Below are positions 1-64,000 of a stretch of 64,000 bases of DNA, piece after piece. The stretch is from Rhodobacterales bacterium. GTDB taxonomy: Bacteria; Pseudomonadota; Alphaproteobacteria; Rhizobiales; Stappiaceae. Location of the stretch: the NCBI GenBank assembly GCA_008107755.1, contig VIRH01000065.1, forward strand, positions 1-64,000, written 5' to 3'. The position numbers and the translations under genes are program-made. Every line of letters starts with the position of its first letter. Positions within the stretch are counted from its first letter, which is position 1. The notes under the pieces are model-generated. The model made no database searches. It saw only the letters and a program-made list of their open reading frames with translations, and was not told the DNA's origin.

Positions 1-1
1 G

Positions 2-496
2 CCGGCGGTCGTCCTGTCCTATCGCCGGGACTACCCGGAGGGCACGCCGGAGGTGCTGCTGGTTCAGGATCTGCTTGCGCAGCTCGTTGAACAGGATCAG
101 TCACCTCTCAATACCGGCAACCTTCATTCCGGCAAGCTGCGCCTTCTTCCCCATTGCAGCGAGACTGTTCTGGGTCAGGTGGCCCAGGAGGGCTGGCGGA
201 AGGTGTTTGCCGCGTGCGGCCTTGCGGTCGAGATCCCCGCCACGGGCTGTTGCGGCATGGCGGGAACCTGGGGGCATGAGCTTGAGAACCGAAAGGCCTC
301 GCTGGAGATCTTCGCAAGATCCTGGAATGCGGCCGTCTCTGGCACCGATGATCCCGTCGCCGCCACAGGCTTTTCCTGCCGCTGCCAGACGGAGAAGGCT
401 ACCGGTCAGACACTCCGACATCCCGTCACAATCCTGCGCGGCCTCATCGAGGGATCGGCAGTTTCCGACACTATGAAAACTGCCGTTAAAACCTAG
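2..496 (+). CDS. FAD-linked oxidase / Fe-S reductase, C-terminal part (partial gene)
   Basis: This is the C-terminal about 165 residues of a gene that begins left of the window; the frame is open from base 2. Two cysteine-rich signatures are visible: an HCSE motif and, about 50 residues later, GCCGMAGTWGHE. The second is the CCG-type Fe-S/heterodisulfide-reductase-like domain that ends D-lactate/glycolate-oxidase-type FAD dehydrogenases (Dld/YdiJ-like). In such proteins the missing N-terminal part binds FAD and this part relays electrons to the respiratory chain. The ORF converges on the MarR gene at 559-1044. The substrate cannot be judged from this fragment. A link to the neighbouring catabolic cluster is possible but unproven. 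Confidence 0.7.
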   Translation, partial: PAVVLSYRRDYPEGTPEVLLVQDLLAQLVEQDQSPLNTGNLHSGKLRLLPHCSETVLGQVAQEGWRKVFAACGLAVEIPATGCCGMAGTWGHELENRKASLEIFARSWNAAVSGTDDPVAATGFSCRCQTEKATGQTLRHPVTILRGLIEGSAVSDTMKTAVKT

Positions 497-558
497 ATCC
501 GTAGGCGGCGCACAAGGCTTGCGCGCCTGTCAACAGAGATCGAATTCCGGTTCGGCGC

Positions 559-1044
559 CTACTGCATTTTCTTCAGGATGCGAAGCAACGATCGCCGTTC
601 CGACTGGGTCAGCGGCGCCAGAGTTTCCGTCGAGACGGCAATGCCGAGCGGCGCGTTTTTGCGGAAAAACGCCAGGCCTTCCGGGGTCAGGGAAATCTGC
701 TGCCTGCGCTTGTCGTCGGGATCCTTGCGCGCTTGCAGAAAACCGCGTGCCGAAAGGCGGTCGACGATGCCCTTCGTCGTGGCGACATCGAGCCCGACCG
801 TGCGCCCTAGCTTGTTCTGCGATACGGATTTGAGGTCCGAAAGCCGGGCCATCAGCGCGAACTGGGGCGGCGTCAGATCCGGTATCTGTTCGCCGAAGAT
901 GGCTGCGTTGCGCTGATAGGCCTTGCGCAGCAGGTAGCCGATCTGCTCCTCCAGAATATAGGCCTGTTCGGCCTCCTGGCGCTCGACGGGATCCTGGTTC
1001 CCGTCTGACGCCGTTTCCAGGGTGTTTTCGGCACGATCGCTCAC
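559..1044 (-). CDS. MarR-family transcriptional regulator
   Basis: A 161-residue MarR-type repressor. The winged helix-turn-helix lies at about residues 55-110, including PPQFALMARL, a recognition region ending DVATTKGIVDRL, and the wing DPDDKRRQQISLT; dimerisation helices flank it. The start is GTG, with AGGAG five bases upstream. It is the last gene of the leftward catabolic operon, 36 bp after livF. MarR proteins typically bind an aromatic ligand and release operator DNA. The three 20-bp dyads at 10501, 11484 and 11599 are the obvious candidate targets, which is inference. No copy of that dyad lies directly before this gene, so autoregulation would act through the 10.5-kb promoter. Confidence 0.85.
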   Translation of the reverse strand: MSDRAENTLETASDGNQDPVERQEAEQAYILEEQIGYLLRKAYQRNAAIFGEQIPDLTPPQFALMARLSDLKSVSQNKLGRTVGLDVATTKGIVDRLSARGFLQARKDPDDKRRQQISLTPEGLAFFRKNAPLGIAVSTETLAPLTQSERRSLLRILKKMQ

Positions 1045-1080
1045 ACTGTCTCCTAAAAAGCGTTTGAAACGCCAAGCAGC

Positions 1081-1782
1081 CTAAACTGAAAGGTATGCAT
1101 CGCGGATATCCGGCTGATTTTCAAGATCAGTAAATGTGCCGTCGAACTTCTTCTCCCCGCTTTCAAGGATAATGGCGCGATCTGCGACAATCCGTGCGAA
1201 ATGCAGGTTCTGTTCGGAGATGATGACGGTGAGCCCTTCCTCCTTGAAACGAAGGATCGTCTTCGCCATCTGCTCGACAATGACCGGTGCGATACCTTCC
1301 GATGGCTCGTCGAGCAGCAGCAGTTTCGGATTGCCCATCAGCGTTCGGGCGATGGTCAGCATCTGCTGCTCGCCGCCGGACATTGCCTTGCCGCGATTGT
1401 TGCGCCGTTCCCAGAGGTTCGGAAACAGTTCGAACAGAGCCTCGACGGTCCAGACCGGAGCGTCCTTGCGGGCCTTCTGTCGGCCGACTTCCAGATTTTC
1501 CAGTATGGTCAGATCCGAAAAGATCCGGCGTTCTTCCGGAACATATCCGAGGCCGAGACGTGCGATCTTGTGGGACGGCAGCGAGGTGATATCCGCACCG
1601 TCAAAGCTGACGCGACCGGATTTCGGGTGCACCAGCTGCATGATGGATTTCATGGTTGTCGTCTTGCCGGCCCCGTTTCGGCCCAGCAGTGCCACGACCT
1701 CGCCCCGGTTGATCGAGAAGTCCAGGTCGTTGAGGATATGGGCCTTGCCGTAGAAGCTGTTGAGTGCGGAGATCTCAAGCAT
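1081..1782 (-). CDS. livF: Branched-chain amino acid-type ABC transporter ATPase LivF
   Basis: A 233-residue ATPase of the LivF class: Walker A GRNGAGKTT, signature MSGGEQQML and Walker B LLLLDEPSEG. The start MLEIS at 1782 is preferred because it overlaps the livG stop by eight bases; the frame is open further upstream but enters livG. It powers the importer formed with LivG, the fused LivHM permease and the binding protein at 4508-5710. Liv-type importers also carry aromatic acids. Its position in an operon with a hydroxynicotinate-reductase-like enzyme suggests an aromatic or heteroaromatic carboxylate rather than leucine, but that is inference. Confidence 0.9.
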   Translation of the reverse strand: MLEISALNSFYGKAHILNDLDFSINRGEVVALLGRNGAGKTTTMKSIMQLVHPKSGRVSFDGADITSLPSHKIARLGLGYVPEERRIFSDLTILENLEVGRQKARKDAPVWTVEALFELFPNLWERRNNRGKAMSGGEQQMLTIARTLMGNPKLLLLDEPSEGIAPVIVEQMAKTILRFKEEGLTVIISEQNLHFARIVADRAIILESGEKKFDGTFTDLENQPDIRDAYLSV

Positions 1783-2548
1783 TGGCCTTCTCCTGCTCGT
1801 AGAGGGTGCCGCCACCGAGATAGACTTCCTGGACCTTCTCATTGTTGCGCACTTGAGAGGCTGTGCCATCGGCGATCAGGGCGCCCCGGTTCAGCACCAT
1901 GATGTGGTGGGCATGTGCGAAGACCACGTCCATGTCGTGCTCCGTGAAAAGTACGCTGAGGCCGCGGTCGCGCACAATGTCTGCGGTAAGCTGCATGAGA
2001 CGGATACGCTCGCGCGGCGCCATGCCGGCAGTCGGCTCGTCCATCAGCAGAAGTGTCGGCTCGTTGGCGAGCGCGATCGCCAGCTCCAGCCGCTTCAGAT
2101 CACCATAGGCAAGGATGGCGCAGGCACGGTCGGCTTGATCGGCCATGCCGACGATGTCCAGAAGCGCAAGCGCTTCTTCCCGGTATAGTCGATAGGCATA
2201 GGAGCGGATGGAGAAGATCCGGCGGTGATACGATATCAGTGCCATCTGCACGTTCTCCGCCACCGTCATGCTCTGATAGGTGCCGGTGATCTGGAATGTC
2301 CGGCCGACGCCCCGCCGCCAGATGTCTCGCGGAGGGCGTCCGGTGATGTTCTCGCCGTTGAGATAGACGGTACCGGAGGTCGGTTTCAGCTGGCCCATCA
2401 GCATGTTGAAGCATGTGGACTTGCCGGCGCCATTCGGGCCGATCAGGGCTTTCAGTTCCCCTGGAGCCACTTCGAAGTTGACGCCGTTCACGGCCTTCAC
2501 GCCTCCGAAGGCCCGTACCAGGTTTTCTACCTTGAGAACCGCCGTCAT
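1775..2548 (-). CDS. livG: Branched-chain amino acid-type ABC transporter ATPase LivG
   Basis: A 257-residue LivG-class ATPase: Walker A GPNGAGKST, signature YGDLKRLELAIAL (the degenerate LivG form) and Walker B LLLMDEPTAG, followed by the LivG-typical TEHDMDVVF switch region. It overlaps the livHM stop by four bases (ATGA) and the livF start by eight, so the three are translationally coupled. It pairs with LivF as the two nucleotide-binding subunits. Confidence 0.92.
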   Translation of the reverse strand: MTAVLKVENLVRAFGGVKAVNGVNFEVAPGELKALIGPNGAGKSTCFNMLMGQLKPTSGTVYLNGENITGRPPRDIWRRGVGRTFQITGTYQSMTVAENVQMALISYHRRIFSIRSYAYRLYREEALALLDIVGMADQADRACAILAYGDLKRLELAIALANEPTLLLMDEPTAGMAPRERIRLMQLTADIVRDRGLSVLFTEHDMDVVFAHAHHIMVLNRGALIADGTASQVRNNEKVQEVYLGGGTLYEQEKANA

Positions 2549-4407
2549 CGCGTGGTCTCCCCTGTCCAGCGCAGGCCGAGCCGTTCGCTGAGACCACGAA
2601 GTGTCCCGACGATGCCTGCAGGCGCGACGATCACGACGCCGATGATGAGAAGTCCGAGGATGAGCCGCCAGTATTCCAGGCGCGTCAGCCAGTCCTTGAC
2701 GCTTTCCATGAAGGCAGCGCCGACCACACCGCCCGACAAGGTTTTCACGCCGCCCAGGAAGACGACGATCAAGGCGTCGAAGCTTTTCTCGATTTCCAGT
2801 TCATTCGGAAAGACGGAGCCTTTCGAGAAGACGAAGAGACCGCCCGCCAGCCCGGCCATGGCGCCGGCTGTGGCAAAGGCAGCCCATTGCACATGTGTGA
2901 CGTTGATCCCGGTGGCGTCCGCCTGGCGGGCGCTGTCGCGGGTGGCGCGAAGCGAGTAGCCGAAAGGCGAATGGATAAGGTGGCGCAGGAAAATGATCCC
3001 GCCAACACCGACGATCAGCGTGAAGTAGTAATAGGTCGTCGTCCCCGAAAGCCAGGCGGAAGGCCAGATATTGACGAGGCCATCGTCGCCGCCCGTCACA
3101 TCGTACCACTGAAAGACCAGCGACCAGACAAGCTGGCTGAAGGCCAGGGTCAGCATGGCGAAATAGACGCCGCTCAGGCGGATGCAGAACCAGCCGAAGA
3201 CGACGGCAAGAAGGCCGGCCGCCAGCGGTGCGAACAGGAATGCCAGCTCCATCGGGCTGTCCGCATAAGTCACCAGTAGGGCTGCCGCGTAAGCACCGCC
3301 GCCGAAGAAGGCAGCGTGACCGAAGCTGACCATCCCGCCTGTGCTGAGCATGAACTGGAGGGATGCCGCGAACAGGCAGAAAATGAGTATGTCGGTCAGA
3401 AGCACCTGGGTGAAGTTGCTGCCGAACACGGGCACCAGTGCAAGTGCCAGGAAAAGAGCAGCGGCGAACAGGCGGCCGCGCACTCCGGCAGGTCGGATGG
3501 GCCGGTCCGGTTCCCCGGCCTGTCCATGTTCGCCGGCTTTTTCCTCCCGGCCGAAAAGACCGTAGGGCCGCACAAGCAGGACGATGGCCATGACGACATA
3601 CATCAACACGAGTGTTGATTGCGGCAGATAGGCGACGCCGAATACATTGAGGACCGAGATCAGGACCGAGGCAACGAATGCACCGACGATCGATCCCATG
3701 CCACCGATGACGACGACGACGAAGACGGCGGAAATGATGTTCAGATCCATCAGGAGATCCGCGCCGCCCTTGGGCAACTGGATCGCCCCGCCGAGGCCCG
3801 CCAGAGCCGACCCCAGAAAAAAGACGCCGGTGAACAGCCAGGACTGGTTGACGCCGAGGGCACCGACCATCTCGCGGTCCTGGGTTGCCGCGCGCACCAG
3901 AATGCCAACTCGCGTCTTGGAAATCAGCCACCACAGGCCAAGGAGGATGAAGGGCGTGATGACGATGAGCGCGAGGTCGTATTGCGGGATCGGTTCGCCC
4001 AGGATGCGCACGACCGACTTGAGGCCAGGCGCACGGGGGCCAAGCTGGTCTTCTGCGCCCCAGAACATGAGGGTCAGATCCTGGATCACGAGAATGACGC
4101 CGAAGGTCGCGACCAGCTGGAACAGCTCCGGTGCGCGGTAGACGGGACGTAGCACGCAGATTTCGATGATGATGCCGATCGCGCCGACAATCAGGCTCGA
4201 CAGCACGATGGAACCCCAGAAGCCGACGGCGCCGGGTAGTGATTGCATCAGCATCACACCGAAGTAGGCGCCGAGCATGTACAGCGATCCGTGCGCGAAG
4301 TTAACGATCCGGGTGACGCCGAATATCAGCGACAATCCGGAAGCGACGAGAAAAAGCGCCGCTGCATTTGCGAGCCCGGTCAGGAGCTGTGCCACAAAAA
4401 GACCCAT
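2545..4407 (-). CDS. Fused LivH-LivM ABC permease
   Basis: A 620-residue membrane protein joining two permeases that are usually separate. Residues 1 to about 290 are LivH-like (SGLSLIFGVTRIVNFAHG near the start, ending RPYGLFG). A charged linker of about 20 residues follows. From about 315 the protein is LivM-like (STGGMVSFGHAAFFGGGAYA, FGYSLRATRDSARQADATGI, and the ending LEYWRLILGLLIIGVVIVAPAG). The join is continuous with no frameshift sign. The fusion fixes the 1:1 stoichiometry of the two pore subunits. The second Liv system in this window (49.5-54 kb) keeps them separate. The start at 4407 gives a normal LivH N-terminus. Confidence 0.88.
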   Translation of the reverse strand: MGLFVAQLLTGLANAAALFLVASGLSLIFGVTRIVNFAHGSLYMLGAYFGVMLMQSLPGAVGFWGSIVLSSLIVGAIGIIIEICVLRPVYRAPELFQLVATFGVILVIQDLTLMFWGAEDQLGPRAPGLKSVVRILGEPIPQYDLALIVITPFILLGLWWLISKTRVGILVRAATQDREMVGALGVNQSWLFTGVFFLGSALAGLGGAIQLPKGGADLLMDLNIISAVFVVVVIGGMGSIVGAFVASVLISVLNVFGVAYLPQSTLVLMYVVMAIVLLVRPYGLFGREEKAGEHGQAGEPDRPIRPAGVRGRLFAAALFLALALVPVFGSNFTQVLLTDILIFCLFAASLQFMLSTGGMVSFGHAAFFGGGAYAAALLVTYADSPMELAFLFAPLAAGLLAVVFGWFCIRLSGVYFAMLTLAFSQLVWSLVFQWYDVTGGDDGLVNIWPSAWLSGTTTYYYFTLIVGVGGIIFLRHLIHSPFGYSLRATRDSARQADATGINVTHVQWAAFATAGAMAGLAGGLFVFSKGSVFPNELEIEKSFDALIVVFLGGVKTLSGGVVGAAFMESVKDWLTRLEYWRLILGLLIIGVVIVAPAGIVGTLRGLSERLGLRWTGETTR

Positions 4408-4445
4408 GACGATCCATCTATAAGAAACTTGGGTGAAGTCCGAGC

Positions 4446-4476
4446 CTGCCGCGCGCAGGGAGGGTGCGCGCGGCAG
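4446..4476 (-). other. Intercistronic hairpin between binding-protein and permease genes
   Basis: A perfect 11-bp GC-only stem (arms CTGCCGCGCGC and GCGCGCGGCAG, nine-base loop) lies just after the stop of the binding-protein gene and before livHM. There is no U-run, so it is more likely an mRNA-stabilising or attenuating element than a full terminator. It would raise binding-protein message relative to the membrane subunits, a common arrangement in ABC operons. The function is inferred. Confidence 0.55.
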
Positions 4477-4507
4477 AGCTTCGGCGGAAAATCAGTCTTG
4501 AAAAGGC

Positions 4508-5710
4508 TTATTCCGCGGGACGCATGGCCTTGATGTCCTCATCGGAGGGCATGTAGGCGACCGGTTCCTTGTATTCCCAGTCGACCATCACCCCTTTGCC
4601 GTCGTCAACGGCGGTCGTGCCGACATAGGCACCCATGGTGGACTGGTTGTCGATGTCACGGTAGACGATCTCGCCCATGGGCGTCTCGACCTTGAGGTCC
4701 TTGAAGGCTTCCAGCAGTGCATCGGTATCGGTAGAGCCGGCCTTGTCGATCAGAGCGGCAACGGTCTTCACAGTCATGTAGCCGACAAGCGAGCCGATCT
4801 TCGGCGTTTCGCCGGGGTAGGCGGCCTCATAGGCATTGACGAAATCCTTCGCCGGACCGTCCTCTACGCCGTACCAGGGATAGCCGGTGACGAACCAGCC
4901 TTCCGGTGCTTCGTCGCCGAGCGGCTCCAGATATTCCGGTTCACCGGTCAGGAGGCCGTACACCTTGCGGCCGTCGAAGACGCCGCGGGTCGAACCTTCG
5001 CGAACGAATTTCTGAAGGTCGGTACCAAAGGTGACGTTGAAGATGGCATCGGGCTTGGCAGCTTCAATTGCCTGCACTTCCGCGCCGGCGTCGATCTTGA
5101 AGAGAGCGGGCCATTGCTCGGTCACGAATTCCACTTCAGGCTTCAGCTTCTTCAGGTTGGTCTTGAAGGCTTCGACGGCAGCCGTTCCATAGGCGTAGTT
5201 CGGCGCGATCGTCGCATAGCGAACCGCGTCCGTCTTCGCGGCTTCCTCGGCCAGCATCGCTGCCTGGACGAAGGTGGAGGTGCGCAGGCGGAAGGTATAG
5301 GGATTGCCCGATTCCCAGACCAGGGCATCAGCCAGAGGCTCGGAGGCCAGGTAGATGTATTTCTTCTCGCCGGCGAGGGAGGAGATGGCGAGGCCGACGT
5401 TCGAGAGGATCGTTCCGGTCAGCATCACCACGCCGTCGCGTGTGATGAGCTCCTCGGCGATTTTCACCGCATCGCCCGGCTTGCCGTCGTCGTCGCGGAA
5501 GATGAATTCCAGCGGACGTTCCAGAACGCCGCCAGCCTCGTTGACTTCATCAAGCGCCAGCTCGATGCCCATCTTGTAGGGCTCGGCAAAAGCCGCCATG
5601 CGCTTGTAGTGGTTGATTTCGCCGATCTTGATGCTGTCTGCGGCGAATGCCGAACTTGCGACAGTCACAAGAGCCGCGGTCGCGGCCACGATAGTCTTGA
5701 TTTGTTTCAT
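4508..5710 (-). CDS. ABC transporter periplasmic substrate-binding protein (LivK-like)
   Basis: A 400-residue type-I periplasmic binding protein. A signal peptide spans about residues 1-23 (MKQIKTIVAATAALVTVASS, cleavage after AFA). The mature part starts ADSIKIGEINHYKRMAAF, followed by the family-typical GIELALDEVNEAGGVLERPLE segment. The start at 5710 (MKQIK) is chosen over a codon four residues earlier because it gives the proper basic n-region. It delivers substrate to the LivHM/LivG/LivF complex encoded downstream. The early part resembles the amide/urea/aromatic-acid branch rather than the leucine binder, so the ligand is open; the operon context suggests a pyridine carboxylate or related acid. 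Confidence 0.85.
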   Translation of the reverse strand: MKQIKTIVAATAALVTVASSAFAADSIKIGEINHYKRMAAFAEPYKMGIELALDEVNEAGGVLERPLEFIFRDDDGKPGDAVKIAEELITRDGVVMLTGTILSNVGLAISSLAGEKKYIYLASEPLADALVWESGNPYTFRLRTSTFVQAAMLAEEAAKTDAVRYATIAPNYAYGTAAVEAFKTNLKKLKPEVEFVTEQWPALFKIDAGAEVQAIEAAKPDAIFNVTFGTDLQKFVREGSTRGVFDGRKVYGLLTGEPEYLEPLGDEAPEGWFVTGYPWYGVEDGPAKDFVNAYEAAYPGETPKIGSLVGYMTVKTVAALIDKAGSTDTDALLEAFKDLKVETPMGEIVYRDIDNQSTMGAYVGTTAVDDGKGVMVDWEYKEPVAYMPSDEDIKAMRPAE

Positions 5711-5812
5711 GTCGTTCCTCAATCTGGTCGGTGATTTTGGCAGTCTTTTGCGACCGCTCTTTTTTGCAGTAGTCAGCGAAAGCCCGGCCGGTTTGTCCGG
5801 CTTCTGGTCGGG

Positions 5813-6880
5813 TCAGTCGTGATAGACGAAAGCGGGCGTTGTATTGGACGCGACGTCGTGCGTCCGCTCCCGCTCGATCATGTCGTTGATGCGTTTGCGA
5901 TAGACCATCGGTCCCTTGTCGATGGCAATACGGATCGGCCGGCGCTTGGCCGGGCGATCCTCTTCAAGCTGGATCGCCTCCAGGACCTCCTTGTCCTCCT
6001 GAAAGGCGATCCGGAACATGGCGTCGATACTGTCGGATGCCGTCTCGTCTTCGAGAGCCGTGTTGCGGAGATGCATCCATCGGTCGATTGTGTAGGAATC
6101 CGTGACCGGGGTCATGAAATGCAGGGCAAAAATCCGGTTGCCCTTGTTGCGCTCGTCCTCGGCGATGTTGTCGCGGGCCGGTGCGCTGCCGAAGTCGATC
6201 ACTGCGGTACACGGCGTGTAAAGGTAGTAATAGTGCCAGCGGTCGACATTCTCCGTGAAACCGCCGAACGTCTTGAAGAAGCCGATGGGTTCAGAATCCC
6301 GGATCCAACGCCAGGCGACGATGGCCTTGCCTTCGGTCGAGACATGCACGGGCACGTTCTCCGACGAGGCGTTGCCGAGCGTGGTCGGGTGCACGAAACT
6401 GACATGCGCCGGGTCAACGAGATTTTCCGCGACGTTCAGATAGTGGGATTTCAGATGCAGCGCGTCGCCCTGGTGGGCGGTCCAGGCGGGATCGTCGAAT
6501 TCCGGAATGCTGAAGATCTCCGACGGATCTGCCTTGTCCTTGTCTCCCATCCAGATCCAGACGATGTCATGGCGTTCCTCGACCGGAAAGGCGTCCACAT
6601 AGGCTGAGGCGGGCAGGTTGTTCTGCCCCGGGATGCGCACGCACTTGCCGTCGCAATCGAATGTCATGCCATGGTAGCCGCACTGGATATCGTCGCCGAT
6701 CCTGCGGCCCTTGGAAAGCGGAAGCAGCCGGTGCGGGCAGCGATCTTCGAGCGCGGCGACGGTGCCGTCGGCCTTGCGATACATCACGATATGCTCGTTG
6801 AGGATCGTGAAACGCCGCAGTTCCTGGTCGATCTCCGATGACCAGCCTGCGACGTACCAGGCGTTTCGCACAAATTCCAT
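5813..6880 (-). CDS. Rieske non-heme iron oxygenase, VanA-like
   Basis: A 355-residue Rieske oxygenase of the vanillate O-demethylase / toluenesulfonate monooxygenase type. The Rieske centre CPH...CGYH lies at about residues 47-69. The mononuclear iron site shows as DPAHVSFVH (D-x2-H-x4-H) in the middle, and the C-terminal half is the catalytic domain. No dedicated VanB-type reductase is adjacent; the ferredoxin-NADP reductase at 10603-11436 could supply electrons, perhaps through another ferredoxin. The gene sits between the transporter genes and the DUF1185 pair in the same leftward operon. It may demethylate or hydroxylate the imported compound; the substrate cannot be assigned. Confidence 0.82.
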   Translation of the reverse strand: MEFVRNAWYVAGWSSEIDQELRRFTILNEHIVMYRKADGTVAALEDRCPHRLLPLSKGRRIGDDIQCGYHGMTFDCDGKCVRIPGQNNLPASAYVDAFPVEERHDIVWIWMGDKDKADPSEIFSIPEFDDPAWTAHQGDALHLKSHYLNVAENLVDPAHVSFVHPTTLGNASSENVPVHVSTEGKAIVAWRWIRDSEPIGFFKTFGGFTENVDRWHYYYLYTPCTAVIDFGSAPARDNIAEDERNKGNRIFALHFMTPVTDSYTIDRWMHLRNTALEDETASDSIDAMFRIAFQEDKEVLEAIQLEEDRPAKRRPIRIAIDKGPMVYRKRINDMIERERTHDVASNTTPAFVYHD

Positions 6881-6904
6881 GGCTTTTCCCCTTTTGAGAA
6901 ATGG

Positions 6905-7489
6905 CTATCTCAGTCCGTCCACTCCAACGACAGCGTCATGTTCAAGCCCGCCGACCCGCGGCAGTGGGCGGCCCGTTGGCGCCAGGGCAATGGCAACAAG
7001 AATTTCGTCATCGCGCGGGCCATCGGCGATCCGCACCGGCATGCCGTCGAAATGGGAGCGGACGTAGGCCGCATCCTTGTGGCCGAGCGGGACATCAAGC
7101 ATGTCTCCCGGGCCACCCATCTTCTTGGATGAGGGCACGAGAGCCTTGCCCCCGCCGAGCACATCCCGCAGCGGCGCGCCGAGACGCGGGTGCAGGATGG
7201 CTGCCGCATGTTCGATCTCGCCCGCTTCGCCGACCATTGCCGCCTTGCCGTAACTCTGGATGGCCTCCGGCTTGAGGCCGCTCAAGGCGAGGCATCGACG
7301 CGCAAGCACGTCACCCAGATCCGCGCCCGTGACCATCAATTCCTCAAGATCCTCGGCAAACCGCCCCGCAAATGGATTCCGGATGAGAGCCGCGCAGCAG
7401 ACCCGGACCGCAGCCGGAACGACCTTCCGGCCGGCGTCCTGTTCGACAGCTTCCATCACCGTCACGAGTTTGCGGATCTTCACCGTCAT
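6905..7489 (-). CDS. DUF1185 / amino-acid-synthesis family protein (second of tandem pair)
   Basis: A 194-residue protein of the family annotated 'amino acid synthesis' (PF06684), whose biochemical role is unsettled. Conserved blocks visible in both tandem copies are IRNPFAG, a YGKAAMVGEAGEIEHAA-like stretch, VPSSKKMGGPG, YVRSHFDGMPVRIADGPRDDEILVA and a C-terminal RVGGL. The start is ATG at 7489, overlapping the stop of the first copy by four bases (ATGA); the frame is open much further upstream only as an antiphase shadow. Because the pair sits beside a reductase and a hydrolase for N-heterocycles, a role in ring opening or intermediate handling is possible. That is inference from context only. 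Confidence 0.75.
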   Translation of the reverse strand: MTVKIRKLVTVMEAVEQDAGRKVVPAAVRVCCAALIRNPFAGRFAEDLEELMVTGADLGDVLARRCLALSGLKPEAIQSYGKAAMVGEAGEIEHAAAILHPRLGAPLRDVLGGGKALVPSSKKMGGPGDMLDVPLGHKDAAYVRSHFDGMPVRIADGPRDDEILVAIALAPTGRPLPRVGGLEHDAVVGVDGLR

Positions 7490-8070
7490 CTCAGGCCGTC
7501 TTCCCCCTTGATCTCGGAGGCCTTCAGCCCGCCGACGCGGGCATGGATTCTGGGACCTGTCGTCATGACGAGCGCAAGCAGGATCTCGTCCGCTTTCGGG
7601 CCGTCCGCGAGGCCGATTTCCATGGCGTCGAAGTGGGAGCGCACATAGGAGGCATTGCAATGGGTTATCGGAACGTCCAGACGGGTGCCGGGGCCGCCGA
7701 CCTTTTTGGTCGAAGGGACGATCGCGTTTGAGGCGGGCAGGATTTCGCGCATCGAATAGCCGCCCGGCACATGCCACAGCGCGCCGTGTTCGAGTTCGCC
7801 GGCGGCTCCGACGATTGCGCCCTTGCCGTAGCCTTCCACGACGTCGGAATCCCCGCCGAGCGCCTTGACGATGTCTCTGGCCATGCTGACGCCCAGAGGC
7901 TTCAGATCATCCATGAAACCGGCGATGTCCTCGACGTAGGCTCCGGCGAAGGGGTTCTTGATCACGCAGAGCATGGCGGCGCGGCGCAGAGGCGTTGCCG
8001 CAACGGGGCCGCCTTCGTGGAAAATTTCCTCAAGGATGAGGGCAGTCTTGCGGATGATCGGTTCAGGCAC
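7486..8070 (-). CDS. DUF1185 / amino-acid-synthesis family protein (first of tandem pair)
   Basis: A 194-residue paralogue of the following gene, identical in length. Shared blocks: VIKNPFAGAY, GYGKGAIVGAAGELEHGA, VPSTKKVGGPGTRLDVP, YVRSHFDAMEIGLADGPKADEILLA and RVGGL. The start is GTG at 8070, overlapping the UPF0280 gene by eight bases. Two equal-length paralogues translated in tandem suggest a heteromeric complex. Histidines and Ser-Lys pairs in the shared blocks are candidate catalytic residues. The family has structures but no firmly established reaction known to me. Confidence 0.75.
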   Translation of the reverse strand: MPEPIIRKTALILEEIFHEGGPVAATPLRRAAMLCVIKNPFAGAYVEDIAGFMDDLKPLGVSMARDIVKALGGDSDVVEGYGKGAIVGAAGELEHGALWHVPGGYSMREILPASNAIVPSTKKVGGPGTRLDVPITHCNASYVRSHFDAMEIGLADGPKADEILLALVMTTGPRIHARVGGLKASEIKGEDGLR

Positions 8071-8965
8071 AGACGGCCTCCCTGAGTATGTTCGTTTTAT
8101 TTGTTGGCAGGACGGTACCCCGATTGGCGGTTACTGTCCTGCGTTCTCCGGCAAGGGCGAGGTAGACTGCTCCCGCCAGACCGCGTTCCAGATAGGTGCG
8201 GGCAGCACGGTCTCCATTTTCAAGGGCCGCCTCGATCTCCGCCGGAGCCAGAGGCGCGACGCCGGTCGTCACCATCAGGTCACCGAGGTCGGAATCCGGG
8301 GAGAGAGCCGAGGCTGTTTCCCTGACAATCTTCGCCGAGCCTGGCAGATCGACCTTGTTGGCGATCATGGTTGCCGCAGCATCGGCCCGGGCGGCCGTTG
8401 CGGCGAGAACTGTGACTGCGTCCGCAATTCCAAGGGAATGCGAGCGGCCGCGCCAGCCACTGGTGGCGATACCGCCGATCCCGTCTTCCGGCTGCAGAAG
8501 AACGGTTCCGCCGGGGCTGCCCGTGACCGGGTCGTCACAGATGCCGACCCGGAAATGGCCTTCTGCGAGATGCAGCGCGATGTCGCCACCGTTGTTGACG
8601 TAGGCGCGGTCGATGCGGCGGTTCTTCAACATGGCCTTGAGGATGGCGTCCGCAACGCTGCCGGCCACTGCCGCCATCGGTGTGATGAATTCCGGGGCAT
8701 AGGCCTGCGTCGCCGCGTGCATCGAGCGGGCTATCGCACCTTGCGGAGACGGTCCTTCGCTGGAGCGCAGGCGCGGCAATTCGCTCACGAGCTCCGCAAG
8801 AACGGTTTCGAAAGCGGCTTTGGCCTGGTCGTAGGCCAGGGTGACTTCTCCGGTGTCGCCACATGCTTCCAGCACCAGGTCGATCGGGCCATGCTGCAGA
8901 TGCAGGCGCCGCCCGTCCGAAAGGAATTGTGCCGTCGGCTTTTCGGAGAAGGCGCGCCGTGTCAT
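8063..8965 (-). CDS. UPF0280 family protein (ApbE-superfamily-like)
   Basis: A 300-residue member of UPF0280 (COG2122), which is grouped with the ApbE-like fold; ApbE is FAD:protein FMN transferase. Recognisable stretches are FITPMAAVAGSVADAIL, AYVNNGGDIALHL (the ApbE-like NxGGD/G element), IATSGWRGRSHSLGIADAVT and AARADAAATMIAN. It overlaps the upstream reductase stop by four bases and the DUF1185 start by eight, so it is tightly coupled to both. The coupling to a flavin/Fe-S reductase makes a flavinylation or cofactor-maturation role attractive. No UPF0280 reaction is established to my knowledge. Confidence 0.8.
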   Translation of the reverse strand: MTRRAFSEKPTAQFLSDGRRLHLQHGPIDLVLEACGDTGEVTLAYDQAKAAFETVLAELVSELPRLRSSEGPSPQGAIARSMHAATQAYAPEFITPMAAVAGSVADAILKAMLKNRRIDRAYVNNGGDIALHLAEGHFRVGICDDPVTGSPGGTVLLQPEDGIGGIATSGWRGRSHSLGIADAVTVLAATAARADAAATMIANKVDLPGSAKIVRETASALSPDSDLGDLMVTTGVAPLAPAEIEAALENGDRAARTYLERGLAGAVYLALAGERRTVTANRGTVLPTNKTNILREAVCA

Positions 8966-10470
8966 CTGGCCCCCTTCCAGGGATAGTTGTCGGAGCCGGT
9001 TGGCCAGGACTTGCCGCCGGGCGATGACACGCTGCGCCGGCCCTTGAGAATGTGATCGTTCTGCCGTCCCGTCTTGCCGGTCAGGGCTTCGGAGAGCGGC
9101 ATCACATAGTCCATGTGACCACCGAGGGCCTTGTAGTCCTCCGCCCGCATTGTGAATTCGATGGGGGCGACCAAAGCCGGGGTCGGGACATAACCGAAAG
9201 CGTTCTTGGGCATGCGGGTGACGTCCGCCATGAAGGTGATACCGCCGCCCGGCCAGATATAGACCGGTGCCCCGCCGCAGCTGACATAGGTTAGGGAGTT
9301 CTGGACCGAGCGTGTCAGCCCGACCGGGTGTTCGGTAACGCCCGAACGCAGCGAACCGCCGGCACCGGCCATGAAGAGCACCGACGTCATCGCCGGTTCG
9401 CAGTTTTCCTCGATCCGCCTGACCGAAGGCTGCAGCCGGTCGGGCATGTCTTTTTGCACCGGCATCAGCTCTTCATTGAGCTCGTAATAGGCGGAATGCT
9501 CGCCGGTGGTCGAGACCATCAGCAACGAGAGGCCGGGCTTTGCGGTCTTCGCGTCGAATGCACCTATGATGGAGAGGGGATCCTGCAGGTTGGTTCCGCC
9601 CCAGCCTGTGCCCGGTTCTGCCACCTGGAAATAGCGTCCCGGTGTCGACCTGCGTCCGTTGATCTTGATGCCCGTCGGTTCCCAGCCGATCACCTTGCCG
9701 GCCTGATGCTCCGACATGACGCCGGTGATGTGGTCGTCGACAACGATAACCTCGTCGACCAGATCCTTCCACTGGGCGGCGAACATGCCGACGGTGGCCG
9801 ACCCGCAGCCGACCCGCATGCGCACTTCCAGATCGCCATTGATGACCGGGGCCTTGCCCGCCTGTACCCTGAGATCCGCGCCGTCGTCGATTTCCAGATC
9901 GACCTCTTCGCCGTTGCAAAGTGCCAGCATGGTGGCGCAGGTGACGCGACCTTCCTTCTTGGAGCCGCCAGTCAGATGATGGACACCGCCGAGCGACAGC
10001 ATCTGGCTGCCATATTCCGACGTGGTGACATGGCCGACCACTTCGCCATCGGCCCTGACAGGGGCGCACTCGGTACCCAGATGTCTGTCGGTATCGATCT
10101 TCAGCTTGACGCCGCAGTAGCTGAAGATGCCTTCGGTTACCACGGTGATCATGTCGACGCCATCCACCTCCGAGGAGACGATGAAGGGAGCCGGCTTGTA
10201 GTCGGGATAGGTGGTTCCGGCACCGATGGCCGTCACGAAGCCATCTTTCGGCGGAAGAATGTCTCCTTCCCATTCCTTTTCCAGAAAGGGAACGATGTCG
10301 CCGCCGGAGGCTTCTGTCTTTTCAAGGATTGTCAGCGGATCGAGGCGGACGAGCTGGCCGTTGTCGTTGGCATAGCGATCGCAGGCACCGGACCGGCCTT
10401 CCGCGATATAGCACATGACCGGGCAAGCATCGCAGCGGATCTTTTCTGGTTTTCCATTGGCTGCAGTCAA
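8962..10470 (-). CDS. 6-hydroxynicotinate reductase-like Fe-S flavoprotein
   Basis: A 502-residue protein recognised as the 6-hydroxynicotinate reductase family, known from the reductive nicotinate pathway of Eubacterium barkeri. Near the N-terminus lies CDACPVMC plus a further Cys ten residues on (residues 13, 16, 20 and 30), a likely 4Fe-4S ligand set. The remaining sequence has glycine-rich blocks (GTGWGGTNLQDP, CGGAPVYIWPGGG). The start is TTG at 10470, with GGGAG upstream at good spacing. A longer frame begins at a TTG at 10539, but that codon is the first three bases of a perfect TTGACA -35 box and the intervening bases hold the operator. Electrons would come from the ferredoxin reductase at 10603-11436. 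The substrate identity is inferred from family. Confidence 0.82.
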   Translation of the reverse strand: MTAANGKPEKIRCDACPVMCYIAEGRSGACDRYANDNGQLVRLDPLTILEKTEASGGDIVPFLEKEWEGDILPPKDGFVTAIGAGTTYPDYKPAPFIVSSEVDGVDMITVVTEGIFSYCGVKLKIDTDRHLGTECAPVRADGEVVGHVTTSEYGSQMLSLGGVHHLTGGSKKEGRVTCATMLALCNGEEVDLEIDDGADLRVQAGKAPVINGDLEVRMRVGCGSATVGMFAAQWKDLVDEVIVVDDHITGVMSEHQAGKVIGWEPTGIKINGRRSTPGRYFQVAEPGTGWGGTNLQDPLSIIGAFDAKTAKPGLSLLMVSTTGEHSAYYELNEELMPVQKDMPDRLQPSVRRIEENCEPAMTSVLFMAGAGGSLRSGVTEHPVGLTRSVQNSLTYVSCGGAPVYIWPGGGITFMADVTRMPKNAFGYVPTPALVAPIEFTMRAEDYKALGGHMDYVMPLSEALTGKTGRQNDHILKGRRSVSSPGGKSWPTGSDNYPWKGAR

Positions 10471-10500
10471 CGTTGTGACTCCCTGAATGCCATGCCTGCA

Positions 10501-10520
10501 TTTGTTAGTATGCAAACATA
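10501..10520 (-). promoter_or_regulatory. MarR-type operator copy 1, with -35 box at 10534-10539
   Basis: TTTGTTAGTATGCAAACATA is one of three aligned 20-bp copies sharing GTTAG(C/T)AT(A/G)CAAAC. It lies 30 bp before the reductase start and immediately downstream, on the minus strand, of a perfect TTGACA at 10539-10534. It covers the region where the -10 box would fall. Binding here would block transcription of the leftward operon. The regulator at 559-1044 is the likely binder. Confidence 0.7.
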
Positions 10521-10602
10521 ATTTGGAATTTTGTGTCAATGCGATTTAATCGGGCCGGGCGCTGATTTACTGGGCAGCCCTGCTGCGGATCGCATCAGTT
10601 CC

Positions 10603-11436
10603 TCAGTCGACGAAGGCACGTTCCACGACAAACTGTGCCGGCTTGTTGTTTGCGCCTTCCTCCAGCTCATGGCTCAGGCAAAGCTCCTTGATGTCCTTGA
10701 GCATGGCCATGGAACCGCAGATCATGGCGCGGTCTTCCTCCGGCCCCATGCGGGGCAGGCCGAGGTCGTCAAAAAGCTTGCCCGAATTGATCAGATCCGT
10801 GAGGCGGCCCTGATGCACATAGGTTTCGCGCGTGACAGTCGGGTAATGCAGGAGCTTCCCCCGCACGAGATCGCCGACGAGCGGGTCATCTCGCAGACTT
10901 TCGACCAGGTCGGTGCCGTATTTCAGCTCAGGCACCGTGCGGCAGCCATGGGTGAGGATCACCTGGTCGAACTTTTCATAGGTTTCCGGATCGCGAATGA
11001 GGCTCGCAAAGGGCGCGATGCCGGTTCCAGTCGAGAACATCCAGACCCGTTTTCCGGGCAGCAATGCATCGTTGACCAGCGTTCCGGTCGACTTCTTGCG
11101 CATCAATAATGTGTCGCCCGGCTGGATCTTCTGAAGGTGTTCCGTCAGCGGTCCGTCCGGGACCTTGATCGAAAAGAATTCCAGCTCCTCGTCCCAGGAC
11201 GGGCTGGCGACGGAATAGGCTCTGAAGACGGGTTTATCCGCATTCGGCAGGCCGATCATGACGAATTCGCCGGAGCGGAACCGGAATTCCTTCGGCCGTG
11301 ATACCCTGAAGCGGAACAGGCTGTCGGTATAGTGCTGCACCTCCCGCACTTCGAGGCAATAGCAACCTGCGGGAGCGGCGAAAGGTGAGGGTTTTCCGCC
11401 GAGAATCGGGACTTCCATGTCGAACGTTTCGGTCAT
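10603..11436 (-). CDS. fpr: Ferredoxin-NADP reductase (Fpr type)
   Basis: A 277-residue flavodoxin/ferredoxin-NADP+ reductase. The FAD-binding RAYSVASP and the NADP-binding STGTGIAPF motif are clear, as are ILTHGCRTVPELKY and the later MICGSMAM. The length is near that of bacterial Fpr proteins plus a short N-terminal extension. It lies between the reductase operon and the divergent molybdenum hydroxylase operon and has its own operator upstream at 11484. It is therefore probably co-induced and supplies low-potential electrons to the hydroxynicotinate-reductase-like enzyme or the Rieske oxygenase. The usual housekeeping fpr is not normally in such a cluster. Confidence 0.9.
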   Translation of the reverse strand: MTETFDMEVPILGGKPSPFAAPAGCYCLEVREVQHYTDSLFRFRVSRPKEFRFRSGEFVMIGLPNADKPVFRAYSVASPSWDEELEFFSIKVPDGPLTEHLQKIQPGDTLLMRKKSTGTLVNDALLPGKRVWMFSTGTGIAPFASLIRDPETYEKFDQVILTHGCRTVPELKYGTDLVESLRDDPLVGDLVRGKLLHYPTVTRETYVHQGRLTDLINSGKLFDDLGLPRMGPEEDRAMICGSMAMLKDIKELCLSHELEEGANNKPAQFVVERAFVD

Positions 11437-11483
11437 CGGCTTTGCCTCCGGACTTTGGTGGGTGCCTGAATGCGACTTGCGAT

Positions 11484-11503
11484 ATCGTTAGCATACAAAC
11501 AAA
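11484..11503 (-). promoter_or_regulatory. MarR-type operator copy 2
   Basis: ATCGTTAGCATACAAACAAA matches the other two copies in register. It lies 48 bp upstream of the ferredoxin reductase start, in the interval shared with the divergent hydroxylase operon. I see no strong minus-strand -35/-10 pair, so the exact promoter is uncertain. Confidence 0.7.
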
Positions 11504-11569
11504 TTCTGGAAAGAAAGCAACAGAAAAATGCATGATTAAAATTTGGGCTAAGAATTCCGGGAGCGCCGC

Positions 11570-11618
11570 TTGACAGCTCTGTAAACTTGGCGTTCTAATT
11601 CGTTAGCATACAAACGAA
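11570..11618 (+). promoter_or_regulatory. Sigma-70 promoter with overlapping MarR-type operator copy 3
   Basis: A perfect -35 TTGACA (11570-11575) and a five-of-six -10 TCTAAT (11594-11599), 18 bp apart, precede the molybdenum hydroxylase operon. The operator TTCGTTAGCATACAAACGAA (11599-11618) starts at the last base of the -10 and covers the expected start point. It is the most symmetric copy (arms TTCGTT and AACGAA). ATG follows at 11636 with a GAGG ribosome site. The arrangement predicts repression by blocking RNA polymerase. Confidence 0.72.
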
Positions 11619-11635
11619 ATGCATTGAGGACGCCG

Positions 11636-12478
11636 ATGCAGTTCCATAGACCTGAAACCGTTGAAGACGCCCTGCATCTGATGGCTGGGCAACCCGCGAA
11701 GCTTCTGGCCGGAGGAACTGATTTCTTTCCAGCTCTCGGCGGAAGGAGGACGTCCGACGCGGTCGTCGATCTGACCGGTATCGCTTCCTTGAGCGGCATC
11801 GCGCGAAGTGGATCTTCCTGGCGGATCGGCGCGATGACGCGCTGGGCCCAGATCCGGGATGCGGATCTGCCGCGTCAGTTTCTGGGGCTGCAGCTTGCAG
11901 CGCGCGAAGTCGGCTCCATCCAGATCCAGAACACGGGTACGATCGCTGGCAATCTGTGCAACGCCTCGCCGGCTGCGGACGGCGTGCCGCCTTTGCTGGC
12001 GCTCGACGCCGATGTCGAGATCGCCGGGCCTGACGGGACACGGGTCATTCCTCTTTTCGACTTCATCACCGGCGTTCGGCGAACCGAATTGAAGCCCGGT
12101 GAAATCGTGACAGCTGTACTGGTCCCGGATGCACCGGCAAGCCGGTCGGCGTTCCTGAAGCTCGGTGCGCGCCGGTACCTCGTGATCTCCATCGCAATGG
12201 TTGCAGCAAACGTCGTTCTTTCATCTGGTGGCGCATTGGACGGTATTGCCATTGCGGTCGGGGCTTGTTCGGCGGTCGCCCAACGGCTGAGGAAACTGGA
12301 AGAGAACCTGACCGGGACCGTTCCAGGCTCTGAAGATTTTCAAAAGGCGATCGCCGAATACGGCCTTCATGAACTCACGCCGATCGATGATGTGCGCGCA
12401 TCGGCCGACTACAGGCTCGCTGCCGTCAGAACCCTGATTGCCCGCGCGGTGATGCAGGCAGTCGAGGGAAGGGGATAG
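11636..12478 (+). CDS. Molybdenum hydroxylase, FAD-binding (CoxM-like) subunit
   Basis: A 280-residue FAD subunit of the xanthine dehydrogenase / CO dehydrogenase family. The flavin motifs LLAGGTDFFPALGG near residue 30 and TIAGNLCNASPAADGVPPLLALDA near 100 are both present, and the CO-dehydrogenase-FAD C-terminal domain follows. ATG at 11636 is chosen because GAGG sits nine bases before it; a TTG four codons upstream lies inside that ribosome site. It ends 2 bp before the next subunit gene. It would pass electrons from the 2Fe-2S/Mo subunit to an acceptor. In this context it is the first enzyme, hydroxylating an N-heterocyclic acid such as nicotinate. Confidence 0.9.
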   Translation: MQFHRPETVEDALHLMAGQPAKLLAGGTDFFPALGGRRTSDAVVDLTGIASLSGIARSGSSWRIGAMTRWAQIRDADLPRQFLGLQLAAREVGSIQIQNTGTIAGNLCNASPAADGVPPLLALDADVEIAGPDGTRVIPLFDFITGVRRTELKPGEIVTAVLVPDAPASRSAFLKLGARRYLVISIAMVAANVVLSSGGALDGIAIAVGACSAVAQRLRKLEENLTGTVPGSEDFQKAIAEYGLHELTPIDDVRASADYRLAAVRTLIARAVMQAVEGRG

Positions 12479-12480
12479 TC

Positions 12481-15255
12481 ATGGCGCTTACCGATTATGC
12501 ACTTGAGAGCGGAACGTCCTTCGACCTGAACGGTCGCACGGTCACGGTGGACGGTCCTCCGTCCGAGCGGCTTTCATACGCATTGCGAGAAAGAGCCGGC
12601 GCCCGGGACGTCAAGGTTGGCTGCGACGCGGGTGATTGCGGCGCATGCACGGTGCTGATCGACGGCAATCCTGTCTGCGCCTGCATCACGGCTCTCGGGC
12701 AGGTCGAGGGCGCAAAAGTCGAAACGCAGGTTGGTCTTGCGGCGAACGATGCTGCCGGAAAGGCGCTTGTCGACTCGTTCCAGCGCCATCAGGCGGCCCA
12801 ATGCGGGATCTGCACTCCGGGCATGATGGTGTCTGCGGTCAGCTTGTTGCGGCTGCGGCCGCAGCCGAGCGAAGAGGAAGTTCGCGATGCCCTCGGCGGT
12901 GTTCTGTGCCGCTGCACAGGTTATCGCAAGATCATCGACGCGGTCATGGATGCCGGCAAACCGGTCGAAACCGTCGAGGGCGGCGTCGGTGCATCCATCC
13001 CCCGGGTCGATGGCTTGCCGAAAGTAACCGGCACCGAACGTTTCGGCGACGATGTCGCCCCGGAAGACGCCCTGACGCTCCGCGTCATCCGCTCTCCCTT
13101 TCACCATGCCGCTTTCGAATTCGGCGATCTTGAGACTTATAAGGCCGAGACCGGTCTCGATCTGGTCCTGACGGCGGCGGACGTTCCGGGCAAGAACTGC
13201 TTCGGCGTCATTCCGGGTTTCGAGGATCAGCCGATGTTCGCCGAGGGCAAGGTCTCCTTCAAGGGGGAGGCAGTTGCAGCGGTGGTCGGTTCGACAGAGC
13301 TGGTCAACGCTCTTGATCTCACGGCTTTCCCGGTCACATTCAAGCAGCTTAGCCATGCCCTTCTTCCCGAAGACGCGGCTTCCGTCGATGATATTCACCG
13401 GAACCGGGCCGAGAACGTCATGTGCCGTGGTTTCGTGAAACGCGGCTCTCCGGAGACAGTGATGTCCGAGGCGGCTTTTGTTGCCGAAGGCTCTTTCTCG
13501 ACCGGCTTCATCGAGCATGGCTATATCGAGCCGGAAGCAGCGTTTGCCCGCCGTGCCGGAGATCGCATCGAGGTTCATTGCTGCACGCAGGCGCCTTACA
13601 TGAACCGGGATGGCATCGCCTTGCTTCTCGGTCTGCCGGGCGATGCGGTGCGCATCGTGCCAACAGCGGTCGGAGGCGGTTTCGGCTCGAAGCTCGATCT
13701 CACCGCACAGCCCTATGTCGCGCTGGCCGCGTGGCTGCTCGACCGGTCCGTTCGGATCACCTACACCCGATCGGAATCCATCTCCTCGTCGACCAAGCGC
13801 CATCCTTCGCAGATTACGATGCGGATCGGCGCCGATGCGGATGGGAACATTCTGGCGGCAGAATTCGACGGTGTGTTCAACACCGGCGCCTATGCAAGCT
13901 GGGGGCCGACGGTTGCCAACCGGGTGCCTATCCATGCGTCCGGGCCGTACAAGACGCCAAATTACGTCGCGCGCAGCGCAGGCATCCACACCCATACGCC
14001 TCCGGCAGGGGCGTTTCGTGGCTTCGGCGTGCCGCAATCGGCTCTTGCCCAAGAACCACTCTACGATGATCTTGCCAATGCGCTCGGCATGGACAGGCTT
14101 GAGTTCCGCCGCAGGAATGCGCTTCGAAATGGCGATGCGACCGTAACAGGTCAGGTCTTTCAGAAGGGAATGGGCATCGCGGACTGCTTCGATGCCCTGG
14201 TTCCTCACTGGCAAAGAGCTCTCGAAGACGCCGCGAAGGCCAATGCCTCCGGCGGACGGACACGGCGCGGTATCGGAATTGCGGGCGGCTGGTATGGCTG
14301 CGGCAATACATCGATGTCCAACCCTTCGACGATCCGTGCCGGAGTCACGTCGGAAGGCGAGATTGTCCTGCACCAGGGCGCGATGGACATCGGCCAGGGG
14401 GCAAATACGGTGATCACGCAGATCTTCGCGACCGCCCTCGGTGTTTCCGTCAGTTCCATTCACCTCGTCGGACCGGACACGGACGTTACGCCGGATGCTG
14501 GCAAGACGTCGGCAAGCAGGCAGACGTTCATCACCGGCAACGCCGCCCGGCTCTGCGGAGAAGCACTGCGCGAGCGTATCCTGCGGCTTGCCAATGTTTC
14601 CGCCCACGCTGATATCTCCTTCGCTGACGGATGGATCGATGTCGTCGATGCCGCTGGTGCGCATCGAATCGAGCTGCCATCGCTTGAAGCCGATAACGGG
14701 ACCTATGTCCTCGAGGCAAAGGAGTCCTACGACCCGCCGACCTTGCCGCTCGATGAAAACGGGCAGGGCGTGCCCTATGCGGTTTTCGGCACCACCGCGC
14801 AGATGGCCGAGCTTGAAGTGGACATGGATCTGGGAACGGTGAAGTTGCTGAGGATCATCGCCGCTCATGATGTCGGCAAGGCGATCAATCCTTTGCTGGT
14901 CGAAGGCCAGGTGCAAGGCGGCGTCGCCCAGGGGATCGGTCTGGCGTTGATGGAGGAGTTTCTGCCCGGCCGGACAGAGAACCTTCACGACTACCTCATC
15001 CCCACCATCGGTGACGTGCCGCCGATCGAGACGCTGATCCTGGAGACCGGTGACGAACACGGTCCATACGGCGCCAAGGGCCTCGGAGAGCATTGCCTCA
15101 TCCCGACAGCCCCGGCGATCCTGAACGCGATCAAGGATGCGTGCGGTGCGCGCGTGCCCAATCTTCCGGCAACTCCGGACAAGGTCCTGGCCGCAATTCG
15201 CGCGATCCAGGCTGCGTCACCAACTGCGGACGGCGAGCTTTCGCCTGCTTCCTGA
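12481..15255 (+). CDS. Molybdenum hydroxylase, fused 2Fe-2S plus molybdopterin subunit
   Basis: A 924-residue fusion of the small iron-sulfur and large molybdopterin subunits. Residues 1 to about 165 carry the plant-type cluster (CDAGDCGACTV) and the second cluster (CGICTPGMM and CRCTGYRK). From about 175 the Mo domain follows, with EHGYIEPEA, GGGFGSKLD, AFRGFGVPQ and, near the C-terminus, GAKGLGEHC, whose Glu is the expected catalytic base. The order differs from the three-gene picA-like enzyme at 44-48.5 kb, so the two hydroxylases are separate lineages. Neighbouring genes suggest a nicotinate-like substrate; the sequence alone cannot decide among xanthine-, nicotinate- and benzoyl-CoA-type substrates. 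Confidence 0.9.
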   Translation: MALTDYALESGTSFDLNGRTVTVDGPPSERLSYALRERAGARDVKVGCDAGDCGACTVLIDGNPVCACITALGQVEGAKVETQVGLAANDAAGKALVDSFQRHQAAQCGICTPGMMVSAVSLLRLRPQPSEEEVRDALGGVLCRCTGYRKIIDAVMDAGKPVETVEGGVGASIPRVDGLPKVTGTERFGDDVAPEDALTLRVIRSPFHHAAFEFGDLETYKAETGLDLVLTAADVPGKNCFGVIPGFEDQPMFAEGKVSFKGEAVAAVVGSTELVNALDLTAFPVTFKQLSHALLPEDAASVDDIHRNRAENVMCRGFVKRGSPETVMSEAAFVAEGSFSTGFIEHGYIEPEAAFARRAGDRIEVHCCTQAPYMNRDGIALLLGLPGDAVRIVPTAVGGGFGSKLDLTAQPYVALAAWLLDRSVRITYTRSESISSSTKRHPSQITMRIGADADGNILAAEFDGVFNTGAYASWGPTVANRVPIHASGPYKTPNYVARSAGIHTHTPPAGAFRGFGVPQSALAQEPLYDDLANALGMDRLEFRRRNALRNGDATVTGQVFQKGMGIADCFDALVPHWQRALEDAAKANASGGRTRRGIGIAGGWYGCGNTSMSNPSTIRAGVTSEGEIVLHQGAMDIGQGANTVITQIFATALGVSVSSIHLVGPDTDVTPDAGKTSASRQTFITGNAARLCGEALRERILRLANVSAHADISFADGWIDVVDAAGAHRIELPSLEADNGTYVLEAKESYDPPTLPLDENGQGVPYAVFGTTAQMAELEVDMDLGTVKLLRIIAAHDVGKAINPLLVEGQVQGGVAQGIGLALMEEFLPGRTENLHDYLIPTIGDVPPIETLILETGDEHGPYGAKGLGEHCLIPTAPAILNAIKDACGARVPNLPATPDKVLAAIRAIQAASPTADGELSPAS

Positions 15256-15288
15256 ACCATTATCTCTGCACAGCGGGTACCGACTTCC

Positions 15289-17391
15289 ATGAGCTTGTCT
15301 GCTTCAACTGCCCCGGTTTCATCGATCAGTACAAATGAGGGCGTGGAAACGTCGAACGTCGCCGGTATCGACGTTGGCGGAACGTTCACCGATCTGGTGC
15401 TGTACGATGCCCGGTCCAAGACGGTCCGCCTTGCAAAGACCCCGACAACGCTGGACAACCAGGCCCATGGCGTTCTGAACGCGCTGGAGCAGGCGGAGAC
15501 CGACCTCGGTACCCTGGATCTCATCGTTCACGGCACAACCACGACGACCAACGCCGTTCTTGAGCGGACGTTGTGCAAAACCGGTCTCATCACGACGGCT
15601 GGATTTCGGGATGTTCTGGAGCTCGGACGCCGCACGCGGCCGAAGCCTTACGGCATGAAGGGGAGCTTCAGGCCGGTCATTCCGAGAGATCTTCGACTTG
15701 AAGTTCCCGAAAGGCTCTACGCGGACGGAGCCGTACACACCGCGCTTGACGAGGAGGCTCTGCGGTCAGCACTCCACCAGTTGAAGGACATGGGCTGCGA
15801 AGCGCTGGTCATTCATTTCCTGCATTCCTACGCCAACCCGGTTCACGAGCTGCGGGCGGGAGAGATCGCGGCCGAGATCTGGCCGAACGGCAACATCACT
15901 TTGGGTCATTCACTGCTGTCTGAAAGCCGCGAATTCGAGCGCGGCGTGACCGCCGCCATCAACGCATCCGTCCAGCCGCTGCTGCGGCGCTACGTCGAAC
16001 GGCTAGCGGATCAGCTCGCTGGCAAGGGCTACCGTCACGACGTGCTGGTGATGAACGGCAACGGCGGCATGGTCTCGGCCCGGCGGGTGGCGATCGAAGC
16101 CGCCAAGACCGTCATGTCCGGGCCGGCGTCCGGCGTCATGGCAGCCGCCTACACGGGCCGGCGTGCCGGTATCCCAAATCTCCTGACCTACGATATGGGC
16201 GGCACCTCGACGGATGTGGCGCTCATACGCAACGCGGAACCGGCAGTCTCCAACGAGATTGAAATCGAATACGCGATGCCGATTCACGTACCGATGGTCG
16301 ATGTGCGCACCGTCGGAGCAGGGGGCGGATCGATCGCCCGAATGACGGAGGCAGGGCTGCTTCAGGTCGGGCCGGAAAGTGCCGGCTCGACGCCCGGACC
16401 GATCTGCTACGGCCGTGGAGGCAAGGAACCCACGATTTCCGACGCCAATCTGCTTCTGGGGCGGATGAACCCGGAAAAGCTCAATTCGGTGTCCTCTACG
16501 GTTTCCCTGGCCGATATCGAAGCGATCTTCCTGGACAAGCTGGGCCGTGCGCTTGGTCTCACCGCACATGAAGCTGCCGCCGCCGTTCTGCGTATCGCGA
16601 ACACACGGATGGCGGATGCGGTGCGCATGGTCTCCGTCAGCCTCGGGGAAGACCCTCGTGACTACGCCCTCTTCGCCTTTGGCGGCGCCGGCCCGCTCCA
16701 TGCGACCGCGATTGCCCGCGAGCTTGGCGTTCCGCGCGTCCTCGTGCCCTCGCGTCCGGGCATCACGAATGCGCTCGGCTGCGTGGTCGCGGATTTGCGC
16801 CATGATTTCGTCAGGACAGTCAACAAACCGCTCGCCGAACTCGACATCGACATGGTCCACGCCCTGTTCGATGAACAGGCAACGGAAGGCAAGGGGCTGA
16901 TTTCCAAGGAGAAGGTCGAAATCGAGGAACTGCGCGAGATCTATTCGGTCGACATGCAGTTCATCGGCCAGACCCACCTTTTGCGCGTTCCGCTGGACAA
17001 TCCCCGGCCCACACTTGAGGACCTTCAGTCCCTTTTCGAAAAAGCCTATTTTCACCGCTTCCACGTCGAATTACCTGAGATCAAGGCCAGCCTCGTCAAC
17101 GTCAACTGTTCCGTCATCGGACGGCGCTCGGAGATCGACCTGTCGCTTCTGATCGATCCGGACGGACGAAAGGAAACCCTCGAAGAGGCGAAAACCGGAC
17201 AGCGGCAGGTCTGGTTTGATGGCCCGATGGAAACGCCGGTGTACTGGCGGGACCATCTTCCGATCTCTGCGGAAATCCACGGGCCCGCCATTGTCGAGCA
17301 GATGGACACGACGATTGTCATCGATCCGGGTGACAAGGCTGTTCAGGATGCGGACGGCAACATCATCATCGAGCTGGGAGCAAGCGCATGA
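15289..17391 (+). CDS. hyuA: Hydantoinase/oxoprolinase family protein, subunit A
   Basis: A 700-residue HyuA-type subunit with the actin-like ATPase signatures GIDVGGTFTDLV near the N-terminus, HGTTTTTNAV, LTYDMGGTSTDVALI and FGGAGPLHA. These enzymes open cyclic amides (5-oxoproline, hydantoins, N-methylhydantoin) using ATP, together with HyuB. A GTG at 15343 is an alternative start that would remove an 18-residue Ser/Thr-rich leader. The gene is 33 bp after the molybdenum hydroxylase and overlaps hyuB by four bases. A six-membered lactam made by ring reduction would be a sensible substrate here, by inference. Confidence 0.92.
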   Translation: MSLSASTAPVSSISTNEGVETSNVAGIDVGGTFTDLVLYDARSKTVRLAKTPTTLDNQAHGVLNALEQAETDLGTLDLIVHGTTTTTNAVLERTLCKTGLITTAGFRDVLELGRRTRPKPYGMKGSFRPVIPRDLRLEVPERLYADGAVHTALDEEALRSALHQLKDMGCEALVIHFLHSYANPVHELRAGEIAAEIWPNGNITLGHSLLSESREFERGVTAAINASVQPLLRRYVERLADQLAGKGYRHDVLVMNGNGGMVSARRVAIEAAKTVMSGPASGVMAAAYTGRRAGIPNLLTYDMGGTSTDVALIRNAEPAVSNEIEIEYAMPIHVPMVDVRTVGAGGGSIARMTEAGLLQVGPESAGSTPGPICYGRGGKEPTISDANLLLGRMNPEKLNSVSSTVSLADIEAIFLDKLGRALGLTAHEAAAAVLRIANTRMADAVRMVSVSLGEDPRDYALFAFGGAGPLHATAIARELGVPRVLVPSRPGITNALGCVVADLRHDFVRTVNKPLAELDIDMVHALFDEQATEGKGLISKEKVEIEELREIYSVDMQFIGQTHLLRVPLDNPRPTLEDLQSLFEKAYFHRFHVELPEIKASLVNVNCSVIGRRSEIDLSLLIDPDGRKETLEEAKTGQRQVWFDGPMETPVYWRDHLPISAEIHGPAIVEQMDTTIVIDPGDKAVQDADGNIIIELGASA

Positions 17392-19133
17392 CCATCGACC
17401 CGATCACGTTGAGCGTCATCCAGTCGGGCCTCCAGCAGGTATGCGACGAGATGGACCTGAGTTTCTCCCGAGCCGCCTTCTCGCCGGTGATTGCGGAAGC
17501 CAATGACCGGTCTGACGGCATCTACTCGGCAGAAGACGGGTCCCTGATCGCGCAAGGCGCGGGTGGATTGCCGGTCTTCGTGGGCACGATGCAGTATTCC
17601 ACGCGAACGCTGATCGAAATGATCGCCGACGGGCGTGTCGCGGCCCCCCAGCCGGGCGACATCTATATCGTCAACGATCCCTATCTCGGCGGCACGCATC
17701 TCATGGACGTGCGCTTTGCGATGCCCTTCTATCGCAACGGCGAGATCTTCTGCTGGCTGTCGAACACCGGCCACTGGCCGGATACCGGCGGCGCCGTGCC
17801 GGGCGGGTTTTCCGCGTCGGCGACGTCCGTTGAGCAGGAAGGCCTGCGGCTTCCGCCCGTGCGGCTTTTCAAGCAAGGCCAGCTGGATACGGAAATCTAC
17901 TCCATCATCTGCTCCAACATCCGCGTTTCGGAGCAGCGTATCGGGGATGTGAAGGCACAGGCCGCGGCGCTTCTCGTCGGCGAAGCGCGGTTGAACAGAA
18001 TTCTCGACCGCTATGGAGACGACGTGGTGAGCGAGGCGATCGCCGAACTTCGTGAGCGAGCGGCAGAACAGATGCGGGCGAATGTCCGGCTGATACCGGA
18101 CGGCATTTACCGGTCGACCGCGTATGTCGACAGCGACGGTGTCGTCAACGAGCCGCTGGAAATCCGCCTCGCGATCACCGCGAAGGACGGCGAGCTGACC
18201 TTCGATTTCGAGGGCTCTTCCAAGCCGTGCATGGGGCCGATGAATTCTGTCCTCGCGACCACCCATTCGTCTGTCTATCTGGCGATGCGTCACATCTTCC
18301 CGGATGTGCCGATCAGCGCCGGGGCTTTTGAGCCGCTGACGATCGTGCGACCTGAAGGCACGTTTCTGGATGCGCAGTATCCGCGTCCCGTTTCCGGCTG
18401 TGCGGCCGAGGTCAGCCAGCGCATTGCCGAGGCGGTCTTTGCGGCCCTTGTCGAAGCACTGCCTGACAGGGTGACCGCCGCGCCGGCGGGTAGCTCCGGC
18501 AACTTTGCGCTCGGCGGCCATGACCCTGCCCGCAACCGCGGCTTCGTCATGTACCAGATCTCAGGCGGTGGGTACGGCGGCAACTCCGATACGGATGGCC
18601 TGACCAACGGCTGCTCGACAATCGGTATTTCAAAAGCGCCTCCGGTCGAGATCATGGAACAGCAGTTCCCGGTTCTCTATCACCGCTATGCCCTGCGGGA
18701 AGGCTCGGGCGGTGCCGGCAAGCAGCGCGGCGGCTTTGGTCTCGACTATGAGATCGAGCTTCTGCGCGGCCAGGCGACGGCCAGTTTCGTCATGGATCAC
18801 GGCCGGTTCGGCCCGCAAGGCGCGCTCGGCGGCAAGGACGGCAAGCCAAACTTGGTCACCGTCTGGCAAGACGGCAAAGCCATGGTGCCGGAACATCTTT
18901 CCAAGGCGCAGGATATTCCTCTGAAACCGGGTGACCGTGTGCGGGTGGGAACGCCCGGAGGCGGCGGCTACGGCAATCCGGCAGACCGCGATCCGGCACT
19001 CGTGGCTGAAGACGTCCGGCTTGGACGCTACAGTGCAGAAGAAGCAAGGGAGAGTTTCGGGTTTACCGGCTCAGGAACAACGCAAGAGCATGAGGTCGAC
19101 AAAGCGCCCGTTCTTGCGCAGGCGGGGTCGTGA
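17388..19133 (+). CDS. hyuB: Hydantoinase/oxoprolinase family protein, subunit B
   Basis: A 581-residue HyuB-type subunit. Typical blocks are SPVIAEANDRSDGIYS, DIYIVNDPYLGGTHLMD, GHWPDTGGAVPGGFS and the C-terminal TPGGGGYGNP. It overlaps hyuA by ATGA, as usual for this obligate pair. It is the last gene of the rightward operon; about 440 bp without a gene follow. It forms the ATP-dependent cyclic amide hydrolase with HyuA. Confidence 0.92.
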   Translation: MTIDPITLSVIQSGLQQVCDEMDLSFSRAAFSPVIAEANDRSDGIYSAEDGSLIAQGAGGLPVFVGTMQYSTRTLIEMIADGRVAAPQPGDIYIVNDPYLGGTHLMDVRFAMPFYRNGEIFCWLSNTGHWPDTGGAVPGGFSASATSVEQEGLRLPPVRLFKQGQLDTEIYSIICSNIRVSEQRIGDVKAQAAALLVGEARLNRILDRYGDDVVSEAIAELRERAAEQMRANVRLIPDGIYRSTAYVDSDGVVNEPLEIRLAITAKDGELTFDFEGSSKPCMGPMNSVLATTHSSVYLAMRHIFPDVPISAGAFEPLTIVRPEGTFLDAQYPRPVSGCAAEVSQRIAEAVFAALVEALPDRVTAAPAGSSGNFALGGHDPARNRGFVMYQISGGGYGGNSDTDGLTNGCSTIGISKAPPVEIMEQQFPVLYHRYALREGSGGAGKQRGGFGLDYEIELLRGQATASFVMDHGRFGPQGALGGKDGKPNLVTVWQDGKAMVPEHLSKAQDIPLKPGDRVRVGTPGGGGYGNPADRDPALVAEDVRLGRYSAEEARESFGFTGSGTTQEHEVDKAPVLAQAGS

Positions 19134-19576
19134 CCCCGTAGGGGGGCCGATCAGACATCTGTCTGATTGAGTCGGATTTATCCCGACGCGGAGTGAGGAA
19201 ACGGAAGGGTTCTCTTGATGGGATGATTGTAGGGAGCAATGCTTCCTACGACCGTCGCGGAGTGTCCCTCTTGGGCCGGCCCATTCGCAAGCTCACTTCA
19301 CCGGCCTTCCGCCATAGTCCCTTTGACAAGGGTTTTCCTGATCCGCCCCACATCCGTCGGATCACGCCGCCTATCTGCATGAACGTCCGGCTCCGCCTGA
19401 TCGCCAGCCGCGCCGCGACGAAACGCGGTGCACGCAGCAAATTTCACAAAACCGAAAAATGAGTGAGACAGGACTGTCACACAGTCCGGGCATGAATGAC
19501 CGCGTTCATTGCACAGCTGTGCAAGACGTTCTTTCAGCCGTCGCAGTCGGTCCTCCGGTTGCTGCCGTCAGCCCGG
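19134..19576. other. Intergenic region with several dyads before the ABC/phosphatase operon
   Basis: No convincing gene lies here; the ORFs present have no recognisable content. Close after hyuB is an 18-bp dyad with arms ATCAGACA and TGTCTGAT and a two-base centre (19150-19167). A further small hairpin-forming stretch follows around 19228-19250. The operator candidates for the next operon are at 19495-19524. A clear promoter for that operon was not identified. Confidence 0.5.
19495..19524 (+). promoter_or_regulatory. Putative LacI-family operator(s), perfect 16-bp palindrome
   Basis: TTGCACAGCTGTGCAA at 19509-19524 is a perfect palindrome 53-68 bp before the ABC ATPase start. Overlapping its left end is AATGACCGCGTTCATT (19495-19510), a near-palindrome with the CG-rich centre typical of LacI-family sites. 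The LacI repressor that ends this operon (25041-26060) is the likely binder. Which of the two dyads is the real site is not decidable by eye. Confidence 0.6.
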
Positions 19577-20668
19577 ATGACATCCATGAGCGCGATCGAA
19601 ATCGAAGCCGTCGACAAATCCTTCGGCAGGACCAGTGTCCTACGCGGGATTTCGCTTTCCATCCGGTCGGGCGAATTCGTGGCTATCCTGGGGCCGTCCG
19701 GCTGCGGCAAGACGACCTTGTTGCGGACGCTTGCCGGCTTCGAGCCGATCGACCGCGGTTCGATCAGGGTCGCTGATGATGTGCTGTCCGGCAACGGACG
19801 GCACGTTCCGCCCGAAGCCCGCGGCGTAGGTGTCGTTTTCCAGAACTACGCGCTCTGGCCGCATATGAGCGTTGCCGGAAACGTCGGCTACGGCCTGAAG
19901 GTTCAGGGGCTATCGCGGTCCGAACGGGAAGCGCGCACCCGCGAGGTCCTTCGCGTCGTCGGCCTGTCCGACTTTGCGGACAGGCGACCAGCCGCGCTTT
20001 CCGGCGGCCAGCGTCAGCGCGTCGCGCTTGCCCGGTGCCTCGCCATGAGCGCCGGCGTCGTTCTGCTCGACGAGCCCCTTGCCAATCTTGACGTGCATCT
20101 GCGCGGAGAGATGGAAGAAGAGTTCGCACGCTTTCACAAGAAATCCGGCGCAACGATGTTCTACATCACGCACGATCAGTCGGAGGCCCTTGCGCTCGCC
20201 GACCGGGTAGCGGTCATGGACAAGGGGGGCGTCCGTCAATTCGCTGCCCCGGAAGTGCTCTACACCCAGCCGGCAAATGAGATGGTCGCGACCTTTATCG
20301 GTGAAGGCCAGATCGCTTCGGTCGAGGACTTCGTCGCGGACCGCAGCGGCCACGGCATCGCCCGCTTCTTCGGGGAGGAGGTCCGGTTGAGATGCCCGCT
20401 TGCCGCACGGCCGCGCTCCGCAGCTCGGGTCGCCTTCCATCCCGCTGACCTGCAGCTTTGTGAAACCGGCGGTGTTCCCGCAACGGTCCGTCGGATCACC
20501 TTTCGCGGCAGCATCCTGCGGGCCGAGATCTCCGTCGGACCCGACGAACAGACTTTTTTCATGAACGTTCCTGCCCCGGCCCGGATCGAGGCCGGGCAGC
20601 GCGTAGCCGTCACACTTACCGACGGCTGGGTCATGCAAGACCCGCAGACTGAACATGCTCCAAACTAG
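19577..20668 (+). CDS. ABC transporter ATPase, iron(III)/AfuC/PotA type
   Basis: A 363-residue ATPase with Walker A GPSGCGKTT, signature LSGGQRQRVA, Walker B VVLLDEPLAN and a C-terminal TOBE-like domain from about residue 240. The start is ATG at 19577 (MTSMSAIEIEAV) or the ATG three codons later; the longer upstream frame overlaps the palindromes and is rejected. It works with the binding protein and the two-module permease downstream. This subfamily carries ferric iron, spermidine, thiamine, phosphonates or sugar phosphates. The phosphatase and MBL hydrolase in the same operon favour a phosphorylated organic substrate. Confidence 0.88.
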   Translation: MTSMSAIEIEAVDKSFGRTSVLRGISLSIRSGEFVAILGPSGCGKTTLLRTLAGFEPIDRGSIRVADDVLSGNGRHVPPEARGVGVVFQNYALWPHMSVAGNVGYGLKVQGLSRSEREARTREVLRVVGLSDFADRRPAALSGGQRQRVALARCLAMSAGVVLLDEPLANLDVHLRGEMEEEFARFHKKSGATMFYITHDQSEALALADRVAVMDKGGVRQFAAPEVLYTQPANEMVATFIGEGQIASVEDFVADRSGHGIARFFGEEVRLRCPLAARPRSAARVAFHPADLQLCETGGVPATVRRITFRGSILRAEISVGPDEQTFFMNVPAPARIEAGQRVAVTLTDGWVMQDPQTEHAPN

Positions 20669-20693
20669 TTCCCAAAGATCGAGGAAAGATCCG

Positions 20694-21668
20694 ATGTCCA
20701 TTCGAATGTTCGTGCTTGCTGCCGTCTCCGCAGTTGCCGTTTCGGCGGCCCATGCCGAAGAAACACTCACACTTTACACGAGTCAGCCGCCCGAACAGGC
20801 GCAGGAAACGGTTGATGCGTTCGAAGCCGCCAACCCGGACATCAAGGTCAACTGGACCCGCAATGGCACCTCCGCGCTGATGAACGTCATGCGCGCCGAA
20901 ATCGAGGCCGGTCAGATCCAGCCGGACGTTCTTCTGGTTGCGGACCCGATCAACCTCGGGACGCTCAAGGCAGGCGGCCATCTTCTGGCCTATCCTGATG
21001 CTCCGGTTGAAGGCTATGACAAGGCCGCCTTCGACAAGGACATGACCTTTTTCGGCACCAAGGCGATCACGACCGGCATTGCCTACAATCCCGAGATCGC
21101 CGAACCGGTGGAAAGCTGGAACGATCTGCTCGTAGAGGACAACCGCGGCCAGATCGCGGTTCCGAGCCCGCTCTATTCCGGCGCAGCGCTGAACCATCTG
21201 CATGCCCTGATCAACACGCCGGATATCGGCTGGGCATTCTATGAAGGACTCAACGACCTCGACATCGTACCGGAAGGCGGCAACGGTCCTGCTACCAAGG
21301 CAGTTGCTTCAGGCATGGCGAAATATGCGATCATTGTCGATGCCAACGCCTTGCGCGCAAAGAAAGACGGCTCCCCGATCGATTATATCGTCCCGAAGGA
21401 TGGAGTGTCCTTTATCGGCGAGCCGGTCGCCATCATGAGCACGACCGAGCATGAAGCGGCTGCAAAGAAGTTCGTCGACTTCCTGCTTTCCAGGCAGGGC
21501 CAAGAGCTGGTGTCCAGCCAGGGCAACATTCCGCTGCTGCCGGGCGTCGTCGCGCCGAAGGGGTATCCCGAGTTCTCTTCGATGAAGCTTCTCGGATATG
21601 ACGTCGACGAAGCCGTCAAGAACAACGATCAGATCAGCGAGAAATTCGCCGACATTTTCGGTCTTTGA
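20694..21668 (+). CDS. ABC transporter substrate-binding protein, family 1 (AfuA/FbpA-like)
   Basis: A 324-residue periplasmic protein: signal peptide MSIRMFVLAAVSAVAVSAAH with cleavage after AHA, then ETLTLYTSQPPEQAQETVDAF, typical of iron(III)/AfuA/PhnS-type binders. The start at 20694 has GAGGA ten bases upstream and gives the signal peptide. The Tyr pairs that bind ferric iron in FbpA near the C-terminus are not evident, which argues against a ferric-iron role. Sugar-phosphate or phosphonate binders of the same fold fit better with the phosphatase downstream. Confidence 0.82.
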   Translation: MSIRMFVLAAVSAVAVSAAHAEETLTLYTSQPPEQAQETVDAFEAANPDIKVNWTRNGTSALMNVMRAEIEAGQIQPDVLLVADPINLGTLKAGGHLLAYPDAPVEGYDKAAFDKDMTFFGTKAITTGIAYNPEIAEPVESWNDLLVEDNRGQIAVPSPLYSGAALNHLHALINTPDIGWAFYEGLNDLDIVPEGGNGPATKAVASGMAKYAIIVDANALRAKKDGSPIDYIVPKDGVSFIGEPVAIMSTTEHEAAAKKFVDFLLSRQGQELVSSQGNIPLLPGVVAPKGYPEFSSMKLLGYDVDEAVKNNDQISEKFADIFGL

Positions 21669-21673
21669 ACCTG

Positions 21674-23416
21674 ATGTCCTTGTCGACCACAGCTACGGGA
21701 GAGCGTCCAGCCTGGACGCTCTCCTTCCTGTCAGGCGCCTTCACGCAAGAGCGTGCGCTCGTCCTGGCGCTCGCGCTGTTTGTCGGGCTTCTTTCGATCC
21801 TGCCACTCGGACGGCTCGTCCATGCGGCATTCATCACCGATACAGGCCTTGATCTTGCGCGGGTGGCGGAGGTGCTAGGTGGACGGCGCGTCTTCGAGGC
21901 GACGATCAACACGATCTGGATTTCGCTCGCCGCAACGGCGCTTGCCACGGTGACGGGCACACTCGCGGCTCTTCTTGTCGGCGCAAGCAACATGCGGGCG
22001 TGCACGGCCTGGGTCTTCGGTTTCGTGCTGCCGCTGATGATCCCGCCGCAGGTGATGGCCCTCGCCTGGATACAGGCCTTTTCGCCTGCAAACCCGATCA
22101 TGAGTTTTCTCGGCCTCTCACTACAGCCCGGCATGCGCCATCCACTTTATTCGGCCGCGGGCATCGTCCTGCTGCTCGGCATCTACAATGCGCCTCTGGT
22201 CTTCCTGTCAGTGCGAGCCAATCTGCGCAGGGTCCCGTCGGATCTGGTGGAAGCTGCGCGTACGGTCGGCGCATCGCCCTTTCATGCCACGCTCGGTGTC
22301 ATCCTGCCGCTTGTGCGCAGCGGCATCTTTGCCGGCGCTGCGCTTGCATTCGTGTCATCGATCGGCAATTTCGGCATTCAGGCCATGCTCGGCATTCCCG
22401 CTCGCGTACCGACGCTCATCACGCTGATCTACCGCCGTCTGAATGCCTATGGTCCCTCCGCGCTTAACGACATGGCGCTTCTTGCGCTGCTGCTTGCGCT
22501 TCTGACGATCGGCGGCATGGCCATCGCCGGCATGCTGAGCCGCATGAGCGATCAGCGTGTCGACGGGACGTCCAAGCCGTTCAAGTTTCCGCTCGGCCGC
22601 TTTCGTTTTCCTGTTTCCGTGCTGGCATGGGGCTATCTTCTGTTTGCCCTTGCTCTGCCGCTGTCTGCCCTGGCCGGATCGGCTCTCGTGCGCGGATACG
22701 GCCAGGCCCTTTCGCTCGACACCCTGACCTTCGAGAACTTCGCCAACGCGCTTTTCCATCATGAAGGCATCCGCAAGGCGTTCTTCACGAGCCTGTGGCT
22801 GACAGCGCTGACGGTCGCGGTACTCGTGCCGACATCCGTCGCGCTCGGTTATTTCCTGAGCTGGCGCCGTGATGCGACTGCGCGTCTTCTCTATCTCTCG
22901 TCTCAGCTTGCCTATGCCCTGCCGGGCATCATTATCGGCGTCGCGATGATCCTGTTTTTCCTGAAGCCACTGCCGCTTCTGGGAACGAGCCTTTATGGAA
23001 CCGTTTGGGTCATTCTCGCCGCCTATCTGTCGAATTTCCTGGCGCTTGCCATGCAGCCGGTGCTGGGGGGCTTTGCGCAGATCGAACGCTCGCTCGATGA
23101 CGCGGCGCAGGTTGTCGGCGCCGGCATCTTCCGCAGGCTCAAGGATATCATCCTGCCGGTCCTTGCTCCGGCGGCGGCAGCCTCGGCCATCCTTGTGTTC
23201 ATGACCGCCATCAACGAAATACAGACGTCTGTTCTGCTTGTGTCCTCGCGCGCGCAGACGATCGGGCCGATGATCATCTTTCTTGAGGAAGCCGGCTCGT
23301 CTACGCTGGCCGCCGCCGTCGGCTGCCTCATGGTGCTGGTCATCCTCGCCCTCATGCTCATCAGCCTGACCTTCGCCCGCAGGCTTCCACAAGGTGTGTT
23401 GCCGTGGCACGACTGA
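21674..23416 (+). CDS. ABC transporter permease, duplicated FbpB-like
   Basis: A 580-residue permease with two tandem modules, each carrying a coupling EAA-type loop (EAARTVGASPFHATLGVILP in the first; LDDAAQVVGAGIFRRLKDIILP in the second). About 12 hydrophobic segments are visible. Two-module permeases are normal in the iron(III) family. ATG at 21674 is preferred; a TTG three codons earlier overlaps the binding-protein stop. The 3' end overlaps the MBL gene by 13 bases. Confidence 0.88.
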   Translation: MSLSTTATGERPAWTLSFLSGAFTQERALVLALALFVGLLSILPLGRLVHAAFITDTGLDLARVAEVLGGRRVFEATINTIWISLAATALATVTGTLAALLVGASNMRACTAWVFGFVLPLMIPPQVMALAWIQAFSPANPIMSFLGLSLQPGMRHPLYSAAGIVLLLGIYNAPLVFLSVRANLRRVPSDLVEAARTVGASPFHATLGVILPLVRSGIFAGAALAFVSSIGNFGIQAMLGIPARVPTLITLIYRRLNAYGPSALNDMALLALLLALLTIGGMAIAGMLSRMSDQRVDGTSKPFKFPLGRFRFPVSVLAWGYLLFALALPLSALAGSALVRGYGQALSLDTLTFENFANALFHHEGIRKAFFTSLWLTALTVAVLVPTSVALGYFLSWRRDATARLLYLSSQLAYALPGIIIGVAMILFFLKPLPLLGTSLYGTVWVILAAYLSNFLALAMQPVLGGFAQIERSLDDAAQVVGAGIFRRLKDIILPVLAPAAAASAILVFMTAINEIQTSVLLVSSRAQTIGPMIIFLEEAGSSTLAAAVGCLMVLVILALMLISLTFARRLPQGVLPWHD

Positions 23417-24429
23417 TCGCCATCAGCGGCCTTGGCCGAAAAAGCGCCGCGATCTTTCTCGTCGAGGCGCAGGGAAAACGCATCCTTTTCGATTTTGGTG
23501 ACGGGCTTGAACCCGGAGAGCATCCCGATCTGCGAGGGATTGGCCCTGTCGACGCGGTCTTCCTCAGCCATGCGCATACGGACCATGTCGGCTCGCTCGA
23601 CCGGATCGATGAGATCGGCTGTCCGCCGGTGTTCGCGACGGAGCGGACCCTTTGCGGTCTGCCACACGAACCGTGCGCCATACGCCCGCATGCGATTGCC
23701 GAGAGGGGATCGTTCGAGTTCGACGGACTGAGACTGACGACAGGACGTTCGGGACATTCACCGGGCGGCGTCTGGTTTCATCTCGAAACGGACAAGGGCG
23801 ATTTTCTCTATACCGGCGACATCAGCCTGGAATCCCCGGGCATGCCCTTTGATCTGCCGCCGCCTGCGTCGACGCTGCTCATCGACGCGTCCTATGGCGA
23901 CCGCGATCAGCCGCTCGACGCCCAGATCGCAGCTATCGTCAACGAGGTGGAAACCGGCGCCGTATTGTGCTGTCCGGCTGCGGGACGAGGCGTGGACATG
24001 GCGCTCGCCCTCGCCGACTGCAATCTCGATGTCCATGTCAGCGACGTCATCGGCCTGGAAACGGCAGTGACGACAGGCAAGCGGTTTCCGATCGTCAATA
24101 CCAGGACAGCCAGGCCGGACCAGGTGATCATCGCGACGGAGGCCAACGGCGAAGCCGGCCTCGCGGCGGACCTTCTGCGGCGGGGCGGCTTCAGCTTCAT
24201 ATTCTCAAGCCATGTGCCGGAGGGGACGCCGGCCGCGGAGCTGATCGCACGCGATGAAGCGCGCTGGATGCCGTGGAACGTGCATCCGCGAAAGCGCGAT
24301 GTGATAGACCTTGCCGACCGATGCGGAGCAAAGCAGGTATTGCCCGCTTTCGTCGACATGGTGAAAGCCCCCGAACTTGCCAATGCGCTCGGCGAACGGC
24401 TCAGGCTGGCAGTCGAGACGGAGATCTGA
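23404..24429 (+). CDS. MBL-fold metallo-hydrolase (beta-CASP-like features)
   Basis: A 341-residue metallo-beta-lactamase-fold protein: HAHTDHVGSLD (metal motif 2) near residue 60, GHSPGG (third His), LYTGDIS (Asp) and FSSHVPEG (late His). The order and spacing resemble the RNase J/CPSF-like branch, which hydrolyses phosphodiesters. The start is GTG at 23404 inside the permease end. Being translationally linked to an importer and a phosphatase, it may hydrolyse the imported phosphodiester or cyclic phosphate. The substrate is unknown. Confidence 0.8.
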   Translation: MARLIAISGLGRKSAAIFLVEAQGKRILFDFGDGLEPGEHPDLRGIGPVDAVFLSHAHTDHVGSLDRIDEIGCPPVFATERTLCGLPHEPCAIRPHAIAERGSFEFDGLRLTTGRSGHSPGGVWFHLETDKGDFLYTGDISLESPGMPFDLPPPASTLLIDASYGDRDQPLDAQIAAIVNEVETGAVLCCPAAGRGVDMALALADCNLDVHVSDVIGLETAVTTGKRFPIVNTRTARPDQVIIATEANGEAGLAADLLRRGGFSFIFSSHVPEGTPAAELIARDEARWMPWNVHPRKRDVIDLADRCGAKQVLPAFVDMVKAPELANALGERLRLAVETEI

Positions 24430-25038
24430 ATGACCAACAAGAGACGCCTCGGCATTCCCGACCACGTGCCTGAAGCAGAAGCGCGCGAGGACGACCGTCC
24501 ACTGCTTTTTCCTGTCATCGAAGGGGTTGGGCCCCACGAGAAGACGCTCTATCTCGGCAATCTTGCCGCGGCCGAAAACGCCGAGCAGCTGATGGCTGTC
24601 GACATCACCGAAACACTGAACGTCTCGATCAACATGTTTCCCGGTCCGTTGATCCTGCCCGACGGCGTTCATGTGCGCCGCTACCAGATCGGCATGATCG
24701 ACGGGGCCGGAAACAGCCCGTACCTTATGGCGGCCGCGGTGCATGCCGTTGAAGGTTTGATGAGAGGCTATGTCCCTGCCAAGCCGCATTATCCCAAGCA
24801 TCGCAAGGGCAATATCCTGGTCCATTGCCGGGGCGGGCGGTCACGGTCTGTTGCCCTGATTGCTCTGTGGCTCGCCACCTTCGCCGAGGAAGGCTTTGGA
24901 GGTTTCGAGGCAGCTCTTGTGCACCTGCGCACCCTGCGCGGACTGGATGACACCTATCCTCTGATACCGATGCTCGCGCTGGCTCGTGACGTGCTGGAGC
25001 GCAAGCTGCTCGTGGGTCAGGACGGCGGGCAGGGATAG
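24430..25038 (+). CDS. Dual-specificity-type protein/phosphoester phosphatase
   Basis: A 202-residue cysteine phosphatase. The P-loop VHCRGGRSRS (HCX5R) lies at about residue 137, and the preceding ITETLNVSI stretch fits the dual-specificity fold. No regulatory domain is attached. It starts directly after the MBL stop and ends 2 bp before the LacI gene, so it is part of the importer operon. Cysteine phosphatases of this small type also hydrolyse small phosphoesters such as inositol phosphates. I infer a catabolic rather than signalling role from context. Confidence 0.8.
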   Translation: MTNKRRLGIPDHVPEAEAREDDRPLLFPVIEGVGPHEKTLYLGNLAAAENAEQLMAVDITETLNVSINMFPGPLILPDGVHVRRYQIGMIDGAGNSPYLMAAAVHAVEGLMRGYVPAKPHYPKHRKGNILVHCRGGRSRSVALIALWLATFAEEGFGGFEAALVHLRTLRGLDDTYPLIPMLALARDVLERKLLVGQDGGQG

Positions 25039-25040
25039 TC

Positions 25041-26060
25041 ATGGCCGACAGGTTCGTCTCCGCATCCGATGTCGCGCGACTGGCAGGCGTCTCGCGTTCT
25101 GCTGTGTCCCGCACCTTCACCGAGGGCGCAAGCGTCGCGCCAAAGACGCGGGAACGGATCATCCGCGCCGCGGAGGAACTCGGATACCGCGTCAATCTGC
25201 TCGCGCGTACGCTCCACAAGGAGCGCTCCGATCTCGTCGGTCTTGTCGGCGCCAACCTGTCAAACCCCTATATCTCAGCGCAGGTCGACGCCCTGACGGC
25301 CGCCCTTCAGGCTCAGGGACTGCAATGCATGCTGCTTAATCTGGCAGGTGCGGAAGGGACCGACGAAAGCGCGCTCGCCAGACTTCTGGAATATCGGGTT
25401 CGTACGGTGGTGCTGCTGTCGGGTGCGGTACCCGATACGCTGGTAAGACTTGCGTCCGCGAACGGGACGCGCCTCGTGCTGATCAACCGGCCGTTGCCGG
25501 ACAACGCCGGGCGTGTCGATCAGATCGAGGCGGATTCGGCTGCCGGCGGCGCACTGGCCGCCAATCGGCTGATTGCAGCCGGCTGCCGGAACGTGGCGGT
25601 GGTCGTGTCGGCTTCCAGAACGTCGGCCAAACTTGCCCGCGCCGAGGCGTTTGTCGAGGTGATGGAAAAAAACGATGTTGACGTCACCACGTGGAGCCAG
25701 GGGTGCAACACGTACGATACCGGAATCGAAGCTGCCGAGGGGCTGCTGTCCAGGCAAGGCATCGACGGCATCTTCGGCGTGACGGATGAAATCGCGCTTG
25801 GGATCATGAACACGGCGCGGCATTCGCTCGGCCTGCGGGTCCCGGAAGATGTCTCGGTGATCGGTTTCGATGATGCTCCAATCTCCGCATGGTCGTCACA
25901 CGGATTGACCACGATCCGTCAGTCGCTTTCCTCGCTCACCAAGGCGACGATCGAAACCATCACCGGCCCGGCCGATGCTCCGCCATACCATCATTTCATT
26001 CCCGTCAGCCTGGTCGAGCGCGGCTCAGTGGCCTGCCTTGAACCGACGCGGGCGCGATAG
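25041..26060 (+). CDS. LacI-family transcriptional regulator
   Basis: A 339-residue LacI-family protein. The helix-turn-helix SASDVARLAGVSRSAVSRTF lies at residues 7-26, the hinge helix RVNLLARTL follows, and a periplasmic-binding-protein-like ligand domain starts with SDLVGLVGANLSNPY. It is the last gene of the importer-phosphatase operon. The palindromes at 19495-19524 are its likely operators, so it should repress the operon until a sugar-like ligand binds. Confidence 0.9.
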   Translation: MADRFVSASDVARLAGVSRSAVSRTFTEGASVAPKTRERIIRAAEELGYRVNLLARTLHKERSDLVGLVGANLSNPYISAQVDALTAALQAQGLQCMLLNLAGAEGTDESALARLLEYRVRTVVLLSGAVPDTLVRLASANGTRLVLINRPLPDNAGRVDQIEADSAAGGALAANRLIAAGCRNVAVVVSASRTSAKLARAEAFVEVMEKNDVDVTTWSQGCNTYDTGIEAAEGLLSRQGIDGIFGVTDEIALGIMNTARHSLGLRVPEDVSVIGFDDAPISAWSSHGLTTIRQSLSSLTKATIETITGPADAPPYHHFIPVSLVERGSVACLEPTRAR

Positions 26061-26074
26061 CCGCTTTTCTTCGC

Positions 26075-26320
26075 TCATGGTCTTTGGAGATAACCGCGCC
26101 GGCGCTTGCTGCGCTCCAGTCTTGCCTTGCAAGCGTTAGCGGATGGACGGTCGGGAAAAAGATCCAACCGCGAACGTCCCGCAGTTCCGATCCGCCCCCA
26201 CGATCGCTGGACGGCATAGCCGCCGAAAAGCGTCGGCACGATCGACAGCGCATAAAACCGCGCCATTTTGCGGCACGGATCGATGCGTATCAGAAGAATT
26301 TCGTCGGGATCGTCTGGCAT
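26075..26320 (-). CDS. Small WGR-domain protein
   Basis: An 81-residue protein consisting of little more than one WGR domain: RFYALSIVPTLFGGYAVQRSWGRIG, then a basic tail RSKRRRGYLQ. WGR domains occur in PARP-1 and in bacterial DNA-repair and nucleotide-binding proteins. Stand-alone copies are common in alphaproteobacteria and lack a known function. ATG at 26320 is chosen; a TTG 12 codons upstream is possible. It converges on the LacI gene with a 14-bp gap. Confidence 0.75.
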   Translation of the reverse strand: MPDDPDEILLIRIDPCRKMARFYALSIVPTLFGGYAVQRSWGRIGTAGRSRLDLFPDRPSANACKARLERSKRRRGYLQRP

Positions 26321-26435
26321 AACCGCAGTCTGCGGGGAGATGAGCGGGTGGTCCAATGAGAGTTTTGAATCGATCCGGGCCGCATTGATTCATGCGAGCC
26401 GTCCTGCTGTGCCGGAGCGCCGACGGTGTCGGCGA

Positions 26436-26659
26436 TCGCTTCCGGATCGATCAGCGACTTGAGAAACTGAAGGCGATGCGAGATCGCCTTTTCCATCGCA
26501 GGAAGCTGACGCGCGCGCTCATCCAGTTCCGGATGGAGGCGGTGATTCAGGTCAGGCACGAGGGATCGCGCGCCGGATGCCATGCTTCCGTCAGGGTGCA
26601 GGGCACCGACAAGCGCGGACACGCGACCGCGCACCGTACGTTCCAGAATGGACAGGTCT
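26436..26659 (-). pseudogene. Truncated copy of the AerR/PpaA-like gene
   Basis: About 224 bp match residues about 43-115 of the protein at 57367-58296 (shared blocks GALHPDGS, DLxHRLHPELDERARQLPAM, LQFLKSLIDP). The match ends abruptly on both sides. A TGA stop interrupts the frame just before the homologous codons, and on the other side the frame runs into unrelated sequence. It has no B12-like domain. It is a decayed duplicate. The AT-rich 270 bp between it and the amine oxidase gene hold no gene I can support. Confidence 0.75.
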
Positions 26660-26927
26660 CAATACACCATCATGCCGAAAATCTTTGCAACACGCTCCTT
26701 CAGTCGGGAGGCACGCGTCTCTGTAAAAGCGGAATGAGACGATAAGATAAAAAATTTCAGCTTAATTTCTTTCAAGAAAGCCAGGGGACTCATTTCTGAA
26801 TAAAACGACTCCTGGATAATTGAATTCGATCTTCTCCTGATATCGTGAAGCAAGATTGAGAATAATACATGGAAAAATTCTGTGTTTTCTATGTGCTCCC
26901 GATTTCTTCAGACTGGAGACGATTCTT

Positions 26928-28592
26928 ATGCCTAAAGTACTTATTGTTGGAGCGGGACCTTCCGGACTTTACGCGGCTTGGCGGTTATTGAAAGCACAAT
27001 CAGGGTATGAGGTAACGATCGTCGAAATGTCGCCTGACAGAATTGGCGGACGCATTCATACGAAGACTTTTGCGGGAAACAATTACGTTGATCTGGGTGG
27101 CATGCGCTATGCCAGCGACCAACAGGTCATCAACAAAGTCATCCAAGATATTGGCTATCCCGCATCCGGCACCGCTGACTTTGTCGAAGCTGATGACAGG
27201 CTGTTTTATCTGCGCGGACAGCACATCTACACCACCGAAATCAATACGACCAACCCGGTTCCCTACAATACGCCCTACAACAATGCCGTGGTTGACGTCG
27301 CTTTCAACAATGTTGCGCAAGCTGTCATCAACGGAGCTTCGCCCAACACCCGCGAAGAGTGGTGCAACTGGGTTGAAACGGTGGAACTGCCAAACAGTTT
27401 CCCCTCTGACGTTTACAACGAGAACGCTCGGGTTTCCACGATTGGCTATTGGAACCTGTTGTTCGATTTCCTTCACAACGAAGGCTACCATTATTGCGCC
27501 GACGCTGGCGGATACCAGTCCAATGTCATCAACTGGAACGCGGCCGACGCGATCCCCTACAACGGTGAATTTGGTGCGAGTGTTGAATATTCGAGATTCA
27601 AGGGGGGGTATACGAGCTTTATAAACGCTCTTCACAAAGAGGTTATTGACCTGAACGGCGGTCAAGACCCAGTGATACTCGATCAACGACTTGTTTCATT
27701 CGACACAGTCAACAATCAGATTGTTGCTACTTGTGAGAATACATCGGCCCCAGGAAATATTTCTCAGTACACTACGGATTATCTGTTCCTGTGTATGCCG
27801 CGAAACTCTGTTGAACTTATTGCTCAATCGTCATCTGACGGTATGCTTTCCCGAAAACTCAACGAACCTGACGTCAAGCTCTTGGTTGAGTCTGTTATCG
27901 AGCAGCCGTCATACAAAGTCGGGATTTCCTGCAGCTCCAAGTGGTGGGAGAATGCCGATTATCCGCCACGTCTGAATTCACCCGCCAATGCCTGGGGGCC
28001 GACCATTACTGACCTGCCGCTTAGACAGATCTACTATTTCGATCCCGAAGAGCAAGCTGAGTCAGGTCATGCCATTCTGGCGAGCTACGACGACGAGCGT
28101 TACACGGGGTTCTGGCAGCAACTGGAATTGCCGACTGGTGTCAATCGCACGATACCGATTTCCGAGAATTACGAGCCGCTGAGCAACGGCGCGGCGGCGC
28201 CCATCGAGATGCAGCGCATGCTCGCACTGCAACTTGCACAGGTTCACTATCACCCGAACAACGTGACCACCGGTTATCAGACCATTCTCAATTCGATAAC
28301 GGAGGCCTACTACATGGATTGGTCGCTCAATCCGTTTGGAGCAGGATATCACGCCTGGGCGGCGCATTACGACATTTGCGAGGTCATGAACGAGATCCGC
28401 AGACCGCTGGCCAATGTCGACAACTCCGTACCGGCCCAAAACGTCTTCCTGGTCGGCTCGGCTTACTCGAATGATCAGGCTTGGGTCGAAGGTGCATTTT
28501 GTACGACGGAATCCGTTTTGATCGACTATTTCAACTTTACGCCCATCGTCAACACGGCAAGCTACCCGCTTATTTGCTCCTGCACGACCTAG
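26928..28592 (+). CDS. FAD-dependent amine/amino-acid oxidase
   Basis: A 554-residue flavin amine oxidase. The N-terminal dinucleotide-binding motif is VLIVGAGPSGLYAAWRL, with the second FAD motif DRIGGRIHT about 35 residues later. The C-terminal FAD contact lies in VGSAYSNDQAWVEGAFCTTE. The start is ATG at 26928 with GGAG upstream. No signal peptide is seen. The sequence is notably rich in Asn and Thr and in aromatic residues. The TAG stop forms part of the CTAG site at the MITE boundary. It resembles L-amino-acid or monoamine oxidases; the substrate is unknown. Base composition is lower in GC than the flanking operons, which suggests acquired DNA. Confidence 0.82.
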   Translation: MPKVLIVGAGPSGLYAAWRLLKAQSGYEVTIVEMSPDRIGGRIHTKTFAGNNYVDLGGMRYASDQQVINKVIQDIGYPASGTADFVEADDRLFYLRGQHIYTTEINTTNPVPYNTPYNNAVVDVAFNNVAQAVINGASPNTREEWCNWVETVELPNSFPSDVYNENARVSTIGYWNLLFDFLHNEGYHYCADAGGYQSNVINWNAADAIPYNGEFGASVEYSRFKGGYTSFINALHKEVIDLNGGQDPVILDQRLVSFDTVNNQIVATCENTSAPGNISQYTTDYLFLCMPRNSVELIAQSSSDGMLSRKLNEPDVKLLVESVIEQPSYKVGISCSSKWWENADYPPRLNSPANAWGPTITDLPLRQIYYFDPEEQAESGHAILASYDDERYTGFWQQLELPTGVNRTIPISENYEPLSNGAAAPIEMQRMLALQLAQVHYHPNNVTTGYQTILNSITEAYYMDWSLNPFGAGYHAWAAHYDICEVMNEIRRPLANVDNSVPAQNVFLVGSAYSNDQAWVEGAFCTTESVLIDYFNFTPIVNTASYPLICSCTT

Positions 28593-28854
28593 GGTGTGGA
28601 CCCATAAAACTGAGTTTTGCGGCGTCAATCCGGCAAAGGAGAGCGAGGAACAGCCTGCAGAACCATGCCGGTGCATGGTGCAAGGGCTTTGACGCGGCTC
28701 TCCGCAGCCGGAATGGCGTCCTTCGGATCCTCCGGGAAATGACCGTCATCCGCGTTGCGAAATCTTGAAAACCCTCCAGGTTTCCTGCGCTTTCACGCCT
28801 TGGTTACAGTTCTTTCCCGAGCGACCTGTACGTACAATTTTATGGGTCCGTACC
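28593..28854 (+). mobile_element. 262-bp MITE-like element, copy 1
   Basis: A non-coding 262-bp element. Its left end is GGTGTGGACCCATAAAA and its right end is the inverted complement with one mismatched pair region (TTTTATGGGTCCGTACC). CTAG lies directly outside both ends, as expected for IS5-family targets. A second copy of exactly the same length lies inverted at 43863-44124, very similar over the left about 180 bp and diverged toward the other end. No transposase is present. The left CTAG contains the stop codon of the amine oxidase gene. Confidence 0.85.
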
Positions 28855-28906
28855 CTAGAGCCCACCCCGTTGGCGTTCATATAACGTGGCAAGAGAAGGA
28901 CAGTCG

Positions 28907-29665
28907 ATGGCGATTCCGAAGACAATCTGGCAGACTTTCAGGAGTGACAAGACGCCACCAGCAGCACAGCCTTGCATGCAGTCGTGGCGCAGCGTCCCCA
29001 GGGGATGGAACTACCGTTTCTCCAACGATGAGGAAATCGAGATCTTCATCCGTGATCATTTCTCACGGGAGGAATACAACCTGTTCCGGCAGATGCCGCT
29101 GGGTGTCATGAAAGCCGATTTCTGGAGATATGCTGTCCTTTTTCGCTATGGCGGGGTCTACGCCGACATCGATACGATGTGTCGAATTTCCCCGGACGTG
29201 TGGTGCAGAAAAAATGCGGGTCTCGTTATCGGAGTCGAAGACACGCAGGACTACTTTTGCCAATGGGTTTTCGCATCGGAGCCGGGGCATCCGGTCTTGC
29301 GGCTGGCTCTCGACCTGATAATGGATCGGGCCGAAACCGATCTGCGGATTGATCATCCGGATTATGTCCATTACCGCACGGGACCGGCACTTTGGACCGA
29401 TGCGGTGCGTGGTTTTCTCGGTCTCGAAAAATCATCTCCTGAGGGGCAGCTCTCTGCGCAGCAGATCCTGGACCGCAAGGAAATCTGGAGCGACAAGGAT
29501 ATCTGGATCTACCCGTTGAACGTTTTTTGCGTAAACGCTGTGGCCCATGCCTACGCATCCCTGCGCTGGGGAAAGCAGCCGCAATATTCGTCTTGGCGGG
29601 CTGACCAAATTCGCGCGGGCGCTCGCGCTTCCAATCCTGAGCTACGACCGGAAGCCGCTGATTAG
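28907..29665 (+). CDS. Glycosyltransferase with DXD sugar-binding motif (Och1/capsular type)
   Basis: A 252-residue glycosyltransferase of the Gly_transf_sug/Och1-like class. Visible are IPKTIWQTF at the N-terminus, MKADFWRYAVLFRYGGVYADIDT around residue 75-95 with the DXD metal/nucleotide-sugar motif, and a mid-region GPALWTDAV. It starts at ATG 28907 with AGAAGGA upstream. Enzymes of this class act on cell-surface polysaccharides or lipids at the cytoplasmic face. It lies just after the MITE and converges on another glycosyltransferase. The acceptor is unknown. Confidence 0.85.
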   Translation: MAIPKTIWQTFRSDKTPPAAQPCMQSWRSVPRGWNYRFSNDEEIEIFIRDHFSREEYNLFRQMPLGVMKADFWRYAVLFRYGGVYADIDTMCRISPDVWCRKNAGLVIGVEDTQDYFCQWVFASEPGHPVLRLALDLIMDRAETDLRIDHPDYVHYRTGPALWTDAVRGFLGLEKSSPEGQLSAQQILDRKEIWSDKDIWIYPLNVFCVNAVAHAYASLRWGKQPQYSSWRADQIRAGARASNPELRPEAAD

Positions 29666-29797
29666 GGCGGTACCTCGGCAGCGGCGTTCGCTGCTGCAAC
29701 GCGCAGAACCTCATGCAGCAAGCAGCACGCGTGCATGCAAGAGGATCAAGGCCTCTCAAGCGGCAGCGAACCACTCGACTTCTTTCAAAGCAGGCAG

Positions 29798-29826
29798 ATG
29801 AGCGACCGGGCGACCCGATCGCTCAT
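29798..29826. terminator. Hairpin between convergent glycosyltransferase genes
   Basis: ATGAGCGACCGGG and CCCGATCGCTCAT form a 13-position stem with one mismatch around a three-base loop. It sits between the two convergent genes and just beyond the stop of the minus-strand one. It lacks a long U-run, so termination strength is uncertain. Confidence 0.5.
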
Positions 29827-29831
29827 AGTCT

Positions 29832-31571
29832 TCAGGTGCGCGCTTCCTGGAACTCGAGAATTCCATATTTTGCGAGCCACATACAAGTCGACATTACCTT
29901 GGCCGGGCTCGACTGGGGGAGCAGACGGCAAAGCTCGTTGATGCTTTGCGGCTGCTGCAGCGCACTGTTTATGATCAGACGCATCGATCTTGGATCGGTC
30001 ATGCCCTGCATGGTGAGCGTGCACATCGGTTGTTTGGATAGGTCCTCAAGCATCTTCGGCAAATACGTCTTGGACGTAACAACCTGCCGGTCGAAGTCGA
30101 CCTTGGCGGTTGGATAGTCGCCGAACATTCGCAGTGGGTCGGCCAGGTCGGGACGGATGCAGCCACCAGTTCGCGGGAGGGTGTCTGAAAGCTGGCTGCG
30201 GCGGCGGACGTCACCGAGTTCGGCCAGGAGCTCTCGATACTGGGGGATGATCTTCTCCCAGCTGAAGTGCGTCTCGACGCGCCTCAGCGCCGCGGCGCCC
30301 ATCCGTTGCCGCAGGTCCTTGTCGGCGGCGAGGATCATGATGGCTTCCGCACATTTCCCAACATCCACCGCGGTAACCTGAGACACGCCGTACAGATACA
30401 TGACTTCATTGTCGTTGAAACTGCAGTAGCGGTTGGCGAGATTGGAACCGATGCCGGAGGCGATGTCCGGCATGAGGGTAGGAATCCTGAAGCCGGTTTC
30501 CCGATCGACAACGGTTTCCTTGTAGCCATTCCAGTCGCTGACGACGCAGGGAAGGCCGGCCGCCATGGCCTCGACCGGGGTCAGTCCGAAACTCTCCTGA
30601 ATATTGTCGGACAAGGAAACGAAGATATCGGCCGCATGCCAGACAGTTTCACACAATCTGTCATCGCTGCCATCGACCCAGAACACCGACAGATCAGGCG
30701 CAAAACATTTGGCTGCTTGCCGGATTTCGTTTTCGATCGCCTTGCCGCCCGGGACTGTCCCAGCCATCACGAGATGGATCTTTTGCTCGGTGCCCAGTTC
30801 GATCTGTGCAAGCTCCGCGGCGATATAGAGTGGAACGGGATGAGCTTTGGCGGCAGGATCAATGCGACCGAAGCTCAGGAGAACGACGTCATCTTCTCCA
30901 ATGCCGCGTTCATCACGGAATTTAAGCGCATTTTTCTTTCGATCTTCGGAGCGCTCGAATTGGTCGCAATGTACGCCAAGTGGAATCACAGGCAACTGGA
31001 TGCGTGGATTAGGCGCAGATATGCCTCGTTCTTCTAAATACTCAAGGTAGTTGGCGTGCTGGTTCTGAATTGCTCTCTTTGCCGCTTCGGAGGTGCAGAT
31101 CAGTGCATCCCACGGCTCGAATGGTTCTATAAAGAAATTGCAGAGCATCGGCGTTGCCTGAAGCGTGGCAATGGTGTGTGTTATCCCCACAAGTGAATAG
31201 GCATCCTGGGAATGGAGGCGCCGGGTCCATACATAGTCCCGGACACTGGGACTCGGCACGAACAAGGCGCCGCTGCGGGCCAGAGCAGACTGGTCGCCGA
31301 GGCGAAAGCTGTTCAGACTGGGGCTGCTGCCCTCGTACTGGCTCATCGCAAAATGCAGGAGCTGAAGGTCGGCGTCCGAAACGACCGCGAGCGCATACTC
31401 CTCCTTGTCACAATATCGACAGACAGCTTCCAGAAACCCGGAGCCGGCGGAACGGCGTCCGAATTTCCGTCCGTCGACGGCTACAAAGGCATCCGGAATC
31501 CCGGCAATGGCGAAAAGGCGATCCGTGTGATCGAAAGATTGCAACTCGTTTGCGGGAACTTTTGCGTCCAC
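29832..31571 (-). CDS. Glycosyltransferase family 4-like (GT-B) with C-terminal extra domain
   Basis: A 579-residue GT-B glycosyltransferase. The donor-binding region includes VLLSFGRIDPAAKAHPVPL, VFWVDGSDDRLCETVWHAADIF and the hallmark ESFGLTPVEAMAAGLPCVVSDWNG (EX7E). After about residue 460 a further about 115 residues look like a small helical, possibly winged-helix, domain that ordinary GT4 enzymes lack. It is transcribed divergently from the FAD oxidoreductase at 32009. Probably cytoplasmic; acceptor unknown. Confidence 0.85.
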   Translation of the reverse strand: MDAKVPANELQSFDHTDRLFAIAGIPDAFVAVDGRKFGRRSAGSGFLEAVCRYCDKEEYALAVVSDADLQLLHFAMSQYEGSSPSLNSFRLGDQSALARSGALFVPSPSVRDYVWTRRLHSQDAYSLVGITHTIATLQATPMLCNFFIEPFEPWDALICTSEAAKRAIQNQHANYLEYLEERGISAPNPRIQLPVIPLGVHCDQFERSEDRKKNALKFRDERGIGEDDVVLLSFGRIDPAAKAHPVPLYIAAELAQIELGTEQKIHLVMAGTVPGGKAIENEIRQAAKCFAPDLSVFWVDGSDDRLCETVWHAADIFVSLSDNIQESFGLTPVEAMAAGLPCVVSDWNGYKETVVDRETGFRIPTLMPDIASGIGSNLANRYCSFNDNEVMYLYGVSQVTAVDVGKCAEAIMILAADKDLRQRMGAAALRRVETHFSWEKIIPQYRELLAELGDVRRRSQLSDTLPRTGGCIRPDLADPLRMFGDYPTAKVDFDRQVVTSKTYLPKMLEDLSKQPMCTLTMQGMTDPRSMRLIINSALQQPQSINELCRLLPQSSPAKVMSTCMWLAKYGILEFQEART

Positions 31572-32008
31572 ATCAATCTCCCTTGGGTGCTGACTACCGG
31601 CCGGTTGCGGGCTTAAACCGCTTGGACCCTGATCAGCATAGCCACGTCTCGGCAGGGGGCGCTTATCGAGAGATCTTCTTTTGTCGCGGGGGCGTGCCTT
31701 TACGGGTTTGCTGTGGCGGGCCCTCGGGAAAGCGCCGGCGTTCTGCCCGGAAGGTTGTCAGCGAGTGACGCAGATTCAATGAGTTGATCGACAATGGATC
31801 GGCTGGTGAGCCGCCTTTCCGGAAAGGAATCTGTCTCGCTAGTGCGTCAGACAAAGTCAGACCTTGGGATAAGCCTGGAAGACTTCAAGATAAACGAACA
31901 GAGCAAGCTTCGTTTAAAGATACCTGAGTGTTGAAGGCCGGAAGCCTTTATTTGAGGACAGCTTTCCGGCTTTTGTCTGTTTTCTTGTTTTGCAGAAGGA
32001 AGTCGACC
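31572..32008. other. Divergent intergenic region between glycosyltransferase and FAD oxidoreductase
   Basis: No gene is supported. A dyad TAAACGAA / TTCGTTTA with a ten-base spacer lies at 31891-31916 and could be an operator. Just downstream is the terminator-like hairpin at 31936-31976 described separately. The region must contain the promoters of both flanking genes, but no strong -35/-10 pair stood out. Confidence 0.5.
31936..31976 (+). terminator. Terminator-like hairpin in the leader of the FAD oxidoreductase gene
   Basis: The arms GGCCGGAAGC and GCTTTCCGGC (one bulged base) enclose a loop of about 15 bases and are followed by TTTTGTCTGTTTTCTTGTTTT. It stands only about 33 bp before the ATG, on the same strand. 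If the promoter lies upstream this would be an attenuator. If transcription starts inside the T-rich stretch it could insulate against upstream transcription. The choice is open. Confidence 0.5.
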
Positions 32009-33289
32009 ATGGCCGAGCAATATGAAGTTGTTGTTGTTGGGGGCGGCACTGTGGGGCTGTCGGCTGCCACCCAAGCGGCAATGCGTGGTTACAAGACGCT
32101 TCTGATCGACCAGTATGGCATCGACAACGACATGAACAGCTCCAAGGGATACGAGAGAATGTACCGTGTCCTTTATGCGCCGGAAAACCGCGCGCGGCTG
32201 GTCGAGTCCGCCTATGCCATGTGGCATGAGCTCGAATCTGACGCGGGTTTTGAAATTCTTGTCGAACACCCGATGCTGTTCTTCGGAAATGCCACTTCTC
32301 AGACCTTCGAGGGCAGTCTTCAGCAGATTCGGGACACTATGGATCAACTCGGCATTCCATATGACTACCACAGCTCGCCACAAGAGATCGCCAATGCCTT
32401 TCCGGTATTCAATCCGAACGGAATGCCGTCCTACTACGCAGGTTTGAGCCAGAATATGGGGGCGACCATATTGGTGCAGAAATCATTCGAAGCCTATCAA
32501 GCCCTGGCAAGCAAGCACAAAGTGGACATCATCACTGCGGAAGTGACACAGATCTCGACTGAATTTCCTCAAAATCCCCCCTATCTGATCACCGTCGACG
32601 GCGACAGCGCACCTGCGTATGAGGCGCAGTATCTCATCATGGCGCCTGGAATATGGCTGAACGACGCGTTGAAATTTTTCAACCTTCAAGCGGCTGTCAG
32701 CAATCCGTCGCCGGAGCCCAACTGGTCGATCTGGACGATGACGTTAGGTTACTACAATACGATGGAGCCGGCCCGCAATGACTTGCCAATCTGGTACGAG
32801 TTCGGAGACAACAACAAAACGTATTACGGTTTCCAGCCGACCGGGGCAGGGCCCGAGCCCGTCATGGACGACTTTCCCTATGCGATAAAGATCGCGGCCG
32901 ATTTCACCTATAACACCACGACGAATGTCACCACCGCGCTCAACACTCCTTATTCGCAGGCGATCCTCGGCGAGATCCAGAACCACTTGAATTCGCTTTT
33001 CGTTCCGGGCGTCATCGACTCGTCTGTCTTGAGCGGTTCGCAGGGTGCCTGCAACTACTCCATGGCGCCGGATGGCGACATGGTGATCGGAAAAATACCC
33101 ACAGCACCAGGAAGCCAGGATTACTGGCCGAATGCTGCCATGTTCATCATGGCATCGGGGCGAGGGTTCAAATTCACCCCGCTCTGGGGCCGCATACTTG
33201 TCGATCTGGCGGTGAACGGGACGACCGCATACGAGAATGACATCGCCCCGTTCAGTCCCTCCAGGAACGGCGTTCTGGAAACGCTCTAG
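32009..33289 (+). CDS. Monomeric sarcosine oxidase-like FAD enzyme
   Basis: A 426-residue FAD oxidoreductase of the DAO/sarcosine oxidase (SoxA/SolA) class. The N-terminus VVVVGGGTVGLSAATQAA binds FAD. The segment GACNYSMAPDGDMVIGKIP matches the C-x-Y-x-M-x-P-D block of MSOX, whose Cys carries covalent FAD. It is followed by FIMASGRGFKFTPLWGRIL. The start is ATG at 32009 with AGAAGGA upstream. Like the amine oxidase at 26928 it is rich in Asn and Thr and lacks an export signal. It would oxidise a secondary or primary amine, releasing hydrogen peroxide; the substrate is not known. Confidence 0.82.
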   Translation: MAEQYEVVVVGGGTVGLSAATQAAMRGYKTLLIDQYGIDNDMNSSKGYERMYRVLYAPENRARLVESAYAMWHELESDAGFEILVEHPMLFFGNATSQTFEGSLQQIRDTMDQLGIPYDYHSSPQEIANAFPVFNPNGMPSYYAGLSQNMGATILVQKSFEAYQALASKHKVDIITAEVTQISTEFPQNPPYLITVDGDSAPAYEAQYLIMAPGIWLNDALKFFNLQAAVSNPSPEPNWSIWTMTLGYYNTMEPARNDLPIWYEFGDNNKTYYGFQPTGAGPEPVMDDFPYAIKIAADFTYNTTTNVTTALNTPYSQAILGEIQNHLNSLFVPGVIDSSVLSGSQGACNYSMAPDGDMVIGKIPTAPGSQDYWPNAAMFIMASGRGFKFTPLWGRILVDLAVNGTTAYENDIAPFSPSRNGVLETL

Positions 33290-33382
33290 CGTTTCTTCAA
33301 TGGGGCCGGCGTTGAGTTTTCGGAGGCCCGTCGGTCAGCATGATGCGTCTCAGATCGGCTTGGCGCTATATAAGGTAAGTAC

Positions 33383-33420
33383 ATTTCGCTGACATCGATG
33401 GGGCGGCATGTCAGCGAAAT
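33383..33420. repeat. Perfect 13-bp inverted repeat between convergent genes
   Basis: ATTTCGCTGACAT and ATGTCAGCGAAAT are separated by a 12-base GC-rich loop. It lies in the 366-bp gap between the FAD oxidoreductase and AraC genes, which otherwise holds nothing I recognise. The symmetric stem between convergent genes suggests a bidirectional terminator, though no T-tract follows either arm. Confidence 0.6.
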
Positions 33421-33655
33421 GCTGAACCGGATAAATAGACTGTTTTCCCGCCTGATTACCGGCGGGCCGCCCTTGGCTTTGCAAGAACCTCCTTGAGAAG
33501 CGCGGCACGCGTTGCTGCATGCGCATTTCATCCGACTGTTTTCCCAGTCGCCGCAGAGACACCCGTGTCAACTGAAGGTCATCACACTTGGTCAGCGCCC
33601 TGTTTGGCTTTCTTGAATCATGCGTTGCACGAAACCGGAAAGACAAAACATGAAA

Positions 33656-34537
33656 TTATCCACACAAAGTGGCCGGCGTTGTGTCCCCCAAGTGTGTGAT
33701 ATCGTTTCTAAATTCATTCGGAGAGACGCCGATATGATTTTTGAAAAACCTGGTAAAGTTGCTTTGTGCGGAAAAACCCAGGTCCAGTGCAATTTCCTGG
33801 ATGGAAACTTGCCCGTCAATCAGGCGGCTTTTCGCCTTCTCGAGCCGGAGTGCGTTGAAATAGAGTTTGGGGGTCAGCCCGGTGTGCTTTCGAAACGCAC
33901 GAAAAAAGTGTGGCCTGGATAGGCCTGAGGCGTTTGCGACGGATCCGCATTTGACGTCTTCGGTCAGGTTGTCGGAAAGGATCACGAGCGCGCGGCGTAT
34001 TCGGTAATCCAAGATATCGAAATTCGATCGCCGACCGGCAGACCAGTAGGAATAATAGCGGCAAACGGACGAGAAAATCATTTCCAACTGATCGTTTGTC
34101 GACGATTGCGTCGAGACAAGCTCGCTTGCGAGACGACTTGCCAGCGAAAAAAGGTCGCGATCCTGATAGCTGGAAAGGCAGCCGACTTGTCGGACTGAAG
34201 TGTTGTCATCCGATCGCCTGATCGAACCTGCGGAGATGGCTGGAGCGACATAGGCGTTCAGGGAGACCACCAGAATTGAGACTTTCTCCTGCGGGCGCGT
34301 TGGCTGGAGCCGGTGCAATTTCCACGGAGCTAAAACTGCGCCTTCTCCGATAGCCAAGTTCCTGCACGTCTGCTGATTGTCATCGTCGTTTCCTTTTACC
34401 GTTAGCGTTACCGGGCTGTCGCCAATCGCAAAGACGAAACTTGGCTGAGGACAGGCATGAAGCGTCGTGGCTCCTTCAAGTGAAAGACAATAGGCTCTGC
34501 CCTGCGCTGCATTCCACACTCTTGTGTTCAAAAACAT
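33656..34537 (-). CDS. AraC-family transcriptional regulator
   Basis: A 293-residue AraC/XylS-type activator. The C-terminal about 100 residues carry the two helix-turn-helices: SVANASGLSRPHFFRAFRKHTGLTP, then SIQEIALDLGFSAQSNFTRFFKNHIG. The N-terminal part resembles the AraC-binding-like-2 ligand domain. ATG at 34537 (MFLNTRVWN) is preferred over a start 49 codons upstream, whose residues look non-coding. It converges on the FAD oxidoreductase and faces a long AT-rich upstream region. It may control the oxidase/glycosyltransferase genes; nothing in sequence proves this. Confidence 0.85.
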   Translation of the reverse strand: MFLNTRVWNAAQGRAYCLSLEGATTLHACPQPSFVFAIGDSPVTLTVKGNDDDNQQTCRNLAIGEGAVLAPWKLHRLQPTRPQEKVSILVVSLNAYVAPAISAGSIRRSDDNTSVRQVGCLSSYQDRDLFSLASRLASELVSTQSSTNDQLEMIFSSVCRYYSYWSAGRRSNFDILDYRIRRALVILSDNLTEDVKCGSVANASGLSRPHFFRAFRKHTGLTPKLYFNALRLEKAKSRLIDGQVSIQEIALDLGFSAQSNFTRFFKNHIGVSPNEFRNDITHLGDTTPATLCG

Positions 34538-35291
34538 GTCCGTTACTCCCGTCGAGCCTCTATTTTGTCTTCGTGAAGGTGATGGACGTTTCCCGTCAGC
34601 CGCTGCCGAGATAAATTTTCTCGGTCGGTATGCGTGCTGTTGTCTCAGATGTAATGAGATTAATGCTCCTGGAGCCTTATCCAAAAGTAGTTTTTTGTTC
34701 TGAGGTCTGAAAATATTTGAGTGCGTTTGATAATATGAGATATTTTTATAGAAATACTGTATACCTAAGTAAAATAGAATTTTTTATAAGTAATAGATGA
34801 ATAAAAATATTCGGAAAAATTTAAAATCGCGCTGTGGAGTAAATTTCTCGGTATAGATGTAAGTTATTATTTTAAAAGAAGTTTTTTCGTAAGGGTCAGT
34901 TGCTGGTGCTGGCAGAAGCTAGCATCTACGCAAATCGCAAAGCTGAATGACGCATGATCATGAGCATCAGAATTAGGGTCTTTTCTGACCTCTGTCCGTG
35001 ACAGCGTGATCAATCTACTTTAGGAAGTACACTCCGTAAAGTGAATGGGTCACGAGCTCTTTCCTGCATGTCGGTAACTCAACGGAATGTGAGAGTCGGC
35101 TTGTGGCGACGGGTTATGGCGAACAGAGCCGCTTCTTGAAGTGACCCTTCCCGTACGCAGATGCGACTTGCGACAAACTCTGCATCAGGCTCGATCGGCG
35201 GATTAGGCATCAGTTGCGCCACCCGAACTTGCCGCGAAGGTCGCTGTGGTGAGCTGGACTTTTTGGTCGTTCGGCATCAATACTCGGGATT
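34538..35291. other. AT-rich intergenic region upstream of AraC and TetR genes
   Basis: About 750 bp without a supported gene; the part 34690-34880 is strikingly AT-rich. At 34754-34766 lies ATACTGTATACCT, the reverse-complement form of the TATACTGTATA operator found near picC and the Liv importer. The right half has normal composition but no recognisable coding or repeat content. Promoters of the AraC and TetR genes must lie here. Confidence 0.5.
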
Positions 35292-36005
35292 ATGACAGAT
35301 CGAAGTATTCCGGTCGATGAGTCGAGCCCGACCATCGCAGGTGCGAAGCCCGCGCGAAAAAAGGGGCGCCGCCGACCAGGCCGTCCTTGTGAAGACAGGG
35401 ACATGCGCGAAGCAATCCTTGACAGTGCCCAGATCATTTTCGCCGAGAACGGCTTCGCCGGCGCGCGACTGCGCGACATCGCGGCTCTGGGTGATGTCAA
35501 TCAAGCGCTGATCAACTATTACTTTCAGTCAAAACAGCAGCTGTTTGACGAGGTGTTTCGGCGTCACGGTTTCATGATCACGGAACAGCGCGAAAAATTG
35601 CTCGACGGCCTTTTGGCTGGCGGCCGGCAGCCGACTGTAGGCGAGCTGGTGACTGCATATCTGAAACCGCAGTGGGATATGAAATACAGCGGCCCGGGCG
35701 GTGCGGCATTTGTCAAGTTGCAAGCAAGATTGCATGCCCAACCCGAAGAGCAGTCGATCCGGCTTCGTCGTGAGGTCTATGACCGCTCGACGAAGCGCTA
35801 TCTCAAGGCCTTGTGCCTGGCGCTGCCCCATCTGACGGAACGTACGGTCAGCCTCCGCATGGCCTTCATGATCGGAACTTATCTCTTCATGCTGAATGAT
35901 CTCGGCCGTATTGACGACTTGAGCGACAATCGGGTTTCGGAGGTCGGAAAGGCCGAGATGATGGACAATCTCGTGCTTTTTCTAAGCGCCGGCCTTCAGG
36001 CATAA
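35292..36005 (+). CDS. TetR-family transcriptional regulator
   Basis: A 237-residue TetR-type repressor. Residues about 37-83 form the DNA-binding domain (REAILDSAQIIFAENGFAGARLRDIA, then QALINYYFQSKQQLFDEVF), preceded by a basic tail KKGRRRPGRP; the C-terminal part is an all-helical ligand domain. It precedes the maleate isomerase gene in the same direction by 114 bp. The 24-bp dyad at 36065-36088 lies in that gap and is its most likely operator. It may therefore control the lower pathway (nicE-nicD-nicX-nicF) separately from the MarR regulator at 48696. Confidence 0.88.
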   Translation: MTDRSIPVDESSPTIAGAKPARKKGRRRPGRPCEDRDMREAILDSAQIIFAENGFAGARLRDIAALGDVNQALINYYFQSKQQLFDEVFRRHGFMITEQREKLLDGLLAGGRQPTVGELVTAYLKPQWDMKYSGPGGAAFVKLQARLHAQPEEQSIRLRREVYDRSTKRYLKALCLALPHLTERTVSLRMAFMIGTYLFMLNDLGRIDDLSDNRVSEVGKAEMMDNLVLFLSAGLQA

Positions 36006-36064
36006 ATCGACAAATCTGAGCAATCGAGGATTGAGGGCGATGGGCTCGGCGCAAATGGAGGCTT

Positions 36065-36088
36065 GTAATTAATCAGAATTTTAATTAC
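36065..36088. promoter_or_regulatory. Putative TetR operator before the lower pyridine pathway
   Basis: Perfect 8-bp arms GTAATTAA and TTAATTAC flank an 8-base centre, 32 bp before the maleate isomerase ATG. The length and spacing fit TetR-family operators. It is distinct from the TATACTGTATA motif used elsewhere in the cluster. Confidence 0.6.
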
Positions 36089-36119
36089 GGATGTTCGTGA
36101 CAGCAAGCGGAGATCCGTC

Positions 36120-36869
36120 ATGAACGCATTTCGTGTAGGCCAGATAGTTCCGAGTTCAAACGTCACGATGGAGACCGAGATTCCGGCGTTGCTGACAATG
36201 CGAAGCAGCGTCCATCCTGAGCGTTTCACCTTTCATTCCTCCCGCATGCGGATGAAGAAGGTCACCAGCGAAGAGCTGAAGGCGATGGACGCGGACAGCG
36301 ACCGCTGCGCGCTTGAACTCAGCGACGCGCGCGTCGACGTTCTCGGCTATGCCTGCCTGGTGGCGATCATGTCCATGGGCCACGGATATCACCGTAAATC
36401 TGCTGAACGGTTGAGCGGAGTGACCAGGGACAACAACGCCGAAGCGCCCGTGATCACGTCAGCCGGGGCGCTGGTGGACGGGCTGCATGCGATGGGCGCG
36501 AATCGCATTGCGCTGGTCGCTCCCTATTTGAAGCCACTGACCGAGATGGTCGTCGATTACATCAGGGCCGAAGGTATCGAAGTAGTCGTCTGGAAGGCGT
36601 TGGAAATTCAAGACAATCTGGATGTTGCCGCCCATGACCCGATGAGACTGCCAGGCATAGTGGCCGAGATGGACACCGCTGACGTCGACGTCGTTGTGCT
36701 TTCTGCCTGTGTCCAGATGCCATCTCTTCGCGCGGTTCCGATGGCCGAGGCGGTTACGGGCAAGCCGGTCGTGACTGCTGCCATCGCCACCACTTGGGCA
36801 ATTTTGAAGGCTCTGAACCTCGACACACTGGTTCCCGGCGGCGGTGCGCTGCTGTCCGGCCAATACTGA
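36120..36869 (+). CDS. nicE: Maleate cis-trans isomerase
   Basis: A 249-residue Asp/Glu racemase-superfamily protein of the maleate isomerase type (NicE/MaiA). The two catalytic cysteines are seen at Cys79 (GYACLVA) and Cys197 (SACVQMPS), with an N-terminal PSSNVTMETE block. It converts maleate to fumarate, the last step of 2,5-dihydroxypyridine catabolism. It heads the run nicE-nicD-nicX-nicF. The short gaps and the TAATG overlap of nicD and nicX indicate an operon. Confidence 0.92.
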   Translation: MNAFRVGQIVPSSNVTMETEIPALLTMRSSVHPERFTFHSSRMRMKKVTSEELKAMDADSDRCALELSDARVDVLGYACLVAIMSMGHGYHRKSAERLSGVTRDNNAEAPVITSAGALVDGLHAMGANRIALVAPYLKPLTEMVVDYIRAEGIEVVVWKALEIQDNLDVAAHDPMRLPGIVAEMDTADVDVVVLSACVQMPSLRAVPMAEAVTGKPVVTAAIATTWAILKALNLDTLVPGGGALLSGQY

Positions 36870-36879
36870 GGGTTTCGTC

Positions 36880-37689
36880 ATGCAACATGGATACAATGTT
36901 CACGCTAACGGCATTCGCCAACACCTGGTCAGGCATTCAGGACCCGGACCTGAGATGCTCTTGATACCCGGGATCACGAGCCCGGCGGTCACCTGGGGGT
37001 TCGTTGCGGAGCGTTTGGCCGAGCGCTTCGATGTGCATGTGCTTGACGTTCGTGGACGGGGGCTGAGCCAGGCGGGAGATCTGGACTATTCGCTTGACGC
37101 GATGGCGGATGACGCTCTGGCCGTAATCGCGGCTGCAGATCTGAAGGAACCCGTAATTCTCGGGCATTCGATGGGTGCACGCATAGCGATCCGGGCGGCT
37201 CGCAAGGATGCATCCTGCCTCGGAGGACTTATCCTGGCGGATCCGCCGGTGAGCGGACCGGGGCGTCGTGAGTATCCATCCAAGTGGCCGTGGTATCGCG
37301 ACTCGATCGACATGGCGATCAAAGGCTGTTCGGGAGCGGATATGCGCGCCTTCTGTCCGACCTGGACGGAAGAGCAGCTGGCGCTGAGGGCGGAATGGCT
37401 TCACAGCTGTCAGCCCGATGCAATCAAGATCGCTTTCGACGGTTTTCATACCGACGACATACACGCAGATCTGCCGCACCTGGGCCTCCCCATGCGGCTT
37501 GTCGTGGCAGGCGGCGCGCCGGTCATCGCCGCCGAAGACGAGGCCGAGATCAGGAAACTCGCCCCGCATATCGAAACCCGCACTGTCGAGGGCGCGGGGC
37601 ACATGATCCCTTGGGACGATCTCGAAGGGTTTCTTGCCGCTGTAATGGATTTCGAATGCGAGCAGCGCAATCATGAAGGGGTAGCGTAA
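36880..37689 (+). CDS. nicD: N-formylmaleamate deformylase (alpha/beta hydrolase)
   Basis: A 269-residue alpha/beta hydrolase with LLIPGITSPAVTWGFVAERL near the N-terminus, nucleophile GHSMGA (Ser97) and late GAGHMIPWDD (His). The N-terminal block is that of NicD, which removes formate from N-formylmaleamate to give maleamate. ATG at 36880, ten bases after the nicE stop, is chosen. It overlaps nicX by TAATG. Confidence 0.9.
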   Translation: MQHGYNVHANGIRQHLVRHSGPGPEMLLIPGITSPAVTWGFVAERLAERFDVHVLDVRGRGLSQAGDLDYSLDAMADDALAVIAAADLKEPVILGHSMGARIAIRAARKDASCLGGLILADPPVSGPGRREYPSKWPWYRDSIDMAIKGCSGADMRAFCPTWTEEQLALRAEWLHSCQPDAIKIAFDGFHTDDIHADLPHLGLPMRLVVAGGAPVIAAEDEAEIRKLAPHIETRTVEGAGHMIPWDDLEGFLAAVMDFECEQRNHEGVA

Positions 37690-38720
37690 TGGATCAGGCA
37701 AGCTTCACAGAGATTTGCCTACATCAGTTGAAGATGTCGGGCGTCCACGAAGGCGAAAAATTGATCGTTCTGACCCAGGGTAATGAACGCATCGACTATG
37801 CTGACGCCTTCATGGCAGCGGGAGCGCGGCTAGGTGCTTCCATGTATCACATGCGTCTGCCTGCACCTTCAGCGATGGGGGGCTGGAACGTCGGTGTGAC
37901 CGGCCTTGCCGCAATGCCAGACGCCGTCGAAGCTCTGAAGGCCTGCGACATGTTGATCGACTGCGTCTTTCTCCTGTTCTCGCCCGAACAGTTCGCCATT
38001 CAGGCCGCCGGGACGCGTATACTGACTGCAGTCGAACCGCCGGAGCTGCTGGCAAGGATGCTGCCGAGCAAGGAGCTGCGCGAGAAAGTTGAAATCGGTG
38101 CCGAGTATCTGGCAAAGGCCAAGACGATGCGGATCACGTCCAGGCACGGAACCGATGTGATCTACAGGCTGAACACCTATCCGACGGTCGCTGAGTATGC
38201 ATGTACCGACGAGCCCGGCCGCTGGGACCACTGGCCGTCAGGATTTGTCTTCACCGGTGGCGACGATGATGGTGTCGACGGTCAGATCGTCGTGGCACCG
38301 GGTGATATACTGCTGCCGCAGAATATTTATGTCCGTGAGCCTATCACCTATACCATTGAAAAGGGCTTCATCACTGACATGCGCGGCGGCGTGGATTGCG
38401 AATTGGTCAAGTCCTACATGGACAGTTTCAACGACGAACGCGGCAAGGGAATGAGCCATGTTGGCTGGGGGATGAACCCGAACGCCAAATGGCATCGTAT
38501 GGTGCCCGGTGAATTTCCTGGCGGCATGGGCATGGAGCCACGCAGTTTTTATGGCAACGTAATGTTCTCGACGGGCCCCAACAACGAACTTGGCGGTCCC
38601 AACGACACCGCGTGTCACCTCGATATACCGATGCGCAACTGCTCGCTCTTCCTTGACGATGAACCAATCGTGCTCGATGGCGATCTGGTTGTGAAGGAAA
38701 TGCAGATGGAACGCCACTGA
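37689..38720 (+). CDS. nicX: 2,5-dihydroxypyridine 5,6-dioxygenase
   Basis: A 343-residue ring-cleavage dioxygenase of the NicX/PicD family, structurally related to M29 aminopeptidases rather than to classical extradiol enzymes. Candidate Fe(II) ligands are His257 (GMSHVGWGM), His310 and Asp312 (CHLDIP). The 53- and 2-residue spacing equals that of the His265/His318/Asp320 set described for Pseudomonas NicX. It opens 2,5-dihydroxypyridine to N-formylmaleamate. It is the diagnostic gene of this cluster. Confidence 0.93.
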   Translation: MDQASFTEICLHQLKMSGVHEGEKLIVLTQGNERIDYADAFMAAGARLGASMYHMRLPAPSAMGGWNVGVTGLAAMPDAVEALKACDMLIDCVFLLFSPEQFAIQAAGTRILTAVEPPELLARMLPSKELREKVEIGAEYLAKAKTMRITSRHGTDVIYRLNTYPTVAEYACTDEPGRWDHWPSGFVFTGGDDDGVDGQIVVAPGDILLPQNIYVREPITYTIEKGFITDMRGGVDCELVKSYMDSFNDERGKGMSHVGWGMNPNAKWHRMVPGEFPGGMGMEPRSFYGNVMFSTGPNNELGGPNDTACHLDIPMRNCSLFLDDEPIVLDGDLVVKEMQMERH

Positions 38721-38745
38721 ACCATTTGCTCGGGGAGGTCTCGAA

Positions 38746-39366
38746 ATGAGCCAGGAAGAAATCTACATGGCGGCAGGTTTCGGTGCACCGGTTCCCCGAG
38801 GCTCTAAACCCGCGCTTATCGTGATCGATTTTAGCTACGGCTTCACCGATACGACCTATCCTACGGCCTCTGAAGCTGGCGACCAGATTGCGGCCACCAA
38901 CCGTTTGATCACGCTGGCGCGCGTGAAACATGTTCCGGTGATCTTCACCGTCATCGCGTTTAACAAAGCCGAACAGGATGCTCTGCCCTGGCTCAAGAAG
39001 GCTACGGGGCTGAAGGCCCTCGAAGAGGGGAGCCGGCTCGTCGAGGTCGACGGGAGGCTTGACCGAGCGCCCGGCGACGCCGTTGTGGTCAAGAAGGGCG
39101 CCTCGGCATTCTTTGGTACCAATCTCTCAGCCCACCTGACCGGGGCCGGGGTGGATACGGTCATAATGACCGGTGCGACGACGTCCGGTTGTGTCCGAGC
39201 CTCTGCCGTAGACGCAGTGCAAAGCGGCTTCAACGTCCTCGTAGTCGGTGACGCCTGCGCAGACCGGGCACAACCTCCTCACGATGCAGCTCTGTACGAC
39301 ATCGGCCAGAAGTACGGCGATGTCATCGATGCGGTGGAAGGTTCATCCTACCTGAAAAGCATTTGA
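38746..39366 (+). CDS. nicF: Maleamate amidohydrolase (isochorismatase family)
   Basis: A 206-residue cysteine amidase of the isochorismatase fold: catalytic Asp28 (VIDFSYGF), Lys117 (VVKKGASAF) and Cys149 (TTSGCVRAS). It matches NicF/PicF, which hydrolyses maleamate to maleate and ammonia. It is 25 bp after nicX, behind a GGGAGG ribosome site, and ends the first transcriptional block; a new promoter/operator follows before picC. Confidence 0.92.
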   Translation: MSQEEIYMAAGFGAPVPRGSKPALIVIDFSYGFTDTTYPTASEAGDQIAATNRLITLARVKHVPVIFTVIAFNKAEQDALPWLKKATGLKALEEGSRLVEVDGRLDRAPGDAVVVKKGASAFFGTNLSAHLTGAGVDTVIMTGATTSGCVRASAVDAVQSGFNVLVVGDACADRAQPPHDAALYDIGQKYGDVIDAVEGSSYLKSI

Positions 39367-39469
39367 CCATCGGATGGGCAACGCTGAATCGCCCCTGATC
39401 TTCCAGACGACGCTAGCTGAAAAGGGAATTGCGGGTCCGGTCGTGCCGACCGATTGCGAGTTCCGGCGG

Positions 39470-39503
39470 TTGCGTCTTGTTAGAAAGGGGGTATACTGTA
39501 TAT
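39470..39503 (+). promoter_or_regulatory. Promoter of picC with embedded TATACTGTATA operator
   Basis: TTGCGT (39470-39475) and TATACT (39492-39497), 16 bp apart, form a plausible promoter. The -10 is the left half of GTATACTGTATAT (39491-39503), a palindrome about its central T. The same -10-in-operator layout recurs at 49337-49369. The MarR regulator at 48696-49214 is the likely binder. Confidence 0.65.
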
Positions 39504-39524
39504 CTAGTTTCCGGGGGAATATGC

Positions 39525-40505
39525 ATGACACCCAAGATCACTTTTGAAGAGCATTTCATGGCGCCGGGCTTCGAGAAATACTCGGAGGCATTTCTCAAGC
39601 TCATACCCCGCGATCAGGCCGAAATTCTCACCAGGCGGCTGGGCGATTTTGATGGCGAACGGATCGAAATAATGGATCGCGCCGGCATCACGCGGTCCAT
39701 CATTTCGCTCACTGGACCAGGCGCGCAAGGCGAAGTCCCGGAAAACGCCGCGAATGCTGCCAAAGGCGCAAATGACTTTCTTGCCGAAAAAATAGCGAAA
39801 AACGCAGACCGCCTCGGCGGTCTCGCAACGCTGCCGATGCACGATCCCGAAGCGGCGGCCCGTGAACTCAATCGCTCCGTTTGTGAGCTGGGTTTTCAAG
39901 GATGCCTCGTCAACAGCCACACCCACGGTGTCTATTACGAAGGCCCGGAATATGATCCCTTCTGGTCCGAGGTCGAGAGGCTGGGCGTGCCGTTTTACCT
40001 CCACCCTTCAAACGCGTATGTCACGCCGCATGTTCTAGGCGGCATGCCGGTCATACAGGGCGCGACCTGGGGCTGGGGCGTCGAGACCGGCTCACACGCG
40101 CTTCGTATCCTTTTTGGCGGCGTCTTCGACCGGTTTCCGAAACTTAAACTGGTGCTTGGCCACATGGGCGAGGCGTTGCCGTTCCTGCGCTGGCGTTACG
40201 ACAGCCGTTTTCAGGCCTATCCCATGGGCGTCTCGCTGGACCGTGCACCCTCGGCCTATTTCGGCTCCAACATCCTCATCACGACATCCGGTGTCTGTTC
40301 GCATGCCTCCCTGATGGGCGCGATCGGCGAGATGGGAGAGGACGCCGTCATGTTCTCCATCGACTATCCATATGAGGACACCGACCTCGCCGTGGAGTTC
40401 ATTGAAACCGCGCCACTTGACGAGGCAATGCGAGCGAAGGTCTGCCATGACAACGCTGCCCGGCTCTTCGGACTGCCCACGCTGTCAGAAAGAGATGGGT
40501 ATTGA
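39525..40505 (+). CDS. picC: Amidohydrolase-2 family decarboxylase, PicC-like
   Basis: A 326-residue metal-dependent decarboxylase of the amidohydrolase-2 / ACMSD family. Seen are N-terminal FEEHF, a mid-protein YLHPSN histidine, GHMGEALPF and the late FSIDYPYED aspartate, the expected metal and catalytic positions. The start is ATG at 39525 with GGGGGA seven bases upstream. In the Alcaligenes pic pathway, PicC of this family decarboxylates 3,6-dihydroxypicolinate to 2,5-dihydroxypyridine. Its place between nicF and a Rieske hydroxylase gives it the same role here. Relatives act on gamma-resorcylate or uracil carboxylates, so the substrate rests on context. Confidence 0.85.
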   Translation: MTPKITFEEHFMAPGFEKYSEAFLKLIPRDQAEILTRRLGDFDGERIEIMDRAGITRSIISLTGPGAQGEVPENAANAAKGANDFLAEKIAKNADRLGGLATLPMHDPEAAARELNRSVCELGFQGCLVNSHTHGVYYEGPEYDPFWSEVERLGVPFYLHPSNAYVTPHVLGGMPVIQGATWGWGVETGSHALRILFGGVFDRFPKLKLVLGHMGEALPFLRWRYDSRFQAYPMGVSLDRAPSAYFGSNILITTSGVCSHASLMGAIGEMGEDAVMFSIDYPYEDTDLAVEFIETAPLDEAMRAKVCHDNAARLFGLPTLSERDGY

Positions 40506-40506
40506 G

Positions 40507-43308
40507 ATGGACTGGTTCAAAACGGTAAAAGCTTCAACGGTTCTGGATGAAGGCTCTGTGGCAACCGAGGTCGACGGGTTGCGGGTCGCACTCTGGGCCG
40601 TCGATGGTGAAATTTACGCCACGGGCAACATTTGTACCCATGCCTTCGCCTATCTGACCGATGGCCACGTCGAGAACGGCTGCGTCGAATGCCCGCTGCA
40701 TCAGGGCTTGTTCGATATCCGCTCAGGCAAGGCACTGCGTGCGCCGGTGAGCAAGGATCTCGCCACATTCGCGGTAAAGCAGGAAGACGGATACGTCTGG
40801 ATCGATGTGAATACGCCCGGTCCCAAATCTGAAGCCTCCCCGGCTGTCACCAGCGCGATCGGCACTGATGACCGCACATTGGTGGTCGTCGGTGCGGGGC
40901 AGGCGGGCGCTGAAACTGTAATCGCGCTGCGTAAACTTGGTTTCGGCGGACGTATCGTGATGGTCGGTGCAGAACCGCATCCCCCCTATGAACGACCATC
41001 GCTGTCCAAGGGTCTGCTTCTGGGCAAGAGAAAACTTGAGGATGCTCTCGTTTTCGAGCCTGATCAGGCCGAGGAGCTGATGCTCGATCTCAAGCTCGGG
41101 GCCACTGTCGTTGCGATCGAGACAGAAGACAAGACCATCACTCTGGAAGGCGGAGAAAGTCTCGCCTACGACATTCTGATCCTTGCAACAGGTGCTCGTC
41201 CACGCGAACTCGAATGCACCGGTTCGGACAATACCGAGATACACTATCTGCGCGATCTGGGAGATGCCGAGCGGCTCGGCGGGGCTTTGCGCAACGCAGG
41301 AAAAGTTGCCATCGTCGGCGGCGGATTCATCGGGCTGGAACTCGCATCAGCTGCCCGCAAACTCGGCGCGGAAGTGACCGTGATTGAGGCTCAATCGCGG
41401 CTCATGACGCGGCTTCTGCCAGCTGGCCCTGCCAATCATCTCGCTGACATTGCCCGTGAAAACGGAGTTGAGATCGAACTGGACGCTCACATTATCAACG
41501 TGAGTGACAAGGGCGTCGGTCTGAGCGACGGGCGCGTGATCGAGGCCGATTGTATCATCGCAGGCATTGGTGCAGTTCCGAACGATGATCTGGCCGGGCC
41601 GGCGGGTATCAGGACGGCAGAGCGTGGTGGCATCATTGTCGACATGGTCAGCCGGACGAACCTTCCCGGCGTCTATGCCGTTGGCGACGTCGCTGTGCGC
41701 CAGGACCATTCTGATGGCCCCATGCTTCGGATGGAAAGCTGGCAAAATGCCCGCCTCAGCGCCGAACGTGCCGCTCGCCACATTACGAAGCTCAATCCGG
41801 GCGCAGAAGATGACCCGTGGTTCTGGTCCGATCTCTTTGACATCACAGTTCAGATATTCGGTCACGTCAACGCTGACATGCCGGTTGTTCGCCGCGACGG
41901 CGAGGAGGCCCCGGTCTTCATGGCACAGGACGCAATCGGACGTGTCAGATGTGTGATCGACTTTGGCGATCCCTCCGCGTTGCGGGAGGCAAAAACGCTG
42001 ATGGCCGATGGACAGCCGCTTGCCGCCGATGGATCGGGTGCGCGCAATAGTGAGGAGGACGACATGAAGCATCAACCTATCGAAAGCAGGTTCGTCTGGC
42101 CGACCGACGGCCTCGTTAGTGTGCCCGACTGGGTGTATACCGACAAAGAAATCTACGACCGTGAAGTAGAGCGTATCTTTCACGGACGGACCTGGAATTA
42201 CGTCGGGCTTGAATGCGAAGTACCGAGTCCCGGCGATTTCATTCGCTCATATGTCGGACCCACACCGGTTGTTGTATCTCGCGACGAGGACGGCGAAGTC
42301 CACGTATTCGAAAACCGTTGTTCGCACCGCGCCGCCGAATTTTGCCGCGAGCTTCGCGGGAACGCGAGTGAATTCGTATGCCCCTATCATGAGTGGAGCT
42401 ATGACCTGAAAGGCAATCTTGCCGGAGTGCCGTTTCGGCGGGGAGCCAATGGAGCCGGCGGAATGCCGACTGACTTCAATCCGGCCGATCACGGGCTTTG
42501 CAAGCTCAATGTGGCGCGGCGAGGCGGCGTTGTCTTCGCCTCCTATTCCGATGATGTGGAAAGCTTCGAAGACTATCTCGGGGACGAGATGCTCAAGGAT
42601 TACGATGCCGTTTTTTCGGGCCGGAAACTCAAGCTCCTGGGCCATTACCGCCACACGATCATGGGTAACTGGAAGCTCTATCCAGAGAATCTCAAGGACC
42701 CTTATCACGCCACGTTGCTGCATACGTTCCTTGTTACCTTCGGCCTGCTCGTGGCTGGCAACAAATCTGCGATGATCTGTGACCCCAAGGGTCGCCATTC
42801 GACCATGGCATCCGCCAAAAGTGACAAGGCCGTCTCCGAAGACAACAAGAAGGAAATGCGTGCCTACCGTGACGGCATGAGCCTGTCGGATAAACGCCTC
42901 ATGGACTTTGTGCCGGAATTCGACAGCCCCTGGTCCGTCACCATGCAGGTGGTCTGGCCTAATCTGATTGTCCAGCGCGAGATGAACACACTTGGTGTGC
43001 GTCAGATCGTACCCAACGGTCCGAACGAGTTCACGATGATCTGGACGATGTTTGGCTATGAGGACGATGACGATGAGATGACGCGCCACCGTCTGCGACA
43101 AGGCAATCTTATGGGCCCTGCCGGTTACCTCGGGATCGAGGACAACGAGGCAATCAAGTTTGTGCAAGACGGTATGCTGAACTCCACGCCGGCTCGACAC
43201 ACGGTGCAGCTTGACCCGGACGTTCCTGCCGGGACATCCGAAACGCTGATTTCCGAGGCAGCCATTCGTGCACTCTATCAACACTGGCGTGAGGAGATGG
43301 GCCTCTGA
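40507..43308 (+). CDS. Rieske hydroxylase: ferredoxin-reductase-oxygenase alpha in one reading frame (PicB-like)
   Basis: One open frame of 933 residues holds three modules. Residues 1-105: Rieske ferredoxin (C43-x-H45 ... CPLH62-65). Residues 120 to about 505: ferredoxin reductase with FAD motif VVVGAGQAGAE and NAD motif VGGGFIGLE near 270. From residue 520: oxygenase alpha subunit with Rieske CSH...CPYH and mononuclear iron site DPYHATLLH, very like salicylate 5-hydroxylase large subunits. A strong internal ribosome site and ATG precede the third module, so the alpha subunit may also be made alone. ATG at 40507, one base after the picC stop, is chosen; ATG 40495 is an alternative. The predicted job is C3 hydroxylation of 6-hydroxypicolinate. 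Other bacteria use separate components. Confidence 0.85.
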   Translation: MDWFKTVKASTVLDEGSVATEVDGLRVALWAVDGEIYATGNICTHAFAYLTDGHVENGCVECPLHQGLFDIRSGKALRAPVSKDLATFAVKQEDGYVWIDVNTPGPKSEASPAVTSAIGTDDRTLVVVGAGQAGAETVIALRKLGFGGRIVMVGAEPHPPYERPSLSKGLLLGKRKLEDALVFEPDQAEELMLDLKLGATVVAIETEDKTITLEGGESLAYDILILATGARPRELECTGSDNTEIHYLRDLGDAERLGGALRNAGKVAIVGGGFIGLELASAARKLGAEVTVIEAQSRLMTRLLPAGPANHLADIARENGVEIELDAHIINVSDKGVGLSDGRVIEADCIIAGIGAVPNDDLAGPAGIRTAERGGIIVDMVSRTNLPGVYAVGDVAVRQDHSDGPMLRMESWQNARLSAERAARHITKLNPGAEDDPWFWSDLFDITVQIFGHVNADMPVVRRDGEEAPVFMAQDAIGRVRCVIDFGDPSALREAKTLMADGQPLAADGSGARNSEEDDMKHQPIESRFVWPTDGLVSVPDWVYTDKEIYDREVERIFHGRTWNYVGLECEVPSPGDFIRSYVGPTPVVVSRDEDGEVHVFENRCSHRAAEFCRELRGNASEFVCPYHEWSYDLKGNLAGVPFRRGANGAGGMPTDFNPADHGLCKLNVARRGGVVFASYSDDVESFEDYLGDEMLKDYDAVFSGRKLKLLGHYRHTIMGNWKLYPENLKDPYHATLLHTFLVTFGLLVAGNKSAMICDPKGRHSTMASAKSDKAVSEDNKKEMRAYRDGMSLSDKRLMDFVPEFDSPWSVTMQVVWPNLIVQREMNTLGVRQIVPNGPNEFTMIWTMFGYEDDDDEMTRHRLRQGNLMGPAGYLGIEDNEAIKFVQDGMLNSTPARHTVQLDPDVPAGTSETLISEAAIRALYQHWREEMGL
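42052..42066 (+). promoter_or_regulatory. Internal ribosome-binding site and start codon for the oxygenase alpha module
   Basis: GAGGAGG at 42052-42058 lies five bases before ATG 42064, whose product (MKHQPIESRF, 414 residues) is a normal-length alpha subunit. Directly upstream, in the minus-one frame relative to the fusion, stand tandem stops TAG (42048) and TGA (42051). This is the layout expected between two separate genes, so independent translation of the alpha subunit is likely. Confidence 0.65.
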
Positions 43309-43862
43309 TGCGAGAACTGAGACCGACGCTCGACAAGAGCCTGAAGGACGTGAAAGGGACGCTTGTTCGTGCCAGGGATCCTGCGTACCGGGAAGCAAAG
43401 CACGAGGTCGAGGCCTTCAATGCGGCTTATTGCGCGGTGCTCGACGATGGCGATCTGGAGGATTGGCCCGAGTTCTTTACCGAGGACGGCTTTTACAACA
43501 TCGTTAGCCGTGAAAATTTCGACTATGGGCTGCCCGTCGGCCTGGTCTATTGCGAAGGCAAGAACATGATGAGGGACCGCGCGTTGGCAATCGCCAAGAC
43601 CTCCATGTTCGGTCCGCGCTATCTGCGTCACTACATGACCAACACCCGCATATCCGAGATCGGCGAAAACGGTATGATCAGGGCCGAGACCAACTACATG
43701 TTGATTGAGGTTCTTTCCGAATTGCCGTCGGGTCGCATACATCAGGCTGGACGAATGCAGGATGTGTTTGAAACGCAGGACGATGGCAGGCTGCTGTTGA
43801 AATCCCGAGTTGCCATCTACGACACGCTTCTGGTGCACAACGCGCTGGTGCTTCCAGTCTAG
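43308..43862 (+). CDS. Rieske hydroxylase small (beta) subunit
   Basis: A 184-residue NTF2-fold beta subunit: HEVEAFNAAYCAVLDDGDLEDWPEFFTEDGFYNI and RYLRHYMTNTRI are typical. It starts within the alpha stop (TGATG), ensuring coupled translation. It forms an alpha-beta hexamer with the oxygenase module and has no cofactor. Its TAG stop is part of the CTAG at the border of MITE copy 2, so the element inserted exactly at the gene end. Confidence 0.9.
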   Translation: MRELRPTLDKSLKDVKGTLVRARDPAYREAKHEVEAFNAAYCAVLDDGDLEDWPEFFTEDGFYNIVSRENFDYGLPVGLVYCEGKNMMRDRALAIAKTSMFGPRYLRHYMTNTRISEIGENGMIRAETNYMLIEVLSELPSGRIHQAGRMQDVFETQDDGRLLLKSRVAIYDTLLVHNALVLPV

Positions 43863-44124
43863 GGTGTGGACCCATAAAGTTGAGCTTTGAGGTCGACCGG
43901 GAAATGATCGTATTCAAGGCGCGAAATCGCTGGGAACCCCTCAGGTTTTCAAGGTTTCGCAACGCGGAAGACGGTCATTTCCCGGTCGATCCGAAGGACG
44001 CCAATCCGGCTGCGGAGAGCCGCGTCAAAGCCCTTGCACCATGCACCGGCATGGTTCTGCAGGCTTTTCCTCGCTCTCCTTTGCCGGATTGACGCCGCAA
44101 AACTCAATTTTATGGGTCCACACC
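43863..44124 (-). mobile_element. 262-bp MITE-like element, copy 2 (inverted)
   Basis: Same length as copy 1 at 28593-28854 and inverted relative to it. The ends are GGTGTGGACCCATAAA and ATTTTATGGGTCCACACC, flanked by CTAG on both sides. The two copies agree closely over the about 180 bp next to one end and differ in the remainder. It separates the convergent beta-subunit and picA-like operons and carries no gene. Confidence 0.85.
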
Positions 44125-44153
44125 CTAGGCTGCGCAAACGACAGACGACAAAA

Positions 44154-44183
44154 AGAACCCGGACGCACCTACGTCCGGGTTCT
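44154..44183 (-). terminator. Rho-independent terminator of the picA-like operon
   Basis: A perfect 12-bp stem, AGAACCCGGACG and CGTCCGGGTTCT, with a six-base loop; on the minus strand it is followed by TTTTTGTCG. It lies 15 bp beyond the stop of the 44199-45374 gene. Confidence 0.85.
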
Positions 44184-44198
44184 CTGTGCTGCAGGTGA

Positions 44199-45374
44199 TC
44201 AATTCCAGCGGAAAAGCGATTTCAGTCTGCCGCCTACCATCGCACGAATAATGGCAAACGGGCTGATCCCCCGGCTCTCGCGAACTTCGCCGCCCGACAG
44301 AACGGAATCGCAATTGGCTACGAATTCGCCCAGGATGTAGTCGACGAAACCGTTCACCAACTCGGGTCGATTGAACTGGCCGAGCATCCCCTGGATGCGA
44401 AAGCGAAGTCTCACGTCGACGATCGAGGCTTGCGGATCCCCCGATGCGGGCCGAATGATGTAACTCAGTTCGCCCTCAACGGCCGATTGTCCGCCGCGGT
44501 CCTTGCCGCGTCCTGCCACCGTTCCGGCGCGGCTCTCATTGTCGGTGTTGTAGGTGCCTTCTCCCTCGAACTTCGCCGCAATAGGGCCAAAGGCCACTCC
44601 GATATGGCCGGCGAACGTGCTGTCGTCATGCTCTGAAAGGGTTGCGCCCGGCAAACACTCCGCCACTGCCTCGAGATCAGAGAAGTGCTTCCAGACCATC
44701 GTGGGCGAATGCCTCAGGTTGACCTCGCGTTTGACGACCGACCAGCCATTCTCAATGGTCACCGTCCCCGAGGAGACGTTCGCCGCGGCGGGTCTATCGG
44801 AAATTGCGGCCTCGAAGGGTGAAAATCCGGTTGTCTCCGGACGAGGGCTGCGCGGCTTGCCCGTTGCCGCAATCCCGAGCGCCTTTCGCTCGTCGATCAC
44901 CTGCGCAATGGCTGCAACGATCCCGACATAGCCTGTGCAACGGCAGAGATTGCCCGAAAGTTCGTGGCGAATGCGCATCTCGTCGGGTTCTTCGAGCCGT
45001 TCGACGAGATCGCGCGCTGTCGCCAGCATTCCCGGAGTGCAGAAGCCACATTGCAGTGCGTGATTGGTCCGGAAAGCGACGCGCAGCCGGTCCATCAGGT
45101 TGTCGCCCTTGTAGCCTTCGATGGTTTCGACGGTTGCCCCCTCGCAGGACGCGGCGAACATCAGGCAGGATCGCGTCGGCTTGCCGTCCACCATCACGGT
45201 GCACGCGCCGCAGACACCTTGCTCGCAGCCCAGATGGGTTGCGGTGAGATCAAGATGTTCGCGCAGAATATCGGCAAGCTGAGTGCGGGGCTCGACGGTG
45301 ACGGTCTCGCTTCGGCCATTGACGGTGAGGCACACCGTCTGCATGGAGGTGGCGGAAGCGACGGGAGCATTCAT
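44199..45374 (-). CDS. Molybdenum hydroxylase small subunit fused to CoxG-like domain (PicA component)
   Basis: A 391-residue fusion. Residues 1 to about 170 are the two-cluster 2Fe-2S subunit (CEQGVCGACTVMVDG; CGFCTPGML; LCRCTGYVGI). Residues about 215-360 are a CoxG/SRPBCC domain (VVKREVNLRHSPTMVWKHFSD, ECLPGATLSEHDD, FEGEGTYNTDNE), ending in a hydrophobic tail. CoxG is normally a separate protein that anchors or matures CO-dehydrogenase-type enzymes. The gene overlaps the FAD subunit by four bases. Together the three genes should encode picolinate 6-hydroxylase; the substrate is assigned by cluster context. Confidence 0.87.
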   Translation of the reverse strand: MNAPVASATSMQTVCLTVNGRSETVTVEPRTQLADILREHLDLTATHLGCEQGVCGACTVMVDGKPTRSCLMFAASCEGATVETIEGYKGDNLMDRLRVAFRTNHALQCGFCTPGMLATARDLVERLEEPDEMRIRHELSGNLCRCTGYVGIVAAIAQVIDERKALGIAATGKPRSPRPETTGFSPFEAAISDRPAAANVSSGTVTIENGWSVVKREVNLRHSPTMVWKHFSDLEAVAECLPGATLSEHDDSTFAGHIGVAFGPIAAKFEGEGTYNTDNESRAGTVAGRGKDRGGQSAVEGELSYIIRPASGDPQASIVDVRLRFRIQGMLGQFNRPELVNGFVDYILGEFVANCDSVLSGGEVRESRGISPFAIIRAMVGGRLKSLFRWN

Positions 45375-46192
45375 GGGATGACCTTTGCGATGGCACGCGA
45401 AAGCGCAGTCTTGAGGAGCTGGCGCTTGACGCGATCCGCACCGGGCAGATGGGCGGCGAGCGCAGCATCTATTTCCTCCAGTGCGGGTCGCTTCGCCGTT
45501 CTTGCGATCGCCCGCGCGATGTCGTTGAGCAAGATCGGCGGGCCTTCCGTTGCGCCAGCAACGACCCGGGCGTATTGAAGTCCCGGATGTATCACGATGG
45601 CGCCGATGGCATCGGCAAACTCACCGACCTTGCGGCAGATCTTTTCGTAGCCCCAGTGCGCCTCGCCCATCGCGGCGGAAATTTCCACGCCAACAATGAT
45701 CTCGCCGGGCTGCAGTTTCGTGCGATAGGCACCTTCCATGAAGCCGGACATCGGCTCTCGCCGCTTTTTTTCGCGACCATTGGCGATTACCAACACGGCA
45801 TCAAGCACGGTCATCGCCGTGACCCAATCCGCTGCCGGATCGGCATGAGCGAGGGACCCGCCAAGCGTGCCCTTGTTGCGGACAGCTCGATAGGCAATGT
45901 TGCGTGCCACATGTCGGAGCATTGGCGGCAAGTCGACATCGCTGTCACCGTCTTCGATCTGCGCATGTGTCACTCCTGCGCCAATGAAGAGCGTGGCGCC
46001 ATCAAGACGGACACTCCGCAATTCGGTCAGATGGGAAAGCCCGATCAGTGTCGAAGGTCGTGCCAGGCGCAGATTAAGCATTGGGCCAAGCGACTGGCCG
46101 CCTGCAATCAGCTTTGCATTGTCTGCGTCAAGCGCGCTGGAGATCTCGGTCAGCTTTGCAGGGCGACTATGAGCGAAAGGGACAGGCTTCAT
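45371..46192 (-). CDS. Molybdenum hydroxylase FAD-binding subunit (PicA component)
   Basis: A 273-residue CoxM-like FAD subunit: KLIAGGQSLGPMLNLRLA near residue 30 and NKGTLGGSLAHADPAADWVT near 100 are the two flavin motifs. ATG at 46192 is chosen because it overlaps the large-subunit stop by ATGA; the frame is open much further upstream only as an antisense shadow of that gene. It relays electrons from the 2Fe-2S subunit to the respiratory chain or another acceptor. Confidence 0.9.
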   Translation of the reverse strand: MKPVPFAHSRPAKLTEISSALDADNAKLIAGGQSLGPMLNLRLARPSTLIGLSHLTELRSVRLDGATLFIGAGVTHAQIEDGDSDVDLPPMLRHVARNIAYRAVRNKGTLGGSLAHADPAADWVTAMTVLDAVLVIANGREKKRREPMSGFMEGAYRTKLQPGEIIVGVEISAAMGEAHWGYEKICRKVGEFADAIGAIVIHPGLQYARVVAGATEGPPILLNDIARAIARTAKRPALEEIDAALAAHLPGADRVKRQLLKTALSRAIAKVIP

Positions 46193-48540
46193 TCCGCCGC
46201 CTCCCTGGTGCTGGCGTCCTGCGCCATGAATATAGCCTCGAGGATGCGCCGGGGCGTTGCCGGAATGCTTGTCAATTCCGCGCCAAGCGGGCAGAGGGCA
46301 TCGTTTATCGCGTTGACGATCGCACCGCTCGGCGCGATGGCGGCGCCTTCGCCCACACCCTTGATTCCGTGGCGAGTATGGGGCGAAAGGGTTTCGGAGT
46401 GCCCGAGGCGGAACGACGGCAATTCTGCTGGGCCGGGCAGGATGTAGTCCGCCAGCGTTGATGTCAGCGGCTGTCCGGCGGAATCGTAGATCACCTCCTC
46501 GAAAAGCGCCGTGCCGATACCCTGCGCGGCGCCGCCGTAGGATTGTCCGTCCAGAATCAGTGGATTCACCCGGCGGCCGCAATCCTCGAAGATGACGTAG
46601 TCCTGTATCTCGACCTTGCCTGTCGCGATGTCGACCTCGACCACGGCGGCATGGGTGGCGTACGTGAACACACCTGTGTCGATATCGGGTTTGTACCCTT
46701 CCGTGACTTCAAGGCCCATTGTGTTCACGTTCTCCGCAAGCATATCGGGGCGCAAATACCAGGCCTGCGCAATCTGCTTCAGGCTCACAGAGGCGGCTCC
46801 GCAAAACACCGCGCCATCTTTCAGTTCTGTTTCTTCACGATCGCATTGCAGCAGGTGCGCTCCGATCGCGCGTATTCGAAGGGAAAGTTCTTCTGCTGCC
46901 TTGGAGACCGCCCCACCGGCCATCACCATCCCGCGCGAGGCATAAGCTCCGGTTGAATAGGGTGTCATGCCGGTATCACCCATGGTGACTTTGATCTGTT
47001 CGATGTCCACCGACAGCCATTCGCTGGCGACCTGGGCGATGGTTGTTTCGAGTCCCTGGCCGAAAGAGTGGTTACCCGATTTGACCTCAACCGACCCGGT
47101 CGGTGCGAGTTTTACCATCGCCTGCTCATATCCGGGAACAAGCGCCAGTCCCCAGGACGCGAAGACTTTCGTACCGTGCGCCGACTGCTCGGTGAAAGAG
47201 GAAAAGCCGATCCCCAGATAGCGGCCCTCCTTTTCAGCCGCCTGTTTGCGTTTGGAGAATCCGGCCACGTCGATCATTCTTGCGGCCTGACGCGCCGCCT
47301 CCGGATAGTCGCCGGTATCGTAGTATTTTCCGGTGATGTTTGTGTAAGGCATGGCACTGCCGTGAACGAGATTGATCTCGCGCACCTCAAGCGGGTCACG
47401 GCCGACGGCGCGCGCGATGGCATCGATCGTCAGTTCCATCGCGAAGCAGACTCCGGGTCGTGCGACACCACGATAAGGCGTGAAGCCGGGCTTGTTCGTG
47501 GCGACGGAATGGGTGCGGCAGGCATAGGCGCCGATGTCATAAGGGCCTGGAAGGTTGCCGCCTGCCTGAGCCGCCTCGAGACAGGCGGTGAAAGGCCAGA
47601 CCGAATACGCTCCGACGTCGACCCAGATGTCGGCGTCCAGCCCGAGCAAGCGTCCGGTATCGTCGGCATAGGCGGTTAACTTGTATTTGTGCTCCCGAGT
47701 GTTGGCGCCCGCGGTGAGGTGCTCGCGGCGATCCTCCGTCCAGCGGATCGGTCTGCCGGTGGACCGCGCAAGCCATGACACGACCAGCTCTTCGCACTGA
47801 AGCACGCATTTGTAACCAAAGCCTCCGCCCACATCGGGTGCGATAACTCTCACGTCGCCCTGATCAAGCTGCAAGCATTGAGCAATTCCCGTGCGGATCA
47901 GGTGTGGCACCTGGGTCGAGGTGTAGACGACCAGCTGATCGGCTTTGCCGTCCCAGAAGGCCAGTGTTCCCTTGCCCTCCATCGGCACCATGCACTGCCG
48001 TGCGGTTGTGTATTCACGCTCGATCACCACGGTGGCCTGTGCCCGCGCGTCCGACAGGTCACTGTCAAATTCCGTACTGAGAAACAGGTTGTCGGGCCAA
48101 TCGTCATGCAGGCGCGCGGCCTCCGGGGCGAGGGCGGATTCCACACCGACATGCACTGGCAACGGGTCCAGCTCGACAATAACCGTTTCGGCCAGGTCCT
48201 CGGCTTCGGCACGCGTGGGGGCTATGCACACGGCAATGCATTCGCCGGCAAAACGCACCTTGCCTCGGGCAAGCGCGGGATGATCTGAGGTCTTGTAACT
48301 TGGAAGGCTGGATTCAGCACGGATCGGCAGCAGATCGACCATGTCGTCGACCGTGAACACACGCCCCTCTGCACCGTCGGGTATTCTGATGGATCGAATT
48401 CGCGCATGGGCGAGGGGGCTACGCACGAATGCCGCCTCCCAGCAGCCTTGCATCTTGATGTCGCCCACGAACTGTGCCGTTCCGCGCAGATGCCGACTGT
48501 CTTCCTTCCGCGGGATGCGTGCGCCGATGCCGGTGTTCAT
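46189..48540 (-). CDS. Molybdenum hydroxylase large (molybdopterin) subunit (PicA component)
   Basis: A 783-residue CoxL-like subunit. Motifs include VGGGFGYKC, YRGVARPGVCFAMEL, SFGQGLETTIAQVA and the catalytic-Glu block GIKGVGEGAAIAPSG near the C-terminus. It is the first gene of the minus-strand operon, starting 155 bp from the divergent MarR gene. In Alcaligenes the PicA enzyme converts picolinate to 6-hydroxypicolinate; the complete downstream pathway here makes that role likely. It is unrelated in gene order to the fused hydroxylase at 12481-15255. Confidence 0.9.
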   Translation of the reverse strand: MNTGIGARIPRKEDSRHLRGTAQFVGDIKMQGCWEAAFVRSPLAHARIRSIRIPDGAEGRVFTVDDMVDLLPIRAESSLPSYKTSDHPALARGKVRFAGECIAVCIAPTRAEAEDLAETVIVELDPLPVHVGVESALAPEAARLHDDWPDNLFLSTEFDSDLSDARAQATVVIEREYTTARQCMVPMEGKGTLAFWDGKADQLVVYTSTQVPHLIRTGIAQCLQLDQGDVRVIAPDVGGGFGYKCVLQCEELVVSWLARSTGRPIRWTEDRREHLTAGANTREHKYKLTAYADDTGRLLGLDADIWVDVGAYSVWPFTACLEAAQAGGNLPGPYDIGAYACRTHSVATNKPGFTPYRGVARPGVCFAMELTIDAIARAVGRDPLEVREINLVHGSAMPYTNITGKYYDTGDYPEAARQAARMIDVAGFSKRKQAAEKEGRYLGIGFSSFTEQSAHGTKVFASWGLALVPGYEQAMVKLAPTGSVEVKSGNHSFGQGLETTIAQVASEWLSVDIEQIKVTMGDTGMTPYSTGAYASRGMVMAGGAVSKAAEELSLRIRAIGAHLLQCDREETELKDGAVFCGAASVSLKQIAQAWYLRPDMLAENVNTMGLEVTEGYKPDIDTGVFTYATHAAVVEVDIATGKVEIQDYVIFEDCGRRVNPLILDGQSYGGAAQGIGTALFEEVIYDSAGQPLTSTLADYILPGPAELPSFRLGHSETLSPHTRHGIKGVGEGAAIAPSGAIVNAINDALCPLGAELTSIPATPRRILEAIFMAQDASTREAAE

Positions 48541-48614
48541 CTTTCAGCCCTCCTATGCTAGTAGCTGCTGGGGGCCTTTCGGGCCGCTTCGAAAGCTTGA
48601 GGAGCCAGATAGGA

Positions 48615-48629
48615 GGTATACTCCATATC
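48615..48629. promoter_or_regulatory. Degenerate TATACTGTATA-type operator between picA and picR
   Basis: GGTATACTCCATATC keeps the left half-site (GGTATACT) and most of the right half of the operator seen at 39491 and 49359. It lies in the divergent gap, 75 bp from the large-subunit start and 67 bp from the MarR start, and could serve both promoters. It is weaker than the other copies. Confidence 0.5.
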
Positions 48630-48695
48630 TTGGGATCTGGCAACACAAACAGAGCGTCCGGGGCGGGAGGAAATTACCAATTGGAGTCGAGTGAC

Positions 48696-49214
48696 ATGTC
48701 TGAACGGATCGAATCTGCGGGCGGGAAACCCTTGCTGCTCAACGGAATGGAGGGGGACGAAAAGCAACATGACGACCTGTGGAACCGACCGGGATATCTG
48801 GTCCGGCGTCTGCATCAGATCCATGTGGGGTTGTTCGCCGAGGAATTCGCCGACACTGGAATGACCCCCGTACAGTACGCAATGCTTTCGGTTCTTGCAG
48901 TGCATAATGCGCTTGACCAGTTGTCACTGTCCAAGGCGGTCGGTGTAGACCGGACGAGCGGTGCCGACGTGATCAAGCGGTTGGCCCGACAGGATCTTGT
49001 GGTCCGCACGAAGTCACCGGAAGACCGACGCATGAAACTGGTCGTCATTACACCTGCGGGTGCGACGCTGGTCCGCCAGATGCGTCCCGCCATGGAGGCC
49101 GCGCAGAGCAGGTTGATGGCCCCGCTTGCGCCCGAAGATCGCAAGTTCTTCATGGATGCGCTGCGCCAGATGATCGAGGCGAACAACTCGGCCAGCCGAG
49201 CTCCGATGTCCTGA
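48696..49214 (+). CDS. picR: MarR-family regulator of the picolinate cluster (PicR-like)
   Basis: A 172-residue MarR-type repressor: winged helix-turn-helix at about 60-115 (MTPVQYAMLSVLAV; LSLSKAVGVDRTSGADVIKRL; wing SPEDRRMKLVVIT). ATG at 48696 is used; the frame extends 74 codons upstream but overlaps the picA promoter region and lacks coding character. It is divergent from picA and followed by the Liv importer. A MarR protein (PicR) represses the pic cluster in Alcaligenes, so the TATACTGTATA sites are its predicted targets. Confidence 0.85.
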   Translation: MSERIESAGGKPLLLNGMEGDEKQHDDLWNRPGYLVRRLHQIHVGLFAEEFADTGMTPVQYAMLSVLAVHNALDQLSLSKAVGVDRTSGADVIKRLARQDLVVRTKSPEDRRMKLVVITPAGATLVRQMRPAMEAAQSRLMAPLAPEDRKFFMDALRQMIEANNSASRAPMS

Positions 49215-49296
49215 TCGTTTCGACAGAATATTCTTCGGGTCTCGGCAATGCTCCGCGGCCCGCAGTTTCCATGAATCCATAGAAAAGCATTATATA

Positions 49297-49327
49297 TCAG
49301 AGTTTTATGCGTTAATTAAAACTCTGA
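49297..49327. repeat. 11-bp inverted repeat downstream of picR
   Basis: Perfect arms TCAGAGTTTTA and TAAAACTCTGA with a nine-base loop, 83 bp after the picR stop and just before the importer promoter. An AT-rich stem without a T-tract on the + strand; it may be a weak terminator or a regulatory dyad. Confidence 0.55.
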
Positions 49328-49336
49328 TTAAAAAAC

Positions 49337-49369
49337 TTTACTGAAACAAAAAGAGAGGTATACTGTATA
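49337..49369 (+). promoter_or_regulatory. Promoter of the Liv-type importer with embedded TATACTGTATA operator
   Basis: TTTACT (49337-49342) and TATACT (49359-49364), 16 bp apart, form a promoter-like pair. The -10 is the left half of TATACTGTATA (49359-49369). The spacing and the overlap with the -10 are the same as at the picC promoter, which supports joint control. Confidence 0.65.
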
Positions 49370-49476
49370 AAAATAAGGGGCAAAGCTGGCATGATACCCA
49401 TATTGCAGATTGTGGGGTGCGCGCATTGCGTGATGCCTCGGGGCAGTAGTTGTTTTATCGGCGGGAGGGCTGTTTG

Positions 49477-50340
49477 GTGACGCTCTTCCTGCAGTTCTTT
49501 TTAACCGGGATCGTGACCGGCTCGTTTCTCATACTCGCTACCATCGGGTTCTCATTCACCCGTCGCGTGGAGGGGTTTCTCAACATAGCCCATGCCGAAT
49601 TGCTCGGCGTCTCCGCATTCACCACCTGGGGGCTGAATGTGCTTCTGGGTTGGCATGTCGTTGCTGCGGCGATTGCGGGTATTGTCTTCACCGCTTTCCT
49701 GGGTCTGGCGATCGGGCGAATTGTCTATGATCCCATACGAAGGCTGGGTCCATCCGTTCTGCTGATCACCTCGGTTGGTGTTGCCTATGCGATAGGCGGC
49801 ACGGTGGACGCGCTGGTCGGCACGGGGATTCGGACGCTCGATATTCCACTCGCCACCAGCTATCGCTTTGCGGGTCTTCGGATCACCGATTATCAGATGA
49901 TCGTCGTAGCGTTCGCGGTTATCGCCACCGGCGCATTGGCGTTGTTCCTGAACAAGACGTCCATGGGTCTTGCCATCCGGGCAATTTCCGCCAATCCGGA
50001 ATTGGCTGCCTCGCGCGGGATTGACGTAAAATCCACCTCGCGGATCACCTGGTTGATTTCGTCAGGCCTGGCGGGTCTGGCCGGCGTCATGCTCGCCGTG
50101 GTGGCAACGCTATCGACCGACATCGCATTTCACCAGATCCTCCAGATCCTCGCCGTGGCCATCCTTGCCGGGCTGGGGTCGCTCTATGCGGTGATCGCAG
50201 CAGGTTTGATCGTCGGTGTTGCGATGGATGTATCGGTTTTCTGGATCCCAGCCGGCTACCGACCGCTGATTGCCTTTGCGGTGGTCATACTGGTGCTGCT
50301 CTTCCGTCCCGAGGGACTTGCAGGAAGGAAATCCCGATGA
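49477..50340 (+). CDS. livH: Branched-chain amino acid-type ABC permease LivH
   Basis: A 287-residue permease: SFLILATIGFSFTRRVEGFLNIAHAELLG near the N-terminus and AISANPELAASRGIDV (LivH EAA-type loop) in the middle, with about eight hydrophobic segments. GTG at 49477 has GGGAGGG seven bases upstream. It overlaps livM by four bases. It is the first gene of the importer operon controlled from 49337 and belongs to the picolinate cluster by position and operator. Confidence 0.88.
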   Translation: MTLFLQFFLTGIVTGSFLILATIGFSFTRRVEGFLNIAHAELLGVSAFTTWGLNVLLGWHVVAAAIAGIVFTAFLGLAIGRIVYDPIRRLGPSVLLITSVGVAYAIGGTVDALVGTGIRTLDIPLATSYRFAGLRITDYQMIVVAFAVIATGALALFLNKTSMGLAIRAISANPELAASRGIDVKSTSRITWLISSGLAGLAGVMLAVVATLSTDIAFHQILQILAVAILAGLGSLYAVIAAGLIVGVAMDVSVFWIPAGYRPLIAFAVVILVLLFRPEGLAGRKSR

Positions 50341-51260
50341 CTTTTTCTTCTCTGATCCTGACGACGCTTACCTTTGGTGCGATGTTCTCGGTCCTGACGT
50401 TGTCGCTGAACCTTCAATATGCGCGCGGCGGCATGATCAACTTCGGAACAGTGGCTTATTTTGCCTCTGGAGCATATGCGTATGCCATCTTCACGCAGGA
50501 CCCTCCAAGCGGCCTTGATCAATATGCCTTCGGCTTGGGATTGCCCTGGTACGTCGGCTTTCTGGCCGCTGGCGTCGCATCGCTCCTCTTCGCCCTGATC
50601 ACTGGCTGGCCGACCTTGCGGTTGAGGGGGGAGTATCTGGCGCTGACGACTTTTGCATTTGCCGAAGTCCTGCACTCGTTCCTCCTGAACGAACGGCGGA
50701 TCGGCAACGGAAGCGTGGGCTTGTCCAACGTCGAACGTCCCGATCCCGCGTTGATCGGTGTTAACGACATGTTGGCCTACGCCATCGCCGCAGTCGCACT
50801 GATGTTGATGACAGCATTCTTCTTTCACCGCCTGTTGAACTCACCGTTCGGTCGCACCGTCGACGCCGTTCACGACGACGAAACAGCGGCACAAGCTATC
50901 GGCAAGGATGGGGCTCGCATCAGGCTGCAGGTGTTCGTTCTGTCTGCGATACCAATAGGATTTGCCGGCGCGCTCTATGCCATGATCACGACCCTTGTGG
51001 CACCCGCCATGTTCACTGCCGAACTGACGTTTTTCGTATGGATTGCGCTCGCGCTCGGAGGGCAGAAGACAATCCTGGGAGCCATCCTGGGAACTCTTGC
51101 TCTTGTGTTTTTTCAAGAGGCAGTCGGCGCGATCCCGTTCGAGTCCGTGCGTGCCGCGCAGATCGCGGCATCAGTCGAAGAAGTGGTCACCGGCATCTTG
51201 TTCATCATCGTGCTGCGCTGGCAGCCCTGGGAACGATTTTCGCGGAGGACGAAGGCATGA
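50337..51260 (+). CDS. livM: Branched-chain amino acid-type ABC permease LivM
   Basis: A 307-residue permease: LNLQYARGGMINFGTVAYFASGAYA, WPTLRLRGEYLALTTFAFAE and the loop FGRTVDAVHDDETAAQAIGKD are LivM hallmarks. It overlaps livH and livG by four bases on each side, so it is fully coupled. It pairs with LivH as the second pore subunit. Confidence 0.9.
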   Translation: MTFSSLILTTLTFGAMFSVLTLSLNLQYARGGMINFGTVAYFASGAYAYAIFTQDPPSGLDQYAFGLGLPWYVGFLAAGVASLLFALITGWPTLRLRGEYLALTTFAFAEVLHSFLLNERRIGNGSVGLSNVERPDPALIGVNDMLAYAIAAVALMLMTAFFFHRLLNSPFGRTVDAVHDDETAAQAIGKDGARIRLQVFVLSAIPIGFAGALYAMITTLVAPAMFTAELTFFVWIALALGGQKTILGAILGTLALVFFQEAVGAIPFESVRAAQIAASVEEVVTGILFIIVLRWQPWERFSRRTKA

Positions 51261-52030
51261 GCGAGATAGTCCTCAGCGTGGAAAAGGTCGTCAAGCAGTT
51301 CACCGGTCTCCGCGCGGTGGGTGGTGCAGATGGTCTGAGCTTTTCGGTCCGTCGCGGTGATTTTCTCGGCTTGATCGGTCCGAACGGAGCAGGAAAATCG
51401 ACCACGTTCAACCTCATTTCCGGTGTGCTGAAACCGACCGAGGGCAAAGTCAGTCTCAATGGCACGGATCTGTCAGGCCTGCGAGCGCAGGAGATTGCGG
51501 GCATGGGGTTGGGACGGACGTTCCAGACGCCGCGAGCCTTTCCGTCACTCGGCGTGTTGGACAACATCATGGTGGGGGCGCAGAACCCGAATGAGGGCCC
51601 AATTACCGCGCTTCTGGGGTCCTGGCGCGGTGGGGATGCAAAACTGCGCGAACGGGCCGAGTCCTCACTGGAGCGTGTTGGTCTGATCGATCGGCGTCAT
51701 GATCTCGTTGCCAACTTGTCGGGTGGTGAGCTGCGAATGCTGGAGGTCGCACGACAACTGATACGTGCCCCGCGCATTCTGCTCCTTGACGAGCCGACTG
51801 CGGGCGTCGATCCGTCCCTCCAGGTAAGGCTCACAGGCTTGTTGCGTGATCTGCACGAGGCGGGGACAACCTTGATCGTGGTGGAGCACAACCTCACGTT
51901 CCTGTTCGATTTGGCTGACCGCATCGTTGTCCTTCAAAACGGCGGTCTCCTGGCGGAGGGCGAGCCTGAGGCGGTTCGACGTGACCCCGTAGTTGTATCA
52001 GCCTATCTGGGGTCAGAAAATGAAGCTTGA
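51257..52030 (+). CDS. livG: Branched-chain amino acid-type ABC ATPase LivG
   Basis: A 257-residue ATPase: Walker A GPNGAGKST, signature LSGGELRMLEVA, Walker B ILLLDEPTAGVD and VVEHNLTFLFDLAD. ATG at 51257 overlaps the livM stop; the longer frame upstream is a shadow. It overlaps livF by 11 bases. Confidence 0.92.
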   Translation: MSEIVLSVEKVVKQFTGLRAVGGADGLSFSVRRGDFLGLIGPNGAGKSTTFNLISGVLKPTEGKVSLNGTDLSGLRAQEIAGMGLGRTFQTPRAFPSLGVLDNIMVGAQNPNEGPITALLGSWRGGDAKLRERAESSLERVGLIDRRHDLVANLSGGELRMLEVARQLIRAPRILLLDEPTAGVDPSLQVRLTGLLRDLHEAGTTLIVVEHNLTFLFDLADRIVVLQNGGLLAEGEPEAVRRDPVVVSAYLGSENEA

Positions 52031-52715
52031 AGTCAAAGCGGTCCACAGCGGCTATGGCAAGGTCACAATCCTCCACGGGATCGATTTCCATGCCGGGTCA
52101 GGTGAAATAACCTGTGTCCTTGGTGCCAACGGGGCAGGCAAAAGCACCTTGATGAAGACAATCGCGGGACACCTTCCGGTGAACCGTGGCGAGATAACAA
52201 TCGATGGCAAGCCGATTACCGGCGCAACCGCACTGCAAGTTACACGAGCGGGCATCGCTTACGTCCCCCAGGAAGCCAATACTTTTGCCGAACTTACCGT
52301 GCGTGACAATCTGTTGGCTTCGGCTCTGAATTTTACCGGCACCGCTTCGCGAATTGATGAAACGTACAGTCGGTTTCCGATCCTCAAGGAACGGGCACAT
52401 CAGCAGGCTTCGACATTGTCGGGCGGTGAGCGCCAGACGCTGGCCATTGCAAACGCGCTGATCGGTGCGCCGAAATTCCTGATCCTTGATGAACCAACTG
52501 CGGGATTAGCCCCGATTTTCGTCGATCGTATCGTCGACTGGATATGTGAACTGTCCCGTGAGGGCATGAGCGTTGTCTGGGTCGTGGAGCAGAACCCCGA
52601 AAAAATTCTCAACATATCACGGACCACCTGGCTGATTGATGCCGGGCGCAACCGTGAAACCCTACCGAGCGCCGACCTGCTGCAACCTGGTCGTCTCCAA
52701 GAGATGCTTCTGTAG
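52020..52715 (+). CDS. livF: Branched-chain amino acid-type ABC ATPase LivF
   Basis: A 231-residue ATPase: Walker A GANGAGKST, signature LSGGERQTLAIA and Walker B LILDEPTAGLAP. ATG at 52020 lies inside the livG end. After its stop a small GACCGG/CCGGTC hairpin (52723-52740) precedes the binding-protein gene. Confidence 0.92.
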   Translation: MKLEVKAVHSGYGKVTILHGIDFHAGSGEITCVLGANGAGKSTLMKTIAGHLPVNRGEITIDGKPITGATALQVTRAGIAYVPQEANTFAELTVRDNLLASALNFTGTASRIDETYSRFPILKERAHQQASTLSGGERQTLAIANALIGAPKFLILDEPTAGLAPIFVDRIVDWICELSREGMSVVWVVEQNPEKILNISRTTWLIDAGRNRETLPSADLLQPGRLQEMLL

Positions 52716-52764
52716 GGCCGCCGACCGGAAACTGCCGGTCTGAAATCAACAGGAGAACAGCCAT

Positions 52765-53976
52765 ATGACAGCTTTCAAGAAGAGACTCTGCGGCATGACC
52801 GCACTGGTCGCAGTTGCCGCCACGGCCATGCCGTCGGTAGCTGCGGCCGACACGACGATTGGTGTCCTCGTGCCACTTACCGGTGAACTGGGAGAGTTCG
52901 GTAAGATCGTCGCGGATGCGGTCGAACTGGGTGTTACCCAGATAAACGAGGCCGGCGGCACATCTTGCGGGATGCTGCGCACGGTGATTGCGGACACCGG
53001 CGGTAGCCCGGAACAGGCAATTCGCGAAGCCACCAACATGATCGACAGCGAAGGTGCCGTCGCAATCCTCGGCCCAACGTCCGGCGAGATGGTTGCCTTG
53101 GTCGACTTGGCCAAGCGCAAAAAGATAGTCGTGATGTCGCCTTATGCCGGCACCATCACCTTGAATGAGATTGGCGGAGATTATGTCTATCGCACGGTGT
53201 CATCGGATCTCGGTGACGGTGCTGCGTCGGGCCTGTGGTTGACCGACCGAGGTTACTCTTCGGTCGCGTTTCTCGTCCAGAACGAGGAATCCACGATCTC
53301 TCCCGCGCAGGTGGCGCGTGAAACATTGGCCGATGCCGGGATCACGTTGACTGACTATGTGGTCTACAATCCTGGCCAGCCTTCCTATCAGGCCGAGCTG
53401 ATTTCGGTTATATCCAACAATCCTGACGCGATCTATCTGGCGGGTGGTCAGGAATCCGGCATCACAGTCATCAAGGAAGCGGCGGTTGCCGGTTTCGAAG
53501 GAGACTGGCTGCTGACGGCAGACCTTGCAGTCCCTGAGGTCTTTGACGCAATTGACCCTCCCATCCTGAACGGCAAGGCGTTTGTGGAACTTGCCGAACC
53601 GGATAATTCATTACCTGCTTACAAGGCTTTTGCAGAGCTCATGAAGAAATCGGCCGGAAAGGATCCCGGTCCCTTTGCTGCGAACTCCTACGATATGGTC
53701 ATGTTGGCTGCCCTTGCTCTCGAGGCGTCCGAGGGGTGCACGGGAGAGGCTCTGAATTCCGCCATCAGAGACGTGAGTGAAGGCGGTACGTCAGTCGCAT
53801 CTTTTGCCGACGCAAAGGAGATGCTGGCGGCAGGCACCGATATCGATTTCGAAGGGGCATCCGGGCCTTTGACGATGGACAAAAGCGGGACGCCTGCAGG
53901 ATCGTATCAGATCATGCGCGCCGAAGACGGGGCCTGGGTCGCGGAGAAATTCTACCCCGCCTCTGAATTCCAATAA
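52765..53976 (+). CDS. ABC transporter substrate-binding protein (LivK-like), picolinate cluster
   Basis: A 403-residue type-I periplasmic binding protein. The signal peptide (about 28 residues, ending VAAA) is followed by DTTIGVLVPLTGELGEFGKIV, the typical strand and ligand loop. GPTSGEMVALVDLAKRKKIV and QAELISVISNNPDAIYLAGG follow. AGGAGA precedes the ATG. It ends just before a strong terminator, closing the importer operon. Operon position suggests it binds picolinate or a related pyridine acid; the ligand is not determined by sequence. Confidence 0.87.
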   Translation: MTAFKKRLCGMTALVAVAATAMPSVAAADTTIGVLVPLTGELGEFGKIVADAVELGVTQINEAGGTSCGMLRTVIADTGGSPEQAIREATNMIDSEGAVAILGPTSGEMVALVDLAKRKKIVVMSPYAGTITLNEIGGDYVYRTVSSDLGDGAASGLWLTDRGYSSVAFLVQNEESTISPAQVARETLADAGITLTDYVVYNPGQPSYQAELISVISNNPDAIYLAGGQESGITVIKEAAVAGFEGDWLLTADLAVPEVFDAIDPPILNGKAFVELAEPDNSLPAYKAFAELMKKSAGKDPGPFAANSYDMVMLAALALEASEGCTGEALNSAIRDVSEGGTSVASFADAKEMLAAGTDIDFEGASGPLTMDKSGTPAGSYQIMRAEDGAWVAEKFYPASEFQ

Positions 53977-53985
53977 CACCTGAAA

Positions 53986-54014
53986 GGGGTCGCCGGATAA
54001 CGGCGGCCCTTTTT
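53986..54014 (+). terminator. Rho-independent terminator after the Liv-type importer operon
   Basis: GGGTCGCCG and CGGCGGCCC form a nine-pair stem (one G-T pair) with a five-base loop, followed by TTTTT. It lies 10 bp after the binding-protein stop and isolates the TRAP genes downstream. Confidence 0.85.
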
Positions 54015-54075
54015 CGTTATGCCACCTGTCATCACAACCTCTGCGACCCGCAATAACGAGTAAGGAGGATTTGCC

Positions 54076-55143
54076 ATGTTGAATAAATCATCTGTCCATC
54101 CAGTTTCTTCCTGCACCCGCCTGGCCGTCTGTGCCATTGTTCTCGCCAGTTCGCTGTGGTCTCTTTCATCGGCACCAGCGATGGCCAGCACCGTCATCAA
54201 GGTTGGCCACGTCGAAGCCCCCGCATCATCACTGCACGTCACGCTCGAACGGGTCGCCGAAATGGTCGCCGAACGCAGCGGAGGCGAGCTTGATATGCAG
54301 ATCTTTCCGCAAAGCCAGCTTGGTGGACAGCGGGAGATGACCGAAGCCGTCCAACTCGGTACACTCGAACTTACGGTGGCGCCCACAGCGTTCCTGGGCG
54401 GGTTCAACCCTGTTGCCTCGATCACCGACCTGCCGTTCCTGTTTCCGGCCGATCCCCAGCAGTCGCAGAAAATCCGTGAGGGCCAGTTCGGCAAGGACCT
54501 GTGTGAAAGCTTCAACTCAAGTGGTGTCGTCTGTATCGGCATCTGGCCGAACGGGCGCAAGAATTTCACTTCGAACTTGCCGCTCACCGATCTGGAAGCA
54601 TTCTCCGGCCAAAGATTCCGAGTCATGGAATCCAGTGTCCTGGTCGACCAGATGCGGGCCATTGAAGTGACAGGTGTGCCGCTTCCTTTCGGTGAACTCT
54701 ATACGGCGCTGCAGACTGGCGTCGTCGACGGGGAAGAAAACCCGCTCGATACGATCTACAACATGAACTTCTTCGAGGTTCAGGACTATCTCGTGATTTC
54801 GGAGCACGGTGCGATCGAAGACGTGATCCTGTTCAACCCTGCTTTCTGGTCAGGTCTGACAGAAGACGACCGGACGATGATCACCGAAGTCTTTGCTGAA
54901 GTCGTGCCCGAAATGCTTGCGCACAAGACGGCCGCCGCCGCCAGATCTCTCGATAAGATACGTGAGGCAGGGGTGGATATTCGCGAGATGTCCGCCGAGG
55001 AGAGGAACGAATTCCGGTCCGTCATGTATCCTGCAGCGCGGCAGGCCTATCTGGACAAGGCCGGTGATGCGGGTGCTGAGCTGCTCAAGGTTTATGAAGC
55101 CGAATACGACCGGGTGACAGGTCAAACCAACCTCAACAAATAG
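54076..55143 (+). CDS. dctP: TRAP transporter substrate-binding protein (DctP type)
   Basis: A 355-residue extracytoplasmic solute receptor. The signal peptide runs to about residue 36 (ending APAMA), then STVIKVGHVEAP. The conserved NLPLTDLEAFSGQRFRVMES block carries the Arg that binds the substrate carboxylate, and GVPLPFGELYTALQTGVVDGEENPL is the TRAP hallmark. AAGGAGG precedes the ATG. It works with the DctQ and DctM membrane subunits downstream. The substrate is some organic acid; being next to the pic cluster it might be a pyridine carboxylate or a C4 product such as maleate or fumarate. Confidence 0.92.
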   Translation: MLNKSSVHPVSSCTRLAVCAIVLASSLWSLSSAPAMASTVIKVGHVEAPASSLHVTLERVAEMVAERSGGELDMQIFPQSQLGGQREMTEAVQLGTLELTVAPTAFLGGFNPVASITDLPFLFPADPQQSQKIREGQFGKDLCESFNSSGVVCIGIWPNGRKNFTSNLPLTDLEAFSGQRFRVMESSVLVDQMRAIEVTGVPLPFGELYTALQTGVVDGEENPLDTIYNMNFFEVQDYLVISEHGAIEDVILFNPAFWSGLTEDDRTMITEVFAEVVPEMLAHKTAAAARSLDKIREAGVDIREMSAEERNEFRSVMYPAARQAYLDKAGDAGAELLKVYEAEYDRVTGQTNLNK

Positions 55144-55197
55144 GTTCCTTCCATCAGAGCCCGGTATGAGACCAAGCTGGTGACCCGTGGACCCGGG

Positions 55198-55734
55198 ATG
55201 CGCCTGCACGAAAAGAGGATTAGCTCCTTGAACGGTGTTCTCTGTGTTGTCAGGCTGGTTGAGCGGGTTGCCCTGGTCTCGCTTCTCCTGATCATGGTGC
55301 TGCTTTTCGCGACCAATGTGGCGGTGCGCCAGATCGGCGGACCATTGGCCGCCGATCTGGCCTGGGTCGACGAAACGGTCCGCCTGATGAACATCTATCT
55401 GGTGTTTCTCGCGGCAGGATTGGCGCTCGAGCGCGGCAAACAGGTCGCGGTGGACAGTTGGCGGGAAACGATCATCGCCCGCACCGGTTTGCCGTTGAAG
55501 CGGATCATTGATCTCACTGGTTTGGTGTTCAGCTTGTACCTGGCTTTTCTGTCCATACGAATGGCGCGGTTCGTCTGGTCCATGGGTCAGCGAAGTGCGA
55601 CGCTCGATATACCCATCGCCTGGATTTATATTGCCCCGGCCATCGGGTTTGCGCTGCTGGCCTTGCGTTACTGCGCAAGCCTCTTCGGCGGTATCGACCG
55701 CTACACCGCAGCAGAAAAGGGTCATGGCGAATGA
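55198..55734 (+). CDS. dctQ: TRAP transporter small permease (DctQ type)
   Basis: A 178-residue membrane protein with four hydrophobic segments. NVAVRQIGGPLAADLAWVDETVRLMNIYLVF is the DctQ signature, and VDSWRETI is also typical. ATG 55198 is listed, but TTG 55228 has a better ribosome site (AAGAGGA) and may be the true start. It overlaps dctM by four bases. Confidence 0.87.
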   Translation: MRLHEKRISSLNGVLCVVRLVERVALVSLLLIMVLLFATNVAVRQIGGPLAADLAWVDETVRLMNIYLVFLAAGLALERGKQVAVDSWRETIIARTGLPLKRIIDLTGLVFSLYLAFLSIRMARFVWSMGQRSATLDIPIAWIYIAPAIGFALLALRYCASLFGGIDRYTAAEKGHGE

Positions 55735-57014
55735 TCCTCGTTGCGGCAATATGTGCCCTGGCCCTTATCTTGCTCGTCGCCGGCTTCGAAATGCTTATGG
55801 TTCTGGGTCTACCCGTTCTGGCAATAAAAAGCGGGTTCTTCGCCAATTTACCCGACGCAGTCATCGCGCAGAAATTAACCGGCGGCATCAACCAGTCATT
55901 GTTGTTGGCTATTCCGTTTTTCCTGTTTGCGGCTGAATTGATGGGGCAGGGGCAGATCGCCGGACGTCTGACGGCACTGGTGCGGTCGGTGATCGGGCAT
56001 ACGCGAGGTGGTATGGGGTATACGACCATCGGGGCGTCTATGGGATTTGGCGCTGTTTCCGGATCTGCTCCCGCGACGGTCGCCGCAATGGGGCATATCG
56101 TCTATCCCGAGCTGCGAAGGTCGGGCTTCAGTGACCGCTTCTCGCTGGGGCTCATCGTATCCAGTGCGGAGACCGCTTTGCTGATCCCGCCATCCATCAC
56201 CTTGATCGTCTATGGCTGGATTACCGGCACTTCCATCACGGCACTGTTCGCGGCTGGTTTGGGTGTGGGACTTCTGCTCGGTTTCGCCTTCATGGTCTTG
56301 ACCGCTGTCGAAGCCCATCGCACTGGCGTGAAGGGGGGCGAGCGACCAACGGTCAAGGCTGTCTTGGGAGCTTTGCGCAATGCGATCTGGGCGCTTGGCA
56401 TGCCATTGGTCATTCTCGGGGGCATCTATGGCGGCATTTTCACGCCGACCGAAGCTGCCGCGGTCAGCGTGGTCTATGCAATCGTCGTCGAGGCAGTGAT
56501 ATACCGGACCTTGACCTTTGCGATGTTGTGCAATGTTGCGGAACGCTCAGCCATCCAGACGTCAGTGATCTTTCTGTTGCTCGCGCTCGGAAGCCTGTTG
56601 GCCTATTTCACCACACTGGCTCAGATTCCCGATTTCATTCTCGCAGGGTTGGCAGCTGTTGACGCTGGTCCGATCATGTTCCTGATTGTCGTCAATATGG
56701 TTTTCATCATCGCAGGAATGTTTGTCGACCCCAATTCAATCCAGCTCATTCTCGTGCCGCCTCTGTTCCCGGTCGCGCTGTCGCTTGGAATTGATCCGGT
56801 GCATTTCGGGATGATCGTGGCGCTGAACGTGACACTGGGGATGATCACGCCTCCCTTCGGTCTGGATCTGTTCGTCGCCTCATCGTCGCTGCGCAAACCA
56901 GTGGCCGAGATCATCGCGGGCATTTGGCGTTTCATCCTGACGAACATCGCCGTGCTGTTGCTTGTCACTTATGTGCCGGGGTTTACGGCGATCTTTTCTG
57001 CCTTGGCGCGCTGA
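55731..57014 (+). CDS. dctM: TRAP transporter large permease (DctM type)
   Basis: A 427-residue channel subunit: GVSGSAPATVAAMG-type (here GAVSGSAPATVAAMGH), IPPSITLIVYGWITGTSI, GGIYGGIFTPTEAAAVSVVYA and LNVTLGMITPPFGLDLFVASS are all DctM hallmarks, with about 12 hydrophobic segments. It ends the TRAP operon and borders the photosynthesis-related region. Confidence 0.93.
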   Translation: MILVAAICALALILLVAGFEMLMVLGLPVLAIKSGFFANLPDAVIAQKLTGGINQSLLLAIPFFLFAAELMGQGQIAGRLTALVRSVIGHTRGGMGYTTIGASMGFGAVSGSAPATVAAMGHIVYPELRRSGFSDRFSLGLIVSSAETALLIPPSITLIVYGWITGTSITALFAAGLGVGLLLGFAFMVLTAVEAHRTGVKGGERPTVKAVLGALRNAIWALGMPLVILGGIYGGIFTPTEAAAVSVVYAIVVEAVIYRTLTFAMLCNVAERSAIQTSVIFLLLALGSLLAYFTTLAQIPDFILAGLAAVDAGPIMFLIVVNMVFIIAGMFVDPNSIQLILVPPLFPVALSLGIDPVHFGMIVALNVTLGMITPPFGLDLFVASSSLRKPVAEIIAGIWRFILTNIAVLLLVTYVPGFTAIFSALAR

Positions 57015-57366
57015 AGCAACCGAGGCGAGCTTGGGTGGACGCGGGTGAATTGCTGCCGTGTTTCAGATACGAGGAAAGGCTACTCAATTGCTTCGCCGAA
57101 CTCGAGTGACTTGAGCGGAGCAATAGTCGAGTGCATTCGCCGGTTGATGCGCACCGAGCGGCAATGCGGTTTGCAAAAAGACCGCACCCGTTTCTACATG
57201 ACGCGATCGGCGTGTCAGCTTGTCGGCAATCACAGTGATAATCACGACGCAGAACTCACAAAAAAGGTGAGCCCTTTCAACAGCCACATCCCGGGACACG
57301 GTCAACCCAAAAATCTTGGCGACACGCTCAGAAACGCCGACGGTGTTTGCGACGGCGTCAGCCTGA
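57015..57366. other. Intergenic region between TRAP and AerR-like genes
   Basis: No gene is supported. A short stretch at about 57309-57330 (AAAATCTTGGCGACACGCTC) resembles one near 26685-26705, next to the decayed AerR-like fragment, hinting at shared ancestry of the two regions. No clear terminator for dctM was found. Confidence 0.4.
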
Positions 57367-58296
57367 TCACCCTGTCGCGTGTTCTGCCAGCCTGATGACA
57401 TCCAGGGCGGAGCTTGCGACGATATCCGCGCCTGTGTGATGAAACTCCTGCGGATGCGCCAGAACTGCCGCGCCTCCGATCGCGATGCGGGTGGATCTGG
57501 TCACCGAGTCCTGCCGGGACCGGTTGATGGCCTCCGTGCAGTCCTGCGCCTCTTCCAGCTGTCCGATCGACAGTCCGAGCAGGTGATAGGGTTTGCTTGA
57601 AAGACGCATGTACATCGGATCCCCGATTTCCAGGTCGGCGCCTCCGTCCACGACCCAGCCGAGATCCCTGAAGCACATTCGGACCAGCGTCACGCCAAGG
57701 GTGTGACGAGTGCCTTGCGAGTGGGCAAGCAGGATGCGCTTCGCCGAAGGCGGAAGCAGGGGCTGAGGCCCGGCATGGGTGAGATGATTGACCACATTGC
57801 TGAGGCGTGTTGAGGCGACTGCCACCTGCATGAAATCCGCGTCATCGCTGCACCAGTAATTGCCGAGTTCCGTTGCGATCGGGCACAGCAGATGAATGGC
57901 AAGCGTCTGTAGCGGAATATCCGCCCGGAGCAATTCGTCAATCAGGTCGCGATGATGCCGGGGATCCGGATCGATCAGCGATTTGAGGAACTGAAGGCGA
58001 TATGCGATCGCCTTTTCCATGGCAGGCAGCTGGCGCGCACGCTCATCCAGTTCGGGATGAAGGCGGTGATCCAGGTCCGGTGCGAGAGATCGCGGGCCGG
58101 CTGCAATACTTCCGTCAGGGTGCAGGGCTCCGACAAGCGTAGACACGCGGCCGCGCACTGTTCGCTCCAGAACGGTCAGGTCCTGTCGCGATAATCCTGC
58201 AATTCTTTCAATCTTCGGCGTCTGGCCAATGTCAGCTGGCGACGACTGTACCTCTGTCGTTGCCGACGTGCTGTCGCTGATTTCTTTATAGGCCAA
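57367..58296 (-). CDS. B12-binding-domain-like regulator, AerR/PpaA family
   Basis: A 309-residue soluble protein. The N-terminal about 110 residues form a helical region (HPELDERARQLPAMEKAI). A four-helix stretch then precedes a B12-binding-type Rossmann domain from about residue 185 (AKRILLAHSQGTRHTLGVTLV, LLGLSIGQLE, IAIGGAAVL). The DxHxxG cobalamin motif is partly kept as TRHTLG, with Thr in place of Asp and the His retained. AerR/PpaA proteins of this shape relieve PpsR/CrtJ repression of photosynthesis genes in a light- and redox-dependent way. The start is a TTG at 58296. A decayed partial copy lies at 26436-26659. Confidence 0.75.
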   Translation of the reverse strand: MAYKEISDSTSATTEVQSSPADIGQTPKIERIAGLSRQDLTVLERTVRGRVSTLVGALHPDGSIAAGPRSLAPDLDHRLHPELDERARQLPAMEKAIAYRLQFLKSLIDPDPRHHRDLIDELLRADIPLQTLAIHLLCPIATELGNYWCSDDADFMQVAVASTRLSNVVNHLTHAGPQPLLPPSAKRILLAHSQGTRHTLGVTLVRMCFRDLGWVVDGGADLEIGDPMYMRLSSKPYHLLGLSIGQLEEAQDCTEAINRSRQDSVTRSTRIAIGGAAVLAHPQEFHHTGADIVASSALDVIRLAEHATG

Positions 58297-58573
58297 TTCC
58301 CCCTCCCGATCACTCGGCCCAGGTGGTCAGGCTCTCTCCTCCACAAGGGGGCGGGCGCTTGAATGAGGTCGAACTGTCAGCTTCCGGTCGGGCAAAAGAG
58401 GCGAACGGGCATCAAGCCAGTTCCCGTCCCGCAGTGTGCGGGCTCCTGCCATTTGCAAATGCCTGTTCGAGGTCGATCAAGGAGCCGTTCCCCAACGTCA
58501 AGACTACTACATAAGATTGTGTCCGCCAATCGGGATCAGCACAACTTGCGGTTAATTCTGACATTGTCAGAAC

Positions 58574-60472
58574 TCAGCGATCTTCCGTTCGGTGCGTCCA
58601 CTGCGGGCGATCGCCAAGGCGGGTCGCATAACCCCCTGGACGCGCAGCGCTTCCGACAGTCGTCGGCGCAAGGGCCTCCCGGACCAGAGCCGCGATTTGC
58701 CTCCCGTTCAGTCCCGCGTCGTCATACATTTCCATTGGCGAGGCCTGGGCGATGAACCTGTCCGGCAGGGTCATGGTGCGAATGTCGCAGCGCCCGTCCA
58801 GTAGTCCGCGGCCGGCCAGATGATGCAGGACCAGCGCACCGAAACCGCCGGTCGCGCCTTCCTCGACTGTTACCAGCAGCCTATGACTCGAGAACAGCTG
58901 CTCGATCAGCTCCGTGTCGAGCGGCTTTGCGAAGCGCGCATCCGCCACCGTGACGGAAATACCGAGCGCGGCCAGAAGGGCCCGAGCCTCCAGACATTCC
59001 TGCAGCCGGGCGCCGAAGGACAGTATGGCCGCCGTGTGTCCGATATCGACGATCCGTCCCTTGCCGATCGGCAGCACGGTGGCTTTTTCCGGCATGGAAA
59101 CGCCCGTGCCTTCGCCTCTGGGATAACGGAACGCAATCGGCCCCTTGTCGTGTTGAGCAGCGGTCTTGACCATGTTGACAAGTTCGCCTTCATCGGCGGC
59201 GGCCATCACGGTGAAATTCGGAAGGTTTGCGAGATAGCCGATGTCGAAGCTGCCGGCGTGGGTCGGTCCGTCGGCGCCGACAAGACCCGCCCGGTCGATC
59301 GCGAAGCGGACCGGCAGGTTCTGAAGGGCGATATCATGCACCACCTGATCGTAGCCTCGCTGCAGGAACGTCGAGTAGATGGCGCAGAACGGCCGCATGC
59401 CGCTTGCCGCAAGTCCGCCGGCAAAGGTCACCGCATGCTGCTCGGAAATTCCGACGTCGAATGCGCGTTCGGGAAATTCCCGCTGGAAGAGATCGACACC
59501 TGTTCCCCCGGCCATGGCCGCGGTGATGGCGACAATTCGCTCGTCCTCTTTTGCTTCTTCCACCAGGGCGGCGGCAAAAACCTTCGTGTATCCGGGCGCC
59601 CGGGCCGGTGTTTTTCGCTGCCGGCCTGTGTCGATGTCGAACCCGGACACGCCATGCAACCGGTCGGCCGCCGCTTCGGCATGTCCGTAGCCTGCTCCCT
59701 TGCGAGTACGTGCGTGCAGCAGCACCGGGCCATCGCTGTTGTCTTTCAGGTCGCGCAAGGTGGCGAGCAGGCCGTGAACGTCATGACCGTCAACCGGGCC
59801 GTGATAGGCAAAGCCCATCATCTCGAAAAGACTTTGCGGAAGGGGGCTGTCGCCGCGCGCATCTGCCAGGTCCCTCAAATGAGCGGACAAGGCGCCAGTC
59901 GGCGGGGAAATCGACATGTTGTTGTCGTTGAGAATGACGATCAGTTTCCGCTTGAGACCGCCGGCGTTGTTGAGGCCTTCGAAGGCCATTCCGGCGGAAA
60001 GAGCGCCGTCGCCAATGACGCAGACCACATGCCCGGTCTCGCCCTTCAGATCGCGCGCGACGGCGAACCCGAGACCCGCGGACAGGGACGTTGACGAGTG
60101 GGCCGCGCCGAACGGGTCGAATGCGCTCTCGCCGCGCTTCGTGAACCCTGACAGGCCGTCCTTTCGGCGCAGGCTCCGCATTCTATGGCGTCTGCCGGTC
60201 AAAACCTTGTGCGGGTAACACTGGTGGCTGACGTCCCAGATGAGAGTGTCCCTCGGTGCATCGAACACGGCATGCAGGGCAACCGTCAGTTCGACGACGC
60301 CAAGTCCGGAGCCGAGATGACCGCCGGTTTCCGATACGGTTTCGATGATCTCCTGGCGCAGTTCCGCCGACAGAACGGCGAGGTTTTGGTCGCTCATTGT
60401 CTTGAGCGCATCCGGACCAGAAACGCGATCAAGCAACGGTGTTGCCGTCGACTGGTTACCACTCCCACTCAT
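58574..60472 (-). CDS. dxs: 1-deoxy-D-xylulose-5-phosphate synthase
   Basis: A 632-residue thiamin-diphosphate enzyme making the first intermediate of the MEP isoprenoid pathway. Thiamin motif [68 protein letters not shown] and the YPRGEG block are visible. ATG at 60472 is chosen: GGGAGGA sits six bases upstream, inside a longer frame. It is beside bchP, consistent with supplying geranylgeranyl diphosphate for bacteriochlorophyll and carotenoids; a second dxs elsewhere is common in phototrophs. Confidence 0.95.
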
Positions 60473-60625
60473 GTCGTATCCTCCCATGGATCGCATCTTT
60501 CGGCAGCGAAGCTGTCGCCTTGGTCTTCAGTGGCGCATGGCTGCCGGTTCGCATGTTTTGTCGCGAACCGGGCAGCGAGCGCACGACCGGGCCACTGTGA
60601 GCGCCGGTTCAGATGGCGTTTGCAG

Positions 60626-61015
60626 TCAGTTCTGAGGGCTGAACTGACTGATGTAGGCGATGACGTTGGCAACGTCCTCTTCCTTCTTCAGTCCGGCAAA
60701 GGCCATCTTTGTCCCTTTGACCATCCCGCGAGGATCAGGCAGATATTCGCTCAGAAGTTCAGCGCTCCAGACCTTGCCCTCGCCGAATTCGATCATGCCC
60801 TTGGAGTATTTGAAGCCCTCGACCGTGCCCGGCTGGCGGCCAATCACGCCCTGGAGCGAGGGGCCGACTTTTCTCTTCGCATTCTCGATGTTGTGGCATG
60901 CTGCACATTTCCTGAACACCTTCGCGCCGGCCTCCGGATCGCCATCCTGCGCCGTGGCAAGCGAAACGCTGCCCGTGAGTGAAATGGCCGCGAGTATGAT
61001 CGTCATCTTGTGCAT
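60626..61015 (-). CDS. cycA: Periplasmic cytochrome c2-like protein
   Basis: A 129-residue class-I c-type cytochrome. A signal peptide (about 22 residues, ending ATA) is followed by DGDPEAGAKVFRKCAACHNIE with the CAACH heme motif, and KGTKMAFAGLKKEEDVANVIAYI gives the Met ligand (TKMAF). It would carry electrons between bc1 and the photosynthetic reaction centre or oxidases. It is convergent with nothing and divergent from tspO. Confidence 0.92.
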   Translation of the reverse strand: MHKMTIILAAISLTGSVSLATAQDGDPEAGAKVFRKCAACHNIENAKRKVGPSLQGVIGRQPGTVEGFKYSKGMIEFGEGKVWSAELLSEYLPDPRGMVKGTKMAFAGLKKEEDVANVIAYISQFSPQN

Positions 61016-61131
61016 CGTATTCCTCCCTGTTTACTGTCTGTCGCGGGCTGTTGCCCGATGATCCTTTTTCCCTGCACCTTCATTCCTGTCTAAGGGCCGA
61101 GAGGTGCTGACTGTCTGATCGGAGCCGACAC

Positions 61132-61578
61132 ATGGCTGCAGCGATATTTATTGGTCTCGTCGTGCTCGCTGCCGCGAGCGGGGCAATCTTCAAGCCCGGC
61201 CTCTGGTATCAAGAGTTGCGCAAGCCCTCCTGGACGCCGCCCAACTGGGCCTTTCCGACCGTCTGGACCATTCTCTATATGTTTATCGCTTATGCCGGCT
61301 GGAGCGTCTGGGAAGCGGCCGGATGGTCGCTGCCGCTGATGTTCTGGGGCGTGCAGCTCGTTCTGAACGCCATGTGGTCCTGGCTATTCTTCGGTATGAA
61401 GCGAATGGATCTGGCCCTTGGCGATATCGCTCTCCTCTGGCTAGCTATCGCCGGCTTCATCGTCACGGCCTGGCCCGTGTCGCAGATTGCTGCCGTATTG
61501 TTCCTCCCTTACCTCGCCTGGGTCACCGCCGCTGGTTTGCTCAACTTTTCGGTTCGGCGCCTGAACACAGCTGCCTGA
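61132..61578 (+). CDS. tspO: TspO/MBR family protein (CrtK)
   Basis: A 148-residue five-helix membrane protein. WYQELRKPSWTPPNWAFPTVWTILYMFIAYAGW is the family hallmark, and QLVLNAMWSWLFFGMKRMDLAL follows. In Rhodobacter TspO (CrtK) binds tetrapyrroles and represses photopigment genes under oxygen. Its placement beside bchP and dxs fits. The 3' end overlaps the convergent small gene by 70 bp. Confidence 0.94.
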   Translation: MAAAIFIGLVVLAAASGAIFKPGLWYQELRKPSWTPPNWAFPTVWTILYMFIAYAGWSVWEAAGWSLPLMFWGVQLVLNAMWSWLFFGMKRMDLALGDIALLWLAIAGFIVTAWPVSQIAAVLFLPYLAWVTAAGLLNFSVRRLNTAA

Positions 61579-61844
61579 GAACGAAGCCGGATTGCGACAT
61601 CCCAGCCATGGGCCACAAGCGCCAGGCCCAGATAAAGAAGAACCCAGGTGTGATGCCCTCCGAGAAGGGCGAACCCCAGGGCAGCCAGCAGGCAGGTGCC
61701 GGCAAGCACATTGGGCAGCAGCAGCCGGAACCGCGCCCCCGATGTCCTGGCCGTCAGACACAGAACAGCGAACTCGATCCAGAGGACCGCAATGGCCGCA
61801 AATGCGATCCAGCCAGATTCGAGGATGTCGGTCACAAGGCTCAT
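61509..61844 (-). CDS. Small membrane protein between bchP and tspO
   Basis: A 111-residue protein with three or so hydrophobic segments (WIAFAAIAVLWIEFAVLCL, LLLPNVLAGTCLLAALGFAL, WVLLYLGLALVAHGWDV) and a basic C-terminal tail. ATG at 61844 overlaps the bchP stop by ATGA, so it is translated with bchP. It overlaps the convergent tspO 3' end by 70 bp. I do not recognise a characterised family; small membrane ORFs occur at this place in some photosynthesis clusters. Confidence 0.65.
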   Translation of the reverse strand: MSLVTDILESGWIAFAAIAVLWIEFAVLCLTARTSGARFRLLLPNVLAGTCLLAALGFALLGGHHTWVLLYLGLALVAHGWDVAIRLRSQAAVFRRRTEKLSKPAAVTQAR

Positions 61845-63067
61845 TTTTGACCTGTCGCGAAATGGGCCAGATGAGCGAGATCCTTGAAGAATACGCGCAA
61901 ATGCGCCAAAGGATCCCGGCGGACCAGACGCTTGTTCAAATAGGATTCCCAGGTGAGACGCTGAATCTCCGGATCGGCGCAAAGGGCCACGAACCGTTCC
62001 CGCAATCGGTCGTTGCGATACCAGACGGCCTGCATGATCCCGAGGATGAAAAAGACCGTTCCGTGCTCGCGCATGAAACGGCGCCGCGCGGACTTCAGCG
62101 CTCCCGCTTTGCCCGTCGTCAGACAGATGCCAGCTGCATCCGCGGCCATCCGTCCGCACAGCATCGCATAATAGATGCCTTCTCCCGATGAAGGGGCGAC
62201 GGTGCCTGCGGCATCGCCCGCCAGAAGCACGTTGCGTCCGTTGTCCCAGCGACGCATCGGTTTGAGAGGAAGCGGCGCGCCCTCGCGCCGGATGGTCCTC
62301 TGGCCCGCCAGACCCGCCCGCGCGCGCAGCTCCGATGTTGCCTCGCGCAGGCTGTGTCCCTTGACGGCAGAGCCGCATCCCACCGACGTCTGGTCGCCGT
62401 GGGGGAACACCCAGCCGTAGAAGTCGGGAGAGATCCGCCCATCATAGACGACATCGCAGCGGACCTTGCGGAACAGGGCAGGGTCCGGCTCCGACGGGCT
62501 TTCAACGATTTCGTGGTAGGCAAAGACATAGGGCGGTTTGGCGCGGTCCGGAAACATCAGCCGGCGAACCGCGGAATTCGCGCCGTCCGCGCCAATGACA
62601 AGTCGCGCGCGAAGCACGTCCGGAGAGATCCCTTCTGCGCGCCTGTCATTGCTTGCGTGCTGGACCGCAAGGTCGATGCTGCCGTCCGGCATCTCTTCCA
62701 TGCCGGTCAGCCTGCCTCGCACCAGCCGCGCGCCTGCCTCTTCCGCGCGGCAGCGCAGATAGGGATCAAAGGTCTCGCGGTTGACCATCCCGACGAAGCC
62801 GATATCGCCGATCGGCATTTCGATTTCGTTTCCGGACGGCGCGATGATGCGCGCCGCATTGGCCCGGGCGACGAGCTGGTCTTCAGGTATCCCGAAGTCC
62901 TTCAATGCCCGCGATGGAATTGCTCCGCCACAGGGCTTGATGCGGTCGCAGGGGTCAACAAGAACCACCGAATGACCGGCCTCGGCAAGCTGCTCCGCAG
63001 CCAGGGCGCCACAGGGGCCACCTCCGATGACGGCGACGTCGAAGAGCTTTGGAACGGGTCTTTCCAT
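61841..63067 (-). CDS. bchP: Geranylgeranyl reductase (bacteriochlorophyll side chain)
   Basis: A 408-residue FAD enzyme of the geranylgeranyl reductase family. FAD motif FDVAVIGGGPCGALAAEQLA, then CGGAIPSRALKDF, VIGADGANSAVRRL, YGWVFPHGDQTSVGCG and LLAGDAAGTVAPSSGEGIYYAM are diagnostic of BchP/ChlP. It reduces the geranylgeranyl side chain of bacteriochlorophyll to phytyl. ATG at 63067, 12 bases from the upstream gene, is chosen over the TTG one codon earlier. Confidence 0.95.
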   Translation of the reverse strand: MERPVPKLFDVAVIGGGPCGALAAEQLAEAGHSVVLVDPCDRIKPCGGAIPSRALKDFGIPEDQLVARANAARIIAPSGNEIEMPIGDIGFVGMVNRETFDPYLRCRAEEAGARLVRGRLTGMEEMPDGSIDLAVQHASNDRRAEGISPDVLRARLVIGADGANSAVRRLMFPDRAKPPYVFAYHEIVESPSEPDPALFRKVRCDVVYDGRISPDFYGWVFPHGDQTSVGCGSAVKGHSLREATSELRARAGLAGQRTIRREGAPLPLKPMRRWDNGRNVLLAGDAAGTVAPSSGEGIYYAMLCGRMAADAAGICLTTGKAGALKSARRRFMREHGTVFFILGIMQAVWYRNDRLRERFVALCADPEIQRLTWESYLNKRLVRRDPLAHLRVFFKDLAHLAHFATGQK

Positions 63068-63078
63068 CAATCTGCCCT

Positions 63079-64000
63079 CTATTCCGCCGGCACGGCGGTT
63101 GGAAGATGCGTCGGCTGCGTTGCGCGCGTCGACGCGCCGGCATCGATGCGGAGCGCGATCGCGGCAGCCGCCACGAAGAGGAGCGCTTCCAGAGAGAAGA
63201 CGATCGCGAAAGATGCGTCATCACGTACGGTTGCCCATCTGCTGAGCGAGAGCGCAACCGTACCGGCGAGGCCGCCGAGGCCGAAGGAAATCGCCTGCGC
63301 AGCGCCCCACACACCCATCCGTGTGCCTTCGTTCGCCGTGCGGCCTGCCGCCGCCAGGACCATCATCGTTCCGACCGCCGCGACGGCGAAGGCCCCGTTC
63401 ATGACGCCAAGCAGGAAGATATTGATCTCGAGCGGCCAGGCCGGCGCGCGCACCGCCGCCAGGGCGAGAAGAGCCAGAGCCAGCCCGGATCCGAGGCAGC
63501 CGGTGACGATGAACAACTTCATCAGTCCGGGCCTCTTGCGTGAGAACAGGGCACCGGTAATGCCGACAAATGCCATGCCGATGAAGACACCGCCATGCTG
63601 CACACCGGACAAGCTGGTCGTTTCGCCGGGCGACATGGCGAACAGCAGGCCGGCGAAAGGCTCCAGGATAAGGTCCTGTGTCGAATAGGCCAGCATGGAC
63701 AGGAAGATGAAGACGGTCAGAAGCCGCGCTTCCGGATCGCTCCAGACATCCCGGACACTCTGGCGGAAGTCGCCGGGCCGGCCGCGACCGGGGGCACCGA
63801 CAACGGTCGGCTGGCGCTCGATCCCGGCCACCGCGACGATCGAAAGGCAAAGGGCGACAGTGCCTGTGATTGCGGTGATGACGACAAGGCGGCCGTGGGA
63901 ATAGGGTTCCAGATAAAGACCGGTCACGATGGAGGTGACCACGATACCGGCGATCATCAGCATCCACGTGATGGTCGCTGCCGAGGCTTTGCGCTCCGGT
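63079..64000 (-). CDS. PucC/Bch2-family major facilitator (partial, N-terminus outside window)
   Basis: The C-terminal about 306 residues of a 12-helix MFS protein of the bacteriochlorophyll-delivery family (PucC, LhaA, Bch2/ORF428). The segments PERKASAATITWMLMIAGIV, YSTQDLILEPFAGLLF and WGAAQAISFGLGG are typical. The N-terminal half lies right of the window. It is upstream of bchP on the same strand, the order known from purple-bacterial clusters. These proteins assist light-harvesting complex assembly. Confidence 0.88.
   Translation of the reverse strand, partial: PERKASAATITWMLMIAGIVVTSIVTGLYLEPYSHGRLVVITAITGTVALCLSIVAVAGIERQPTVVGAPGRGRPGDFRQSVRDVWSDPEARLLTVFIFLSMLAYSTQDLILEPFAGLLFAMSPGETTSLSGVQHGGVFIGMAFVGITGALFSRKRPGLMKLFIVTGCLGSGLALALLALAAVRAPAWPLEINIFLLGVMNGAFAVAAVGTMMVLAAAGRTANEGTRMGVWGAAQAISFGLGGLAGTVALSLSRWATVRDDASFAIVFSLEALLFVAAAAIALRIDAGASTRATQPTHLPTAVPAE

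Follow-up and report, generated by a model that had tools for sequence, protein, structure and literature searches.

The gene at positions 40507..43308 (forward strand) of the window, that is, the whole stretch of 64,000 nucleotides that was analysed, joins a Rieske ferredoxin, a GR-type ferredoxin reductase and an oxygenase alpha subunit. This raises the question whether the three modules are made as a single chain, whether this chain is the only product of the gene, and which reaction the enzyme catalyses.

Three redox modules in one open reading frame

The original prediction had placed three sets of motifs in one uninterrupted frame, with only the beta subunit encoded separately, and both statements hold for the window. 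The frame is open for 933 codons, and Pfam domains follow each other in the order Rieske_2 (residues 2–99), Pyr_redox_2 (125–416), Reductase_C (438–508), Rieske (562–644) and Ring_hydroxyl_A (714–931). The AndAb/HcaC-like Rieske ferredoxin module (40510..40803, +; residues 2–99; PF13806) scored 102.5 bits against NF041683, under the cut-off of 150, and matched PDB 2qpz, a naphthalene dioxygenase ferredoxin, with an E-value of 1.1e-24. The FAD/NADH ferredoxin reductase module (40879..42030, +; residues 125–508; PF07992, PF14759) scored 322 bits against the HcaD model, under the cut-off of 450, and matched PDB 1d7y (1e-61). It is followed by a linker (42031..42096, +) that is predicted to be disordered (pLDDT < 50 at residues 507–529 in the AF2 model); for the chain as a whole this model reached a pTM of 0.48, with a poor catalytic domain. 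The alpha module, as delimited by Pfam and by the nested start described below, spans 42064..43308 (+) and is likely a second product as well (free alpha, 414 aa). The beta subunit has its own gene directly 3′ of the fused frame (43308..43862, +; PF00866), its start overlapping the alpha stop (TGATG), and it scored 125.5 bits against the AndAd model, under the cut-off of 230.

The metal-site motifs are invariant among 30 diverse fusion proteins. This applies to the Rieske ligands of the ferredoxin module (C43/H45 and C62/H65), to the Rieske centre of alpha (CxH...CxxH; C605/H607 and C625/H628; PF00355), to the mononuclear iron motif D731-P-Y-H734...H739 (PF00848) and likewise to D888, which we take to be the third iron ligand. 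A Rieske centre, a 2-His/1-Asp iron site with a bridging Asp and a beta subunit place the enzyme among the alpha-beta Rieske non-haem iron oxygenases. Separate electron-transfer proteins are usual, if not strictly required, in this class, whereas here 32 loci have them in one frame with alpha. As encoded, a flavin reductase, an iron-sulphur carrier and a catalytic domain are located on one chain, as expected for a self-sufficient oxygenase, and an electron relay within this chain appears plausible.

The fusion recurs in other genomes and forms one clade

A search for the same architecture in other genomes, as the original prediction had suggested, found the three-module layout in all of the 120 best of 642 protein matches (query coverage 96–100%), and an open three-module frame is present in 31 further DNA loci besides the window (32 in total). 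Because these 31 other loci have the same open frame, chance or sequencing error can be excluded. RefSeq annotates the alpha subunit of Paracoccus seriniphilus on its own, from the inner ATG, as would fit a missed stop or a frameshift in the assembly that merges separate genes, but the P. seriniphilus DNA itself is an open frame of 989 codons; with the further loci and the 120 best homologs showing the same frame, an assembly artefact was rejected on the basis of independent genomes, and its probability is negligible. As no stop codon terminates the ferredoxin-reductase part, it is unlikely that only separate 55- and 46-kDa proteins are made, and we are nearly certain that ferredoxin, reductase and alpha of a Rieske monooxygenase are translated as one chain. 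As far as genome sequences can tell, this strongly supports the view that the three-module chain is an encoded and evolutionarily maintained protein. Caballeronia SBC2, which looks fused by tblastn, was discarded as a fusion, since stops separate its three frames. In public databases the fusion proteins are named FAD-dependent oxidoreductase, apoptosis-inducing factor 3 or anthranilate 1,2-dioxygenase large subunit; Paracoccus and Xanthobacter are among the genera that carry them.

In the alpha tree (41 rows: 32 triple fusions, 5 ferredoxin-alpha fusions and 4 separate genes) all 32 triple fusions fall into one clade with an SH-aLRT support of 98, nested among separate-gene relatives; a thinned tree calculated with a mixture model supports this clade with 100/98. 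The Bordetella alphas L005, L006, L047 and L048 were used as outgroup only. Also common is a second architecture that lacks the reductase and joins the ferredoxin directly to alpha. The reductase-alpha linker of the 32 loci is hypervariable and hardly alignable, with a length of 44–62 aa. Glu-rich linkers favour codons resembling a Shine-Dalgarno (SD) sequence.

Searching 86 other genomes of the host family gave no match at 1e-150, which speaks against vertical descent within this family and makes it likely that the fused gene was acquired by recent transfer. One scan of viral contigs gave no relative that would point to a viral origin.

A strong in-frame start at the alpha boundary

At the boundary of the alpha module an internal SD sequence, AGGAGG (42053..42058, +), is located 5 nt before an in-frame ATG at 42064 (codon 520). 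With −12.2 kcal/mol it is the strongest SD among the 49 internal ATG/GTG codons of the gene. Such a start recurs in other fused loci: in 22 of the 32, an in-frame ATG/GTG of at least this strength occurs in no more than 5% of equally sized windows of that gene, while 10 fail this mark. The mean SD energy is −8.4 at 31 linker ATGs versus −2.8 at 661 other internal ATGs, and the difference persists with one value per lineage (14 lineages). The SD is located at the start and is not spread along the linker. RNA folding around the linker ATG is weaker than at 630 other internal ATGs; compared with the remainder of the same linker, it is weaker in 30 of 31 cases. A test on synonymous codons, which looks beyond the amino acid sequence, was individually significant in only 7 of the 32 loci, five of which are near-copies. 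Of 120 fusion proteins, 113 have a Met no more than 30 residues ahead of the alpha anchor, but so do 96 of 103 ferredoxin-alpha fusions, and a Met alone is therefore not specific.

The original prediction had also seen no internal start between ferredoxin and reductase. For the window this is right, as the best in-frame start there reaches −3.3 kcal/mol; in one lineage (L073, L078, L083 and L084) this join, too, bears a start with a strong SD. Most fused loci thus have, within the open frame, an in-frame start with an SD sequence and low RNA structure where alpha begins. For this reason full chain and free alpha are most likely both products of the gene; we consider it probable that the nested start is used in this way. 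Of the view that the chain is made as one product, the encoded chain is strongly supported, while the idea that it is the sole product is probably incomplete.

Putative products and their assembly

Full chain and free alpha would both join beta in a trimer-based oxygenase, presumably of the alpha3beta3 type. Only part of its alphas would bear the ferredoxin-reductase arm, held by a flexible tether, and electrons may then pass from NADH to FAD, to the tethered Rieske ferredoxin, to the Rieske centre of alpha and on to the mononuclear iron of a neighbouring alpha. For the whole explanation, i.e., one chain, a nested free alpha, mixed assembly with beta and the picolinate reaction proposed below, we estimate a probability of roughly 60%.

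The full chain could also be the only protein, with all alphas armed and the start-like signal being a relic of an ancestor with separate genes or a site where ribosomes pause between domains. Separate-gene relatives have the true alpha start at this place, and SD-like sequences can slow ribosomes. In line with this, 4 of the 5 ferredoxin-alpha fusion loci examined lack a strong inner SD, and a fused alpha without inner start therefore seems viable; the two nearest fused relatives of the window gene (L041 and L059) also have only weak SDs, at −5.9, a strength reached by 44% and 35% of control windows. However, a relic should decay as the linker turns over, yet start, spacing and low structure are kept in most loci, and an ATG at SD distance would be superfluous for a pause site. 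We therefore regard a single product as rather unlikely. Still less probable is a division of labour in which the long chain, docked via its own alpha domain, serves as electron donor only, and free alpha and beta catalyse. In 24 of 31 loci the inner SD exceeds that of the ferredoxin start in strength, with ties in 2, and free alpha may accordingly be in excess. Both metal-site motifs are invariant in the fused chain, but their codons are shared with free alpha and do not discriminate between these views.

Gene neighbourhood and likely reaction

The genes around the fusion apparently form a complete picolinate pathway. Upstream and on the same strand lie genes for a TetR-type regulator (35292..36005, +; PF00440, PF17939), a maleate isomerase-like protein (36120..36869, +; PF17645), of which a 78% identical homolog in Paracoccus seriniphilus is annotated as ndpH maleate isomerase, an alpha/beta hydrolase resembling N-formylmaleamate deformylase (36844..37689, +; PF12697; role suggested by context), a NicX-like 2,5-dihydroxypyridine 5,6-dioxygenase (37689..38720, +; sole PDB match 7cn3, 1.2e-94), an isochorismatase resembling maleamate amidohydrolase (38746..39366, +; PF00857; its pathway role is likewise tentative) and a PicC-like decarboxylase of the amidohydrolase 2 type (39525..40505, +; PF04909), which matches the gamma-resorcylate decarboxylase PDB 2dvt with 4.7e-70. 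Downstream and on the opposite strand, a molybdenum hydroxylase is encoded by genes for a 2Fe-2S subunit with a C-terminal CoxG domain (44199..45374, −; PF01799, PF00111, PF06240), an FAD subunit (45371..46216, −; PF00941) and a PicA-like large subunit (46189..48540, −; PF20256, PF02738). By family type, positions 35292–48540 hence contain the set of a pic cluster: molybdenum hydroxylase, monooxygenase, PicC decarboxylase and the enzymes leading from 2,5-dihydroxypyridine to fumarate.

The enzyme is likely to perform the PicB step of picolinate breakdown, the 3-hydroxylation of 6-hydroxypicolinate to 3,6-dihydroxypicolinate. The same fusion might instead hydroxylate salicylate, anthranilate or another heteroaromatic acid and stand beside pyridine genes by chance. 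In favour of another substrate, the best solved relative is a salicylate 5-hydroxylase, the top NCBIfam model is the anthranilate dioxygenase equivalog AndAc (NF041684), and 9 of the 16 fused-locus contexts viewed (9–31 kb each) showed no PicC gene. The AndAc match, however, reached 423 bits and missed the curated cut-off of 750, and the window gene is flanked by the PicC-like decarboxylase and its own beta in an otherwise complete picolinate set. In addition, this pathway set is retained on four named plasmids, where ferredoxin, reductase, alpha and beta each have a gene of their own (the isomerase was not seen in two of them, both from Variovorax). Another substrate thus appears clearly less probable than 6-hydroxypicolinate. 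No PicC match was seen in the contexts viewed of the four Bordetella outgroup alphas.

Novelty and comparison with known systems

Rieske oxygenases are wanted as biocatalysts, and their use is hampered by separate, poorly coupled redox partners. According to a 2025 perspective, a self-sufficient Rieske oxygenase has yet to be identified, and artificial construction of such enzymes is proposed (PMC12445004). Among the titles and abstract beginnings searched, which mostly did not include subscription journals, we found no description of a natural Rieske oxygenase fusion. The parts are known, while the three-module architecture is apparently undescribed; a putative natural self-powered version is present in public genomes under other names. 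The nested start suggests as a design rule that the bulky arm should not be on every alpha, and through this start the partner ratio and O2 uncoupling become directly testable. We see about even odds that the fusions represent a natural and widespread group of self-sufficient Rieske oxygenases, in which a nested gene gives rise to chain and free alpha and these to mixed hexamers whose ratio of arms to active sites is set genetically, the leaner ferredoxin-alpha form having been tried in the same clade.

The closest solved relative of alpha is the large component of salicylate 5-hydroxylase (PDB 7c8z; residues 11–413, 3.1e-127), which we take to be NagG. NagG belongs to the alpha-beta Rieske monooxygenases and hydroxylates a ring acid para to a hydroxyl group that is already present; its ferredoxin and reductase are separate proteins, whereas here both are fused ahead of alpha. 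All four component types of anthranilate 1,2-dioxygenase AndAaAbAcAd (NCBIfam NF041682–NF041685) are matched here, each under the cut-off of its model (AndAa-like match: 261.4 bits versus 650), but three of the components are one chain. Engineered Rieske oxygenase fusions, with a redox partner linked to the oxygenase, were reportedly made by Runda et al. in 2024 (cited in PMC12445004); these are artificial, while the fusion described here is natural, conserved and equipped with a nested start. A long and a short form from one gene via an in-frame internal start are known for cyanobacterial CcmM (M58/M35), an unrelated carboxysome protein, so that the likeness to our nested start is an analogy only. 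CYP116B46 is a haem P450 with an FMN reductase; our enzyme, in contrast, is of the non-haem Rieske type, has its beta subunit as a separate protein and probably yields a second product. It shares with self-sufficient P450s such as CYP116B46 three redox modules on one chain (PMC7260179). A probable counterpart by function is picB1B2B3B4, described in the accessible text, without mention of a Rieske type, as the 6-hydroxypicolinate monooxygenase of the pic cluster in Alcaligenes faecalis JQ135 and Bordetella bronchiseptica RB50 (PMC10142695). Going by this description, the four-part monooxygenase is clustered with picA1A2A3 and picC, and the same kinds of neighbours are found here, but four genes there correspond to a fused gene and beta in the window (PMC10142695).

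A single frame encodes ferredoxin, reductase and oxygenase alpha subunit

The gene at 40507–43308 (+) comprises 933 uninterrupted codons, in which Pfam places Rieske_2 (residues 2–99 of the fused protein), Pyr_redox_2 (125–416), Reductase_C (438–508), Rieske (562–644) and Ring_hydroxyl_A (714–931). This bears out the original prediction that the motif sets of all three components lie in one open frame. Across 30 diverse fusion proteins (the window's protein and 29 chosen from the best 120 of 642 matches), no variation occurs in the ligands of the two Rieske centres, in the key glycines of the two Rossmann motifs or in the iron-site motif. The ferredoxin module matches the solved naphthalene-dioxygenase ferredoxin (2qpz), and the nearest solved relatives of the reductase and alpha modules are 1d7y and salicylate 5-hydroxylase 7c8z (3.1e-127, residues 11–413). 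The alpha stop overlaps the start of the separate beta gene (43308–43862, +) as TGATG at 43306–43310. Directly 3′ of beta lies a MITE-like element of 270 bp (43861–44130; TA-flanked, inverted ends of more than 30 nt), the edge of which cuts across the TAG stop of beta; a second copy, 88% identical, is found on the opposite strand at 28588–28856.

The same three-module architecture, suggested as a check, was found in other genomes. The best 120 of 642 protein matches all have 933–972 aa, with 96–100% query coverage and 53–85% identity. Whole-genome searches detected fused loci in 1/87 genomes of the host family (the window's own only), in 6/385 and, in a second draw, 5/389 genomes of the class (the latter all known from other searches), and in 3/398 genomes of the phylum. 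Searches centred on carriers, which give biased frequencies, yielded 5/14, 4/4, 16/391, 5/46 and 1/258 genomes, and 0/4 around the genome G173. Adding one plasmid of Paracoccus seriniphilus (L041) brings the total to 32 distinct fused DNA loci, the window's included. In RefSeq, the L041 alpha is a gene of its own that begins at the inner ATG (15567–16814), although the DNA shows an open frame of 989 codons; another database entry of this species is a 937-aa fusion. Within the host family only this one of 87 genomes carries the fusion, which suggests that the window's host acquired it recently by horizontal transfer.

Origin of the fusion

In a tree of 70 alpha sequences (quick method), the fused loci fall into a clade of 41 (SH-aLRT 98), nested among separate-gene alphas and consisting of 32 triple fusions, 5 ferredoxin-alpha fusions and 4 separate genes. 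A careful mixture-model tree of 53 sequences, with 17 mostly near-copies dropped, supported the same clade with 100/98. The triple-fusion label changes four times, compatible with one gain and three losses, though such counts cannot separate gain from loss and L063, on a long branch, is placed with uncertainty. All 32 clade loci with a reductase directly before alpha have open frames; the fused set was chosen by openness, and no clade member bearing a reductase was omitted. No reductase match was seen upstream in L092, L094, L095 and L063, where the visible stretch is about 1.5 kb or less.

The order ferredoxin-reductase-alpha-beta is kept in separate-gene relatives (Variovorax, Caballeronia). 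As the ferredoxin, reductase and alpha genes of Caballeronia sp. SBC2 share one frame and are divided by one stop codon each, this strain shows, at the sequence level, how short the distance from separate genes to fusion would be.

A second architecture occurs in L089, L090, L091 and L093, with ferredoxin joined straight to alpha; a fifth such locus, L088, is truncated by the contig end. No reductase homolog was found within the surrounding 7–13 kb of five such loci. An alpha-only protein search, the length limit of which shuts out triple fusions, gave 6431 matches; among the best 120, 110–250 residues precede the alpha anchor in 103, and the ferredoxin Pfam PF13806 was counted on 101. Four ferredoxin-alpha fusions checked in full read Rieske-Rieske-Ring_hydroxyl_A.

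A probable nested start at the reductase-alpha join

In the window's linker, ATG 42064 is preceded by AGGAGG at a spacing of 5 nt, and ranks first of 49 internal ATG/GTG codons in the gene. The best in-frame ATG/GTG in each linker of the 32 fused loci shows a Shine-Dalgarno (SD) energy between −5.9 and −12.2 kcal/mol; for 22/32, a start of this strength is found in no more than 5% of windows of equal length from other parts of the gene. The nearest relatives miss this mark (L041, 44%; L059, 35%), as do L017, L061, L079, L080 and L099–L102 (7.7% to 25%). For ATG alone (31 loci, L085 having no linker ATG), mean SD energy was −8.4 versus −2.8 kcal/mol for 661 other internal ATGs, and the contrast persists with one value per lineage (14 lineages, Mann-Whitney 1e-9); in L017 and L060 the linker ATG is weak and a GTG strong. 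Within the linker, the strong SD marks the start in particular: its mean energy is −8.8 there versus −1.6 at other linker codons, and in 20/32 loci no other linker codon equals it. The inner SD is stronger than that of the ferredoxin start in 24/31 loci, with 2 ties. The RNA segment between −25 and +25 has a folding energy of −8.3 kcal/mol for the 31 linker ATGs, versus −14.6 at 630 others and −14.3 at other positions of the same linkers, the latter order being reversed only in L082 (1/31).

Codon resampling with the protein fixed gave 7/32 loci at or below 0.05, five of them near-copies, and by lineage a Fisher p of 5e-4, versus 1e-7 against other ATGs; independence of loci and lineages, which the P values assume, is only partial. 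The signal is thus split between amino acids (EE-D-D-M) and codon choice. A Met lies at most 30 residues before the alpha anchor in 113 of 120 fusions from the database, mostly at 14, 11 or 9. It does so likewise in 96 of the 103 ferredoxin-alpha fusions, so that a Met by itself carries little weight. In 4/5 ferredoxin-alpha loci, the inner SD is weak.

Taken together, the controls identify the features expected of a used start. As no stop halts an upstream ribosome, the long chain must by this reading also be made, provided that the ferredoxin start is used.

The ferredoxin-reductase join follows no such rule: 11/32 loci lack an in-frame start of negative energy there, and 5/32 reach the 5% mark, four of them one lineage. 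This lineage (L073, L078, L083, L084) has strong SD starts at the join (−9.8 to −11.9 kcal/mol) and may use a second inner start, making a third nested product possible.

Putative function and substrate

An AF2 model (30 rows) gave high confidence for the reductase and values below 50 for both joins (residues 108–117 and 507–529), in line with tethered modules; its catalytic part is unreliable. According to PMC12445004, Rieske oxygenases form oligomers of C3 symmetry, and electrons pass between subunits, from the Rieske centre of one to the iron of another. A single ferredoxin-reductase arm could thus supply a whole trimer, and free alpha from the nested start would ease crowding.

Upstream, in the same direction, lie genes for TetR, maleate-isomerase-like and deformylase-like proteins, a 2,5-dihydroxypyridine dioxygenase (only solved relative, 7cn3), an amidase and a PicC-like protein; a three-subunit molybdenum hydroxylase is encoded on the opposite strand. 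PMC10142695 describes conversion of picolinate to 6-hydroxypicolinate (PicA), 3,6-dihydroxypicolinate (PicB), 2,5-dihydroxypyridine (PicC) and, eventually, fumarate, with picA1A2A3 and picB1B2B3B4 forming a cluster. The sole PicB candidate in the window's set is the fused gene with beta, and we infer that PicB is a Rieske enzyme. Of 16 fused-locus contexts (9–31 kb), 14 show the large subunit of a molybdenum hydroxylase and 7 a PicC homolog, so that some members of the family may act on a different substrate.

The 2Fe-2S subunit of the hydroxylase (44199–45374, −) carries a C-terminal CoxG domain. Because the match reaches at least residue 357 of 391 in 10/13 loci with a match, this fusion looks general. 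Beside the cluster, 49450–55143 encodes a branched-chain-amino-acid-type ABC transporter and a TRAP binding protein, possibly for picolinate uptake; similar ABC genes occur in Variovorax and Paracoccus clusters.

A 2025 perspective (PMC12445004) holds that a self-sufficient Rieske oxygenase has yet to be identified. A search of the available literature, partly aimed at fusions, found no natural Rieske oxygenase fusion of this kind. The individual parts are already known, while the three-module architecture and its nested start appear to be new.
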